The notes beneath the pieces were generated by a model that did no database searches, was not told the origin of the DNA, and saw only the letters and a program-made list of their open reading frames with translations. From positions 40,892,728 to 40,956,727 of the forward strand of contig OX031069.1 in the NCBI GenBank assembly GCA_943736015.1: a stretch of DNA of 64,000 bases, read 5' to 3'. A program made the position numbers and the translations under genes. Each line of letters begins with the position of its first letter. The stretch's first letter is position 1. Source of the DNA: Tridacna crocea. Taxonomy: Eukaryota > Mollusca > Bivalvia > Cardiida > Cardiidae. This document shows positions 1 to 64,000 of the stretch, piece by piece.

Positions 1-9
1 AGCTCAATC

Positions 10-238
10 TTAACTGTTTACCACACAATCCCTACTTTTAACAACCCTGAGAAAGAAGCCTTTTAAAAATATGGTGGGAAAAGGAGAAAATGCTGTTAAC
101 CAGCATTTTCTCCTTTTTCCACCAAGTTTTCTACCTTTCCCATAGCAAATTTTAATTCTTTCATTCAGATTTAAATTTTGTCTACAAATGCTTTGAATTT
201 GGACCAGTCTAAAATTTTGTCATTTGGTAAAGAGTTAA
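10..238 (+). mobile_element. TTAA fold-back element, family A
   Basis: 229 bp TTAA to TTAA; palindrome centre at 98, 88 bp from the left end. One arm mismatch at the centre (CTGTTAACCAG). Confidence 0.85.
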
Positions 239-275
239 CAGAAATTTGATAAAAGAGTCATTGTTGATATTGCAG

Positions 276-435
276 GGTGAAGGATATGGTGTCATCATGT
301 GACCCTGTGTTAGATTTGACCCACTTACCTATTTGTCCCACAATTGTTACCATGGTAGCCCTGGAGGCCCTTCTCAATCCAACAAGTGATGTTCAACCTT
401 TTGTGGACCAGCTGTTTGTTCTGGAAAAAATGATG
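276..435 (+). CDS. MED24: MED24 exon a (residues 1-53 of visible part)
   Basis: Acceptor ..ATTGCAG before 276, donor GTGGGT at 436. The first base completes a codon split with an exon outside the window. It encodes VKDMVSS...FVLEKMM, aligning to the MED24 region with conserved VxLLEGxxN / VEQL spacing. Confidence 0.9.
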
Positions 436-3400
436 GTGGGTTTCACTAGCCATTTTATATGTTTTTATCGATGGATAAAAATCAAGGAGGTTCATGGAAG
501 TACCTGGAGGAGCAGTCAGGAAAAGTCAAGTTTCAATTTTTGAGTCAAGATTATTTTTTCATCTGCAAATATTTTCAATTTGTCCTTTGTTAGAAGAGTT
601 GACTTTTTGCCATGTGACAAAATTTTGTACTCATCCAAACTAAATGTTGATCATGTTGTAGGATTTGTCTTACCTGAATCTCCATAGGAGTTCTTTTTTC
701 AATTCAAAGTGTTGATGGTTTACAACAAAGTTACTCAAAATTTACCTTCAATCACAGTGATATTCAAATGTTAACAAAGGGTTATTCTTAGTGACATCAA
801 CACAGTTACACAGGAGTTTTCTGTTTTCTTCACCAAATTAAAGAAGTTCTGATTGGTGCAGATTGAAAGCATTTTCAAACAAACACAGTGTGCAAGGTGA
901 TGAAGTTCCTAAGGAAAAGGAACAGAAAATTGTGGATAAAGTGGAAAACGCTGCTTACCAGCATTTTCCCCCCTTTCCCACAATGTTTTCAAAAGCCTCC
1001 CTTCTTAAGGGTTGTAAAAAACATGATTGTTTTGTAAAAGGTTAACTAATACAGAGCTGCAGATAGAGCGAGTGATTTTGATTTCAAAATTTAAAATGTT
1101 AATTATTCTCGCTAAACAACTGAATTGGGTTGCATTACAAACAACTGAACATTACTGCAGGCATTGTATCATAGGATCACACTAGAAAAAAGCGGTTGTA
1201 CCGCTGAAGCTTGTGTACATTACTATAATTAAAAGTTATATTTCTCAAGTAGAGGATATCATGATTTGTTGATTATTCTCCACTATACTATTCTAATGAG
1301 TACCCACAATATAGGATTTGGAAGACAAATAATGGATTTAGAATACCACCACTCCCTCTTATGTGGATCTCTGCTAAGAAAAAGTTTTAAAAAATCAATT
1401 AGAATCTTAACTTATTGCAGAAGTTGCAGCGGCCATATTTATTCTGTGAGTTGTTTCGAGGATGTTACATTGGATTAAGGGATATCAAAGCAGTGGAAAG
1501 CCAAGAACAGTATAGGTGGTGTGCCTTCACTTATTTAAAGGTAAGGTCTTACCTTTCTTGTATTAAAGTATTCTGAATAAAAGCAATGTTATTTGATCTG
1601 AGCCCTGGTTGCTGAGTCGATAGCGTAAAGAACTTAACTCTTTACCCAAACGACAAAATTTTAGACTTTTTCAAACTGAAAGCATTTGCAGACGACAAAA
1701 TAAATATGGCTAAAAATTTCAAAGGCTTTTTTAACCCATTACCACACAATCCCTACTTTTGACAACTCTGATAAAGAAGCCTTTGGAAAACACTGTGGGA
1801 AAAGCAGAAAATGCTAGTAACCAGCATTTTCTCCATTTCCCACAGTGTTTTCTACCCTACTCCAAACAAATTACTATTTTTGAGTTACCTTTATTTTGTT
1901 GTCTGCAAGTGCTTTCAATTTGGACCAGTCTAAAATTTTGTTGTGTAGTAATGGGTAAAAAGGGTAGAAAACATTGGGGGAAAAGGAGAAAATGCTGGTA
2001 ACCAAAATCTGCAAATGCATTCAATTTGGACAAGCCTAAATTTTTGTCGTCTGGTTAAGGATTAACCCATTACCACACAATCCCTACTTTTGACGCCCCT
2101 GAGAAAGAAGCCTTTAGAAAAAATTGTGGGAAAAGGAGAAAATGCTGGTAACCAGCATTTTCTCCTTTGCCCACAATATTTTCTACCCTTCATAAAACAA
2201 ATTTCAAATTTTCAGTCACTTTTATTTTGTTGTCTGCAAATGCTTTGAATTTGGACCAGTCTAAAATATTGTTGTTTGGTAATGGGTTAAAAGGATTATC
2301 ATTACTGTGCATCAGGTGCCACAGATCCTACAGAAGATTCAGCAACAGTCACCATGTCGGGACTTTTCAGCAGATCTAGAGATGGGCTTCGACAAACTTC
2401 TGAACAGTTCCTTTATGTTAGACTTGGTGGATATGGAACATAAGTGAGTACTGATATGTATTGATATTCATATTCACTGAATCAGTGATTTAACTCATTA
2501 GCGACAATATTTTAAACTTGTCCTAACTGAAAGCATTTGCAGATGACAAAATAAAGGTGACTGAAAATTTGAAATTTGTTTTGTGAAGAGAAGAAAAGAG
2601 AACATGCTGTTTACCCCTATCACACCAGGTTATTGTAGACTGCCTCAAATTGGAAGTATTTGCAGAGGACAATTCATATGTGGCTCATTTGATAGAATGT
2701 TTGTATGATATAGTTGAAAACATTGTGGGAAAAGGAGACAATACTGGCAATTTCTCCTTTTTCCATAATGTTTTCAAAAGATTTATTCCTCGGGGTCATA
2801 AAAACATGGGATTATGATGTCAAGGGTTGAATTTTTACCAAACAAAAAAATTCTAGACTTGTCCAACTTAAAAGCATTTTGCAGAGGACAAAATGAATGA
2901 GGCTCAAAAATTGAAATTTGTTCTTGAAGGGGTTAGAAAATAGTATGGAAAAAGGAGAAAAATGCTGGTCAGCAGCATTTTCTCCTTTTCCCACAATATT
3001 TTCAAACGCTCTGTCTTTCTCAAGGTTGTTAAAAGTTGGGATTTTAAGGTCAAGAGTTATATCTGTATGTCTTCACTCTTTCCCGAACAAGCCCTGGTTT
3101 TTACCCGTCTGCAGAACAAGTCTTTAGAAAATACTGTGGGAAAAGGAGAAATTACTTGTAATGAGCAATTTCTCCTTTTCCCACAGTGTTTTCTAGCCTA
3201 TCAGAAAACTTTCTGCCATTCTCATCAAATTCAAAATTGTCATATGCGAACACTTTGAGTTTGGGACCGTCTAAAATGTGTCATTTAACCCATTACCACA
3301 CAATCCCTACTTATGACGCCCCTGAGAAAGAAGCCTTTTGAAAACACTGTAGGAAAAGGAGAAAATGCTGGTAACGAGCATTTTCTCCTTTTCCTACATT

Positions 3401-6400
3401 GTTTTCTACCCTTCCCAGATTAAATTTCAATTTTTCAGTCACCTTTATTTTGTCGTCTGCAAATGCTTTCAATTTGAACCAGTCTAAAATTTTGTCGTGT
3501 GGTAAAGAGTTAATAAAGGATTAATACAACAGCACTTTTCCCTTTCATGTTATGTTGTCTTCTGTTTTGAATTTAATTCTATTGTTAAAAGCATGGTTTT
3601 TAATTCAGATTTTGTCTTTTTCTATTGGTATTATCTGTATCCTTTAACCTGACCCAGGTCAAAATCATAATATGAATTAATATTTTTACCCTTGGCATCA
3701 CTCAGCATATGTCCGTAATGGTGTCTGAATCATTTCATGCGGTTTATGCCAACCAGCCTTTTAACTAACGGGATATGTTAATTTAAACTTTCTGGTCAAT
3801 AGTAATAAAAGCAAATATTGCAATTTCAAAGTTTTTTTGGGGGGAAAAGTATCCCCTCATTGTACAGTTTATATCCAAGGTCAGACTGCATGCTTTGTGC
3901 AGTCTGATCTTTGATTTACATTGTCCACAAAAGCGCCTTGAGTCGCACATTGTAGGCTAAGGGTTGAATTGCTTAATTATATATGTACTGTAAGTACTTT
4001 CCTTTTTGATTTATAGTTGGAGTTCTTTGTTATGTCGACTTATTTATTCAGCATAAACGTCAGGATCAGGTTAAATGAAGGAGACAATAACCTATTAACC
4101 CATTACCAAACAACAATATTTTAGGCTTGCCCAAATTGAAAACATTTGCAGACGACAAAGTAAAAGTGACTGAGAATTTGAAATTTGTTTTCTGAAGGGT
4201 AGAAAACATGGTTGGAAAAGGAGAAAATACTGGATACCAGCATTTTCTCCTTTTCCCACAATGTTTTCTAACGGCTTCTTTCTCAGGGCATCAAAAGTAG
4301 GGATTGTGTGGTAATGGGTTAAATAACTCTTTACCACAGGACAAAATTTTAGACTGGTTCAAAATTGAAAGCATTTGCACCTAGCTGGATTCGAACCAGT
4401 GCAGACAAATATCCTCATTTTCTGAGGTTCAAAAGACCAACACAATTACCACTGAGCTAAAGAGATATCTCATTAAAGCAGTTGTTTGGTTTTAACTCAT
4501 TACCAAATGACAAAATTTTAGGTTTGTCCAAATCGAAAGTATCTGTAGACGACAAAATAAGAGTGACTCAAAAATTGAACTTTGTGGGAAAAGGAGAAAA
4601 TGCTGGTTACCAGCATTTTCTCCTTTTCCCACAATGTTTTCTAAAGGCTTCTTTCTCAGGGGCATCAAAAGTAGGGATTGTGTGGTAATGGGTTAAATAA
4701 AGGCTGTGATTTCAACATATTTTAAACATCATATTTCAGATGTGATGGGATTTTGCTATTGCTGGGTGAATGTGCAAAATACAACTTGCTTTCAGAAGGT
4801 CAGGTAAAGCGGCTGAACCAGAGAAGGTAAACTAAATTTCTCGACAGTTTTTGGAAGGGAAATATTGGCAATTAGTACATAACTTGTTAATTCATACCTA
4901 GATGGCTAAGATGAAACGCTATGTTTATTCATACAGTGTTTTCTCCGGAGCACATTTTTTTTTCCTGTTTTGACACCTTTTTACTTACTTATGCCAATGA
5001 AATTTTTTATAGCCCGTCTTTTCTGTTGCACTTAGATTGAAATCTTTTTTTTTTTCACATTTCTTGCAAAAAAATATTGTTGACAAATCTGAATTACGCA
5101 TTTGACTGGTTTCCATATACAACCTCCACTTTTCTTTACTGCATAAGTGGGTACCAGTTTTATTGGTATGGGGTTGTAAACACAAAATTCATTGCTTTAG
5201 AAAAAGAGATAAACTGAGCACTGGTTTTGTTTGATTTTAACATCAAAGAAACCTTGGCTATTACTTGGTGTAAAATGTCACCAAGACCAAAGAAACAGTG
5301 CCTTTGATAGGGAGCTTAGTACCAGAAAGAAACCAAGCTGATGTTGATAGCAAAAGTCTAACAAGATTTGTTAGGACTTGTTTTGAAGGGCTGAATGTAT
5401 AATGTAATGACACTGATGAGGCATAAAATATCTTTTGCACTTAATAACTAATGGCGACTTTTAACTCATTACCATATGACAATATTTTAGGCTTGTCCAA
5501 ATCGAAAGTATTTGCAGGAGACAAAGTAAATGTGATTGAAAATTTGAAATTGCTTTGTGAAAGGTAGAAAACATGGTGGGAAAAGGAGAAAATACTGGTT
5601 ACCAGCATTTTTCCTTTTCCCACAATGTTTTTTAAAGGATTCTTTCTCAGGGTCATCAAAAGTAGGGATTATGTGGTAATGGGTTGAATAATGGAATTTT
5701 TTGACTCACAGACTGTTAATTTCTATGTTTTATAAATTAACATATAGAGTTTATTTCATCAGCTTGTGGTTAATATGGGGAAATATTTGCAGAAAAAGGG
5801 AAAGGTATGCCAAAATAAAGAGTTATTTTCGCATACCTTTCCCTTTTGAGGCAAATACTTCCCCATATTGATCTGATTATTTTGTCAAGGAATGCCACTT
5901 TTAAAAGTAGTGATCTCAAGTCAATTAACCAGATTTTCGGCAGGAAGAAAATATTCACTGTGACGGGGAAATAATTCGCCCCAGCTTAAATGACGTCATT
6001 TCTTTACCCATAACATTTCTAAAAATAGACACATGAAATATAATATATTTCATTTTAGTTATGTCAATAAAACACAAAAGAATATTGAAAATTGCCTTAT
6101 TCATCCTGTATTTGAGAATCACAATTCAAACCGCAAGTTTTGACTTTTGACCCATAATTACTGGATGGGGGGGTCAAAATGACTCTCAAAAAGTTACATC
6201 TGAAGAAAATACTGTACATAATGAAAACTCACTAAAGGACAAGCCCAAAGAACAAGCACCAACTAAGCAGAGTGATTTTTGTCCAAACACATTTTTCCAT
6301 CTTTATTTAGATGGTTGAGAGTTCTGGAAATACCGTACATTCTGAATTATTTTCAGAATGAATTTTTGCGATTTACAATAATTATTGTTTCCTGTATGGG

Positions 6401-9400
6401 CAACAGTTGTAGTTAATGCATTTGGCATGCCTTGCTGGATTAGATGATTGGTTTATTTTCTGCAGAGCCAATGAATCTCAAAAACAACGCCCAATAGAAC
6501 CTCCTAATGGACAACCATGTGCCGTCCTTGTCATCAAGGCGGAACCAACAGTTCACAGCATCTTAAAGGTTTGTGTCAGTTACTTTTGGGAAAAAGCCCT
6601 TGTATTTCTCATGAGCAAGCTTTTTCTTTTTTTTGCGATTGATATGCATAGGAGACATGATTCAGCTTTGTGGTATGTGCAGATCCAAGTTCACAGACTG
6701 TATTCACCAACTAGTTTGACTCTGTACCAAATGACAGAACTTTAGACTCAAACAAATTGAGAGCATTTTTAGATAACAAATCGAATGTAGCCCCAAAGAT
6801 TATGTCAGAAATGGTTGAAACCATCATGAAAAAAGTCTTAACCCATTACCACACAATCCCTACTTTTGCCACCCTGACAAAGAAGGCTTTAGAAATCATT
6901 GTGGGAACAGGAGAAAATGCTGGTAACCAGCATTTTCTCCTTTTCCCACAATGTTTTCTTCCCTTTACAAAACAAATTTCAAATTTTCAGTCACTTTTAT
7001 TTTGTCGGCTGCAAATGCTTTCAATTTGGACCAGTCTAAAAAATTGTCGTTTGGTAATGAGTTAACACAGTATTGTCAAATTGCACCTTCTTCAGAGTCA
7101 ATGATATACTGAACTACTTTGTAAAGAGTAAAAGTCTAAGAATTCCAAAATATAACGGAGCCAATGCGATGGCTTCAGAAAGAGAAAAGTGATTTTGAAT
7201 AGTTGAAAAGTACAAACCCAGAGGGCACATAATGTGCAGTCTGATCTTGGATCTATGTTATTTTGCTTTTTTTTTTCTAATTTATCTTTTTTGTCAAAAG
7301 GACCTTTTAACTCTTTAGCACACAATCCTGACTTTTAACAACCCTGAGAAAGGAACCTTTAGAAAACATTGTGGGAAAAGGAGAAAATGCTGGTAACCAG
7401 CATTTTCTCCTTTTCCCACATTGTTTTCTACTCTATCAAGGACAAATTCTGCCATTTGAGCCCTCTTTAATTTGTTGTCTACAAATGCTTTCAATTTGGA
7501 CCAGTCTATAATTTTGTCATTTGGTAGAGAGTTAAACTTCAAAATTGGGCTTTTTTTGGTCTAGAATTTAATATGTTTTCGGAATGAATGTGGACACCAC
7601 TACACTCTCTATCAAGTTTTACAGATGATAGATTCTATTGACTGATTGACTTGAATGGATAAAGGGCGGGTGGTATACAGATTAATTTTTCAAGACATTT
7701 TAATGCAATTGTCCAAAATTCATTTTTTTTCTTATTGTGTATGTGTATTACCAAATCTCAATCTACTTTCTTCTCAGGAAAAAAGAGGAGTAATTTGCTT
7801 TCAAGATTGTACAGAATGTATATGGGGCCTTAGCCTATTAACACTGCATTATAAAATGATATTTTTACTACTTAAATATTTAGATTTATGAAATATAATA
7901 CCACCCCCTCATATGCCGAGCTTTAATATAACCTAGTTCTAAATAAGTATGTGTAAATTATATGCCTAACCAAGCATGATGAAGTGTTAATTAAATTTAT
8001 TTTAACTCTTAAACAACAAAAGTTTAGGGGTACCCATATTTACAGCATTGCAGAAAGGTATACAAACATGGCTTAACCCATTACCACACAATCCCTACTT
8101 TTGACGCCCCTGAGAAAGAAGCCTTTAGAAAACATTTCTCAGATTCGTAAAAACCAGGGATTTTTTCGAAAAGGGTCAAAATTCTGATTTGGCAAAGGGT
8201 TGAACAGAGGCCCTTAGATTGTTATTTCAGCTAGGGGTTTCCCATACTGACAGCTTATATCACGAATGGTCTGTACATACATGTATAAGCAGTCTGATCT
8301 GATTTACTCTGTCTTGTATTTGTATTTGGCCTGCATTATGCAGATAGGGGCATTTGGCCATTTGCATAAAGTGTAGTCTCAGATCAGCCTGCACAGGCCG
8401 CTCAGGCTAATGAGAAAGTGCTTTTTATGGCTATGTTTAATTTTCCCACAGTAGACTTGTGAAATACATTATTATGTGCATAAATATGGAAAGTGTCTTT
8501 TCAGATTAGGCTATGTAGAGTGTGCAGGCTGATCGGAAACGACACTTTACACAAGTGTTCGAATCCGAATGGCTGCTTTTGAATGTTGCAGGCTATTTTT
8601 CTTCAATGTAAACAAGTGGAAAATTTTGTCATTTTGTAAAGTGGTAAAAGACTTCAGATTCTCATTTCTTTTATTTGGCATTCTAGGTAAGCATTAATAA
8701 ATTAGCTGTTAAACTAAGAAAACTTTAGGTTGTTTTAAAAGCCCTGGACTCATCTGTGTTCTTGTCGAGCATCAACTCTGATATTTCTGTCAGTACTGCA
8801 GATTATTTGGTTTAAGGTCTCTGACCAGTAACTCATCTGTAAACATCTGAACCAATTGTGACTCAGTTACATAGAGGATATTTGTTTTTTTGGTGAAAGA
8901 TCGAAATTTATTTCATCAAGTGAATACCATCGTTAATATTTTCACGAGTGGCGCAGCCACAAGTAAAAATATTACAGATGATGTTCACGAGATGAAATAA
9001 ATTTGAATCCAAAACAAACAAAATAATATTCTGTTTATTTTATGCTCTTAACCCTTTCTGGGAGGAGCTTGATAAAAATCCAGTGCAGTTCTTTTTCATT
9101 ATTCCCCGTGGTGCACCCCTCCCGCATAGCATCACATTACAATATTGCGTCAAGCGTGAGAAAGGAGAGGTATATGACATCATATTTCCCATCTGGTTGT
9201 GAGGCACATGCAATTTACCTATGCAACCAGAACATGAAAATCAGTAATTTTACTGGTGGTACCAGTGTAAGATCAAAAAATATTTTCACTGCTATTTCTC
9301 AATATCCTACCAGAAAGCTTGAAATAATAAGTTATAAGGACCCTGTATAAGTCTGTTATCATCGCATATGACTAAGATACTGTAGATAGAAGCTTTAAAC

Positions 9401-12400
9401 ACTTAACCACAGATTTAACTCTCTACCAGTGACAAAATTGTAAAACCTGTCTATTTGAAAACCTTTAAAGATGATAAATCAATGAAAGAAATTCTTCTTT
9501 AAAGGATAGAAAACATTGTGGCAAAAGGAGAAAATGCTGTCCACCAGCATCTTCTCCTTTTTCCATAATTTTTTCAAAGGCTTTATTGATTTCTGGATTG
9601 TGAAAACAAGGCATTGATTGGTAAAGAGTTATTATTCATTTCAATATGTCATGCTAAAAGTTTGAGGAAACCACACTGCTTTTACACATTGCAGGAAATA
9701 AACCCTTAGATAACTTATGATCAAAATACATTTTGTCATTCCGAGGCAAAATAATGATACATTGTAGGGTTTTTTATATTTACAAGGTTGTCTTTGGCAC
9801 AAATTTATCAAGTTACCCTTGTTATGGCAAAAGGTGTTTTGATGTATCTAAGTGATCTATTATGTTAACTCTTAACCTCATCCTCGGATACCCCGGGATC
9901 TCCCTATTTGCTACGCTACATGGACCCCTGGGACAATTGACTAATAAAACTTTGAATCGGCCGCCGAAAATCGATACGAAACGTCATAGCGCACAGTCCA
10001 CTCGCCCATCACAAAATGATGATGGAACAAATGAAAAGCCAGCATTCAGCCAGCGGGAAAGCGAGGGAAATTCAATTAATTGTCCCAGGGGTCGATGTAG
10101 CGCAGCAAATAAGGAGACCCCGGGGTATCCGAGGATGTCTTTACCTCACAATCCCGACTTATAACGACCCTGAGAAAGAAGCCCGTAGAAAGAATTTTGG
10201 GAAAAGGAGAAAATGCTGGTAACCAGCATTTTCTCCTTTTCCCACAATGTTTTCTACCCATCACAAAACAAATTTCAAATTTTCAGTCACTTTTATTTTG
10301 TCGTCTGCAAATGCTTCCGATTTGAACAAGCCTAAAATATTGTTTGTTTGGTAATGAGTTAAATACAATATTTGTCAAACATCCAACTTAATCATGAGAC
10401 AACATCTGGCAAAATTAACCAATTGCAAAATGTTTCGACTAATGTCAGCCTGGGTGGGCTGCACAGGCTGAACTGGGTCTATACTTTTTGCAGATGCATA
10501 AAAATCCTTTTTTCATAAAGCATGTCTCAAGTAATGACAGTGAAGATTTAGAAACATACGGCATGTTCTATGTAGTTTGATCTCTAGTCTTAACTGTCCA
10601 CAAAACAAAGTTGTACTAAGTAATCTAGGGGTTAACCTCTTCCCAAACAATAAACTTTTCGACTGGACCAAATTGAAAGCATTTGCAGATGACAATGAAA
10701 CTCTTGCTGAAAAGATGATTTCTGTCTATAATAGGGTAGAAAAAATTGTTGGAAAAGGAGAAAATGCTGGTTACCAGCATTTTCTCCTTTTCCCACAATG
10801 TTTTCAAAAGGCTGCTATTCCAGACCCGTAAAAAGCAGGGATTATTTGGGAAAGGATTAAGTGGTTTTCTCCATGTTGCTTTTTGTCTGTGTTGTGAATC
10901 TTGCAGACCATGGGGTTGAAGGAAGTCGCACCTCCTGCGCCTGACACTAATGCTGTATGTCTTTCTTCTTTCCTCCTTTCACATTTTGCTCCTTTGTGAA
11001 TTGATGTTACAGATAAACAGACTCTTTGTTATGTATTATTTCTTTGTGGTAATCCTATATAAAACAGTCCACCCTTTTACCATACAATCCTCCGGTTTTT
11101 ACAACCCTGAAGGAGGATCCTTTAGGACTTTCTCCTTTGTGCACAATAATATTCTACCCAATTCAAAGACAAAATCCATCATTGGCAAAGAGGTAATCCC
11201 TTACAAAACAATCTGGAGTTTTAACTCTTTCCCAAGCAATCCCTGGTTTTTACGGGTCTGGAATAGTAGCCTTTTGAAAACATTGTGGGAAAAGGAGAAA
11301 ATGCTGGTAACCAGCATTTTCTCCTTTTACCACAATGTTTTCTAGCCCATCATAGACAGAAATAATCTTTTCAGCAAGAGTTGAATTGTCGTCTGCAAAT
11401 GCTTTCAATTTGGACTAGTCCAAAAGTTTGTCGTTTGGGAAAGGGTTAATGGCATTGATGAAGAAGGCTTTCCTACAATGTTTTCTACCTTTTCATTGAT
11501 GACTTACCATTTGATCCACATTTGATGAGTGGTTTGCAGATGCCTTCAAGATGGATGAGTCTAAAATTGTATGGTTTGGTAACTGTGTACTCCACAATAT
11601 GATATTCCAGGTTGAAAAGCATTTGCAGACAACAAAATAGATAAAAAAGATATAGTTTCTTTCTCAGGGAGGGGAAAAAGGAAGAAAACATTTTGGGAAA
11701 ATGCTTTCAAAAGGCTTCTTTCTTAAGGTTGTCTAGATTTGAGATGGTACGCTAAAGGTTTAACTCTGTACCAAACAACAAAATTTTAGACTAGTCCAAA
11801 TTGAAAGCACTTGCAGACTACAAATGAAATGTAACTAAAAAATTGAAATTTCGTACCAATAGGGTAAAGAAAATTATGGGAAAAGGAGAAAATACTGGTT
11901 ACCAGCATTTTCTCATTTTCCCACAATGTTTTCAAAAGGCTTCTATCTCAAGGTGGTTTAGATTTGATGGTATAAGTTTAACCCATTACCACTCAATCCC
12001 TACTTTTGACGCCCCTGAGAAAGAAGCCTTTTGAAAACACTGTGGGAAAAGGAGAAAATGCTGGTAACCAGCATTTTCTCCTTTTCCCACAGTGTTTTCT
12101 ACCCTTTCCAGGACAAATTTCTATTTTTCAGTCACCTTTATTTTGTCGTCTGCAAATGCTTTCAGTTTGGACCAGTCCAAAATTTTCTCGTGTGGTAAAG
12201 AGTTAACACATCTCCATAAGTAGACAAGTATTTTAGCAGCTCTTACCTCCTCTTGCAGTCTGACCTCGAATAAAAAAGATTCTTAAACATTAACTCTTTA
12301 CCACACGAGAAAATTTTAGACTGGTTCATATTGAAAGCATTTGCAGACGACAAAAGAAAGGTGACTCAAAAATAGAAATTTGTTCTGGTAAGGGTAGAAA

Positions 12401-15400
12401 ACACTGTGGGAAAAGGAGAAAATGCTGGTTACCAGCATTTTCTCCTTTTCCCACAGTGTTTTCAAAAGGCTTCTTTCTCAGGGGCGTCAAAAGTAGGGAT
12501 TGTGTGGTAATGGGTTAAGGTCTTCTCTCATGGTGGCATCTTTGCTTCCAAAGGCATAAATAGATACTGAAGTAAAACAACTGGCAGTGATCTTTGTTTA
12601 GTCTTTTTATCTGTGACATGTTCTCTAATCTTGTTTCACCTTGTTTTGTTTCTTTTTTACCAATTTGCATGCTTATTTTCTTTTCAGCTTTCTTTGTATG
12701 TTCCCAAATGATATGCCATCCATTACTAAGATAGTGTCGGGCAGATACAATGTCTACATTTTGAGATTTTAACCCTCTGCCCATCACTACTACACATAAG
12801 CATAAACTTGCGCCTTATTCCATGAATGTCCATGCTGGCCCTTAGTACACCACATAGACCTAAGTAATATTTTCAGTCTACAATATTAACTTTTAGATAT
12901 ATACGTGAAAACCGATCCACGTGATACTAGTTGCATGATACACAAGTCGTGACCCCAGCTTAATATGAGTTGACCTCATACCAATATTGATGACCCGCGA
13001 CCAATACAGAAATCCTTGAACGTGATTGGTCAAAAGTTCAGTCGCATGAGTGTCTGTGCTTACTTTCTGATCAATTACGTTCAAGGACTTCTATATTGGT
13101 TGTGGGTCGTCAATGTTGATACGGGGTCAACTGTATTGATCGGAGGTGAAGTCATATTAAGCTGGGGTCACTACCTGTGTACAATACAAAGTAACAAATG
13201 TGACTAGTAAACCCTATTTTCACTTCCCTTAAGTTGTCATATTGATTCTGGGCCAACAGTTAATTAAAGAAATGTCATTGATCAAGCAATTTCTTATTGG
13301 CCCAGTTACAGGTCAGAGGTCAGCCGTATTGGCCCGAGGCCAAAATGATCAAGTGATTTCATATTGGTCCAGTTACAGGTCCGAGGCCAGCCATATCAGC
13401 CTTCAGCCTTTGGCCAATACGGCTGACCACGGACCTGTAACTGGGCCAACATGAAATCACTTGATTAATAACATAGTAATAATAGGTGAGATCAAAGTTG
13501 CTATTGTCAGCAAAGCAGGCAAGGGTTGGACCATATGTTATGTGTAGTATGATATTGATCTACACTGACTCCAGAGGCAACTATAGTTGCCATGCTCTAC
13601 TATTGATCTACATTGACTCCAGAGGCAACTATAGTTGCCATGCTCTAGTATTGATCTACACCGACTCCAAAGGCAACTTTAGTTGCCATGCTCTGGTATT
13701 GATCTACACTGACTCCAAATGATACTATAGTTGCCGTGCTCTAGTATTTATCTACATGGACTCCAAAGGCAACTATAGTTGCCATGCTCTAGTATTGATC
13801 TACACTGACTCCAGAGGCAACTATAGTGGCCATGCTCTGGTATTGATCTACACTGACTTCAGAGGCAGCTATGGTCACCATGCTCTGGTATTGATCTACA
13901 ACGACTCAAGAGGCAACTATAGTGGCCATGCTCTGGTACTGATTTACTTTGACTCCAGAGGCAACTATAGTTGCCATGCTGTGGTATTGATCTACGCCGA
14001 CTCCAGAGACAACTATACTTGCCATGCTCTGGCCATACTCTGGCAAAAGGGGATTTAATGCATCTCCTTAATGTATGCAACTCATCGCAAAGTTCTGATC
14101 TGTGAAGTCCATTTTGTATAATAATCAAATCTTTTATTAATTAAATCTTTACCAAACGACAAAACTTTATCCTTGTCCAAATTGAAAGCATTTGCATGCA
14201 ATAAAAATAAAGGTAACTCAAAATTGAGATTTTTTTTCCAGCATGGTAGAAAACATGGTAGGAAAAGGAAAAAATGCTGGTTACCAGCATTTTCTCCTTT
14301 TCCCACAATTTTTTCAAAAGGCTCCTATCTCATGGTCGTAAAAACCAGGGATTGTTTGGTAAAGGGTTAAACTTGTCCTTTGACATGTATGAAAATTTAC
14401 CAGTAGCAAAACGGTAAGACTGGGATCAGTCTCAATGGGCTGCTCAGGCCCATCTAAATTAAGGGTTTTTTTTCCACATGATAAGACACTCTTTAAGGGG
14501 ACAATTATAGCTCATTTGAACTTTCCTTTTTTCTCACTTTGATTGCAGTATCAGCATTTTAATGATCTCTTTGTTATTTAATGTTGCTAGTATTGCCTTT
14601 TTGAAGAGTTTTTAATTAACCCATTACCACACAATCCCCTACTTCTGACGACCTTGGGAAAGAAGCCTTTAGAAAGCATTGTAGGAAAAAAAGAAAATGC
14701 TGGTAACCAATGTTTTCTACTCTTCACTAAACAAATTTCAAATTTTCAGTCACTTTTATTTTGTCATCTGCAAATGCTTTCGATTTGGACAAGCCTAAAA
14801 TGTTGTCGTTTGGTTATGGGTTAAAACACTTCATTCTTCTAAATGTTCTCTACATTTTTAACTCTTTCACGGCTGAATAAATGAATTGCATTTTCTGGCT
14901 TTGAACCCAGTTTTTCTCATTTATAATGAAGAATAAAGGAGTGGACATGTAGATGAAAGATCAGATTGCATGTTCTGTGCAGTCTGAATCCTGATCTACA
15001 TTGTCCACAAAAGCTGGTGCCTTCTAGTTTATGTAAAGAGTGAAGCATATATTACTCTAACTATTGTATTATAAGTAGAACATTACATAGTGTTTCATTA
15101 ACTCCATGAGAAATTCATAGTTTATTATATTTATTATATTTATTATATGATTATGATTTAAAAATTCATATTTTGGTGTGAATAAATTAACCCTTTCCCA
15201 AACGACAAATTTTCGACTCTTCCAAACTGAAAGAGTTGGCAAACTACAATTTTAACTTTCATAACAATGGCTGACTGAACATTATCCGAATGGGCAGAAA
15301 ACCCTGTGGGAAAAAGAGAAATTGCTCGTTACGAGCAATTTCTTCTTTTCCCACACTGTTTTCTAAAGACTTGTATTGCAGACACATAAAACAAGGGCTT

Positions 15401-18400
15401 GTTTGGGAAAGGGTTAACAGGATCGTTTTGAAAAAGCTAACAATTTTCAGTTATTTCTCAAACAGCCTGTTTAATAACGTTTTTGGTGTTGTCATATTTA
15501 ATTTCAAAGCCCTATTTCAAAGTTTTCTACCTACTTTTGCATAGTTTCCTTGCATGTCTTTTTGCATCTGTCTTGATTGTGATTTGACTATATGGTATGT
15601 GCATTCAGTTTAAAGTATGGCTATAGCTGTATGTTGATGGTTTTCTTTTTAACTCTTTACCACAATCCCAGTCTTTTTAAACATTGAAGAAAAAAGTCTG
15701 TTGAAAAGATTGTGGGAAAAGGAGAAAATCCTGTTAACCCATTACCACACAATCCCTACTTTTGATGTCCCTGGGAAAGAGGCCTTAAGAAAGCATTGTG
15801 GAAAAAGGAGAAAATGCTGGTAACCAGCATTTTCTCCTTTTCCCACAATGTTTTCTACCCTTCACAAAACAAATTTCAAATTTTCAGTTACTTTTATTTT
15901 GTTGTCTGCAAATGCTTTCAATTTGGACCTTTCTAAAATATTGTCGTTTGGTAATGGGTTAACCAGCATTTTCTTCTTTTCCTACAATGCTTTCTACTCT
16001 ATCTGATGTACTTTCCTTTTTTTTGAGCCCAAATAAGATTGATGGCTGCTTTGAACTTGGATCAGTTTTACATTTTGTCAGTTGGTAAAGAGTTAAACAA
16101 CCTTACAAATGTGATTTGTTACCACTCCCATGGAGCAAAAACTGATTTTTATCAAAAACAGACTTCAGTTCTTAAGCACTTTTTTTAGGTAACCATCTTC
16201 GCAAGCCAAGGATGACGATCCTTGATTTCGGTATTCCCCCATATGCATTTTCATTGGTTGCAGCAAGCTCTAACTGTACGAATCAAATCAATCGTAGCAT
16301 TTCATTTTTGATGAAATAAAGAACATGGTCGCTACCCTTTGGATAAAAATAGAAGGTAAACATGAATACCTGCGTGGATGTGTGCAGGATCTGTACTGGT
16401 TTATTGCTGAAAAACATAGACGAACAATGTCTACAGAAAGTTTCAGTGTGACCAATTAATTATCAGAAGTTTTAAGCTATATCCCAGCACCTGACCATGG
16501 AATGTCGAAGTATGTTTGTGGTTATTGCTTCATCTTGAATTAATGTATTTGTAAGCGGTTTGTAAACGATATTTCATTGGCTAGAAGAAATATGTAAAAG
16601 GAGATAATAAGCAGCATCTAATAGGGGGTGTTTCACGGAAATCTCAAAATCAGGCACAATCTGCCAAGGTAAGATTCACATAGTGATCGTAACCTTGGCT
16701 GGCGAAGATGTTAGGTAACTCAAGACTGTAACTACAATTTTGACAGAACTCCTTTACTGATACCGAGTATTTTGAATTTTGGCATTTGACTTATATTGTT
16801 CCTCTCCATGAATTATCCTACTTGTTCCACTTCTGTCACATCTATTTCATGAATTAAGTATTTTCCAGGGGACAAAATTTAAACTAGTCCAATTTGAAAG
16901 TATTTGTAGATGAAAGCTCTTTACCACATGAGAAAATATGAGACTAGTCCAAATTGAAAGCATTTGCAGATGACAAAATAAATGTAACTGAAAAATTAAA
17001 ACTTGATTTGGGAAGGATGGAAAACATTGTGGGAAAAGGAGGAAATGAATGTGACCAGTATTTTCTCCTTTTCCCACAATGTTTTCATAAACTTTCTTTC
17101 TCAGAGTCATCAAAAGTTGTCATTGTGTAAAGCGTTAAACAATCCTAAAGGATAAAATGGATGGTAAAATGAGCTGTCAAAGATTTTGAATATGGGAGTT
17201 TCTCCTTTTCCCCACAATGTTTTGTGTTGGTTTTTTTTTTTTCACAATTTAACTTTTAACCAAACAACAAAATTGTAGACTTGTCCAAAACAAAAGCATT
17301 TGCATAGTATTACGACAAAACAAGTATTACTCAAAAATTAAAAGTTGTTTCCAGCAGGGTAGTAAACACTGTGCGAAATGGAGAAAATGCTGGATACCAG
17401 CATTTTCTCCTTTTCCCACTATGTTTTCAAAAGGCTTTTATCTCAGGGTCGTAGAAAACAGGGATTGTTTGGTAAAGGGTTATGCCAGGTTCAGTGGAAG
17501 TACATGTAGCTAAAAAACTATTTTAACGACCCAAGGCCTGAAGAAGTATTTTGAAAACATTGCAGGAAAATGTGAAAATGCTGGCAACCAGCATTTTCTC
17601 CTTTTCCTACAGTGTTTTCTACCTAATCATAGACAAATTCCATCATTTGAGCCACATTTAACTCTTTACCATACGAAAACATTTTAGACTGGTCCCAATT
17701 CAAAGCATTTGCAGACAACAAAATAAAAGTGACTGAAAATTTGAAATTTGTTTTGGGACAGGCAGAAAATATTGCTGGAAAAAGGAGAAAAGGCTGGTTA
17801 CCAGCTTTTTCTCCTGTTTCCACAATATTTTCAAAAGGCTTCTTATTTAGAGTCATTAAAAGTTGAGATTGTGTGGTAAAGGGTTAACTCATTACCAAAC
17901 GTCAACTTTTTAGGCTTGTCCACATCAAAAGCATTTGCAGAAGACAAAATAAAAGTGACTGAAAATTTAAAATATGTTTTGCGAAGGGTAGAAAACGTTG
18001 TGGGAAGAGGAGAAAATGCTGGTTACCAGCATTTTCTCCTGTTTCCACAATATTTTCAAAAGGCGTCTTTCTCAGGGTCGTGAAAAGTTGGGATTGTGCG
18101 GTGAAGGGTTAAAGTATTATCTACAGATGCCTTTAATTTGGACAAGTCTACTTTTTTTGTGTGTGATAAGAAGTTAAAAATGTAATGAGCTTGTAACAAT
18201 TTTACAGACACTAGATGCAGATTATTCAAAGAATCAAGAAGCCCTCCTAGGAGTCCTGTGTCACATGTTGTCGGGGAAGAGTTTTGAGCTCATCCTTGCT
18301 GCTGCTGCAGCTACTGGAAAACTGCAGATATTTTGTTTTAAACTGATTAAGTAAGTAGTTCATTATGAACTCACTGAATTTTACATTTATGCATTTGTTG

Positions 18401-21400
18401 TTAATCCTTCGTAGTCTTCTTGGGTTTTTTCAGACATTACAGTGTTATATAGGATGCAACATGCATTCGCATAATTCTGGACTGGTCCAAATTGAAAGCA
18501 GTCTGCAGACAACAAATGAAATCTGTTTCCAGCAGGGTAGAAAACATTGTGGGAAAAAGAGAAAATTCTGGTAACCAGCATTTTTTTCTTTTCCCACAAT
18601 GTTTTCAAAGGGTTTTTATCTTATGGTCGTTAAAAGTTGGGAGTTAAACAATTCTAGGAGAAATATTATCAAGTGAACTTTTGGCGAGCTTAATAACATT
18701 GATTTTTGTATTTTCTATTAGTTTGATAAAATTTTATTGCAAACTCCAATGAATATCAGATTCTTCTTATCTCATCACATTCACAAAATAACCTATTATC
18801 ATCTACTAGATGCAAAACTATCCATAGATACATGCGCTGTAATTTCCATAAAGCCTGTTCACTTCTGCCAAATATATTCAAAATGACATTAAGAATTGAC
18901 ATCACACAATTGTGATATCAAATATCCAAAATATTGCAAAAACGTTGTGACGAATTTTACACTCTTCCAAATTCAGATATTTGGAGATGATGAATTCGAA
19001 ATTTGATAACATTTTGGGAAAAGGAGAAAATGCTGATTATCAGTTGTTGTTTTTTCCCTTTTCCCAAAGTGTTTTCTAACACTAAATTTTTTCATTTATC
19101 ACAATGTTTTCAAAAGAAATTTTTAAATTACAGGGACATTAACCCATTACCACACAATCCCTACTTTTGGCAACCCTGAGAAAGAAGCCTTTAGAAAACA
19201 TTGTTGGTATAGAAGAAAATGCTGGTAACCAGCATTTTCTCCTTTTCCCATAATGTTTTCTACCCTTCCCAAAACAAATTTTAAATTTTCAGTCACTTTT
19301 ATTTTGTCATCTGCAAATGCTTTTGATTTGATCAAGCCTAAAAATTTTGTCGTTTGGTCATGATTTAACCCATTACCAAACAACCCCTACTGTTGACGAC
19401 CCTCAGAAAGAGACCTTTGGAAAACATTGTGGAAAAGAGGAGAACATCTGGTTAAACTCTCATCATTTAGATAAATTTGTTAATCCAAAACTACCTTTTT
19501 TTTTCCTCCAAAGGTTCAATGAATTTGCTAAGCAATCACCAAGTGATGGTGGTAAACCAGCCCAGACTAGAGCATTGCTGTTTGATATATCCTTTCTGAT
19601 GCTCTGCCACATCACACAGTTGTATGGGACAGAGGTAAGGGTATAGAGATAGGTCTCAGTTTGTTTCTCATGGTCCAAACAGATAAAGTTTCAAAACACT
19701 GGGCTAGTTAACTCTTTCCCAAACAATCCCTGGTTTTTACCACCCTGAGAAAGAAGCCTTCTGAAAACATTGTGGGAAAAGGAGAAAATGCTGGTTACCA
19801 ACATTTTCTTCTTTTCCCTCAATATTTTCATCCCTTCCCAAAACCGGTTTCAATTTTTGAGTCGCATCAATTTTGTCATCTGCAATTGATTCCAAATTGG
19901 ACTGGTCTAAAGTTATATCATTTGGTAAAGAGTTAACCAGAATCTCTGAGGGTGAACCATGGCTTGGCATAACCTCTATCTAAAGATTGATGATAGTCAA
20001 AGGCCCATTCTGCTCTCATCTTTTTGATCCTGAAAGGGCCTAATGAATCCAATAGACTTTTTCAATCCCATGAAGGAAGACTGAAGCACTCTCATATTAG
20101 GGGTATTTTTCCCCCCCCCATAAGATTTCTCCCCCTAAAAGTTGACAATTTACATTCAAGAATAGACTGCATGCTTTCAGGCTTTGCAGACTGAGAGACG
20201 CTTACCAATTGATAAACAGAAATGTCCGGTCATAATGAACTCGCGTGTCACAGTGTCGCTTTCAAATCCATGTAGAAACTAGTCTTAAGTAATGGTACCT
20301 GTGTGGGAATTAGTCTTAAGTAATGGTACATATATGTATAGTTTCACTTATTATGAAACTGTCTTCTATTTTCTACAGGTAAAAACTTGTCCCCTTTCAG
20401 AATTATATTTGTCAGAACACTGGCTAGGATGAAGACACATTGTAGTTTCAAGACAATATTGACAATAGTATTCTGCAAAATATGACACTATTCTTTTGCA
20501 TTTTTTTCTTGCCCAATAACACTGATTCGGAAAAACACATGGCACTGTTTTGAGACTGTTGATAAAAGTATTTCACAAAAATGGGACTAAAACTTTGCAT
20601 CTATTTGTGCCCATGGTATAATTAACTCCTGACCACACAATCCCAACTTTCAACAACTCTGAGAAAGAAACCTTCAGGAACCATTGTAGGGGAAAGGAGA
20701 AAATTCTGGTAACCAGCATTTTCTCCTTTTCCCACACTGTTTTCTACCTTGCTCTAGATAAATTTCATATTTTGAGTTACGTTGATATTGTCATCTGCAA
20801 GTACTTTCAATCTGAACCAGTCTAAAAGTTTGTCATTTGGTCAAGAGTTGAAAAATAATCTTTTTCCCTTTGTTGTTAGTTGTGAGTCATGAGGCAGGAA
20901 ATAACCTGCAGGTCGCCAGGTGATTTATTAATTTTACCTCATAATTCACAGTGTGTTTTATTGAACGATAAACAACAATAGAAAGAAGATTATTTTGCTT
21001 ATAATATGACCAACTCTTAATGAAAGGAAAATAAGTTCATACTTTGAGTAAAATCAGGTATGTAGATTATATTCCATTGAATAACTTATCTACTTATGTC
21101 TTACTTTGTACGGAATAACATCACTTCACATAGAATGCCATGCTTTTGTAGCACTGTGCTTATAATGCCAAATTCACTTGACATGCTAGAAGCAAAGATA
21201 ATATTTGTAATTTCTAGGTGATTACCTCTAGCAGTGATTGTCACAATACATTTTTTGTACAATGGGCTTTACGGTGTTTGCCAGAAGATGGGAAGTACAA
21301 ATCTGTGGACATAGGCATGCCCGTTGACTCTACAAAAGTTGATTCACTGCTGTCAGCTATTACTTCAAGAACAGATTTTATGCAAGGGTATGTATTTTTC

Positions 21401-24400
21401 ATATTTGTAGACTAGTATAAAATCCATATCAAACTTTCAGCCTCAAACTGTCTTCATCTGGTTGATCCTTTAGCACATCAGGTTTTACTCTATACCCCAT
21501 TGGGCATTTCTATGGTATCTCTAATTGACCTTAAATGAGAGCAAGGATAAAGCCTTTTTTTATGTGTATAAGATACCTTCTGATAGTATAGAAAAAATTG
21601 TGGCAAAAGGTGAAATTGCTCATGACGAGCAATTTCATCTTTTGCCACAATTTTTTCCAAAGGCTCCTACAAGCAATGCGTAGAAATGAGTATCTATGGA
21701 CTTAAAAGATAACTTTTCACCCTTTACCTAACATACAATTGCGATTTTCAACAAATCTGAGAAAAAAGCCTTTTGAAAGCATTGTAGGAAAAGAAAAAAA
21801 TGCCATTAACCAGCATTTTCTCATTTTCTGAGAATCTTTTCTACCCTTCATGAAACAAATTTCAACTTCTGAGCCACATTTATTTTGTCGTCTGCAAATG
21901 ATTACAATTTTAAATAGTCTACAATTTTATCTTTTGGTAAAGAGTTAATTAAGGGGAAAATAAGATTAACTCTTTACCGCACAATCCGAAATTTTAACAA
22001 CCCTGAGAAAGAAACCTTTTGAAAACATATTTGGAAAAGGTGAAAATGCTTGTAACCAGCATTTTCTCCTTTTCCAAAAATGTTTTCTACCCTACCAAAG
22101 AGAAATTTCGATTTTTTTTATGTCACATTTATTTTGTCGTCTGCAAATGCTTTCAAATTTGGACAAGGCCAAAATTTTGTTGTCTGGTAACAAGTTAAGA
22201 AATGTTAAGAAAGAAAATGCTGATTATGTGAATATGAAAGACTTTACAAGAAGTTATTTCTAAAACATGAAATGCTGGACTTGTACAATTTGTTAGAAAA
22301 AGGTAACTAGCATTTTTTTCCTTTTCCCACAATGTTTTGTACCCTCCCCAAACCAAATTTCGGTTTTTGAGTCGCATTCATTTTGTTGTCTGCAATTGCT
22401 GTCAGTTTGTGCCAGTCTATTATTTTGTCGTTTGGTAAAGAGTTAACCCTTAGCCAGAGTCTCTTATTGACCCTAAATAAGAGCAAGGATAAAGCCAATT
22501 CTTATTTGTATATGACACCTTTTGATGGTGTAGAAAACATTGTGACAAAAGGTGAAATTGCTCGTCACGAGCAATTTCACCTTTTGCCACAATGTTTTCC
22601 AAAGGCTCCTACAAGCAATACGTAGAAATGAGTATCTATGGAGTAAAGGGTTAAACTCCCTTTTCAAAAAGTATGGCTCATATATTATAGTAGCTAGTGA
22701 AGGCTTGTCATGTTTCTGTAATTATTTTTTAACCTTCTTTTTCAGTGCCCCAAAGTGGCATGAGATTTGTGCTAATATTCCATATGCGGTGCAAGAGGTC
22801 CTCTTTGCATGGGAGCATGGTGCCCTGTCAGCAGAGAACATTAAGGTAATAGTTTCATTGTGATCAAGGAGTTCTCAATTTGGAAAACGTTTCCTTACAT
22901 CTTCAAACAAATTTTAAAGAAGAGAATTTGGAAACATTCTTGTATGATACAGAAAGTCAAAATATGGTAAATATGGAATATTATAATGTTATAAATTAAG
23001 TGATTTCGAATTGGCCCAATTACAGGTCCGAGGTCAGCCGTATTGGCCCGAGGCCAAAGCCTAATACGAAATCACTTGATTAATAACATTTTTATTAATA
23101 AACTGTTGGCACAGAATCAATATGACAACCTAAGAGAAGTGAAAATTGGGTTTACTAGTCACATTTCTTACTTCCTATAGTATAGGGGTCGTGACCTGAG
23201 CTTAATACGACTTGACCTCCGATCAATACAGTTGACGTCGTATCACTATTGATGACCCGCAATCAATACAGATATCCTTGAACCTGATTTGTCAAAAGTA
23301 AGTGTAGACGCTCATCCAACTGAACGTTTGACCAATTACGTTCGAGGATTTCTTAAGCAGTGAGAAGTAAATACATGCACAAGGAAAGCCTTTTGAAAAC
23401 ATTGAGGGAAGGGCATAAAATTCTGATAACCAGCATTTTCTCCTTTTCCAACAATGTTTTCTGTCCTTTCAGAAACAAATTGAACTATTTGAGACATGTT
23501 GAATTTTTTATCTGCAAACTCTTTGAATTTGGGCTGGTCTAAAATTTCCTTGTGTGGTAATGAGTTAACTCATTACCAAAGTTAACTGCATTTTCTCCTT
23601 TTCCCACAATGTTTTCTAAATGCTTCTTTCTCAGGGTCGTCAAAAGTAGGGATTGTATGGTAATGGGATAAAGGACTAATTACAAAGTCAAGAATAAAGC
23701 CCAAATTATGTCATATATTTACAGATAATTATGGCCTATGTGAAGAGCCGTATGCTGTGTTTACCAGTGGTTGTATCAGCATGGATGTGTAGCTACATCA
23801 ACATGCTAAGTGAGGATGCACGTGGAAAACCACTCTCTGTGTTACAACAGCTTGTTCAGCCAATAAGTTGTGATGGGACTTCACAGTACTACAATGAAAG
23901 GTATGGTAGCTGTTTCCTGGAGAAAAATTACTGTGATACATGGCAAGAATAGAATGAAAGCTGAGCATTAAAGAATCAGAAATAGTGTTAACCCACTACC
24001 ACATAATCCCAACTTTTGACGTCCCTGAAAAAGAAGCCTTTTGAAAACACTGTGGGAAAAAGATAAAATGCTTGTAACCAGCATTTTCTCCTTTTCCCCC
24101 AGTGTTTTCTACCCTTTCCAGTGTTTTCTACCCTTCCCAGAATAAATTTCAATTTTTCAGTCACCTTTATTTTTTGTCGTCTGCAAATGCTTTCAATTTG
24201 GACCACTCTAAAATTTTGTCAAGTGGTAAAGAGTTCGCTATTCAACACCAACCATACTCTGGCCATAGGGAGCTTGATGCATCTCCACTGAAGCATTCAG
24301 TGTTCGGCATTTCGGCATTGCCCTTTCACTATGAGAATGCCCCCAAAATTTAAATCTTATCTCAAATGCCCACAGGTCTCCGATTCTTTTTATCACATAA

Positions 24401-27400
24401 CAATATTTCAAACAATACAGATCAGATGATACAAAAACATCCATAAATGCACCCACGGTATTTTCTATGAGACTCATTTACTTGTATGAAATGCGTACAA
24501 AATGATGTCAAAAATGACACAAATGTGATATCAAACATGTGTAAGATAAGAAAATTTGTAATGGATATATTACACTGAAAACAAGGGAGATTATGTGGTA
24601 AAAATCAGTCCTTCGACCAAAAAAGAAAACGACCATTGGCAAAAGTTATATACACTGACAAGGTCAGATGGTACAGGCTGCCCAGACTGACCTGGTCAGT
24701 ACTTTTTTTACAAATGCAATTAACCCCTTTTCAGTCTGTTTATCTCGAAACTTTAGATTTTCCAAATGGAAACCATTTGCAGACAACACTAACTGCTTCT
24801 CAAAATCTGAAATAGTCTTTGGAGAGGCGGAAAACATTTTGGGAAATAAATGAAATGCTAATTGACTGCATTTTCTTCTTTGCTCACTCTGTTTTCAAAA
24901 GCCTTTTTCCCCAGGGTTGTTAAAACTTTAGATTGTGTGGCAGAGGGTTAATTCTGGCCTCCTTAACCCTTTACCACATGCCAAAATTTTAGACCTATCC
25001 CAATTGAAAGCATTTTGGGACAAAAAATTTTTGTAGTGGTTCAAATGACACAATTTTTCTTTGATAGGGTAGAAAACTTAGTGGGAAAAGGAGGAAATGC
25101 TGGTTACCAGCATTTCCTTCTTTTCCCTCTATGTTTTCAAAAGGCTTCTTCCCAGGGTCATTTAAAGTTGTCATTGTGTGGTAAAGGGTTAAAGAACATT
25201 TGAGGAATACAATTCACCATGAAATCTTCGGTAAATGGAAAATTTTCCTTCGTGTAAAAAGTTCATGTTTACAGATCTTTCGTTCTTTGATAGGTCTCAT
25301 CTGGCCCAACAGATTATGCAGAAAATGATATATGACATTCTCCCGCCATCAATTCGCCCACCAGTCGTACAGTACGTCCCTGCAAAAAGCCTGCCTGCAG
25401 ATGTCATGGCAAAGACAATGAAAAGCGTGTTCACCAAGGGCTGGCTTGACCTGGTCAATCTTCATACTTTAGAAGCTTTACTGAATCTGTGTGGATCAGA
25501 CTGGTTTAGTGAAAGACTTGTAAAGGTAAGAAAAACTTATAAAAGGTAGGTTTTTAACCCTTTACGAAACAGTGATGACTTTAAATGCCCCTGAGGAAGA
25601 GGCCTTTGAAAACTCTGTTGGAATAGCCTTGACTGTTTACCACACAATCCCGACTTTTACCGACCCTGAGTAAGAAGCTTTTTGAAAACATTGTGGGAAT
25701 AGGAGAAAATGCTGGTAACCAGCATTTTCTCCTTTTCCCACAATGTTTTCTACCCTTCCCAAGCCAACTTTCAATTTTTCAGCCACAATTATTTTGTCGT
25801 CTGCTAATGCTTTCAATTTGAACCAGTCCATAATTTTGTTGTGTGGTACAGAGTTAATTCTTTACTTAACAATCCCGACTTTTACGGCCCCGAGTAAGAA
25901 GTTTTTTATAAACATTGTTGAAAAGGAGAAAATGCTTTTATTTTCTCCTTTTCCTGCAATGTTTTCTACCGTTCAAAAGACAAATTTCAATTTTTGAGCC
26001 ACACTTAGGTTGTCGTCTGCAAATGCTTTCAATTTGAACTGGTTTACAATTTTGTCATTTGGTAAAGAGTTAAAGGAGCAAATGCTGGTTACCAGCATTT
26101 TCTCCTTTTCCCACTAAGTTTTCTGCTCTATCAAAGAAAAATCGCATCATTTGAGCCACTATGGAATTATCGCCTGCAATGCTTTCTATTTGGATAGGTT
26201 TTAAATTCTGCTGTGTGGTAAAGGGTTAACCAACAAAGCTGACTAGTGGTTAAAAATAAACTATTTGCGAGTAAAAATGCAGGCAAATTTAATTCATACC
26301 GTTTATGGATATATATATAAGAAACGGCTTCTTCCTTGCTGTTATTTAGGGTCAATTAGAGATACCATAGAAATGCCTTATGTGGTAAAGCTTTAAACTT
26401 GTCCACAAAAAAAGTTCTCGCTTAAGGCTCGCTTAATAACATTGTTTGTTGACTCTTTTAATAAAATTTTATCTCAAATTCCAACTCGTATCAGATCCTA
26501 TATATCTGTACTTCTGAATGGTAAGAATTAATCTTGCGAGCATTTTGACTCTGAATTGTTTGTATTTGGGCGTTAGTGGGTCTCTACCTCTAGACTAGAT
26601 TACAAAATTTTAGACTGGTCCAAATTAAAAGCAATGTGAACATCTCTCAAAAGACAGATTTTTCCTTTGCAAGAGTTGTAAAACTCTATTGATGTGGGAA
26701 AAAATGCTGGTTACTGTATTTTCTTCTTATTGTCCCACAACATTTCTCAGAAGCATCTCTCAGGGTCATCAAACCTGAGGATTGTTTGGTGAAAGGTTTA
26801 ATACAGTCTTTTTGAATTTTTTTTTTTGCTGGATTGCTTTCAAACTCACCATTGCTTAAAGTGGTGATGCAGAGCGTTTAGGATTTGTTGTAGTCTGATG
26901 TCCAGAGCATTGTCCATTGCCAACAAATTCTCTTAACTGTTTGCCATGCAAGCATTTGGTTTAATTAGCAATTATAAGGAGGACAACCTTTTAACCCATT
27001 ACCACACAAGCCCTACTTTTGATGACCCTAAGGAAGAAGCCTTTGGAAAACATTCTGGGAAAAAGAGAAAATGCTGGTAAAGAAGTAAAGACTTGTACTG
27101 CACGCACGTAAAAACCAGGGCTTGTTTTGGAAAGGGTTAAAAGTTGTCATTGTGTGGTAAATGGTTAAGAAATACATAACATATTTCTTTTTTCAGCATA
27201 TGCTGGACAGCTTCAAAGTGGATGAATTGACGACAAACCTTGGTTTAGCCTTTGCCATCATCCATATGGACCTAGAGCATGTTACCCTCAGTCTTCTTAT
27301 ACACACCATACCGTCCTTGCTTCTGTCATCAGAGAAACAGAGTTTATTGACAGACCCTCGAGGCTACATGCTAGCCAAACTCTGTGTTATGGCCATTTCT

Positions 27401-30400
27401 GCGGGGCAGATAGCGAAATCTGCACAGAAAGGTATGGGAACTAATTTGTCAGTTCACACTTTTTTAATAGATCTTGACTTTAACTCATAACCGAACGACA
27501 GGAAAGCATGAAATAAAATCTTATCTCTAAAGCCCTCTTGTGTTACATCCTTCATAAAATATATGTTTAAATTTATGGTAAGCATTACATGTTATATTTT
27601 ATGGCCAAGCCCCGGCTTTGTCAAATTCAAGGAAGACTGAATAGGTAAGATGTTGTCGAAACATAACTTAAAATACAGCGGAATGTGGTGTTCAACTGTT
27701 CACCAAAGAAGAGATTTCTGAACTAGACTTATTGAAAAGCATTTACAGATGACAAAATTAACTCTTTACTCCATAGATACTCATTTCTACGCATTGCTTT
27801 CAGGAGCCTTTGGAAAAAACACAGTGGCAAAAGGTGAAATTGCTTGTGACGAGCAATTTCCCCTTTTGCCACAATGTTTTCTACACTATCAAAAGGTGTC
27901 ATATACACATAAGAAACAGATTCATCCTTGCAGTTATTTAGGGTCAATTAGAGATACCATAGAAATGCCTTATGGGGTAAAGGGTTAACTCTTTACCACA
28001 CAATCCCAACTTTTAACGACCCCTAAGAAAGTAGCCTTTTGAAAACATTGTGGGAAAAGGAGAAAATGCTGGTAACCAGCATTTTCTTCTTTTCCCACAA
28101 TGTTTTCTACCCTTCACAGAACAAAATTCAAATTTTCAGTCAGTTTTATTTTGTTGTCTGCAAATGCTATCGATTTGGACAAACCTGAAATTTTGTCGTT
28201 TGGTAATAAGTTAATGTAGCAGAAATGATAATTTCTGTCTTTGAGATGGTAGGAAACATTGCGGGAAATGATGTAGGAAATGCTAGTATCTAGGACTCCA
28301 GAAGTCCTGGATACAAGCATTTTCTAAATTTTTCACAATGTACTCAAAAATCCTCTAAGGTTCCATTGAAAGCCAGTATTGTGTAGAAAATGGTTAACCT
28401 TTTCCCAAACAATCCCTAGTTTTTACTGTCCTAATGTCTAAGCCTTTTGAAAACATTGTGGTAATAGGAGAAAATGCTTGTAACGAGCATTTTCTCCTTT
28501 TCCCACAACATTTTCTACCATGCTTGAAACAAATTTCAAGTTCAGAGTTAGGCTTATTTTGACATCTGCAGGTGCTTTCAATTTGGACCGAGGGTCCTGT
28601 GTGGCTCAGTGGTAAAGTGTAGGACTTATGACCCAGAGGTCCCAGGTTCAAGCCTCGCTGTCTCCATTGGTTTTTTTTCACAGGAGTGTCCCTGGGCAAG
28701 ACACTTCAGAGCCTAGCCTAGTACTGGTGAAACCCAGGAAATATGAATATGTGAACTGTCGCCGTCATATGACTGAAATACTGTTGAAAGTGGCGTAAAA
28801 CACCATTCAAATTCAATTTGGACCAGTCCTAAATTTTGTAATTTGGTAAAGGGTTAATACAATTTTGATAAAATGTCAAGAAATCTTGATTGATCTTCAG
28901 ATTCATCAGTCCTCTTTAAAAGTAACAGAAAACGTTCCAGAAAGGATTTTGACCTGGAAGAATTTGAAGAAATTGAAATTCGACCCCCAAAACGGAGCAA
29001 AACCATGGAAACCCAACAGATCACTTTGGATTCGGAAGGGTTTAATTTTGGTAGGCATTTTAACCCTTTTCTCAATAGATACTCATTTCTACGCATCGCT
29101 TGTAGAAGCCTTTGGACGAGCAATTTCACCTTTTGTCACAATGTTTTCTATGCTATCAAAAGGTGTCCTATACACTTAAAAAAGTGGTTTCATCCTTGCT
29201 GTTATTTAGGGTTAATTAGAATACCATAGAAATGCTGTTTGGAGTAAAGGGTTAAATCATTGCTTCATTTACAGTGTAGGTATATTAAATTTTCTTCACA
29301 CAGTGGATAGATTTACAGATAGTATAGGTGAAACTGTAACTTGCAATTTCTTCTTTGTAACTATTTTTCCGAATGTATTTATGTTTTAACCCTTTACCAA
29401 ACGAGAAAATTTTAGACTGGTTCAAATTAAAAGCATTTGCAGACGACAAAATAAATCTAACTCAAAAATTGAAATTTGTTTCCAACTGGGTAGAAAACAT
29501 TGTGGCAAAAGGAGAAAATGCTGGCTACCAGCATTTTCTCCTTTTCCCACAATGTTTTCAAAAGCTTTCCTTCTCAGGGTCGTTAAAAGTCGGGATTGTG
29601 TGGTAATGGGTTAAAGATAAATTCATGGGAATTGTTAAACTTTGATTTATATACAAAATCTTTCTTATCTTGAAAATGTTCAGTTTCTGGTCTGTATGAA
29701 TTCTTTTGATGTTGACGGTTATAGGATTACTGTTATTATAGCCTGTTGAATAGATGACCAAGATAGAGTTGCCTGGAATATTCACCTGAAGTTGACATTT
29801 AATTTTTTACTAAACAATAAAAACAATCCCATGTTTTAACAAAGTGAAAAGACAAGGTTTTTGAAAACATTGTTGGAAAAGAGGAAAATGCTGGTAACCA
29901 GCCATTTCTTATTTTCCAACAATGGTTTCTACCCTATCAAATGTCAAATGTAGAACTTGCTATTTAAGCAACATTTGATTTGTAGCCTGTAAATGCTTTG
30001 AATTTTTTGGCATTCAAATACTTGTTTGACAAAAAGTTAAATCACAAATCTACCTATTTTACAGAACTCTTTACACGCCTGTGTACCTTTAAAGGTGGCC
30101 CTTCAGATTTTGGGACAAAAATTTTACAAAAGTGCAAAAAAATCATTCTTATACTCCCAAAGCCTTTTAATTTTCATTCATAAAACCCCAGTAGTCGAAA
30201 ACCGTCCGACAACACGAGAAATTAGAGATTTACTACGGCCCAGGTTGACACCAACGGGAGACACATTCTATTTTTAGATGATCAATTCGCTCATTTACTT
30301 ACAGGAATACACAGAGGAAGCTTCAAACATAGCGTCCGAAAAAGACATTATGGAAAATAACTATTACATGTTTTTTATTATAGGGAATTTAAGCATTATA

Positions 30401-33400
30401 AGTCACGTGCCAGTCACTTGACATTCCCACAATGTATTTTTAGCTCACCTGGGCACAACATGCTCAAGAGAAGATTTTAGGATCACCCGGTGTCCGTCTC
30501 CGTTTTGTGTCGTGCGTCATCAACAATTCTTTAAACATCAACTCCTCCTAAACCGCTGGGCCAATTTGTACCAAACTTGGCTGAAATGTTCCTTGGGAGG
30601 TCCTCTTTAAAATTTGTTCACAGAATTTGATTCCGTCAAAAACTCTGGTTGCCATGGCAACCAAATGGAATTTTTTAGGAAATTCTTTAAAAATCTTCTT
30701 CTCTGAAACCACTGGCCAGATTTTAAAATAATTTCACACAGATGTTCCATGGGTGACCTTTTTCAAAAATTGTTCGCGAAATTTTGATCCGTCAAGAAAC
30801 ATGGCTCTGGTGAATGGGGGCTTCTTGCACTATACAGAAATGAAGAAATTCTTAAAAGTTCTTCTTCTCTGAAACTGCTGGCCAGATTTTAAAAAAAATT
30901 CACAAAGATGTTCCTTGGGTGACCCTTTTCAAAAATTGTTTGCGAAATTTTGATCCGTCTAGAAACATGGCTCAGGTGAATATGGGCTTCTTGCAAAATA
31001 CAGAAATGAAGAATTCTTAAAAATTCTTCTTCTCTGAAACCGCTGGTCAGATTTTAAAATAATTTCACAGAGATGTTCCTTGGATGACCCTTTTCAAAAA
31101 TTGATTGCGAAATTTTGATCTGTCAAGAAACATGGCTCTGGTGAATGGGGCTTTCTTGCACTATACATAAATGGAGAAATTCTTAAAAATTCTTCTTCTC
31201 AGAAACCGCTGGCCAGATTTTAAAATAATTTCACAAAGATGTTCCTTGGGTGACCCTTTTCAAAAATTGTTCGTGAAATTTTGATCCGTCAAGAAACATG
31301 GCTCTGGTGAATGGGGGCTTCTTGCACTATACAGAAATGAAGAAATTCTTAAAAATTCTTCTCTGAGATTGATGGCCAGATTTTGAAATAATTTCACAGA
31401 GATGTTCCTTGGATGACCCTTTTCAAAAATTGTTTGTGAAATTTTGATCCGTCAAGAAACATGGCTCTGGTGAATGGGGGCTTCTTGCACTATATGGAAA
31501 TGAAGAAATTCTTGAAAATTCTTCTTCTCTGAAACGGCTGGTCAGATTTGAAAATTGTTTCACATAAATATTCCTTGAATGGCCTTTTTCAAAATTTGTT
31601 CACAAAATTTTGATAGGTCAAGAAACATGGCTCTGGTGAATGGGGGCTACTTGCACTGTACTGAAATAAGAAACTCCTAAAAATTCTTTTTTGAAACTGC
31701 TGGTCAGATTTTGAAAGGACTTTTACAGGTGACCTATCAAAAATTGCTTGGCAAAATAATGATTTTGTTTCCAGTGTTTCTATACCTTCAAAAAGAAAAA
31801 AAGGCTATGGTCCTCTCAAAAATTCAGGTGAGCGATCCAGGGCCATCTTGGCCCTCTTGTTTATTTTTGGCGCAAAATCTAAAAATAGCTTAGGAGGCTA
31901 CGTAGCCTTTTAAGGGAATACCATCAAAAAAATTTTTTTTGTAATTTTATGAATCTTTATTATTGATGATTTGTATTATTTTTTCATATAAATTTCAGTG
32001 ATATGTATATTTTTTAATTTAGTGAGATGTAAAAATTCTAAATACCCACCTTTAACATCAAAGAAAGAGAAATTCAGGTACAATGTACATTTGTACAACA
32101 ATATTCAGAATTCTCTAAGCTGTAAGAATAGATCTATCATGGCAACATTGTTACAGCTTACTGCATTTTATGTTTAGGTAAAATAGGTAATTCAGAAATT
32201 ATTGTGCTTAGCCAAATAAAGTACTGTTATATTGCATGTGATGAACTACCTTTATGACCAACAATCCTAATTTGGCTCCAAAAAAGTGGTCATCTTATGT
32301 CAGAGGTTAGCCAAGCCCTGCCAGCTCAATTCCTACGGCTTAAGTATGCAGACAAACTTTTAAGACTTGCCCAAATTCAAATCTTTTGCAGATGATAGAT
32401 AGGAAATGTTGCTTCAACAATTTGAACTTTTTCAGGATGGATAGGAAATATAGTGGAAAAGAGAGGAAATGTCATTACTTGCATTTTATCCTTTTACTAC
32501 AATATTTTCAGTGGTCTTATTGCATTTCAGGACTTTTGTAAATGATTAAATTATCAAACTTTCAGATGATTTTATAAATTCCAAAGATGAGGGGGATATC
32601 ACACCTACCATTGACACAAAAGATCCATTGAACAAAGCACTGAGTAAGTATATTTCATTTCAAATTCTAGGTAGAAAACATAAGAAATGTTGATGAAAAA
32701 TATAAACAGGGAAAGAGGAAGCAGAAAGTGAATATCTAATCTGTTATTTTTAGCTCACCAGAGCAGAAAATGCTCAAGGGAAGCTTTTAGGATCATGCTG
32801 GGTCCGTCGTCCGTCATCCATTGTGCGTCAACAATTTCTTTAAACATTTTCTCCTCCTAAACCTCTGTGCCAATTTAGGCGGATTTGGACCAAACTTAAC
32901 TGAAATGTTTCTTTTGAGGTCCTCTGCAAAAACTGTTCATAAAATTTGATTCCATCAAAAACTCTGATTGCCATGGCAACCATTTGGAATTTTCATAGAA
33001 GTTTTGTAAAAATCTTCTCTGAAATCGCTGGTCAGATTTTAAAATAATGTCACAGGGTGGTTGCTTGGGTGACCCTTTTCAAAATTTGTTTGCAAAAGTT
33101 TGATTCATGGAGAAACATGGCTGTGACGAATGGGGGCTACTTGCACTATACAGATATGAAGAAATTCTTAAAAATTCTTCTTCTCTTAAACTGATGGTCA
33201 GATTGTGAAATTATTTAACAGAGATGTTCCTTGTGTGACTGTTTTCAAAAATTGTTCCATCAAGAAACGTGGCTCTGATGAATGGGGGCTACATGCACTT
33301 AATGGAAAGAAGAAATTCTTAAAGTTTATTGTATCTGAAACGGCTGTTCAGATTTTAAAATAATTTCACGTAGATGTTCTTTTGGTGACCCTTTTCAAAA

Positions 33401-36400
33401 GTTGTGTGTGGAATTTTGATCCGTCAAGAAACATGGCTCTCGTGACTAGGGGCTACTGGCACTGTGCGGCCCTGAAGAAATTCTTAAAAATTCTTCTTCT
33501 CTGAAACAGCTTGTCAGATTTTGAAATAATTATACAGAAATGTACCTTTGGTGACCCTTTTCAAAAACTGTTCACAAAATTTTAGCGAGGGTTTACTGGC
33601 ACCATACGGACATGAAGAAATTCTGAAAAATTCCTCTTCTCTAGAACAGCTGGTCGAATTTTGAAATAATTTCACAGAAATGTTCTTTGGGTGACCCTTT
33701 TAGCAAAGTGTTCAAGAAATTTTGATCCATCAAGAAACATGGCTCTGATGGCTGTGGGCTATTTACACTATATGGAAATGAAGAAATTCTAAAAAAAAAC
33801 TTCTTCTCTGAAACCTGAAATAATTTTACGGAAATGTTCCTTGGGTGACTCTTTTCAAAAAGTATCGACAAAATTGTGATCTGTCAAGAAACATGGCTCT
33901 GGTAATGGTTGAAAAAGGGGAAATGATAAAAATCGTATGAACAGACCTAAGAATTGCATTATGAATTAGCCACCCATCCAAGCAGTAACCTTTGTGCTTG
34001 TTGCTGAACTCCATTGGAGACCGGCACTGTGTCACCTACTTGAACATGTAATATGCTGTATGTGTATTTATAGATTAGCCCTCTCCATGATGCATGCATG
34101 CATTTAGCCAATCTAAAATATTACAAGGTTGGAAATAACCCTCATGTAAACATAACGTATTGGGTTGTTGGGTAACACCTTGAAAAAATATTAAGTTTCC
34201 CAATAGTTCAAGGAATGGGTCATACCATGTGGCATGCATTAAATGGGACATTCTGATATTTGTGTAAAGTGTCGTCTCAAATCATCCTGTGGGGACTGCG
34301 CAGGCTAAGCTGAAACAACACTTTATGTTTTTATTAATTTTCTGTTTTGGGCAAATGTACCATAGCACAAAATCTTGTGTGGTAATGAGTCAACATTTTT
34401 ACCAAGAGATGAAATTTTAGACTTGACAGGATGAAAGCATTTGCAGATGACAAATGTAGTTCATATAATGACTTAGGTCTAATGACTTGGATAGTGTGAA
34501 AAAATTTGCAGAAAAGGAGAAAATGTTATATCGAGCATTTCCTCCTATTCCCATCATTTTTAGCTCTACTGGCTTTCAACCAGCAGAGCTTATGTCATGG
34601 CGTGGTTTCCTCTGTCCGTCCGTCTGTCCGTCTGTCCGTCCGTCCGTCCGTCCGTCTGTCCGTTAGTCTTTTTCTTGTTTACGCGATAAAGTCTTCATTT
34701 CTGTTCAGATTTTTGTGAAACTTACTCATTTTTTTTATTTCATTGATAGCTTTAACCCTATTGATTTTGAAAAAAATCTGACAAACAGTATGGGAAAAGT
34801 AGCCATTTCAAGTTTAAAATTTCCATTTCTTGTTTACGCGATTAAGTCTGTATTTTTGGTCAGATTTCCATGAAACTTGCAGAGTTTGTTTATCTTATCA
34901 ATAGCTTCAACCCTATTGAAGCTTCAACCCTATTACCCTATGGGAAAAGTAGCCATTTCAAGTTGAAAACTTTCATTTCTTGTTTACGCGATAAAGTCTT
35001 CATTTTTGGTCAGATTTCTGTGAAACTTACACAGTTTGTTTATCTCATCAATAGCTTTAAGCCTATCAATTTTGAAAAAAATCCGACAAACAGTATGGGA
35101 AAAGTAGCCATTTCAAATTGAACAATTTCATTGCCTGTTTGCATGATAAAGTATTTATTTGTGATCAGATTTTCATGAATTTTTTAGCTTGTTTGTACCG
35201 TCAATAGCTTTTTAACCCTTTTGAGTTTGAAAAAATTCAACAAACAGTAATGGAAAAGTAGCCATTTTGAGTTGAAAATGTCAACTTTTTTGTCTTTTTG
35301 CGTAATGAATTCCTATGTATGCTTATTTAAAAGCAAACTCTCTGCCAGTAGAGCATATTCAGGCCCTTCAGGGCCTTCTAGTTTAACTCTTTACCACACA
35401 ATCCCGACTTTAAACGACCCTGAGGTAGAAGCCTATGGAAAAGGTTGTGGGAAAAGGACAAAATGCTGGTAACCAGCATTTTGTCCTTTTCCCAAAATAT
35501 ATTCTACCCCATCAAAGAATAAAACCATTATGTAAACAAGATTTAATTTACTGTATGCAGATGATTGAATAAGACTAGTCCAAAAAATTGTAGTTTTGTA
35601 AAGAGTTAACTAGCCTTCTTCTTCAAGGTCGTTAAGACACAAGATTGTGTGGTAAAGGGTTAAACACTGAACAAAAGTATAGATCAGTATTAGAGAGGCC
35701 TTAAGCTGTTTTATTATATACCTAGCAGTTAAATCCTGGAATTTCGCAGTGTAATAAATAGAGGATATTTGTTTTTATCGGTGAAAGATCGAAATTTATT
35801 TCATCGAGTGGACACCATCGGTAATATTTTCACAAGTGGCTGCGCCACTCGTGAAAATATTACCGATGGTGTTCACGAGATGAAAAAAGTTTCGATCTTT
35901 CACCGAAAAAAACAAATATTCTATTTATTTCATATTTTTAACCCTTTCTGGGAGGAGCTTTATCAAAATTTAGTACAGTTATTTTCCCTTATTCCCTGTG
36001 GCGTACCCCTCCCGCATAGCAATGTTACGTCAAGCGCGAGAAATGTAAGGTATATGACGTCATATTTCCCATCTGGTTGTCAGGCACGCGCAATTAACCT
36101 AGGCAACAAGAACGTGAAAATCGGTATTTTCACTGGTTGAACCAGTGTAAGATCGAAAAATATTTTCACTGCTATTTCTCGATATCCTACCGGAAAGCAT
36201 GAAATAAATCTTGATATCATCACTAGTGACGATATCAACTTTCACTTTCACTTCCTGCCGTAATTTAGGAACTACTTCTCTTTTTCATTAAGCACATATA
36301 GATAGTGTTAATTAAAAATAATTATGTTAATAAGGTATATAATAAATAGAATAATCAACTGGTTATTCTTTATATGAAAAATATCTCACTCGGATGCGTC

Positions 36401-38514
36401 ATAAGCATTAAAAAAAACTCGTGCTGCGCACTCGTTTTTTCAACACCTAACAACGCATCCTTGTGAGATATTTTTCATATCAAAAATAACCAGTTGATTA
36501 TCCTCTATGTACTTTATCAGTCCATTGGTATGAAGTAACAAAAAATTTAATATATTTAATGTTTTTCAGTTAATTTATTCCGCTTGATGAATGCCATTTT
36601 ACATGATAAAGATGTGAGTCCACGGACAAGTTTTATAGTCAGTTTTATAGATGAAGCTGTGCACTGTGGTCCTCAGCAGGCCAAATATATACTACAGTTT
36701 ATGCCACCTAATATGGTAAGTAAAGAGGAATTGTTCCTGCGGAAGTCTTTTTTCCAGGGTTAACTCATTACCATACAATCCCATCTTTTAACAACCCCTT
36801 GAAAACAAACCTTTTGAAAACACTGTGGGAAAAGAAGAAAATGCTGTTAACCAGCATTTTCTCCTTTTTCCACATTGTTTTCTACCCTTCCTTAAACAAA
36901 TTTTAAATTTTGAGTCACATTTATTTTGTTGTCTGGAAGTGCTCTCATTTCGGGCAAGTGTAAAATTTTGTTGTTTGGTAAAGAGTTAATTCTCTACAGC
37001 AGCATTTTGGACTCGTCCTAATTCGAAGCATGTGCAGACAACAAATTAAATGTGGCTCAGATGATCATGTCTGTAAAAGTGTAGAAAATGTTGTGGGAAA
37101 AGGAGAAAATGCGTGCTTCAGCATTTTTTCTTTTTCTTAAGATGTTTTGAAAAAACCTTTTCCACAGGGTCATTAAATCTTTGGATTTTGTGGCTGTAAA
37201 GGACACCAACCATTGTTAACTCTATTCTTTAGTCTTCTATAATACTCAAAATTTGCTGGGGATCTCACTAAAAGAGTAAGCCTGAATCTATATGTGGCAT
37301 GTATCATGGTTTTAGAATATGTTACATTGCTACACTGATCAATAAAATAACCATTGGAAATGAATCTTTAAGTCCATATCTCACAATGCGGAATGTTAAA
37401 GACATTGAGAAAGAAGCCTTTGGAAAACATTGTTGAAAAAGGAGAAAATGCTGGATACCAGCATTTTCTCCTTTTGCATCCTTTTGCAACAATGTTTTCT
37501 ACCCCATTACAGATCCAGATATCTTTCTCGGGGGGTGGGGGGGGGGGGTCCCATGAAAACGCACTTGTCTTATTATATAATACTTTGATTTCCGGATCTC
37601 GGTGGATGTAAGCTGTTTACAAGAAAAATCAACGTTTCCAGTTCTAACCATGAGAAGACCTCCACATTTAGAACCTTTTTTTTTAAATTTATGACTGTAT
37701 TTTACATAAATGCTTTGCAATATCAAACCAGTGCCATTTCCGATAACCACATTTTTGCCAAAATTCCAGGGGGGTCCGGACCCCCAGTTCCCCCGCCCCC
37801 CCTCTGGATCCGCCCATGAGACAGCGTAGTGCATGTTGCATATAGTTCTTAGCCAGTAAATGCTTTCAACTTGGACCAAATCTAGAATTTTACAGTATGG
37901 TATAGAGTTTATTCAAAACTGTTGTAACATATAACCCATACAGAAATATGTAAGGGATCCCTATCAAAGTTTGAGTAGTATAGATGTAGAAAAAAATGCA
38001 ACTTCTTATGGGCTTAACCATTTGGCTATTGGCATAGCCAATCAGAAGCTGCTCTATTTTAATGTTAGAAAAATGATTACTCTTGCAATTAAGGAGGATT
38101 TAGTGAATACTGACCCAGGACACAAATACTGGTGTACTCTGCAGCTGATATAAGTAATATTATTGAAATATGTAAAGCAGTCCTACTTTTTGCACTTTTA
38201 GGCTTCTTCTTTCTTTTTGTCCCTTTTTTAGCTCACCTGAGCACAAAGTTCTCAAGTGAGCTTTTGTGATCACAAAGTCTAATCTCAGTTTCAAAACTCC
38301 CAATACTGCTTTTGGGAGAACTTTGCCAGAAACATCAAATTATTACTTACATAATTTTATTTTACTCTCTCTTCAGCTATGTCAGGTGTTAAAGTGCATA
38401 CCAGGCGGGTTTTCCAATGAACAGATTTTACAGATATGTGACCTTTCAAATGGGACTGGGAGAAAAATGGCGGCCAAGGCAGTGTGTCATAATTCAAGAT
38501 ACTTGAACGAGTAG
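276..38514 (+). CDS. MED24: Mediator subunit 24, C-terminal 761 residues (16 exons; 5' end outside window)
   Basis: MED24 is a metazoan Mediator tail subunit that helps link transcription factors to RNA polymerase II in the nucleus. Joined exons: 276-435, 1421-1540, 2316-2443, 4740-4826, 6466-6568, 18208-18350, 19514-19634, 21218-21387, 22746-22845, 23725-23900, 25294-25525, 27197-27431, 28901-29050, 32566-32643, 36570-36715, 38377-38514. All junctions are GT-AG and all phases join without a frameshift or stop. The product matches remembered vertebrate MED24 along its length, for example LGVLCHMLSGKS, TRALLFDISFLMLCH, DSTKVDSL and the C-terminal GRKMAAKA. Vertebrate MED24 is about 990 residues, so roughly 240 N-terminal residues are missing upstream. 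The protein is helical and repeat-like with no catalytic motif. Introns range from about 0.8 to 11.6 kb and are packed with mobile elements, but no exon is interrupted. Confidence 0.96.
857..1045 (-). mobile_element. TTAA element, degenerate
   Basis: Keeps ATTGAAAGCATTT, both palindrome arms and the right TTAA; the left end is eroded. Confidence 0.6.
1119..1262 (+). repeat. Dispersed repeat (AACTGAACATTACTGCAGGC type)
   Basis: Closely similar to 40945-41080, with shorter pieces at 41450-41495 and 42240-42330. Each full copy has CACTAGAA and a small inverted repeat around CGGTTGTACCG. Confidence 0.65.
1421..1540 (+). CDS. MED24: MED24 exon b (residues 54-93)
   Basis: Phase 0 at both ends, acceptor TTATTGCAG, donor GTAAGG. 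Forty codons, KLQRPYLFCELF...WCAFTYLK, matching the family's W(T/C)AFT(F/Y)LK motif. Confidence 0.93.
1634..2065 (-). mobile_element. TTAA element split by a second element
   Basis: Outer left part 1634-1730 and right part from about 1960 to 2065 carry terminal-type sequences (GCATTTGCAGACGAC and its complement). A family A copy sits between them. Confidence 0.6.
1731..1958 (+). mobile_element. TTAA element, family A, nested
   Basis: Starts TTAACCCATTACCACACAAT; the right TTAA is mutated. Lies inside the outer copy 1634-2065. Confidence 0.7.
2062..2290 (+). mobile_element. TTAA element, family A, intact
   Basis: 229 bp; centre at 2150. Ends 25 bp before MED24 exon c. Confidence 0.9.
2316..2443 (+). 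CDS. MED24: MED24 exon c (residues 94-135 plus split codon 136)
   Basis: Acceptor GCATCAG, donor GTGAGT. Begins VPQILQKIQ, equivalent to the vertebrate IPQVLVKL segment. An intact TTAA element ends only 25 bp before the exon. Confidence 0.92.
2490..2829 (-). mobile_element. Two degenerate TTAA elements
   Basis: 2490-2620 keeps only the left arm; 2625-2829 keeps a shrunken palindrome (GGGAAAAGGAGACAATACTG). Confidence 0.55.
2826..3059 (-). mobile_element. TTAA element, reverse, aged
   Basis: Both arms present around CTGGTCAGCAG; the ends have decayed to TTGA and TTAT. Confidence 0.65.
3068..3288 (+). mobile_element. TTAA element, C ends with ATTGCTCG-type core
   Basis: Opens CTCTTTCCCGAACAAGCCC; core GAAATTACTTGTAATGAGCA. 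Shares its right TTAA with the next copy. Confidence 0.65.
3285..3513 (+). mobile_element. TTAA element, family A, intact
   Basis: 229 bp. Arm pair CACTGTAGG / CCTACATTG is largely co-changed relative to CATTGTGGG / CCCACAATG. Confidence 0.88.
4095..4322 (-). mobile_element. TTAA element, family A, reverse
   Basis: 228 bp; centre at 4235, 87 bp from the right end. Followed by a truncated copy 4323-4379. Confidence 0.85.
4380..4470 (-). other. tRNA-like sequence with A and B boxes (SINE head or tRNA pseudogene)
   Basis: On the - strand TAGCTCAGTGGT (4459-4448) resembles a pol III A box and GGTTCGAATCC (4397-4387) is a B-box match. The CTCA..TGAG hairpin between them looks like a variable arm. 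The acceptor stem does not pair well, so it is probably not a working tRNA. Confidence 0.45.
4492..4696 (-). mobile_element. TTAA element, reverse, 24-bp internal deletion
   Basis: 205 bp with perfect palindrome arms. Ends 43 bp before MED24 exon d. Confidence 0.85.
4740..4826 (+). CDS. MED24: MED24 exon d (residues 136-164 plus split codon 165)
   Basis: Acceptor ATTTCAG, donor GTAAAC. Encodes CDGILLLLGECAKYNLLSEG..., equivalent to the vertebrate segment with LLQECGKQGLLSE. Confidence 0.92.
5461..5687 (-). mobile_element. TTAA element, family A, reverse
   Basis: 227 bp; right end TTGA. Confidence 0.82.
5770..5928. repeat. Unrelated 159-bp TTAA-bounded hairpin
   Basis: ATATGGGGAAATATTTGC...GGGAAAGGTATGC pairs with GCATACCTTTCCC...GGCAAATACTTCCCCATAT (5774-5867). 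TTAA at both limits may be chance. Confidence 0.5.
6466..6568 (+). CDS. MED24: MED24 exon e (residues 165-199)
   Basis: Acceptor TTCTGCAG, donor GTTTGT. Ends in IKAEPTVHSILK, matching the conserved RAEPTVTNILK. It is followed by the largest visible intron, 11.6 kb. Confidence 0.94.
6717..6841 (-). mobile_element. TTAA element, left half only
   Basis: CTCTGTACCAAATGACAGAA and ATTGAGAGCATTT retained; cut off where the next copy begins. Confidence 0.5.
6838..7065 (+). mobile_element. TTAA element, family A, intact
   Basis: 228 bp, both TTAA present, arms nearly perfect. Confidence 0.88.
7307..7535 (+). mobile_element. TTAA element, family A, intact
   Basis: 229 bp; right half has the variant CAAATTCTGCCATTTGAGCC. 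Confidence 0.88.
8002..8204 (+). mobile_element. Two truncated TTAA elements joined
   Basis: 8002-8072 is a left end; 8073-8204 begins like family A and ends like family C without a palindrome, so it looks recombined. Confidence 0.55.
8345..8600. repeat. Dispersed GATCAGCCTGCGCAGGC-type repeat
   Basis: AAGTGTAGTCTCAGATCAGCC near the left and GGCTGATCGGAAACGACACT near the right form imperfect inverted ends. Related copies at 10433-10510, 34258-34330, 49615-49720 and 55970-56225. Confidence 0.6.
8871..9335. mobile_element. Fold-back element with internal palindrome, copy 1
   Basis: GGTGAAAGATCGAAATTTAT...CACGAGTGGC pairs with its complement to about 9035. The following 300 bp is also repeated. 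The second copy is at 35757-36212. Confidence 0.65.
9415..9632 (-). mobile_element. TTAA element, reverse, aged
   Basis: 218 bp; arms with several mismatches, right end TTAT. Confidence 0.75.
9865..10362 (+). mobile_element. TTAA element, family A, interrupted by a long-TIR element
   Basis: Removing 9879-10146 leaves an otherwise normal family A copy with both TTAA ends. Confidence 0.85.
9879..10137. mobile_element. Long-TIR element with 9-bp target duplication (Mutator-like), copy 1
   Basis: 259 bp. Left end CATCCTCGGATACCCCGGG mirrors right end CCCCGGGGTATCCGAGGATG, with TIRs of at least 40 bp. Flanks TCTTAACCT (9870-9878) and TCTTTACCT (10138-10146) form a 9-bp duplication with one change. 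Confidence 0.82.
10632..10860 (-). mobile_element. TTAA element, family C, reverse
   Basis: 229 bp. Family C is recognised by TTCCCAAACAAT ends and the GACCCGTAAAAA segment. Confidence 0.88.
11066..11191 (+). mobile_element. TTAA element, core deleted
   Basis: Left end and right arm remain; the left palindrome arm is lost. Confidence 0.5.
11221..11449 (+). mobile_element. TTAA element, family C, intact
   Basis: 229 bp, TTAA at both ends. Confidence 0.9.
11450..11759. repeat. Mosaic of eroded TTAA-element pieces
   Basis: Pieces of right halves, left halves and arms (TTTTGGGAAAATGC, GGCTTCTTTC) in changed order. Confidence 0.45.
11760..11981 (-). mobile_element. TTAA element, reverse
   Basis: 222 bp; shares TTAA 11978-11981 with the next copy. 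Confidence 0.82.
11978..12206 (+). mobile_element. TTAA element, family A, intact
   Basis: 229 bp with the co-changed arm pair CACTGTGGG / CCCACAGTG. Confidence 0.9.
12290..12518 (-). mobile_element. TTAA element, family A, reverse, intact
   Basis: 229 bp; centre at 12430, 88 bp from the right end; CACTGTGGG / CCCACAGTG arms. Confidence 0.9.
12893..13475. repeat. Compound palindromic repeat, copy 1
   Basis: GTGACCCCAGCTTAATATGA pairs with TCATATTAAGCTGGGGTCAC (12950-13172). The adjoining 13250-13475 block has repeated and inverted GGCCCAGTTACAGGTC. A related copy lies at 22985-23355 and a fragment at 56405-56480. Confidence 0.65.
13553..14032 (+). repeat. 48-bp minisatellite, ten copies
   Basis: Unit TATTGATCTACACTGACTCC...CATGCTCTAG. 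Most copies contain the perfect palindrome GGCAACTATAGTTGCC. 48 bp is 16 codons, so + frame stays open through long runs (LIYTDSRGNYSCHALV) but is stopped by TGA in copy 4. I treat it as non-coding. Confidence 0.9.
14141..14370 (-). mobile_element. TTAA element, reverse
   Basis: 230 bp, both TTAA present; family C right half. Confidence 0.85.
14616..14824 (+). mobile_element. TTAA element, family A, right palindrome arm deleted
   Basis: 209 bp; the left arm and CTGGTAACCA remain and run directly into TGTTTTCTAC. Confidence 0.8.
15187..15417 (-). mobile_element. TTAA element, C ends with ATTGCTCG core
   Basis: 231 bp; core GAAATTGCTCGTTACGAGCA combines family C ends with the core otherwise seen at 55360-55588. 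Confidence 0.85.
15649..16096 (+). mobile_element. TTAA element split at its own centre by another copy
   Basis: Left part ends GAGAAAATCCTG, right part resumes CCAGCATTTTC. The interrupted site was CTGTTAACCAG. Confidence 0.9.
15734..15962 (+). mobile_element. TTAA element, family A, nested insertion
   Basis: 229 bp with TTAA at 15734-15737 and 15959-15962. Deleting it plus one TTAA rebuilds the outer palindrome. Confidence 0.92.
16194..16710. mobile_element. Long element with 27-bp TIRs and perfect 9-bp target duplication
   Basis: 517 bp. Ends CATCTTCGCAAGCCAAGGAT and CCTTGGCTGGCGAAGATG; flanked on both sides by TTAGGTAAC (16185-16193, 16711-16719). A diverged copy at 42848-43405. Confidence 0.88.
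16854..17138 (-). mobile_element. TTAA element with duplicated left end
   Basis: The left 60 bp occurs twice, then a full reverse copy ends in TTAA at 17135-17138. Confidence 0.7.
17249..17483 (-). mobile_element. TTAA element, reverse
   Basis: 235 bp; right end TTAT. Confidence 0.8.
17520..17660 (+). mobile_element. TTAA element, truncated
   Basis: Palindrome arms intact; both outer parts shortened and abutting the next copy. Confidence 0.6.
17658..17887 (-). mobile_element. TTAA element, reverse
   Basis: 230 bp; shares TTAA 17884-17887 with the next copy. Confidence 0.85.
17884..18112 (-). mobile_element. TTAA element, reverse, intact
   Basis: 229 bp; a right-end fragment follows to 18178, 29 bp before MED24 exon f. 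Confidence 0.87.
18208..18350 (+). CDS. MED24: MED24 exon f (residues 200-246 plus split codon 247)
   Basis: Acceptor TTTTACAG, donor GTAAGT. Contains LLGVLCHMLSGKSFELILAA and AAAATGKL, among the most conserved stretches of the family. Confidence 0.97.
18471..18647 (-). mobile_element. TTAA element, shortened
   Basis: Left end lost; core and right TTAA present. Confidence 0.65.
18955..19085 (-). mobile_element. TTAA element, degenerate
   Basis: GGGAAAAGGAGAAAATGCTG and a decayed right arm remain. Confidence 0.5.
19139..19368 (+). mobile_element. TTAA element, family A
   Basis: 230 bp; shares its right TTAA with a truncated copy. Confidence 0.85.
19365..19455 (+). mobile_element. TTAA element, left part only
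   Basis: Stops at the palindrome centre; lies 58 bp before MED24 exon g. Confidence 0.65.
19514..19634 (+). CDS. MED24: MED24 exon g (residues 247-287)
   Basis: Acceptor CTCCAAAG after a long T tract, donor GTAAGG. Encodes FNEFAKQS...RALLFDISFLMLCHITQLYGTE. Confidence 0.97.
19708..19936 (+). mobile_element. TTAA element, family C, intact
   Basis: 229 bp; arms with a few mismatches (CAACATTTTCTTC). Confidence 0.87.
20622..20851 (+). mobile_element. TTAA element, family A
   Basis: 230 bp; right end TTGA. Confidence 0.8.
21218..21387 (+). CDS. MED24: MED24 exon h (residues 288-343 plus split codon 344)
   Basis: Acceptor ATTTCTAG, donor GTATGT. Contains CLPEDGK and DSTKVDSLLSAI, matching CMPEEGK and DSTKVESLVALL of vertebrates. 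Confidence 0.96.
21485..21705 (-). mobile_element. TTAA element, family B, reverse
   Basis: Family B is marked by CTCATTTCTACGCA, TTAGGGTCAATTAGAGATAC and the core GGCAAAAGGTGAAATTGCTC. Left end decayed. Confidence 0.75.
21716..21948 (+). mobile_element. TTAA element, family A, aged
   Basis: About 233 bp, mismatched arms. Confidence 0.72.
21966..22198 (+). mobile_element. TTAA element, family A
   Basis: 233 bp; a small insertion (TTTTTTATGTC) in the right half. Confidence 0.82.
22290..22446 (+). mobile_element. TTAA element, right part
   Basis: Right arm to TTAA present; left part missing. Shares TTAA with the next. Confidence 0.65.
22443..22654 (-). mobile_element. TTAA element, family B, reverse
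   Basis: 212 bp; core GAAATTGCTCGTCACGAGCA, perfect arms near the centre. Confidence 0.82.
22746..22845 (+). CDS. MED24: MED24 exon i (residues 344-377)
   Basis: Acceptor TTTTTCAG, donor GTAATA. KWHEICANIPYAV...AWEHGALSAENIK corresponds to KWHEACLSI...AWENGVLAFESIQ. Confidence 0.95.
22985..23355. repeat. Compound palindromic repeat, copy 2
   Basis: Shares GGCCCAATTACAGGTCCGAG, ACAGAATCAATATGACAACC and the GACCCGC..CAATACAGA segment with 12893-13475, in altered arrangement. Confidence 0.6.
23378..23568 (+). mobile_element. TTAA element lacking the left end
   Basis: Core and right half present; a right-end-less reverse piece follows at 23565-23670. Confidence 0.65.
23725..23900 (+). CDS. MED24: MED24 exon j (residues 378-435 plus split codon 436)
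   Basis: Acceptor TTTACAG, donor GTATGG. Encodes VKSRMLCLPVVVSAWMC...LVQPISCDGTSQYYNER. Its YYNER ending matches the family's FYNERV. Confidence 0.95.
23988..24236 (+). mobile_element. TTAA element with 20-bp internal duplication
   Basis: CAGTGTTTTCTACCCTT occurs twice in tandem, accounting for the extra length (249 bp). Confidence 0.78.
24720..24951 (-). mobile_element. TTAA element, reverse, aged
   Basis: 232 bp, palindrome much decayed. Confidence 0.7.
24963..25192 (-). mobile_element. TTAA element, reverse
   Basis: 230 bp with both TTAA. Confidence 0.85.
25294..25525 (+). CDS. MED24: MED24 exon k (residues 436-513)
   Basis: Acceptor TTTGATAG, donor GTAAGA. Contains LPPSIRPP and VFTKGWLDLVNLHTLEALL, equivalent to LLPPKRP and VLEKGWVDSRSIHIFDTLL. 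Confidence 0.96.
25554..25857 (+). mobile_element. Truncated copy (25554-25625) then full family A copy (25629-25857)
   Basis: The full copy is 229 bp, left end TTGA and right TTAA; centre GGTAACC with perfect arms. Confidence 0.8.
25854..26073 (+). mobile_element. TTAA element, family A
   Basis: 220 bp; centre shortened to AATGCTTTTATTTTC. Shares TTAA at both ends with neighbours. Confidence 0.8.
26070..26229 (+). mobile_element. TTAA element, left end missing
   Basis: Begins directly at the palindrome and ends in TTAA. Confidence 0.7.
26300..26396 (+). mobile_element. Family B right half
   Basis: AGAAACGGCTTCTTCCTTGC then GGGTCAATTAGAGATACCAT to TTAA. Confidence 0.65.
26590..26801 (-). 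mobile_element. TTAA element, reverse, aged
   Basis: ATTTTAGACTGGTCCAAATT left, GGATTGTTTGGT right; arms decayed. Confidence 0.65.
26991..27168 (+). mobile_element. Recombined TTAA element
   Basis: Family A left half joined to a family C right end (27140), then a second right end (27168); 28 bp before MED24 exon l. Confidence 0.65.
27197..27431 (+). CDS. MED24: MED24 exon l (residues 514-591 plus split codon 592)
   Basis: Acceptor TTTTTTCAG, donor GTATGG. Contains MDLEHVTLSLLIHTIPSLL and DPRGYMLAKL, matching LDMQQVTLVLLGHILPGLL and DPPGTALAKL. Confidence 0.96.
27758..27988 (+). mobile_element. TTAA element, family B
   Basis: 231 bp; core CTTGTGACGAG. Shares TTAA with the following family A copy. 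Confidence 0.87.
27985..28214 (+). mobile_element. TTAA element, family A
   Basis: 230 bp, both TTAA. Confidence 0.87.
28240..28397 (-). mobile_element. TTAA element, degenerate
   Basis: Diverged arms around an unrelated hairpin GGACTCCAGAAGTCC. Confidence 0.5.
28394..28857 (+). mobile_element. TTAA element, family C, interrupted by a SINE
   Basis: Without the SINE and one target repeat the copy is of normal length with TTAA at each end. Confidence 0.85.
28590..28811 (+). mobile_element. tRNA-derived SINE with 13-bp target duplication
   Basis: Head GGGTCCTGTGTGGCTCAGTG with A box TGGCTCAGTGG (28602-28612) and B box near 28645-28655 (GGTTCAAGCC). Body ends AAAGTGGCGTAAAACACC. Flanked by TTCAATTTGGACC at 28577-28589 and 28812-28824. 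Confidence 0.88.
28901..29050 (+). CDS. MED24: MED24 exon m with basic segment (residues 592-641)
   Basis: The frame is fixed by flanking phases: acceptor CTTCAG before 28901 and donor GTAGGC at 29051. An alternative in-frame acceptor 9 bp downstream (AG at 28908-28909) would drop three residues. Encodes a charged linker with SNRKRSRKDF and RPPKRSK, two basic clusters resembling a bipartite nuclear localisation signal. It corresponds to the KKRHRED region of vertebrate MED24. Confidence 0.9.
29060..29255 (+). mobile_element. TTAA element, family B, left arm deleted
   Basis: 196 bp. Starts 9 bp after the 3' edge of MED24 exon m, directly behind the splice donor. Confidence 0.8.
29386..29614 (-). 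mobile_element. TTAA element, reverse, intact
   Basis: 229 bp. Confidence 0.88.
29799..30040 (+). mobile_element. TTAA element, aged
   Basis: 242 bp; arms TTGTTGGAAAAG / TTTTCCAACAA show a paired change relative to family A. Confidence 0.72.
30081..30385 (+). repeat. Dispersed repeat, copy 1 of 2
   Basis: From ACCTTTAAAGGTGGCCCT to TATGGAAAATAA; strongly similar to 56962-57262. Confidence 0.75.
30440..31863 (+). repeat. TTTTAGCTCACC-type element with 166-bp tandem array
   Basis: Opens TTTTTAGCTCACCTGGGC and closes CAGGTGAGCGATCCAGGGCC...CTCTTGT. Between lie about six units of about 166 bp containing TTCTTCTCTGAAACCGCTGG and CAAGAAACATGGCTCTGGTG. Confidence 0.8.
32340..32553 (-). mobile_element. 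TTAA element, degenerate
   Basis: Left half and weak arms; lies just before MED24 exon n. Confidence 0.5.
32566..32643 (+). CDS. MED24: MED24 exon n (residues 642-667)
   Basis: Acceptor CTTTCAG, donor GTAAGT. Short acidic linker DDFINSKDEGDITPTIDTKD then PLNKAL, matching the family's DPLNRVLANLF across the next junction. Confidence 0.93.
32749..33905 (+). repeat. TTTTAGCTCACC-type element, second 166-bp array
   Basis: Opens TTTTTAGCTCACCAGAGC; about five diverged units like those at 30700-31720; the 3' end is missing. Confidence 0.75.
34390..34558 (-). mobile_element. TTAA element, truncated by another repeat
   Basis: Left half and core; replaced after 34558 by TTTAGCTCTACTGG. Confidence 0.55.
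34559..35382 (+). repeat. TTTAGCTCTACTGG-type element with about 153-bp array and GTCC microsatellite
   Basis: Opens TTTAGCTCTACTGGC and closes GCCAGTAGAGCATATTCAGG. Inner units repeat CTTGTTTACGCGATAAAGTC about every 153 bp. (GTCC)n/(GTCT)n at about 34612-34670. Confidence 0.78.
35383..35609 (+). mobile_element. TTAA element with swapped arm base pair
   Basis: 227 bp. Arms read GGACAAAATG / CATTTTGTCC where others have GGAGAAAATG / CATTTTCTCC. A right-end fragment follows to 35662. Confidence 0.85.
35757..36212. mobile_element. Fold-back element with internal palindrome, copy 2
   Basis: GGTGAAAGATCGAAATTTAT...CCATCGGTAATATTTTCAC mirrors GTGAAAATATTACCGATGG...GATCTTTCACC. Matches 8871-9335. 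Confidence 0.7.
36213..36512. repeat. Fold-back repeat, copy 1
   Basis: AATCAACTGGTTATT...GAAAAATATCTCAC pairs with GTGAGATATTTTTCATAT...AACCAGTTGATT. Other copies at 54427-54785 (inverted) and 50775-51188 (half). Confidence 0.72.
36570..36715 (+). CDS. MED24: MED24 exon o (residues 668-716)
   Basis: Acceptor GTTTTTCAG, donor GTAAGT. INLFRLMNAIL...FIDEAVHCGPQQ...LQFMPPNM corresponds to ANLFLLISSIL...FMEECVDCLEQ...LQFMPFTT. Confidence 0.96.
36760..36989 (+). mobile_element. TTAA element, family A
   Basis: 230 bp; begins 44 bp after MED24 exon o; shares TTAA with the next copy. Confidence 0.86.
36986..37204 (-). mobile_element. TTAA element, reverse, aged
   Basis: Arms partly decayed; the right end has lost TTAA. 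Confidence 0.65.
37225..37910 (+). mobile_element. Composite repeat: TTAA-type core split by a G/C-run element
   Basis: The core at 37400-37510 continues at about 37820-37905. Between them sits a 310-bp block with GATCC near each end and long G then C runs (37530-37548, 37790-37801). The flank 37225-37390 recurs at 60117-60245 and, inverted, at 40083-40215. Confidence 0.55.
38377..38514 (+). CDS. MED24: MED24 terminal exon (residues 717-761 and stop)
   Basis: Acceptor CTCTTCAG. LCQVLKCIPGG...QICDLSNGTGRKMAAKAVCH then a short tail and TAG at 38512-38514. The tail after AAKA is longer than in vertebrates. Confidence 0.95.
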   Translation, partial: LCQVLKCIPGGFSNEQILQICDLSNGTGRKMAAKAVCHNSRYLNE

Positions 38515-38582
38515 CTAGAAGTTCGTAGATGTTATGTGGAATCAATTGTGGCCAAAACAATATCTGTACAAAACTTTTCAAC

Positions 38583-38588
38583 AATAAA
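38583..38588 (+). terminator. AATAAA poly(A) signal for MED24
   Basis: First AATAAA after the stop codon, 69 bp downstream; a plausible short 3' UTR. A repeat-rich interval begins soon after. Confidence 0.6.
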
Positions 38589-38884
38589 AGTCTTAGTATT
38601 TCAAATACTCAAATATCGGATTGGTGAATAAGACGTCATAAATTTTGTCTGTGCTTATGTCATGGCCCAGTGTCTGTTCTGTGTGCGTGCGTCCGACCAT
38701 GTGCGAGGTAACTTTTATTTCAAACATAAGGCCTAGGACTACCAAATTTTGCTTGTAGCCCTATATTGAGTGGACCACTACAAAGAGATCCCAATTGATA
38801 GTATTGGGGTCAAGTTTGTCCCGACACCAGGAGTCACAAGTTTTACTTGGGCTTTTTATGGTAAAAACTTTATATATCCTCCTC

Positions 38885-39113
38885 TTAACCCTTTCCCAAA
38901 CGACAAACTTTTGGACTAGATCAAATTGAAAGCATTTGCAGATGACAATTCAAGTCATGCTGAAAAGATGATTTCTGTCTATAATAGGGTAGAAAACATT
39001 GTGGGAAAAGGAGAAAATGCTGGTTACCAGCATTTTCTCCTTTTCCCACTAGGTTTTCAAAAGGCTACCATTCAAGACCCGTAAAAAACAGGGATTGTTT
39101 GGGAAAGGGTTAA
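38885..39113 (-). mobile_element. TTAA element, family C, reverse, intact
   Basis: 229 bp; centre at 39025, 88 bp from the right end. Confidence 0.9.
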
Positions 39114-39483
39114 TAACCATAATAAGACCTAGAGCTACTAAATTTACGTCTGTCTCATGGGTCTCTTGTTTTACAGGGCCTTTTATTGAGGAAACTTTGA
39201 AAATCTACTTGTTTATAACCACACATTCTAGATCTGTATTATTTGGTAAGGGACTTTATTTTGTGAACCTCCACCAGGATTCAAATAATTATAGCTTTGT
39301 GATCAAAAATGGCTTTGCCTGAGGGTCATAACTTTCTTGTAGGATTTTATAGAAAAAAATTGTATGTCTTCCAGTTTGAAAGAAAATGGCCAACTTTTGT
39401 AATGTTTGGCTTGTAGTGTTATCACTGATTAGCCAGTGGAGCGATACAGGGCTATCATGGTCCTCATGTTTAGTGATTGATGG

Positions 39484-39690
39484 AATGGTATTTTACGCCA
39501 TTTTCAACATTATTTCAGTCATATTAGAGTGACAGCTCGCACATTCATACCTTCATATTTGCCAGTCCAAGGTTACGGCTCTAAAGTGTTTTGCCAAAGG
39601 ACATTTCCTGGAAAAACTCAATGCTTCCAGTAAGATTCGAACCTAGGATCTTTAGGTGACAAGTCCTACACTTAGCCTAGCAGGACCCTT
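39484..39690 (-). mobile_element. tRNA-derived SINE, reverse copy
   Basis: Same family as 28590-28811. On the - strand the head is AGGGTCCTGCTAGGCTAAGT, the B box GGTTCGAATCT (39642-39632) and the tail GGCGTAAAATACCATT. Confidence 0.8.
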
Positions 39691-39829
39691 ATGTCCATAT
39701 TTTTAAATAGCAAAATCTTCCTTCCACAGTGCTGTAGATCCCTATCCAAATCCAAATATACTACTTAAACTTTGATAGGGATCACTTACATATATTGCTG
39801 TATGGGTTAATATGTAACAAGTTTGCATA

Positions 39830-40083
39830 AACTCTTTACCAAACTGTAAAATTCTAGATTTGTTACCAAACTGTGAAATTCTAGATTTGTCCAAGTTGAA
39901 AGTATTCAATTACCAAAAACAATATGAAACGTTCATTATGCTGTCTGTCATATGCATGGTAAAAAAACATTGTTGGAAAAGAAGAAAATAATGGTATCCA
40001 GCATTTTCTCCTTTTCCAACATTGTTTTCCGAAGGCTTCTTTCTCAGTGTCTTTAACCGTCGACATTGTGAGGTAAAGGCTTA
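39830..40083 (-). mobile_element. TTAA element with duplicated left end
   Basis: TTACCAAACTGT..AATTCTAGATTTG occurs twice; arms CATTGTTGGAAAAG / CTTTTCCAACATTG. Confidence 0.7.
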
Positions 40084-40514
40084 AAGATCCATTTCCACTG
40101 GTCATTTTATTGACCAGTGTGGCAATGTAACATATTGTAAAACCATACATGATACATATATATTTAGGGTTAATCCTTTAGGAGGATCCCAAGCAAATTT
40201 TGAGTAGTATAGTAGTTGAGCAGTTTCACTGTAAAGCATTTGAACAGGAAATTGGAGTTTCAATTTTGGCTCAGTAGCAGATACCAAAATTTAACGCGCA
40301 TAGCAGCATTTTTGTATGAAAAATTAACAGTGGGTCTGAAGATGCAGTTTATCATACAAAAGGTAGAAAGCACTATAAAAAAGTGAGAAAACGTTGCTTA
40401 CCAATGTTTTTTTCTTGTGTCATAATAATATGTGACCCGTCACGCAAAAAAGGACCTGGGAACTGCGAAAAGTATCAGCCCTGGTCAGAGTGTAATTATT
40501 TCTTTATTATTTTT

Positions 40515-40870
40515 AGCTCAACTGAGCATGAAGTGCTCAAGGTGAGCTATTTTGATCGGTCAATGTCTGTCGTCCGTCTATCCGTCCGTCCTTTCACAAT
40601 TGCAAAAAAAATCTTCTCCTCCTAAATTAACTATCAGATTTCAATCAAACTTCACAGAAAATGATCATTAGGTTATGCTTTTTCAAAATACTTCAAAGAA
40701 TTGAAATCAGTGAAGAACTCTGGTTGCCATGGCAACCGAGAGAAAAAACTTTAAAAATCTTCTTGTCCCAAACTGTAAGGGCTAAAGCTTTCATATTTGA
40801 CATGTAGTAACATCTAGTTTCGAGCTCTGAAACATAAATCTGAAGTCTATTTTTGACCATCATAAATGCC
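40515..40870 (+). repeat. TTTTAGCTCAACTGAGC-type element, 5' part
   Basis: Opens TTTTTAGCTCAACTGAGC with GGTTGCCATGGCAACC (40722-40737), as in the arrays at 30440 and 32749. Confidence 0.65.
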
Positions 40871-41132
40871 GACTTACTTCTACTTGTGTGCATCATTTCG
40901 GTCGAATACTTCATCCTCGAGCTCCTTAGCATCTTCATCCATCTTCTTGGTAAACAACTGAACATTACTGCAGGCATTGTATCACAGTATCACACTAGAA
41001 GAAGGCGGTTTCACCGTCGAAAGCTCGTGTACATTATTATAATTAAAAGTTACATTTCTCAAGAAGTAGATATCATGTTTTGTAAATCTCTAGTCCACCG
41101 TGATTTGCATGTAGATATGTTTGGAAATTACC

Positions 41133-41361
41133 TTAACCCTTTCCCAAACAATCCCTGGTTTTTACGGGTCTAGATTAGTAGCCTTTTGAAAACATTGTGG
41201 GAAAAGGAAAAAATGCTGGTAACCAGCATTTTCTCCTTTCCCCACAATGTTTTCTACCCTATCATAGGCAGAAATCATCTTTTCAGCAAGAGTTGAATTG
41301 TCGTCTGGAAATGCTTTCAATTTGGTCTAGTCCAAAAGTTAGTCGTTTGGGAAAGGGTTAA
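41133..41361 (+). mobile_element. TTAA element, family C, intact
   Basis: 229 bp; centre at 41221, 88 bp from the left end. Confidence 0.9.
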
Positions 41362-41621
41362 TAAGCTCTTACGAACTGGGAAGAAGATTTGCCGTTATCA
41401 ATATCATCGGTCTTTCATTGGGGAATGTCTTGAAAGGGGCTTCGTGCCTTTTTAGGGTAAACAAGTGAACATCACTGCAGGCATTGTATCACACTTATCT
41501 CATTGGAGACAGGACCTCTTTAATGGGAGTATCTTATCCCATTGGAGGTTCCAATCTTTATCAGTTTTAACCTCATTTCCAAGGAAAAACAATATTATCA
41601 GTCTTACCTTTTAACCTAAAG

Positions 41622-42006
41622 CTTTGGAGTAGGCAGGGACGCCCAGCCACTCAATATCATATTTTATGCACATTACAAATGACACATATTTTTTTTCATT
41701 TAAAAACTTCTTATCAAACCAGCATTGAGTTTAAACCTTTTTATCACATTCTTAAATCTTATCATTTAAAACTTTTGAGTATATAGGGATTGCCCTGTAA
41801 CTCGATATCTAAAACTGTTGAGTAGGCAGGGAATGCCCAGCCACTCAATATCATATTTTATGCACATTATAAATGACACATATTTCTTTTTCATTTAAAA
41901 AACTTCTTTTTATCAAACCAGCATTGAGTTTAAACCTTTTTATCACATTCTTAAATCTTATCATTTAGAACTTTTGAGTATATAGGGATTGCCCTGTAAC
42001 TCGATA
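41622..42006 (+). repeat. Tandem duplication, about 190-bp unit
   Basis: GAGTAGGCAGGGA..GCCCAGCC to GGATTGCCCTGTAACTCGAT occurs twice; a shorter third piece lies near 42042-42090. An ATTC microsatellite closes a SINE-like tail near 42228-42246. Confidence 0.7.
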
Positions 42007-42847
42007 ATGCCCTTTATGCATTCTTCTTAATTCAGTTATCATTTAAAACATTTGAGTATACAGGGTTTGCCCTGTAACTTGATGATGCCCTTTATGCATT
42101 AAATTTTCTTAATTCAATTCTTTTATTGTCATTCAAACTTTATTCAGTTTAAACAACTCCACGTTTATTATCTTTTAACATAGATATGCGCGCTAAATGA
42201 CCAAAGCTGTCGATGCGCCATAAAACAACATTCATTCATTCATTCATTGTATCACAGGATCACCCTAGACGAAGGCAGTTGTACCGCCGAAAGCTAGTGT
42301 ACATTATTATAATTAAAAGTTTCTATTTATCATTTAATCAATTAAAATTCGTTGATTAAGTTGTATAATTGAAATAGCTTAAAAAAATATATGCGACTTT
42401 CAAAATAGTGTTGTTTCCAACCAACAAAAAACATTTTTCCTTCCATAAGTACTATCTCCACTCGGTTCATTCATTCGATTTTGTTCCCTATGATTGTAGT
42501 CGGAGGTAAGAGCGATAGAGATGAAAGTTCAGCAGTACACAAGTGATTGATGCTTGATAAAGCGATTTGTATCTTTACAATGCATCATGCAGTTTTCTCA
42601 GTTTTCTGCATTCGTTCACATATAGCGACAATATCTTTTCACACGTGTAACGTCACGGCAAACTACCGGAAATTTCAATTACCGGCTTTCAGGCAGGTGA
42701 AGTAAGGATTACAGAGCGATGAAAAAATGTTAACATACTCTAGTATAGTTTTATCCGATTTTGAAATTTAAAGAATGGTCTGGTGTTACCCTTTAAGATT
42801 TCAGTAAGTAAATTTGCAGATATATAGCAAATGTCGCCGATGTAATG

Positions 42848-43405
42848 CAGAGAATATCTTCACAAGCCAAGGGTTACGATCCACTATGCTACTCTGTCCT
42901 TGACGGATTGAGCTTGATTTCGACAATCACCCGATACGCATTTTCACTGGTTGCAGCTAGCTCTAACTGCATCAAATCAAATCGCTCGTAGCATTTCATC
43001 TTTGATAAAAATAGAACTGGGTTGCGATAAAAATAGAAGGTAAAGATGAATACCTCCGTGGATGTGTGCAGGATCTGTAATGCTTTATTACCGAAGACAA
43101 CAAAGACGAATAATATTTACATAAAGTTTCAATGTGACCAATCAATTATCAGATGTTTTAGGCTATATCCCAGGACCTGACCATGGAATGTCGAAGTACG
43201 TCTATGGTTATTGCTTCATGTTGAATTATTGTATTCGTAAGCGGTTTGTAGAACGATAGTTCATTGGCTATAAGAAATATGATGTAAAGGGAGATAATAA
43301 GCAGGCATCATCCAATAGGGGGCGTGTCGCGGGAATCTCGAAATCGGGCTCAACCCGCCAAGGTAAGATCCACGTCATAATTGTAAATGACCCTCGCCTA
43401 CAAAA
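42848..43405. mobile_element. Diverged copy of the 517-bp long-TIR element
   Basis: Parallels 16194-16710 (ACCTCCGTGGATGTGTGCAG, CTGACCATGGAATGTCGAAG); the right terminal repeat is altered. Confidence 0.7.
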
Positions 43406-43738
43406 TGACCCATGAGTCATTTCAATACGTAGAGAAATGACCCGGGTCATTCTTTGTCAATCCCTGTTACGCAATCATCAGTGTAGATAGGGGCATACAA
43501 TTTTGATTCAACGTTTACTAAACAATCTATATGACTATTATCAGGTTAAGCTTTAGTATGGACGATATGAGTATTTCACAGAATTGGTTTTTTTTTTCAA
43601 CAAGAGTCAATTTCCTACAATGTTAAAGGATATTGCGAAAATACATCCTCAAGTATGGAACGCCATTGGTGTCATATTGTAATATATTTTGCGTTGTTTC
43701 GCTGGTAAAACATTTCATTTTGTCGAATGGGCATGTTA

Positions 43739-43925
43739 AATTATAATACTGCAAAGAAATTTCTCGTGATCTGATTGGTTAACATGCCGGGAACATACAT
43801 ATCATGTTCCCTGGCAAAAACCACGCAAAACCAGTTTCCCTTTTGAGTGCCCCATAAACATCACTACACGTGCAACACAACATCGAAAATGGCGGCGTCG
43901 ATCGATCACCAGACTGCACATTTAT
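43739..43925 (-). repeat. Dispersed 170-bp repeat, copy 1
   Basis: TGATTGGTTAACATGCCGGG...GTGTAGTGATGTTT-type sequence; other copies at 49392-49566 and 54203-54370 on the opposite strand. Confidence 0.7.
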
Positions 43926-43939
43926 GCACCGTAAAATGT

Positions 43940-45352
43940 ACAGAGTTTTATTGACATATTCTTGTGACAAACCATAAGGCCGAGAGCATTCATATTTTGT
44001 TTGATGCATCATTGGGTGACCTCTTGCCAAAATTGTTAAAATTATTCCACTGGGGTCATATTTGGGCTTTGTTTTACATAGAAACAAAAAAGTAAATCTT
44101 GTAAAATCTTCTTGTGATAAACCATAAGAGCAAGAGCATTCATATTTTGCATGTAGCATTATCTAGTGACCCTTTATAAAAATTGTTAAAATGATCCCCT
44201 TGGGGTCATATTTGGGTTCTGCACGGGCGCACACTATTTTACATAGAATCATAGAAGGAAATCTTTTAAAATCTTCTTGTGACAAACCATAAGGGAAAGA
44301 GTATTCATATTTTGCATGTATCGTCATCTGGTGACCCTATATAAAACCTTCGTGGGGTCATATTTGGGCTCTGCTCGGATGCACTCAATTTCACAAAACA
44401 AAGAAGGAAATCTTTTAAAACTCTCGTTCTGACAAATCATAAGGGCTAGAGCATTCTTAATTTGTATGTAACATCATCTTGAGACCCTCTACCAAAACTT
44501 TAAAATTGACCCCTTGGGTGGTGTTTGGGCTCTGCCCAGGCTCACCCTATTTAACATTGAAAAGGAAGAAAATTACATGTCTCAAGTGAGAGACTAAAAC
44601 TTTCATGTTTTGTTTGTAGCAGAGTTGTGGTGACCCTCTGCCAAAAGTTGTTAGAGTAATTCTTATTGTGGTCACATTATGGCTTTCCTCCCCTCCCCCC
44701 CTCCCCACCCCTCCCCTCCCCTCCCCCGGGTATGCCTTATCATAAAAAGAATGGCTTCTGGCTTTGATATACTATTATTTGTATGTGGAATATAGCGCCA
44801 TTGTCTTGAGCCTATACTAAAGCTGTCTATTCACAAAAAATCTCTCGTCATAAATCATAAGTCAAACAAGGTAAAACCATTTTACAAAAAGGGGGGGGGG
44901 AGAAAGAGAGAACAGTAAACAAATAAACAGGGAAATATGTGAAGTTCTTGTTGTGACAAACCATGGGACCTAAAGATTTATCATTTGCAATGTAGCATTA
45001 ACCCTTTACTCCATAGATACTCATTTCTACGCAGTGCTTGTAGGAGCCTTTGGAAAACATTGTGGCAGAAGGTGAAATTGCTCGTGACGAGCATTTTCAC
45101 CTTTTGTCACAATATTTTCTATGCTATCAAAAGGTGTTATATACACATAAGAAACGGTTTCATCCTTGCTGTTAGTGAGGGTCAATTTGAAATACCTTAG
45201 AAATGCCTTATGGGGTAAAGGGTTAAAGGTAGTCTTCCGCAGATTTTGTAAAAAAGTTTTTCTCTTCAATTCACAGCCTGCCTTGATAAACCATATGAGT
45301 TATAAATATACTCAGGTGAGCGATATAGGACCATCATGGTCCTCTTGTCTTT
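43940..45352 (+). repeat. Tandem-array element with family B insertion
   Basis: Units of about 150-165 bp each starting near CTTGTGACAAACCATAAG, then a C-rich run (44689-44726). Closes CAGGTGAGCGATATAGGACC...CTCTTGTCT. Confidence 0.68.
44998..45226 (+). mobile_element. TTAA element, family B, intact
   Basis: 229 bp; centre at 45086, 88 bp from the left end, the same geometry as family A. Confidence 0.9.
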
Positions 45353-45458
45353 AATCAAGTTATACTACCCATTCGAACTGCGTTCTAGGTTTCCTTTGCT
45401 TTGCAAATTATGAGCTCTTCAAAATATTAATGCTTGCACGACAAATAGAGACATTTCT

Positions 45459-45776
45459 TTATTCCTTTATTCCATTCTTTATAAATCGAGTATTTATAAA
45501 GCACATTTCCACGTTTTTAGGAATAGCAAACCCAAGATGGCTTTTATTAAAAACGCAGGAACGACAAAAAGTGTTTCTCTCCCTGTTGAATATTCTCAGT
45601 CCTGCGTCATATAGCTTTTTCAAAACTATCACTCCAGCTGTGCTCTTTTCTATTTTTCCGAAATGTAGTTCTACTAGAAGTTGTTTTACTCTAGATATCA
45701 CACCGCTCTCTGTGATTTCATCTAAAGCTTTCCACTCCGCTCCTTCTGCGTCGACTTTCAGTATGTCCAATACTCT
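45459..45776 (-). CDS. METTL24: METTL24-like terminal exon 6 (residues 195-299)
   Basis: Acceptor CTTTCTCTTGCAG. LDILKVDAEGAEWKALDEI...QLLVELHFGK...IFNRE then a basic tail and TAA at 45461-45459. An ATTAAA about 100 bp further on (45355-45350) could serve as poly(A) signal. Confidence 0.95.
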   Translation of the reverse strand, partial: RVLDILKVDAEGAEWKALDEITESGVISRVKQLLVELHFGKIEKSTAGVIVLKKLYDAGLRIFNRERNTFCRSCVFNKSHLGFAIPKNVEMCFINTRFIKNGIKE

Positions 45777-48700
45777 CTGCAAGAGAAAGCATTGACTTTT
45801 CTGTAAACGCGAGTTTGGTACGCCCTCCCTTAGTAACGCGCTTTATTGGTTGTCAAGCCTGACATGCTAACCAGAAATTGTGTCGGACTTTTTTGTTTAT
45901 ATGACACCCTATGCTGTGTTTTCATTGGTCGATATGACGTTGGTAGACCTGTCAATCAAAATCGGCAGAAAGGTCAATTGAGCCGTGCTCAAAAGGAATG
46001 GTAAAAGAGAGAGGAAAAAGAAAGAAAAGGTATATATAGGTCCAGGTCGACCAAAGCAGTCTGTGACTGCTGATCTGTGTTTACACAACTTTACACTATT
46101 GGTGAATTTTCTGCATGTGCATTCTACCTCAGGATTAACCCTTTCCAAAACGGCAAACTTTTGGACTAGACCAAATTGAAAGCATTTGCAGACGACAATG
46201 CAACTCTTGCTGAAAAGATGATTTCTGTCTATAATAGGATACAAAACATCGTGGGAAAAGGAGAAAATGCTGGTTACCAGCATTTTCTCCTTTTCCCACA
46301 ATGGTTTCAAAAGGCTACGATTCCAGACCCGTAAAAACCAGTGATTGTTTAGGAAAGGGTTAAGCAGTTTGTTGAAAAAATAAAGAATTTTATGTATCCA
46401 TAATCACACGATAACTTTCTCGATAAAATGTACCAAGAAGAGACACTAAACCCCCTTCTGCCAGAGCATGGTTCGACTTCTTGGTGATGGTCTCTTTTAC
46501 AGTAGACCTTCTATTTATATTCACTGCCACAGGTCTTTAATTTCTGTATTTCACAAATTCTCCGTTAAAACTCTGTGATGTCTTCCCAAAGAAGCTTTTC
46601 ACATTTACCTCTATTCGTATTTAACAACCATTCTTAAGAATATTGTCTTATTCTTCAAGATTTTATGATTTTGAAAGTAACACAACTCCAGATTGGCTAA
46701 AGCAAATGGTTTAGCCAACCAGGCGTTGTGTTACTTTCAAAGTTTGAACGTTCTGGAGGATTTGTGTTTGAAACGGAAGGTCACATTGTGTGATAAGGAG
46801 AATTGCTGACTGCCAGTACATGACTTTTTCTCCTTTTTCCCGCGTGGTTTTCGAAAGCCTCTTTCCTCCAGGTCTACGAAGCACAGGATTGTGTGGTTTT
46901 AGAAGTTTAATGGTTGAGAAGAGTCTTTAGGATGTATATGACAATTTCTTGTAGCGGACAGATTTTTTTAAAAACTTTGCACATACAAAGTTCATCATGT
47001 CTGTGGGAGACTATCGTAAAAAAGGATGTAGGTACCTGTGCTCTTTTCTGAGAAATTTGCCTTCGAAATGGCTATGTACAGTGCCAAAATTCAACTTGTA
47101 CTTGATATAAAGCGTTTTTCCTTAACAGTCAGTTAAGCAGGAAAAATGTACAAACATACATGATTTTAATGAAAACTCATATATATATATTTGCACAAAA
47201 ACTATATGAAAGCCTGGATTTGAGCACAATAAATGTACAACTGTGCATATTACAGAAGGACCATTCAGTTAAAAAGGGAGATAATTGGATCGAATCAAGG
47301 GTTAATCTTAAAATATACATCTTTTCTAATGGACGGATTTAAAAAAAACAATCAACACTTATAGAGTTTATAATTCTAAACAATAAGAAAAAATAAAAAT
47401 GGTACCTATCCGTGCTTATTTTGTCAGAAAACAGGGTTGAAGTTTTTTTTTTTTTTTCAGGGACAAAATAGGATAAAAGCTCAGTAGACATGATGAGAAA
47501 GGAAGAAACTGCTCAATAAGAGTTATTTCTCCTTTTCTAACGATCGCTTTCAAAGTGGAAACAGGTATACTTCCACAGATTAAGAGTCCTGCCTTTGTTA
47601 CCTACATGTAGTTAGATGTGTAACGCCGTGTCAGCAGCATTTTAATCATTTCTCGGTGACAGTTCTTCACAAATACTACTTGAAGAAGTGCTACTTGTTT
47701 CAGTGCACTAAAGTATTATCATTATGTGCAAAAATGCATATGTCACTTTTGGTCCAATATCTCAATATTAACGACAAAATACATGTGCAGTAGGATGCGC
47801 GCCAACATTTGTCATTCGTATACGTCGTTAAACAAATGATATACTAGTATATAGTAACTTAATTGTCAACTTCAATAATGAGGACCATACTTCAGTTATT
47901 TACCTTGATGTTTTCTCCAGTACTACATTGGTCCTGAGTAGGGAATTACGTAGATTTTGTCCTTGATTTTCTTACACTGAACAGCTTTTTACCCGAGACA
48001 GTATTTCAAGAAAATCTAGTTAGACTGCTTTACAAATCGATATATACGGAGTTCCTCGTGATTAAGAACAGAATTTGAGATGAATTAAAGACATCACAAA
48101 TCATTGCTATAATTATCACAACATCCCCGAGGGAACCAAGGATGAAACCAAAGGAATACAGGTGAGAGGACGACTATGTTATTTGGTTTCCTTCAGTCTT
48201 TATCTGCCAATGGAGATAATTTAATTGAAAGGATTGGTCCCTATTGGCTTGCAACATGCGACAAGGGGCGTTCGAACATGTCGCCCCGAGCCGAAGGCGA
48301 GGTGGCGACATGATTCACCACAGCTGTGAACAAGTTTCCAAGTCCCCTGCCATCTGACCGTACAACGAATTTATTATACTGCAAACTTTTACCCTTTCAA
48401 AGAGCGTGAAGCAAATTTTTCGTGTTTTATAATTTCACGAATCGAGTATGTTGACGAAATAGAAATTCCCTTCTGACTGCCCAAATGAAAACTGACGTCA
48501 CTGAAAACTAACGTCACTAAAACGTGCAGTTTAGTACATAAATGTGCACATTCGGAACACCTCGGTCAATTCTACGAATCAAGCCTCGGATGTATGCCGA
48601 CAGACTACTTCCGGAAGGAACAACAACACCCACCATAACAAGAAATACAATGACGTCATTATCGCGCAAACATTAGGCCAATCTTTCAATCCAGCCAATT

Positions 48701-50196
48701 TTTTCAAGCGCGTAATTAATGCAAGTCCTAAATTCAGCCACTTATGCTGCTATAGTAAGACTTACCGTTATTCTACAGGATTTGTTGTCATTCGAAATGG
48801 TTACTAGTTGAGGTCATTTTGAACATCCCGAGAACTATGCAGTAGGGAGTATCTGTCGAATAACCGCTTCCGGCGATGCATGTCAAGTTTTTTAACGTAT
48901 TATTCCGTCGGCATACATCCGAGGCTGGATCGAAAGATTGGCCGAGGTGTTCCGAATGGTGCAGTCTGGTGATCATTCGGAACACCTCGGTCAATTCTAC
49001 GAATCAAGCCTCGGATGTATGCCGACAGACTACTTCCGGAAGGAACAACAACACCCCCATAACAAGAAATACAATGACGTCATTATCGCGCAAACAGTCG
49101 GAAAATCTAGGCCAATCTTTCGATCCAGCCCAATTTTTCAAGGGCGTAATCACTGCAAGTCCTAAATTCAGCCATTTATGCTGCTATAGTTAGAGTTATC
49201 GTCATTCTACAGCATCTGTTGTCATTCGAAATGGTTACTAGTTGACGTAATTTTGAACATCCCGAGAACTATGTAGTGGGGAGTATCTGTCGAATAACCG
49301 CTTCCGGCGATGCATGTCAAGTTTTTTAACATATTATTCCGTCGGCATACATCCGAGGCTGGATCGAAAGATTGGCCGAGGTGTCCCGAATGGTCTGGTG
49401 ATCTATCGACAACGCCATTTTGGATGTTGTGTTGCACGTGTAGTGATGTTTACAGGGCACTCAAAAGAGAAACTGGTTTTACGTGCTTTTTGCCAGGGAA
49501 CATGATATATGTTCCCGGCATGTTAACCAATCAGATCACGAGTAATTTCTTTGCAGTATAATAATAGATTTTTTGTTACAGTAGATTTACACAAAACAGA
49601 AAATTACATAAAAATCGAAAGTGTCGTGTCGGATTAGTCTGCGCCGACTGCGCAGGCTGATCCGAGAAGACACTTAACGCAAATGTTCGAATGCCTCTTT
49701 CCACGTGTTGCAGGCCAAAAGTGGGCCATGCTTTGTTAAAAGAAGGTACAATGCACTATATAATGTATCGTGCAACTGCAAAACGCATCCACGCATGTCA
49801 GCCTACGCAGTCCATGGAAGCTGACATGGTATGAAACGCTCGACCCATTACCACACAATCCCTATTTTTGACGCTCCTGGAAAAGAAGCCTTTTTAAAAC
49901 ATTGTGGGAAAAGGAGAAAATGCTGCTAACCAGCATTTTCTCCTTTTCCCACGATGTTTTCTATCCTTCACAAAACAAATTTTAAAATTTCAGTCACTTT
50001 TTATTTTGTCGTCTGCTAATGCTTTTGATTTGGATAAGTCTAAAACAATGTCGTCTGGTAATGAGTTGAACAGAATAGAAATTTAATAGTAATCTTTAAT
50101 GTTATGTAATATTAATATTCCCGAGTACTTTTCGCCGTCATTCTTTTATAGATATTTTTGTTTGATTTTTTTTTAAATTTTCTGAGACAGACAGAC

Positions 50197-50227
<31 letters not shown>

Positions 50228-53200
50228 AATTTCAAGGGGGATTACCCTAGAATCATATGGAGTAGATGATTAAAAACTGCGGACGGACGGACAGACATGC
50301 TGATTCGAGTATACCCCCAAAAACGTTCGTTTTGCGGGGGTATATAAAAAGTGTCAAGATCAAGGGGACATAATTCCCCAGGAGTTGACACTTGAACATT
50401 ACGTCTTGCAAAACTTTAATGTATGATTAATATATGTGCAAAGTTTCAATGCAATTGAAGGAAAGCTGTAGGAGGAATTTGCGACACAAAATTACTAGGA
50501 TTTATATAGACAGATGGATGTTAAGAAAAAAAGTGTCCAGTTCAAGGGGACATAATTCCTCAACCAGAAGGAGTTGACATTTGAAAATTGCGTCTTGCAA
50601 ACCTTCAATATAACTATGATCAGTATATGTGGGAAGTTTAAATACAGTTGAGGACAAACTGTAGGAGGAGTATGCGGCACAAAATTACCAGTATTTTGTA
50701 CGCAGATGGACACATTAACAGACAGGCTGCTTCCAATATATCTCTGAAAACATTCGTTTTGCGGGGGCATAATTATCATTTATTATATACATAGCAGTGA
50801 AATCCTGGAATTTCCCAGTGTAATAAATTTTCATATCATCACTAGTGACGACATCAACTTTCACTTTCCTTTCCTGTTTTAATTTAGGAACTACTTTTTT
50901 TCCATTAAGCACTTATAGATAGTGTTAATTGTAAGTCCTATATTTTCAACCAGTGGTATTGTTTTGTTCTTTTAAATTATGTATTCACTATGTCCCTGAT
51001 TTCTTCTCTCTATCCAAAGTATTGATTTCGACTTTCAAACGAAAAATTAAAAAAAATACTGTTAATAAGGAATATAATAAATAGAGGATAATCAATTGCT
51101 GCGCATTCGTTTTTTCAACGCCTAACAACGCATGGATCCTCGTGAGATATTTTTCATATCAAAAATAACCAGTTGATTATCCTCTATTTCTCGTTTTTGT
51201 ACGTACATTTTCATGATGCAACTCTTTTATTGTCGTTCCAAGCGTTCTTAGCGTCCAATTGTTATTTGTGACGATGTTCTCACTGCCTAAACCAGTCCGG
51301 TGAAATGTGCAGCCTGGAGGGTTTTTCACCATAGTCTCGTTTAAATGGTCCATGCTTAAAAAAAATGTAATCAAACATTTCCTTTAAGTGTTTTGTTTCA
51401 AAATCAGAATTGAGATTACAAAGTAACCGAGGTATATGCCGTGAAAATCACCGAACCATTCATGTAATATAACTTAGATAATACTGAGAGCCGTGGAAAA
51501 AAAACAATCAATGAATCCATCCACCCTTCCTTTCTTCCGTCCGTCTGTCTGTATATCCGTCCGTCCTTACGAGCCCGACATTGTGAGGTTAGAGGTAAGT
51601 GTACATTTAGTCTTTATGGGGTTCATTCCGTCCATCTGGTAGGTATGGGGTTAGGCTAGGCTAGTGGGATTAAAAAAATGCTCTTGTGGGGTTGCATCGG
51701 GTTGTTTTGAATAAAGAGCAACCGTCCGCCCGTCCGTCCACCCATCCATCCATGGCCTTTACACCAAACGAACATGTGCCTTAAAAGCCTATTTTACAGG
51801 ATGAGCCGTGTTCTATAAAAGAGGGACTTAATGCATTTGAGAAAAGTGTAGACCCCGGTGAGCCTGCGTTGTCTGATATCGGTAAATTTTCTGCATGTCC
51901 AAGGCCTGGTCTAGCTCATGATTAAGTCGGTTGTTAAAGATGTGGCCATTATTAATCAATAAGGATGTGATCCCTTGCTTGGTACCATGCATCACGTAGA
52001 TGTATTTAGCCCTCTTTTGTCAGCGTATTGCTCAAATATATATAATTTAATATAATTTGTTTTCATGAACATTGTCGAGTTCTGATTGGCTGATTTTTTT
52101 TCATAGCTCCATGAAAAGAAAATCGCCTTGTGCCGAACTACTTTTGCTGAAGATTACTTTTGCGGGTCCTATACACTGCTTTGCTCGTTTACTTTCATTT
52201 TATTGGTTAATTGTCATTATTGGGGATCTGATAACTGCTTCCCTATTGTATTCTTGTGCCAAACAAATATGAGTGCAAGGGGCTTTAGAAACTCCAATGT
52301 TAGATTTAAATCTTAAGAAAATGAATGCAGTTTGAACTATTTTCGTGGGTATATGATGTCTGTAATATTAAATTATAAGAAATGAAAAGAATTTTATTTT
52401 TTTCATGGAGGTATGGAATAAAAAACATAATCACACTTTTGTATGAAACTTACAAAAGTGTGATTAGGTTTTTTTCATACTTCCGTGAAAAAAATAAAAT
52501 TCTCTTCATTCCTTATATACAAAAAAGGTACCTTGGATCGAACGTATGAACTTCACATCCAAACCATTTTATCACATCTTTCTCAAACTTGAACCTGTTT
52601 TGAGATCTGCAGAACAAAACAAAAGAAAATGTTTCCTAATGATATTGCCTTCTTTAGTTAACCTTGATCTTTATGCTGATTATATTTATGTAAATAGGTA
52701 TGTAAACTGAACTCCGAATATTATTCGGGAAGTTATATTTACAAGGTAAAATAAAGGTAGGCCTAGGGTATTCAATTTAGCATACCGTATGGAATATTTT
52801 CGTGATCATTCGGTAGGCAGCCTCGTTAGATGTCGAGGGTAAAAATACAATTTCCTTTTTCCCATAATGTTTTCTACCCTTTACAAAACAAATTTTAAAT
52901 TTTCAGTCACTTTTATTTTGTCATCTGCAAATGCTTTCGATTTGGACAAACCTAAAATTTTGTAGTTTGTTACTGAGTTAAGGATCCAAAGAGTCTTTTG
53001 AAAACAAAGTTTCGGTAAAAGTAAACTAGACATTCGTTCCGCCCGTCCCTTTGTGGAAAAAAAAAAACACCCGGGTGTTTGAATCTTGTACGCTATTTGC
53101 AAAATGCGAACTACGCTGTGAAGCTAAGCAGCGCAGTAGATTTGTACAGAACTTGAGAAAACTGCGTAGCTGCTTAGAGTCCCAGCTCGACAGAGGCCTT

Positions 53201-56200
53201 TCCAGGGATCCATTGCTCTCTCAATCCGGATCAGCGAGTAGGGAGGAACATTATTAGTTGTACGGTCAGGTGGCAGGGGACTTGTTCACGGCTGTGGTTA
53301 ATCATGTTGCCCCGAGCCGAAGGCGACATGATTCACCACAGCCGTGAACAAGTTTCCAAGTCCCCTACCACCTGACCGTACAACGAATTTATTATACTGC
53401 AAAGTTATACCCTTTCAAAGCGTATTAAGAAGAATATTCCTGTTTTATACGGGCGAAAGACCGCGCCTAAGGCGCGGTCTGAAGACCGCCTATAGGTTAC
53501 ACGTACGAATAAAACTTAAAATCATCAAATTTCATAATTCAAATTACAAACCCCATAAGACTTTTTTCGGCCCTTTTGAATTTTTGTTGATTTTTCGTCC
53601 ACTGGTGGTGAGCTTCCGGTCACCAGACTGGACCGTATCAGAATTTCTTTACAGGAGCAAAGAACATTCATTTACTGACAAATTTCGAGAACTCAGTCAG
53701 CATATGTTATGAATTTTTCTAATAACAATATTAAACATAAATCACACACATTTTGGGAAATACTTCAACAAACGCGTCTTTGGAGTATATTTCTTTTTTA
53801 AGAAAAAAAAGGGGGAGGAAATATGACGTGTTCTATGTCACACGCACTGAGTTTGTAACCATACCGATCGACTGTATCTGTACTTCAACTTCCTTGACAA
53901 CCAGAAGGTTGGTTTATTACAAGATGAATTCCACACAGTCAGACAAAATCCATAAGAATAAATTTAATTATTTTGTTGATAAAATTTCTTTAAAAGTTAT
54001 CTATCTACAAGATTTCCCTTTCGTTCGTATATCATTACAAAAATTCTGGGAAAAGAATATCAATAGTTTCAATGACGTATGAACTACGCAGCGCTTAAAA
54101 TGACGTCATCTTCTGATGTCGGCCTTGATCCTTTTCGTCCTCTCAGTCTTTGTCCTACTTTTCTATCCAATCAGAACGCTCATAGCTCCATGGATAAATG
54201 ATCTGGTGATCGATCGACGCCGCCATTTTGGATGTTATGTTGCACGTGTAGTGATGTTTACGGGGCACTCAAAAGGGAAACTGGTTTTACGTGGTTTTTA
54301 CCAGGGAACATGATATATGTTCCCGGCGTGTTAACCAATCAAATCACAAGAAATTTCTTTGCAGTATAACAACAAGCGAAGTACTGGAAAAGAAACTTCG
54401 GGTAAGTATGGATACATGAAGCGATATATAGAGAATAATCAGCTGGTTATTTTTGATATGAAAAATATCCCACGAGGATGCGTTGTTAGGCGTTGAAAAA
54501 ACGAGTGCGCAGCACGAGTTTTTTTTTAACGCCTTACGACGCATCCGAGTGAGATATTTTTCATATCAAAAATATCAGTTGATTATTCTATTTATTATAT
54601 ACCTTATTAACATCATTATTTGTAATTTTGCATTTGGAAGTCGAAAAAAATGTAGCCGAAAAAAAAGGAGTTCCCAAATTACGTCAGGAAGTGAAAGTGA
54701 AAGTTGATAACGTCACTAGTGATGATATCAAAATTTATTACACTGGGAAATTCCAGGATTTCACTGCTAGGTAGATCTATATAATAAAAATGAAATGACG
54801 AAAACGATTTTGAACATCGTTTAGGTAGAGCTCTTTCCAGGGATTCATTCCTCACTCAATGCTGACCATTGTTTTGACGATGGATATTTCAGAAAAGCAG
54901 CCGGTAGCTGGAGGGAATATCAAACGAAGCACTGGAAAAGACACCTCGGTGAAATATTGATAGATGCAAAGGCAACCGCGATATAACTGAAATAAAGTTG
55001 AAATCGATTATAAAAACCATTCAAACCAATTTATATGGTGATAATTTGAGTGTTTCCAAAAACTAATTGAACTCGGACGATGCCAAGCTATGGTCTAGCT
55101 ATCATTGGCCATTATCTCATTGTGGTTATAGTTTCGACTGTTGTAGATATTATAAACATTATTGGCATCGTTGTAATTACTTGTACTTCAGTTTCTGTGA
55201 TTATCTGCTATCTTAAATTCTAATCCAGATCAGAATGCACTTGATCTATACATCATTTTTTTTGTTATTTATCTTTAAAAAAAAAATATGTGTCCTTTGT
55301 CAACTTTTAACATGGCATCCACGGCAAACAGCTGACCTGTGCAGTAGGTGTTGGGTCGGTTAACCCTTTACTCCATAGATACTCATTTTGACGTATCAAC
55401 AACAGAAAGCTTTTGAAAACATTGTGGGAAAAGAAGAAATTGCTCGTAACGAGCAATTTCTCCTTTTTCAACAATGTTTTTCACTCAATCAGAAATTTGT
55501 ATCCTCATTTGTCCATATTCTTGACATCATATCTTTATTTGCTGCTGAAATGGAAGAGACTCAAATTTCATATCAGGTAAAGGGTTAACGCATTTGCGTT
55601 GCCAAAGCTTACTGATTTTCTCGTTTTTTGACAAATGTTACCCCTTCCCTTTCATTACCTCTCCTCTAAACTTTCGATCCTTTCTCGTCTTATACTTTCA
55701 AGGTTCAATTACATTATCTCTACGGCATTTATTTTCTTTTTAAATTACAATACTGTATGTTGTACATGTATACGTGGACGAAATAAAGTTTATTGAATTG
55801 AATTGAACTGGCATGTAGTTTGACCGGAAACAGAATTTATTAACAGACACGAAGGTGGTGTTGACTAGGATCACACTGCACGTATGAGATGGTCTTGATC
55901 ATTGCTAACTAGAAAATACAAGCGTGGTGGCTAACTAGGGAATAAATGATTTATTGACGACAAAATAAATTAGCCTGCAACACGCGAAAAGGGGCATTCG
56001 GACATTTGCGTACAGTGTCGTCTCGGATCAGCCTGCGCAATCCGACCAGACTAATCCGAAACGACACTTTCTGTCTGTATGTTATTTTCCGTTTTGTACC
56101 AGTCCACTGTAGCACAAAATCTAATGTAGCCGTAAAGAGCCGTCTCGGTTTAGCTTGCACAAGCTGATCCGAGACGAAAGTCTACCCAAATGTCCGAATA

Positions 56201-57640
56201 GCCCTTTTGACGTCTTGCAAACCAAATGTGGCTTACCCAAAAGAATAAACTAAACAAGGCTTTTTCGGTAAAATAGGGTCATCTATGCACACATCTTTTC
56301 CGCTGTCATATATCGTCCCAACTCTGAGCTGGTTTCGACAAAGGATTTGGTACGTATTGGTATACCTGAAAGTATGTGTCATGGTTATGTTGAGATTTGT
56401 AATATAATGTTATTAATCAAGTGATTTTGTATTGGCCCAGTTATAGGTCCTAGGTCAGCCGTATTGGCCCCGAGGCCATCGTTACCCTTTAAGATTGCAA
56501 TAAGTAATAAAACGAAACTTATATTATTATTTCTTGTGTTTTTTTACGAGGACTTAAGAATGCAAACATGTGGTATCTGTTGGACAAAAAAATCCATTTA
56601 CTGTTATTTCTCTTGGACAATCTGTCATTAGTTATAAAGAACCAGGCTCGCTCACTGGCAAAGTTCATTGTTAAAGCATTTGAGACGCAACGAAAATTTA
56701 CCTATTGCTATTCTATATGAAAGCCTTTTAGGTAGTTTTATTTGACACATTTTCTGACATGTGAGTTAATTTTAATACACGTGTTTAAAACTGACAGTGA
56801 CTTATGGGCCCATGGGCCAGGGTGTATGTTCGTAATTAATTTCGTTATCTGTTTTGTACGTTATTCTGAACACATGTCAATATAATAAACTATTTACTTA
56901 CTTATACGTACTTCAGCTCTATTGACGGCTAAAACTGTAATCCTCTGAGACTGAAATTTCCCTTGATAACCTTAAAGGTGGCCCTCCAGATTTTGGGACG
57001 AAAAGTTTACAAAAATGCAAAACAATCATCCTCATACTCCCAAAGCCTCTTGGTTTTCATTCAAAACCCCAGTAGTCGAAAACCATCCGACAACACAAGA
57101 AATTAGAGATTTCAGGATTTACTACGGCCCAGGTTGACACCAACGGGAGGCACGTTCTATTTTAGATGATCAATGCCTCATTTACATACAGGAATACACA
57201 GTCAAGTGAACATAGCGTCCGAAGAAGACATTATGGAAAATAATTATTACATGTTTGTTATGTAAACATTTTTTCGTCTAGTGCACCAAAAAGGGTTTAT
57301 AAAACATGGATTATGTAATCGCTACCTTATAGACCAAACAAAATAGCAAAATCGCATAACTTGCTTACCTGTGAATGAACATCAGGAACTCTGACTGGTT
57401 TAGTGATTTGAGTTTATCCATTGTTGTGAGCAGCGTTATTTCTTTTCCAACTGTATTCCCATCAAACCTACTCGAAACATGTGGAAGTCTTGAGGGTTGG
57501 CCTATATCGTAAATAAGAACACTAAATATATACAAGATATAGCTTAAGCCGAGTGACCGGCAGCTTCGTCTGTGATACTGGTTTGCTGCTCCAGGCCGAT
57601 CAGTTTTTATTCCGAGAACTAATGACAGTATTTACAAAGG

Positions 57641-57673
<33 letters not shown>

Positions 57674-60102
57674 GTTGAATATGGGGTCTCCCCGATGTTC
57701 ATGTTGTGGAGCAGCCAGTGACATGAGAAGTTTATTATACAAAGTACTCGTTTGAGAAACCCTGGGAAAGCATCGATGGACCCTTACACTGGTCGCATCG
57801 ATATCACCTAAAATGACGTTTAATTAAAAAGGGTGTTTCGAACTAAAAAAAAAAGGCATAGTAAAAAATCAAATAAATATGATAACCTTTACAGTGTTAT
57901 AGATGATGAGGTACGCAAGATACTGGTATTTTCTATTTAGAGACTGCTATTGTTAAATATTTAACCCTGACAACAACCCCTGATTTAACACATCACTCCC
58001 AGTATATAGTAGCAATGGAGAAAATGGCTTTTATCAATTCGTTTGAGGAGAAATTAGGCCTGTTTTAGCCCCAGATTTCTCTAAACTTCTGATCATAGCT
58101 GAATGAATTGCACTAGGTAGCGTTTTATTGAGTAAATGTTTATTTTGAATTGAAATTCAAAGTAACGGTTGTCACGTAGGAAAGTAGTCTGGGTCTGTAC
58201 CAAAAATGCCCAAATTAGATAGATGTGTATTTGTAGAATGCCAACTAGCGGGAGATAATGGTAATTTAGCCCCTCAGACTAGTTTAGTGAATCACTCACA
58301 AGGTTTAACCCTTTACCACACAATGACAACTTTTGACGATCCTTGGAAAGAAGCCTTTTGAAAATATTGTGGGAAAAAGGTGAAAAAAACCAGGACTTCT
58401 TTTTCCCACAATGTTTTCTTTTCGTCCATAATCCAATTTCAGTTTTGATTCACATTTATTTTGTCGTCTGCTAATGCTCTCAATCTAGACTAGTTTTAAT
58501 TTTTGTCGTTTAGTAAAGAGTAAACCCTTTACCACATAAAGCATTTCTATGGTATCTCTAATTGACCCTAAATAACAGCAAGGATGAAATTGTTTCTTAT
58601 GTGTATATGACACACTTTGATAGCATAGAAAAATTGTGGCAAAAGGTGAAATTGCTCATGGTGAGCAATTTCACCTTTTGCCACAATGTTTTCCTACACG
58701 CAATGCGTAGAAATGATTATCTATGGAGTAAAGGGTTAAAAGCAGAGGATCGCCGGTTGAAATCCTCCCCTCGACAATTTTTTTTCTCCAGGATTGATGA
58801 TCGCCGCTGCGACAGAATTAATTTTTGTCTTGCCGCTTATTATTGTTTCTCCGATGGTAATATGACAAATCAAGAGACGGTTTTGAAAAAAAAATATTAG
58901 AATGGGAACTGCAGGAAACCATCCTTGGATACCCCCGGGTCTCCCTATTTGCTATGCTACATCGACCCGTGGGACAATTAATTGAATTTCCCGCGCTTTA
59001 CCGCTGGCTGAATGCTGGCTTTTCATTGGTTCCATCATCACTTTTTGATGGGCGAGTGGACTGTACGCTATGACGTTTCGTATCGATTTTCGGCGGCTGA
59101 TTCAAAGTTTTATTAGTCAATTGTCCCAGGGTCGATGTAGCGTAGCAAATAGGGAGACCCTGGGGTATCCGAGGATGGCCGGAAACAGAAACTCTAGAAA
59201 AGCATGGATAGGTGCCTTTGTCCGCCGAGATATAATTGGAATGATATACAATGATACCAATCTCCGAGCAGAGTTGTCGTTCGTTACTCTCACATACATG
59301 TACATCTCTGCGATGGGCTAAATGACAAGAATCTTGTCAAACCGAGGAAAAGGTGTTTTGTTACTGTTGAACTGTTTCATGTGTAAAATTATAAGGTAGA
59401 CAAAGGAAATATGATTCTGGATACATTATAAGTGCATTCAAACTGATGGATTTACATGTACCTGTATAGAATAGAACTATTTTTTTCCAGCCTCTTTACT
59501 GATAAGAATCTTACGCCAAGTTTAACAAAAATGGCTGCGCCCATGAATGATGACAACAGTCTTGACACACCGATGGGTCTTAGTTTATAAGATTAAAAAA
59601 CAAATTGTGGTCCATTTAAAGACATTTTTAAAAGCTTTTCAGAAAATCCGTCTTTTTCACATTTCCTACCACTTAGTCTGATTGGCCGTATGCTGTTTCA
59701 ACAGCACACAAAGTAAACGTTATTGGTCTCTCTTTCACCGGCGTTTGTGTCGCCATTTTGAGTTCTGGTCATGTGACGAAAGTATCACCCAATGACGGAC
59801 TACTTTCTGAGTCCACTACAGAGGACTGGTGAATGTGAATGATTCCGGAGTGCAAGAGAGTGCAGTGATACACTGAAATCTGACAAACAAACAAACACGT
59901 CGATAGGTGAGTGCCACACTATTCTAATTGCCTGTACATTGTACAGGCACTTAGAATAGTGTTGCACTCACCTATCGACGTAAACAAGTTATTAAAAAAT
60001 CTTACCACCAACTATTCCATAATAGCTGCCAAACTCAAAAACCATCACTGTTAAGGTTATTCCACAGACCATTAGTCTGCGCTTCAGCACCGTTTTCCAC
60101 AT
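45459..60102 (-). CDS. METTL24: METTL24-like FkbM-type methyltransferase, complete, six exons, 299 residues
   Basis: Predicted S-adenosylmethionine-dependent methyltransferase of the METTL24 group (Methyltransf_22/FkbM type); the substrate is not known. Exons in coding order: 60102-60006, 57501-57369, 56365-56237, 52606-52532, 51354-51207, 45776-45459. All junctions are GT-AG and the six phases join to exactly 300 codons including TAA. Residues about 11-31 are hydrophobic after a basic start (MWKTVLKRR), suggesting a type II signal anchor and a lumenal enzyme domain. Motifs in order: CLVYSFG (114-120), GCEVHTFDPS (136-145), RTGLG (164-168), NNNWTLRTLG, LDILKVDAEGAEW (197-209) and LLVELHFGK (227-235), all typical of the family fold. 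N-E-T at residue 150 is a possible glycosylation site. Orthology to vertebrate METTL24 rather than a paralogue is unproven. Confidence 0.92.
46135..46363 (-). mobile_element. TTAA element, family C, reverse, intact
   Basis: 229 bp; nearly identical to 38885-39113. Confidence 0.9.
46672..46742. repeat. Short hairpin
   Basis: TTGAAAGTAACACAAC pairs with GTTGTGTTACTTTCAA; inner GGCTAAA..TTTAGCC also pairs. Confidence 0.6.
48200..48420. repeat. Partial copy of the palindromic repeat at 53257-53388
   Basis: Shares CGCCCCGAGCCGAAGGCGA and GTGAACAAGTTTCCAAGTCC, but the left arm is missing. Confidence 0.6.
48550..48957. mobile_element. Fold-back element, tandem copy 1
   Basis: Ends ATTCGGAACACCTCGG and CCGAGGTGTTCCGAAT, inverted over about 50 bp through CTCGGATGTATGCCGA. 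Confidence 0.78.
48974..49391. mobile_element. Fold-back element, tandem copy 2
   Basis: Same organisation as copy 1, flanked by TCTGGTGAT on both sides. That flank is also normal sequence of the 170-bp repeat following at 49392, so the element appears to have inserted into that repeat. Confidence 0.78.
49392..49566 (+). repeat. Dispersed 170-bp repeat, copy 2
   Basis: GCCATTTTGGATGTTGTGTT...CATGTTAACCAATCAGATCA; broken on its left by the fold-back pair. Confidence 0.7.
49840..50069 (+). mobile_element. TTAA element, family A
   Basis: 230 bp; ends mutated to TCGA and TTGA, arms nearly perfect. Confidence 0.82.
50190..50227. repeat. GACA/GA microsatellite
   Basis: (GACA)n passing directly into (GA)n. 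Confidence 0.85.
50775..51188. repeat. Fold-back repeat, half copy
   Basis: Relative to 36213-36512 one palindrome arm is mostly missing; ends 19 bp beyond the donor side of METTL24-like exon 5. Confidence 0.6.
51207..51354 (-). CDS. METTL24: METTL24-like exon 5 (residues 145-194)
   Basis: Acceptor TTTTTTTTAAG, donor GTACGT. MDHLNETMVKNPPGCTFHRT then GLGSEN and NNNWTLRTLGTTIKELHHEN. Lies directly beside a fold-back repeat ending near 51188. Confidence 0.93.
52390..52510. repeat. Near-perfect hairpin beside METTL24-like exon 4
   Basis: GAATTTTATTTTTTTCATGG...CACACTTTTGTA pairs with TACAAAAGTGTG...TCCGTGAAAAAAATAAAATT; it starts 21 bp past the exon 4 donor. Confidence 0.7.
52532..52606 (-). 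CDS. METTL24: METTL24-like exon 4 (residues 120-144)
   Basis: Acceptor TTCTGCAG, donor GTACCT. RFKFEKDVIKWFGCEVHTFDP; FDPS is completed across the next junction (AG + C gives Ser). Confidence 0.92.
52836..52981 (+). mobile_element. TTAA element, right half
   Basis: From TTTCCTTTTTCCCATAATG to TTAA; no left half. Confidence 0.7.
53257..53388. repeat. 132-bp near-perfect palindrome
   Basis: GTTGTACGGTCAGGTGGCAG pairs with CTACCACCTGACCGTACAAC; the loop is CCCGAGCCGAAGGCG. Confidence 0.8.
53458..53480. repeat. GC-rich 10-bp hairpin
   Basis: AGACCGCGCC, three-base loop, GGCGCGGTCT; perfect pairing. Confidence 0.7.
54203..54370 (+). repeat. Dispersed 170-bp repeat, copy 3
   Basis: GATCTGGTGATCGATCGACG...CGTGTTAACCAATCAAATCA, uninterrupted. 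Confidence 0.7.
54427..54785. repeat. Fold-back repeat, inverted copy
   Basis: Both arms present (GATATGAAAAATATCCCACG and CGAGTGAGATATTTTTCATA), plus the flank with GATAACGTCACTAGTGATGA. Confidence 0.7.
55360..55588 (+). mobile_element. TTAA element, J type, intact
   Basis: 229 bp; centre at 55448, 88 bp from the left end. Family B-like ends, intermediate core GAAATTGCTCGTAACGAGCA and a distinct right half. Confidence 0.87.
55970..56225. repeat. Dispersed GATCAGCCTGCGCA-type repeat
   Basis: CGTCTCGGATCAGCCTGCGC, ACTAATCCGAAACGACACTT and GCACAAGCTGATCCGAGACG form nested inverted ends. Confidence 0.65.
56237..56365 (-). CDS. METTL24: METTL24-like exon 3 (residues 77-119)
   Basis: Acceptor ACTTTCAG, donor GTAAGC. 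YTNTYQILCRNQLRVG...DVCIDDP...PKKPCLVYSF; the CLVYSFG motif opens the Rossmann-like domain. Confidence 0.9.
56962..57262 (+). repeat. Dispersed repeat, copy 2 of 2
   Basis: Matches 30081-30385; lies between METTL24-like exons 2 and 3. Confidence 0.75.
57369..57501 (-). CDS. METTL24: METTL24-like exon 2 (residues 33-76)
   Basis: Acceptor GATATAG, donor GTAAGC. Encodes QPSRLPHVSSRFDGN...MDKLKSLNQSEFLMFIH. The SEFLxFIHRY stretch is the usual lead-in to the catalytic domain. The acceptor has a weak pyrimidine tract, but both phases fit the neighbours. Confidence 0.82.
57647..57673. repeat. TC microsatellite
   Basis: Uninterrupted CT dinucleotides for about 26 bp. Confidence 0.85.
58305..58524 (+). 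mobile_element. TTAA element, family A, core damaged
   Basis: About 220 bp; centre replaced by GAAAAAAACCAGGAC. Adjoins a family B copy. Confidence 0.75.
58521..58739 (-). mobile_element. TTAA element, family B, reverse
   Basis: Core ATTGCTCATGGTGAGCAAT: GCTCG/CGAGC of other copies has become GCTCA/TGAGC on both arms. Confidence 0.82.
58920..59177. mobile_element. Long-TIR element with 9-bp target duplication, copy 2
   Basis: 258 bp. CATCCTTGGATACCCCCGGG pairs with CCTGGGGTATCCGAGGATG. Flanks GCAGGAAAC (58911-58919) and GCCGGAAAC (59178-59186) differ at one base. Confidence 0.82.
59897..59981. repeat. 85-bp near-perfect hairpin in METTL24-like intron 1
   Basis: ACGTCGATAGGTGAGTGCCA pairs with TGCACTCACCTATCGACGT; inner CCTGTACATTGTACAGG completes it. 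It holds a GGTGAGT donor-like word on the + strand. Confidence 0.75.
60006..60102 (-). CDS. METTL24: METTL24-like exon 1: start codon and signal anchor
   Basis: ATG at 60102-60100 with A at -3. Encodes MWKTVLKRR then a hydrophobic segment to YYGIVG. Donor GTAAGA at 60005; a second in-phase GT lies 3 bp upstream, giving a possible one-residue variant. Confidence 0.82.
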
Positions 60103-60116
60103 TTTGAATAAATGAA

Positions 60117-60440
60117 ATACATACTACTCAAAATTTGCTGGAGATTCACTCTAAATATATATGTGGCATGTATCATGTATGGTTTTACAATATGTTACAT
60201 TGCCACACTGATCAATAAAATTGACTAGTGGAGATGGATCTTTAAGCCTTTACCCCACAATGCCGACTGTAAAAGACACCGAGAAAGAAGCAATTGGAAA
60301 AAACTGTTGGAAAAGCAGAAAATGCTGGATACCAGCATTTTTGCCTTTTCCAAGGATGTTTTCTACCCTATGATAGACAGCATAGTGCACGTTGCATATA
60401 GCTTTTGGTCGGCAAATGCTTTCAACTTGGACGGTTCATG
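60117..60440 (+). repeat. Composite repeat as at 37225-37910, without the inner insertion
   Basis: ATACTACTCAAAATTTGCTGG then a TTAA-type core (TGGATACCAGCATTTTTGCC) and ATAGACAGCATAGTGCACG. Confidence 0.65.
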
Positions 60441-61427
60441 ATTGTGAACTCAACAGCAAAGCGCAAAATTTTGCATTGTATTCCAAAAAGACAGAGTATA
60501 TATACCCTTGTTGAAGTACACGATTTTGAATTTATCCTACCAAACAGTAGTGGTTCCTACATTTCCGTATGGTGCCGTGTTGCAACGTAGTAAACCGTAA
60601 AATACCCTGGGAATCCGTGCCTCTCCGTAGTACAACGTATTAAGATCTTGACTTTCCGTGACTAATCCGTACCATAACCGTAGCTAATAGTAGTGTAACC
60701 GTGCTAATATATTATGAAGTTCTCAGTATGAAATCCTCTTTAAAACATTTTGGCCTACGAATAAGTACGGACTGATACGGTTTTCATACGGACCAGAACG
60801 TACAGTACGGTCTAAGGTATGGTTTTTTTTCTCAGACATTGTCACTGAGATCTAGGTATTTTTTTTTTTTCCAAAATAATTGTTCTTTCCACTTTTACAA
60901 GGAATATTTAATAGATCTGTCTTGTATTACTGGTATCTAGTCTACCTCTCCAGTAGAGAATAAAAACTATGTGTAATTTGATATATATTTTTCACAAAAT
61001 AACGATTCTTTACGCATACACAAATTGAGAGCATCACTGCTGACATTAGATCTGTGGCAAACGTGGCTATAACTTAATAATTTCTGTTTGAAAATATATA
61101 TGAAAACGATGGAAAAATAAGAAATGGTTATTATCAGCATTATATCTCAGGAGCCTTTTTATTCGGTGTCGTATGAAACTCGAGATTGTTTGATTAGGGA
61201 TCATTTACACATCTATATACATCCGATTTCCGATTTGATAAAGTAACCCTTTACAAGACGACAAACAATTTTCTGTTTTCTGATAGATAGTCATCTGTTA
61301 TCTTTTTTTAAAACTCGATCCTCACGATAAATATACATAGTATAACTCCGTCAGGATGCAAGAAATCATCTTCGCCTAAGCAAGAGTAAATTTAATTTTC
61401 TGTTTACACACTGACATTGCACTGAAT

Positions 61428-61540
61428 TTAACCCATTACCAAACGACAATATTTTAGACTGGTCCAAATTGAAAGCATTTGCAATCGACAAAATTAAAGT
61501 GAGTGAAAATTTGAAATGTGTTTTGTGAAGGGTATAACAA
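61428..61540 (-). mobile_element. TTAA element, left half
   Basis: TTAACCCATTACCAAACGAC to GTTTTGTGAAGGGTA, cut before the palindrome. Confidence 0.7.
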
Positions 61541-61618
61541 TTAAACAAAACAAATATAAGTAGATCTAATATGCAATGCAAAAATAATTGCAATTTCTAC
61601 TTGATCAAAAAAAGAAAA

Positions 61619-61700
61619 AGTCAACTCCATTACAATAGCGTCAACTTTGTTACACAAATCCGTGTAACGGAGTTGACTGTAACGAAGTTGGCTTCTTGTA
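61619..61700. repeat. Cluster of GTCAACTCCRTTACA motifs
   Basis: Two forward and two inverted versions within 80 bp; a further GTAACGGAGTTGACA lies near 61945. Confidence 0.55.
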
Positions 61701-62692
61701 AATTTTACGCATACAGCTTTCAAAAGAGTGTAGATAAGCCTTCAAAACATAACTTTCTGACATAATAATTGTTTCGCATACTCTTCTGGTTTGTGACATA
61801 CCTCTTAACTTTTCTTCTCTCTTGTACATCTTTCATCTCCAACCATGCATGCAAAACTTTCCCGCCTTAAAACTTTTGTAAATTACATCATCAATTTCTG
61901 TGTAAGTAGGGGAGGTTACTGAAATTTACTGTGTCACTAAATCGTAACGGAGTTGACATAGTGATGCAGGGACAAGTTTTCCTGTATTCAAAAACACAGG
62001 AAAATGCGTAAGAACAAAGTCTAACTGTTTCTGAGTGAAATGTTATTTATTCAGTACAATAAGGGAAATTAATTCCCATTTTACTGAGATAAACGATGCA
62101 AAATAATCTAGATCATTCGAGAGGCTTTGGTGCGGGACAAACACGAGCTCGGTCGTTTGTAGTGTAAAAACATCCGTTTACTCTAATACTGCTTTTAAAA
62201 TGTACAAATAAGTACTTTCATCCGTGGGGAGTATTTTTTACTACCTATTGACGCGAAAGAATCCAATTTGCATTTATTGTTTTTTTTTTTTAATATAACA
62301 AAGGGACATGGGTATGTGCGATAATTGTGGAATGACTTTCATACCATTTTAGTGAAAGCAAAGGGACTACTTTCGGTTTTTCTAAGTTGTGGTGTATTAT
62401 CTAATTTTAGATTCATTTAAGCTCTTTGTCGTCATTTTGAGAGTTTCCTCGCTGAATCAAGAAAATACTAAAAGACTGATTTTTTTTTTTTTTTTTTTTT
62501 CTATAAAAATAAAGATTGAAAAGAAAACCCTAGAATTAACCTTGAAAAATTGAGGATCATTATTCCTCATTTGCACCCGAGTCATAAAAAATACACCGTT
62601 CTAAGAGTGAATCAAGTGTAAATGGTCGACGTCATCAGTTATCATTTTCATTACGTCGGCGGTCGATTTTTATAAAGTCAGGGTTACTCAAT

Positions 62693-62900
62693 AAACCTAT
62701 TACCACAAAATACCTACTTTTGACGCCCCTGAGAAAGAAGCCGTTAGAAAACATTGTGGGAAAAGGAGAAAATGCTGGTAACCAGCATTTTCTCCTTTTC
62801 CCACAATGTTTTCTACTCTTCACAAAACAAATTTCAAATTTCCAGTCACTTTAATTTTGTCGTCTGCAAATGCTTTCAATTTAGACCAGTCTAAAATATT
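62693..62900 (+). mobile_element. TTAA element, family A, right end lost
   Basis: Perfect arms; the right end is replaced after GTCTAAAATATT. Confidence 0.8.
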
Positions 62901-63519
62901 TGCAGAACTACAAAACAAACTCTGAAAAAAGGATACTGAATAATTATAAAAGTAGGTAAATGAAACAAATACTAGAAAAAATTTGTGCATACACTCTCTG
63001 AGAGAGGCCTATTTTCATTCTGTCGATTACGTAAGAATATTGTCTGAAATATGGTCTGGATGATGTTCTGAACGAGTTTAAAAACGGTTAACATAGGGTC
63101 AATTTGCTGTTAAGTACTTACGAAAGTTGGTCAAAATGTTTGCCAAGCTAGGTAGTTCATTGGTTATTGTATCAGATTCATCTGATGGTTGCACGTTTGA
63201 TATCCAGTTGAGAAAAACTTTCTTGACTGGAATTGTTTGCCTTTCATCTCTGATTCAAGTGAGAAAAGTAGCCAGTTACTTGGAAAGAAAGTTTAAAAAA
63301 ACGGTGTTAGAAAACCAGGAAACACATGCGACGGTGCATCGACTTTTGTGACTTATGCTCTTAAAATGGTATAAAAATTCAATGCATACAAACAAACAGA
63401 TCGAATGTTTGTCTTGATAACTCATATGACATTGAAAACAGGTCAAAAACTAGGTCATCAGGTCAGATATTGCAAAAACATTGTGTATAATCAAGAGGCA
63501 CATTTTTAGCCCAATACTC

Positions 63520-63635
63520 ATGCAAGTTTGTTAAAATTGTTTTCATGATATATAGAATTAGACCTGAAGTGGGTCATGTTCTGTCAAAAGGCTCAGGTGA
63601 GCAACTTCATGGCCATCATGGCCCCCTTGTCTTCT
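63520..63635 (+). repeat. TTTTAGCTCACC-type element, 3' end
   Basis: GCTCAGGTGAGCAACTTCAT then GGCCATCATGGCCCCCTTGT. Confidence 0.65.
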
Positions 63636-64000
63636 TTTCTCTAAATATTTATGGGTAAAGGATGTTTCAAACAAGTGAACCAATGGGTCATTTGATAAAT
63701 AGTTAACTCTTTCCTAGCCATCAGGTCTGCATATACAGGTCTAACTGAAGGCTGTCAAAATGAAATGCACTAGCAGATGACAGAACAAATATACTGAAGT
63801 AGAGATTTTGTCTTTTAATTCAAAACTTTCAGAATGGTAAGATGCGAACCAATTGCAATCTTCCCCCCCCCCCCCAAACACACAAAAATGCTCTCTTTAC
63901 TCACTTTAGCTTGTAAACATTTGAATTGTTCACTAAAGTCTTTTATGGAATCGGCTGTCTTTGTCGTGATATTTTGATATAGATTTAAATCCTTTCTAAA

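Follow-up and report, generated by a model that had tools for sequence, protein, structure and literature searches.

Paired changes between families in the central palindrome of a TTAA-specific MITE

MITEs are usually thought to need little beyond their ends. The Angel elements of zebrafish are palindromic MITEs that have kept their inverted-repeat structure despite divergence, and a hairpin model has been put forward for their amplification; Angel elements are palindromic as a whole. The CMITEs, piggyBac-type MITEs of corals (Wang et al. 2010, PMC2872659), resemble the family described here in several ways. As portions of that paper describe them, they are small and non-coding, have a TTAA target, occur in tandem and insert into one another at TTAA, and their internal region is more conserved between families than are their terminal repeats, all as here; their termini are of CC type, a motif that the termini here match in part, and they are about 100 bp long, compared with about 230 bp here. 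The authors suggest a possible role in transposition for the conserved internal region. The CMITE paper does not use the word palindrome, and we found no paired-change analysis in the portions of it that we consulted. We do not place our family among the CMITEs by core sequence, the best match of the 60-bp CMITE core consensus to our sequence (blastn-short) being 12 of 12 bases, with an E of 0.15.

Other systems share single features with this family. The piggyBac and piggyBat elements, in excerpts of PMC7351741 and PMC11707139, also have palindromic sequence inside a TTAA-specific element, in the form of dimer-bound repeats of about 14-19 bp near the ends, whereas here there is one central palindrome of 67 bp. 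Kolobok and T2-MITE elements have a TTAA target site as well (PMC9587614, PMC6004289, both in part), and Kolobok termini are given in the first of these as 5'-RR. Lastly, stem maintenance by template switching, as set out in sections of PMC8794818 and PMC8604942, likewise produces two-sided substitutions that keep a stem, including types that bypass G-U. Those cases are RNA genes and yeast coding sequences, whereas ours is a transposon core, and here pairing is kept between families and not within single copies. Among the papers listed in the literature searches, no title or abstract opening mentions two-sided changes in a MITE's internal palindrome. The contrast between families and single copies makes it testable whether a central palindrome aids the movement or multiplication of an element, a matter that bears on why some MITEs reach very high copy number. 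Because stranded copies provide a nearly neutral control, this setting can separate selection for pairing from template-switch copying.

The repeat family in the window

All copies that we analysed come from one window, the whole 64-kb stretch of DNA under study. An iterated profile search (overlaps removed, matches accepted with at least 60 flank columns) identified 87 copies or fragments of one TTAA-ended repeat family of about 230 bp, which cover 27% of the window. The element starts with TTAA and a short terminal inverted repeat; next come some 40 bp of left flank and the 67-bp palindrome, in which two 33-bp arms enclose a single centre base, and then some 95 bp of right flank, the second terminal repeat and TTAA. 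The palindrome is present in 64 of the 87, counting those that have letters on both sides at no fewer than 28 palindrome pairs. Both ends are spanned by 48 copies, 204-250 bp long, and 35 of these have an exact TTAA on both sides. Short, non-coding, ending in inverted repeats and present in many copies, the element is a TTAA-specific MITE. No transposase was found among the 20 open reading frames of the window that were scanned, and two frames that overlap copies (45909-46403 and 10920-11345) had no Pfam match.

The termini were compared with CC[C/T]T in 47 of the 48 end-to-end copies, and read CCCT in 18, CCTT in 1, CCCA in 15, CTCT in 8 and other motifs in 5. One piggyBac relative from A. 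millepora also starts with CCCATT (Table 2 of PMC2872659). All 47 termini listed begin with two pyrimidines and not with 5'-RR, so membership in Kolobok or T2-MITE was rejected; the pyrimidine termini point to a non-autonomous element of piggyBac type.

The search profile contains the palindrome and thus favours families that have kept it. A search by ends alone returned 43 pairs, 38 of them in the family and 5 outside (2 of these 5 span family copies). Matches to the arms at 23 or more of 33 positions were present in 33 of the 38 family members, and 10 of 200 random stretches outside copies reached 23. Three core patterns had no matches in viral contigs, and one of the three had none in a set of genome contigs from which the records of the window's own genome may be absent.

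Several copies have inserted into or beside one another. The nested copy in Table 1 sits within an older one (15648-16100), at a TTAA in the middle of the older palindrome, and the older copy continues on both sides; when its two parts are joined, its palindrome has 28 of 33 pairs. Centre variants with GTTAAC create a target site within the palindrome. Abutting pairs of copies (17653-18113, 27758-28217, 25628-26075 and 58303-58740) stand in direct or inverted order, with the intervening TTAA common or nearly common, as if insertion occurs at each other's ends. Some one-arm copies are broken at or next to the palindrome centre (29059-29262, 23581-23672 and 1965-2065). The centre is not taken to be a breakage hotspot, since only 2 of 40 internal copy ends fall within 5 columns of it. 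In a degraded copy at 28208-28399, the palindrome appears by eye to be extended by about 13 bp per side at its centre.

Mirrored changes in the arms

An earlier note on this DNA reported that the arms of two families, A and B, differ at four positions on the left and at exactly the four partner positions on the right. The consensus sequences bear this out, at positions 14, 21, 26 and 31 and their partners. The two consensus palindromes are otherwise identical except at the centre base, which changes from A to G, a difference absent from the note (58 of 67 positions shared), and only 36 of 93 right-flank positions are common to A and B. All four pairs are flips (G-C to C-G, A-T to T-A); flips were dropped as a general rule, other reconstructed mirrored events not being of this kind.

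The same note described copies with two of the four pairs as stepwise intermediates. Pairs 26 and 31 are indeed present in the copy that it named, here 15184-15418, and likewise in 55358-55593. The J-type copies that it counted as intermediates could not be matched to any group; the J group defined here (copies starting at 11220, 41132, 38881, 46129 and 10627) has none of the four pairs, and its consensus agrees with that of A at 67 of 67 palindrome, 30 of 40 left-flank and 70 of 93 right-flank positions. Pairs proposed as private to single copies were recovered in two cases, C/C at position 22 in 35381-35613 and A/A at position 32 in 58517-58740. The third, at position 8 in 11978-12206, is not private: it is also two-sided in the copies starting at 12287, 23986, 1730 and 3071.

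We aligned 50 of 69 palindromes; the others were 13 different sequences, set aside by eye, and 6 members with indels or a shifted centre. Changes on both sides of a pair occur in 43 cells, compared with 10.5 +- 2.9 in shuffles (none of 500 reached 43) and 10-17 when partners were slid against each other, and 13 of the 33 pairs have such changes. We conclude that the mirrored changes between families in the palindrome arms are real. At pair 12 a mirrored change was reconstructed four times, three times from G-C to T-A and once to A-T.

The B-family copy at 44998-45226 is decayed, with 29 of 33 palindrome pairs. Three of its four B-type pairs are two-sided; position 26 is unpaired because the right arm has the A-type base at 45094, and one-sided changes are present at 6, 13 and 16. 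As single-stranded DNA, its palindrome folds at -23.9 kcal/mol, compared with -37.2 for the fully paired palindrome at 62747-62813.

Table 1. Features of the copy at 44998-45226 and of the other copies referred to, in window coordinates
Feature	Coordinates	Strand	Details
B-family copy of the earlier note	44998..45226	+	alignment envelope 44997-45230
Left terminal inverted repeat TTAACCCTTTACTCC, TTAA first	44998..45012	+	
Right terminal inverted repeat GGGGTAAAGGGTTAA, TTAA last	45212..45226	+	
Left palindrome arm	45053..45085	+	B-type bases: 14 (45066), 21 (45073), 26 (45078), 31 (45083)
Palindrome centre base	45086..45086	+	G in B, A in A
Right palindrome arm	45087..45119	+	partners: 31 (45089), 26 (45094), 21 (45099), 14 (45106)
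A-family copy	62693..62900	+	palindrome 62747-62813, 33/33 paired
A-family copy	11976..12210	+	33/33 palindrome; mirrored pair at position 8, also in 12287-12519 and others
B-family copy	22438..22656	-	mirrored pairs 14, 21, 26 and 31 all present; 32/33 paired
Copy bearing pairs 26 and 31 of the four	15184..15418	-	
Copy bearing pairs 26 and 31 of the four	55358..55593	+	B side of the midpoint-rooted flank tree
J-group copy	11220..11451	+	
Copy with partly mirrored left-arm changes	17653..17888	-	left-arm derived bases 6, 14, 17 common with 17883-18113; right arm mirrors 6, 14
Neighbour of the 17653 copy	17883..18113	-	identical three left-arm changes, 0 mirrored
Nested copy, at a TTAA in the middle of an older palindrome	15733..15963	+	

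Placement of the changes and rates of the arms

We placed the changes on a tree built from flanks only, using 56 of the 64 palindrome-bearing copies (those with at least 120 flank columns) and taking the tree without regard to support values; arm states were reconstructed with a simple substitution model. Internal branches carry 8 double changes that preserve pairing, 4 one-sided changes and 1 double change that breaks pairing. Terminal branches carry 15 mirrored changes, 197 one-sided changes, 9 pairing-breaking doubles, 3 repairs and 1 other change. The averages over 100 simulations with independent sites and the observed column rates and totals were, for internal branches, 0.08 mirrored (maximum 2) and 19.6 one-sided changes and, for terminal branches, 3.95 mirrored changes (maximum 10) with 177 one-sided ones. 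The two ratios, 8:4 and 15:197, differ with a Fisher p of 1.4e-6, the events being not fully independent. Across 60 of 1000 bootstrap trees, internal branches had 6-9 mirrored and 2-5 one-sided changes, compared with 0.4 coincident changes at non-partner positions. The earlier note would have counted uncompensated differences as frequent as compensated ones against its reading. Over the whole tree the uncompensated are far more frequent (201 one-sided, 23 mirrored), apparently because stranded copies decay, and by the letter of the note this would refute it; on internal branches they are the fewer.

Of the 8 internal mirrored events, 6 are the ones that divide a small number of families, and the count includes pairs 26 and 31 twice each. 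If the B family and the copies at 55358, 15184 and 3071 are left out, 48 copies remain (those of the A and J clade), with 2 mirrored and 4 one-sided changes on internal branches, and 13 and 174 on terminal branches. The internal signal therefore rests on few events. When the terminal repeats were treated as a second pair of mirrored arms, 2 internal and 2 terminal mirrored changes were found, with 12 and 88 one-sided changes; this signal is weaker than that in the palindrome, and the idea was set aside.

A comparison of copies in pairs, which uses no tree, gives a similar picture. One-sided differences amount to 0.11-0.22 per pair cell at any flank divergence, and mirrored differences rise from 0.007 to 0.10. 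The mirrored share of differences goes from 0.06 at less than 10% flank divergence to 0.39 at 50-60%, although not monotonically (the bins between have 0.14, 0.09, 0.10 and 0.17). In our reading, the one-sided differences record how each copy decayed on its own, and the mirrored ones record family history.

The arms also change slowly on internal branches, at 0.19 of the flank rate; for terminal branches the ratio is 0.60. Counted per site, internal changes number 0.36 and 0.30 for the two arms, 0.92 and 0.50 for the terminal repeats and 1.65 and 1.81 for the flanks. Blocks of columns that cover the palindrome have 0.25-0.58 internal changes per site, those just outside it 1.67 and 1.42, and the shift in rate coincides with both palindrome ends. 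In close copies, decay inside and outside the palindrome is nearly equal: the arm-to-flank ratio is 0.80 among the 15 closest pairs (14 copies) and 0.78 and 0.66 at wider cuts, and 18 pairs compared with flank columns that include the inner ends have 0.074 in the arms and 0.080 in the flanks. Regression of arm on flank divergence gives a slope of 0.28 (0.23-0.34) and an intercept of 0.054 (0.027-0.079; bootstrap over copies). The lineage that founded the families, by contrast, kept the palindrome.

Explanations for the paired arms

Mirrored changes are in excess and concentrate on internal branches, where the arm rate is low, and close copies decay nearly as fast in the arms as in the flanks. 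This suggests a role for the core during the mobile phase of the element. For the source lineage we favour either selection that acts on the core or a conversion process tied to mobilisation. Our leading explanation, to which we give about half of our confidence, is that purifying selection in the mobile lineage maintains the palindrome as a cis-acting part, preserving its sequence and also the pairing of its arms, and that the palindrome decays after insertion. In the mobile lineage it would be constrained at least as strongly as the terminal repeats, and the changes that survive there would be mostly two-sided because sequence and complementarity are kept together. Once a copy is inserted, selection would end and the arms would decay one side at a time. 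Selection for mobility would presumably cause the constraint, and the palindrome may act in transposition or repair as a hairpin or cruciform of DNA, or else as a symmetric protein site. The paired mutations could plausibly come from template switching between arms. Selection on the core that acts at the DNA level with strict pairing is the best supported form. A bolder version, possible in our view but doubtful, is that the element needs a long hairpin or cruciform at its centre in order to move. Such a DNA structure, conserved above the terminal repeats and under strict Watson-Crick selection, would be a structural cis-signal of a eukaryotic cut-and-paste element and would perhaps be renewed by arm-to-arm copying in each round of mobilisation.

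The earlier note left a choice between a selected hairpin and arms homogenised by gene conversion. The data favour selection, or conversion tied to mobilisation, and argue against routine correction of resident copies, given the arm-to-flank ratio of 0.80 in the closest pairs and the scarcity of mirrored changes in recent insertions. The 25 terminal branches shorter than 0.10 have 2 mirrored and 58 one-sided changes. Simulated short branches have a mean of 0.27 mirrored (2 were reached in 4 of 100) and 38.4 one-sided changes; the simulation is an imperfect null, as it falls short of the 58 observed, and the 2 mirrored changes make rare correction possible.

A purely mutational explanation would have one arm copied onto the other, mainly during replication or mobilisation, in a palindrome without function. 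Template switching can make and repair stems (PMC8794818) and homogenise the arms of inverted repeats (PMC8604942), according to portions of these papers. The 15 mirrored changes on terminal branches exceed the simulated number, and the share of transitions among mirrored changes (0.44, with 0.49 on terminal and 0.42 on internal branches in the flanks) is as expected from copying. The neighbouring copies at 17653 and 17883 have three left-arm changes in common, two of which, eight bases apart, are mirrored in the first copy, a pattern that looks like arm-to-arm copying. By their flanks these two are not closest relatives, and a simple chimera seems less likely as the origin of the 17883 copy, because its two flanks are about equally similar to those of 17653 (identity 0.80 on the left, 0.82 on the right). 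However, copying alone keeps the substitution rate and would not lower it, yet the internal arm rate is 0.19 of that in the flanks, which argues against conversion by itself, as do the few mirrored changes on short terminal branches. Inversion of the centre, which one kind of switch would leave behind, is not overrepresented either, complement flips making up 4 of the 8 changes at the centre base (0.30 expected, p 0.20), and the clustering of mirrored events on branches is not significant (12 of 23 on branches with two or more, 7.8 simulated, p 0.096). We consider a wholly mutational origin unlikely.

The palindrome might instead be a symmetric site for a dimeric protein, such as the cysteine-rich domains of a piggyBac-type transposase, with symmetry that comes from the dimer and not from folding. 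In piggyBac and piggyBat, a dimer of such transposase domains binds the palindromic internal repeats (PMC7351741, PMC11707139, both in part), and here conservation of the arms extends to their sequence and not just to their pairing. The published sites are short, at about 14-19 bp, for a palindrome of 67 bp, and mirrored changes at 13 of 33 pairs suggest that what is maintained there is pairing and not a fixed half-site. The likeness of the arms to the terminal repeats is unconvincing (best p 0.02 in 14 comparisons), and we did not adopt the terminal repeats as the source of the arms. A protein site of this kind is quite unlikely.

We think it very unlikely that ectopic recombination swapped the palindrome as a block between families, so that its conservation and the simultaneity of its changes are only apparent. 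Copies are dense in the window, and pairs 26 and 31 change together at two places in the flank tree, as such exchange might produce. However, conservation drops at both palindrome ends, limits that exchange tracts need not respect, and block exchange accounts neither for the first origin of the mirrored variants nor for the mirrored pairs of single copies.

Selection on a transcribed RNA stem, possibly a small-RNA precursor, is highly improbable: the core does fold as a full stem (-37.2 kcal/mol, with DNA parameters) and MITE-derived hairpins can become microRNA genes, as with Made1 and mir-548 (PMC1784062, in part), but no strand shows a preference for G-U (51 terminal one-sided changes give a wobble in plus-strand RNA, 45 in minus-strand RNA), so that compensatory changes are not joined by the one-strand G-U preference of a functional RNA hairpin, mirrored changes are not enriched in transitions (0.44 vs 0.49), no single G-U intermediate links the four A/B flips, and no Rfam family reaches its gathering score within the window.

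The window has other features. Mediator subunit 24 is found in animals. Two open reading frames (25235-25546 and 27161-27487) match consecutive parts of it (profile positions 675-759 and 759-837, E 7.8e-16 and 1.6e-12), so part of the MITE cluster is in or near MED24 introns, and the DNA is probably from an animal. A tandem array of 48-bp units lies at 13457-14126, and another repeat cluster, with spacing often near 166 bp, at 30584-33918. A second palindromic repeat (TAATATTTTCAC..GTGAAAATATTA) occurs in at least two copies, centred at 8954 and 35842.
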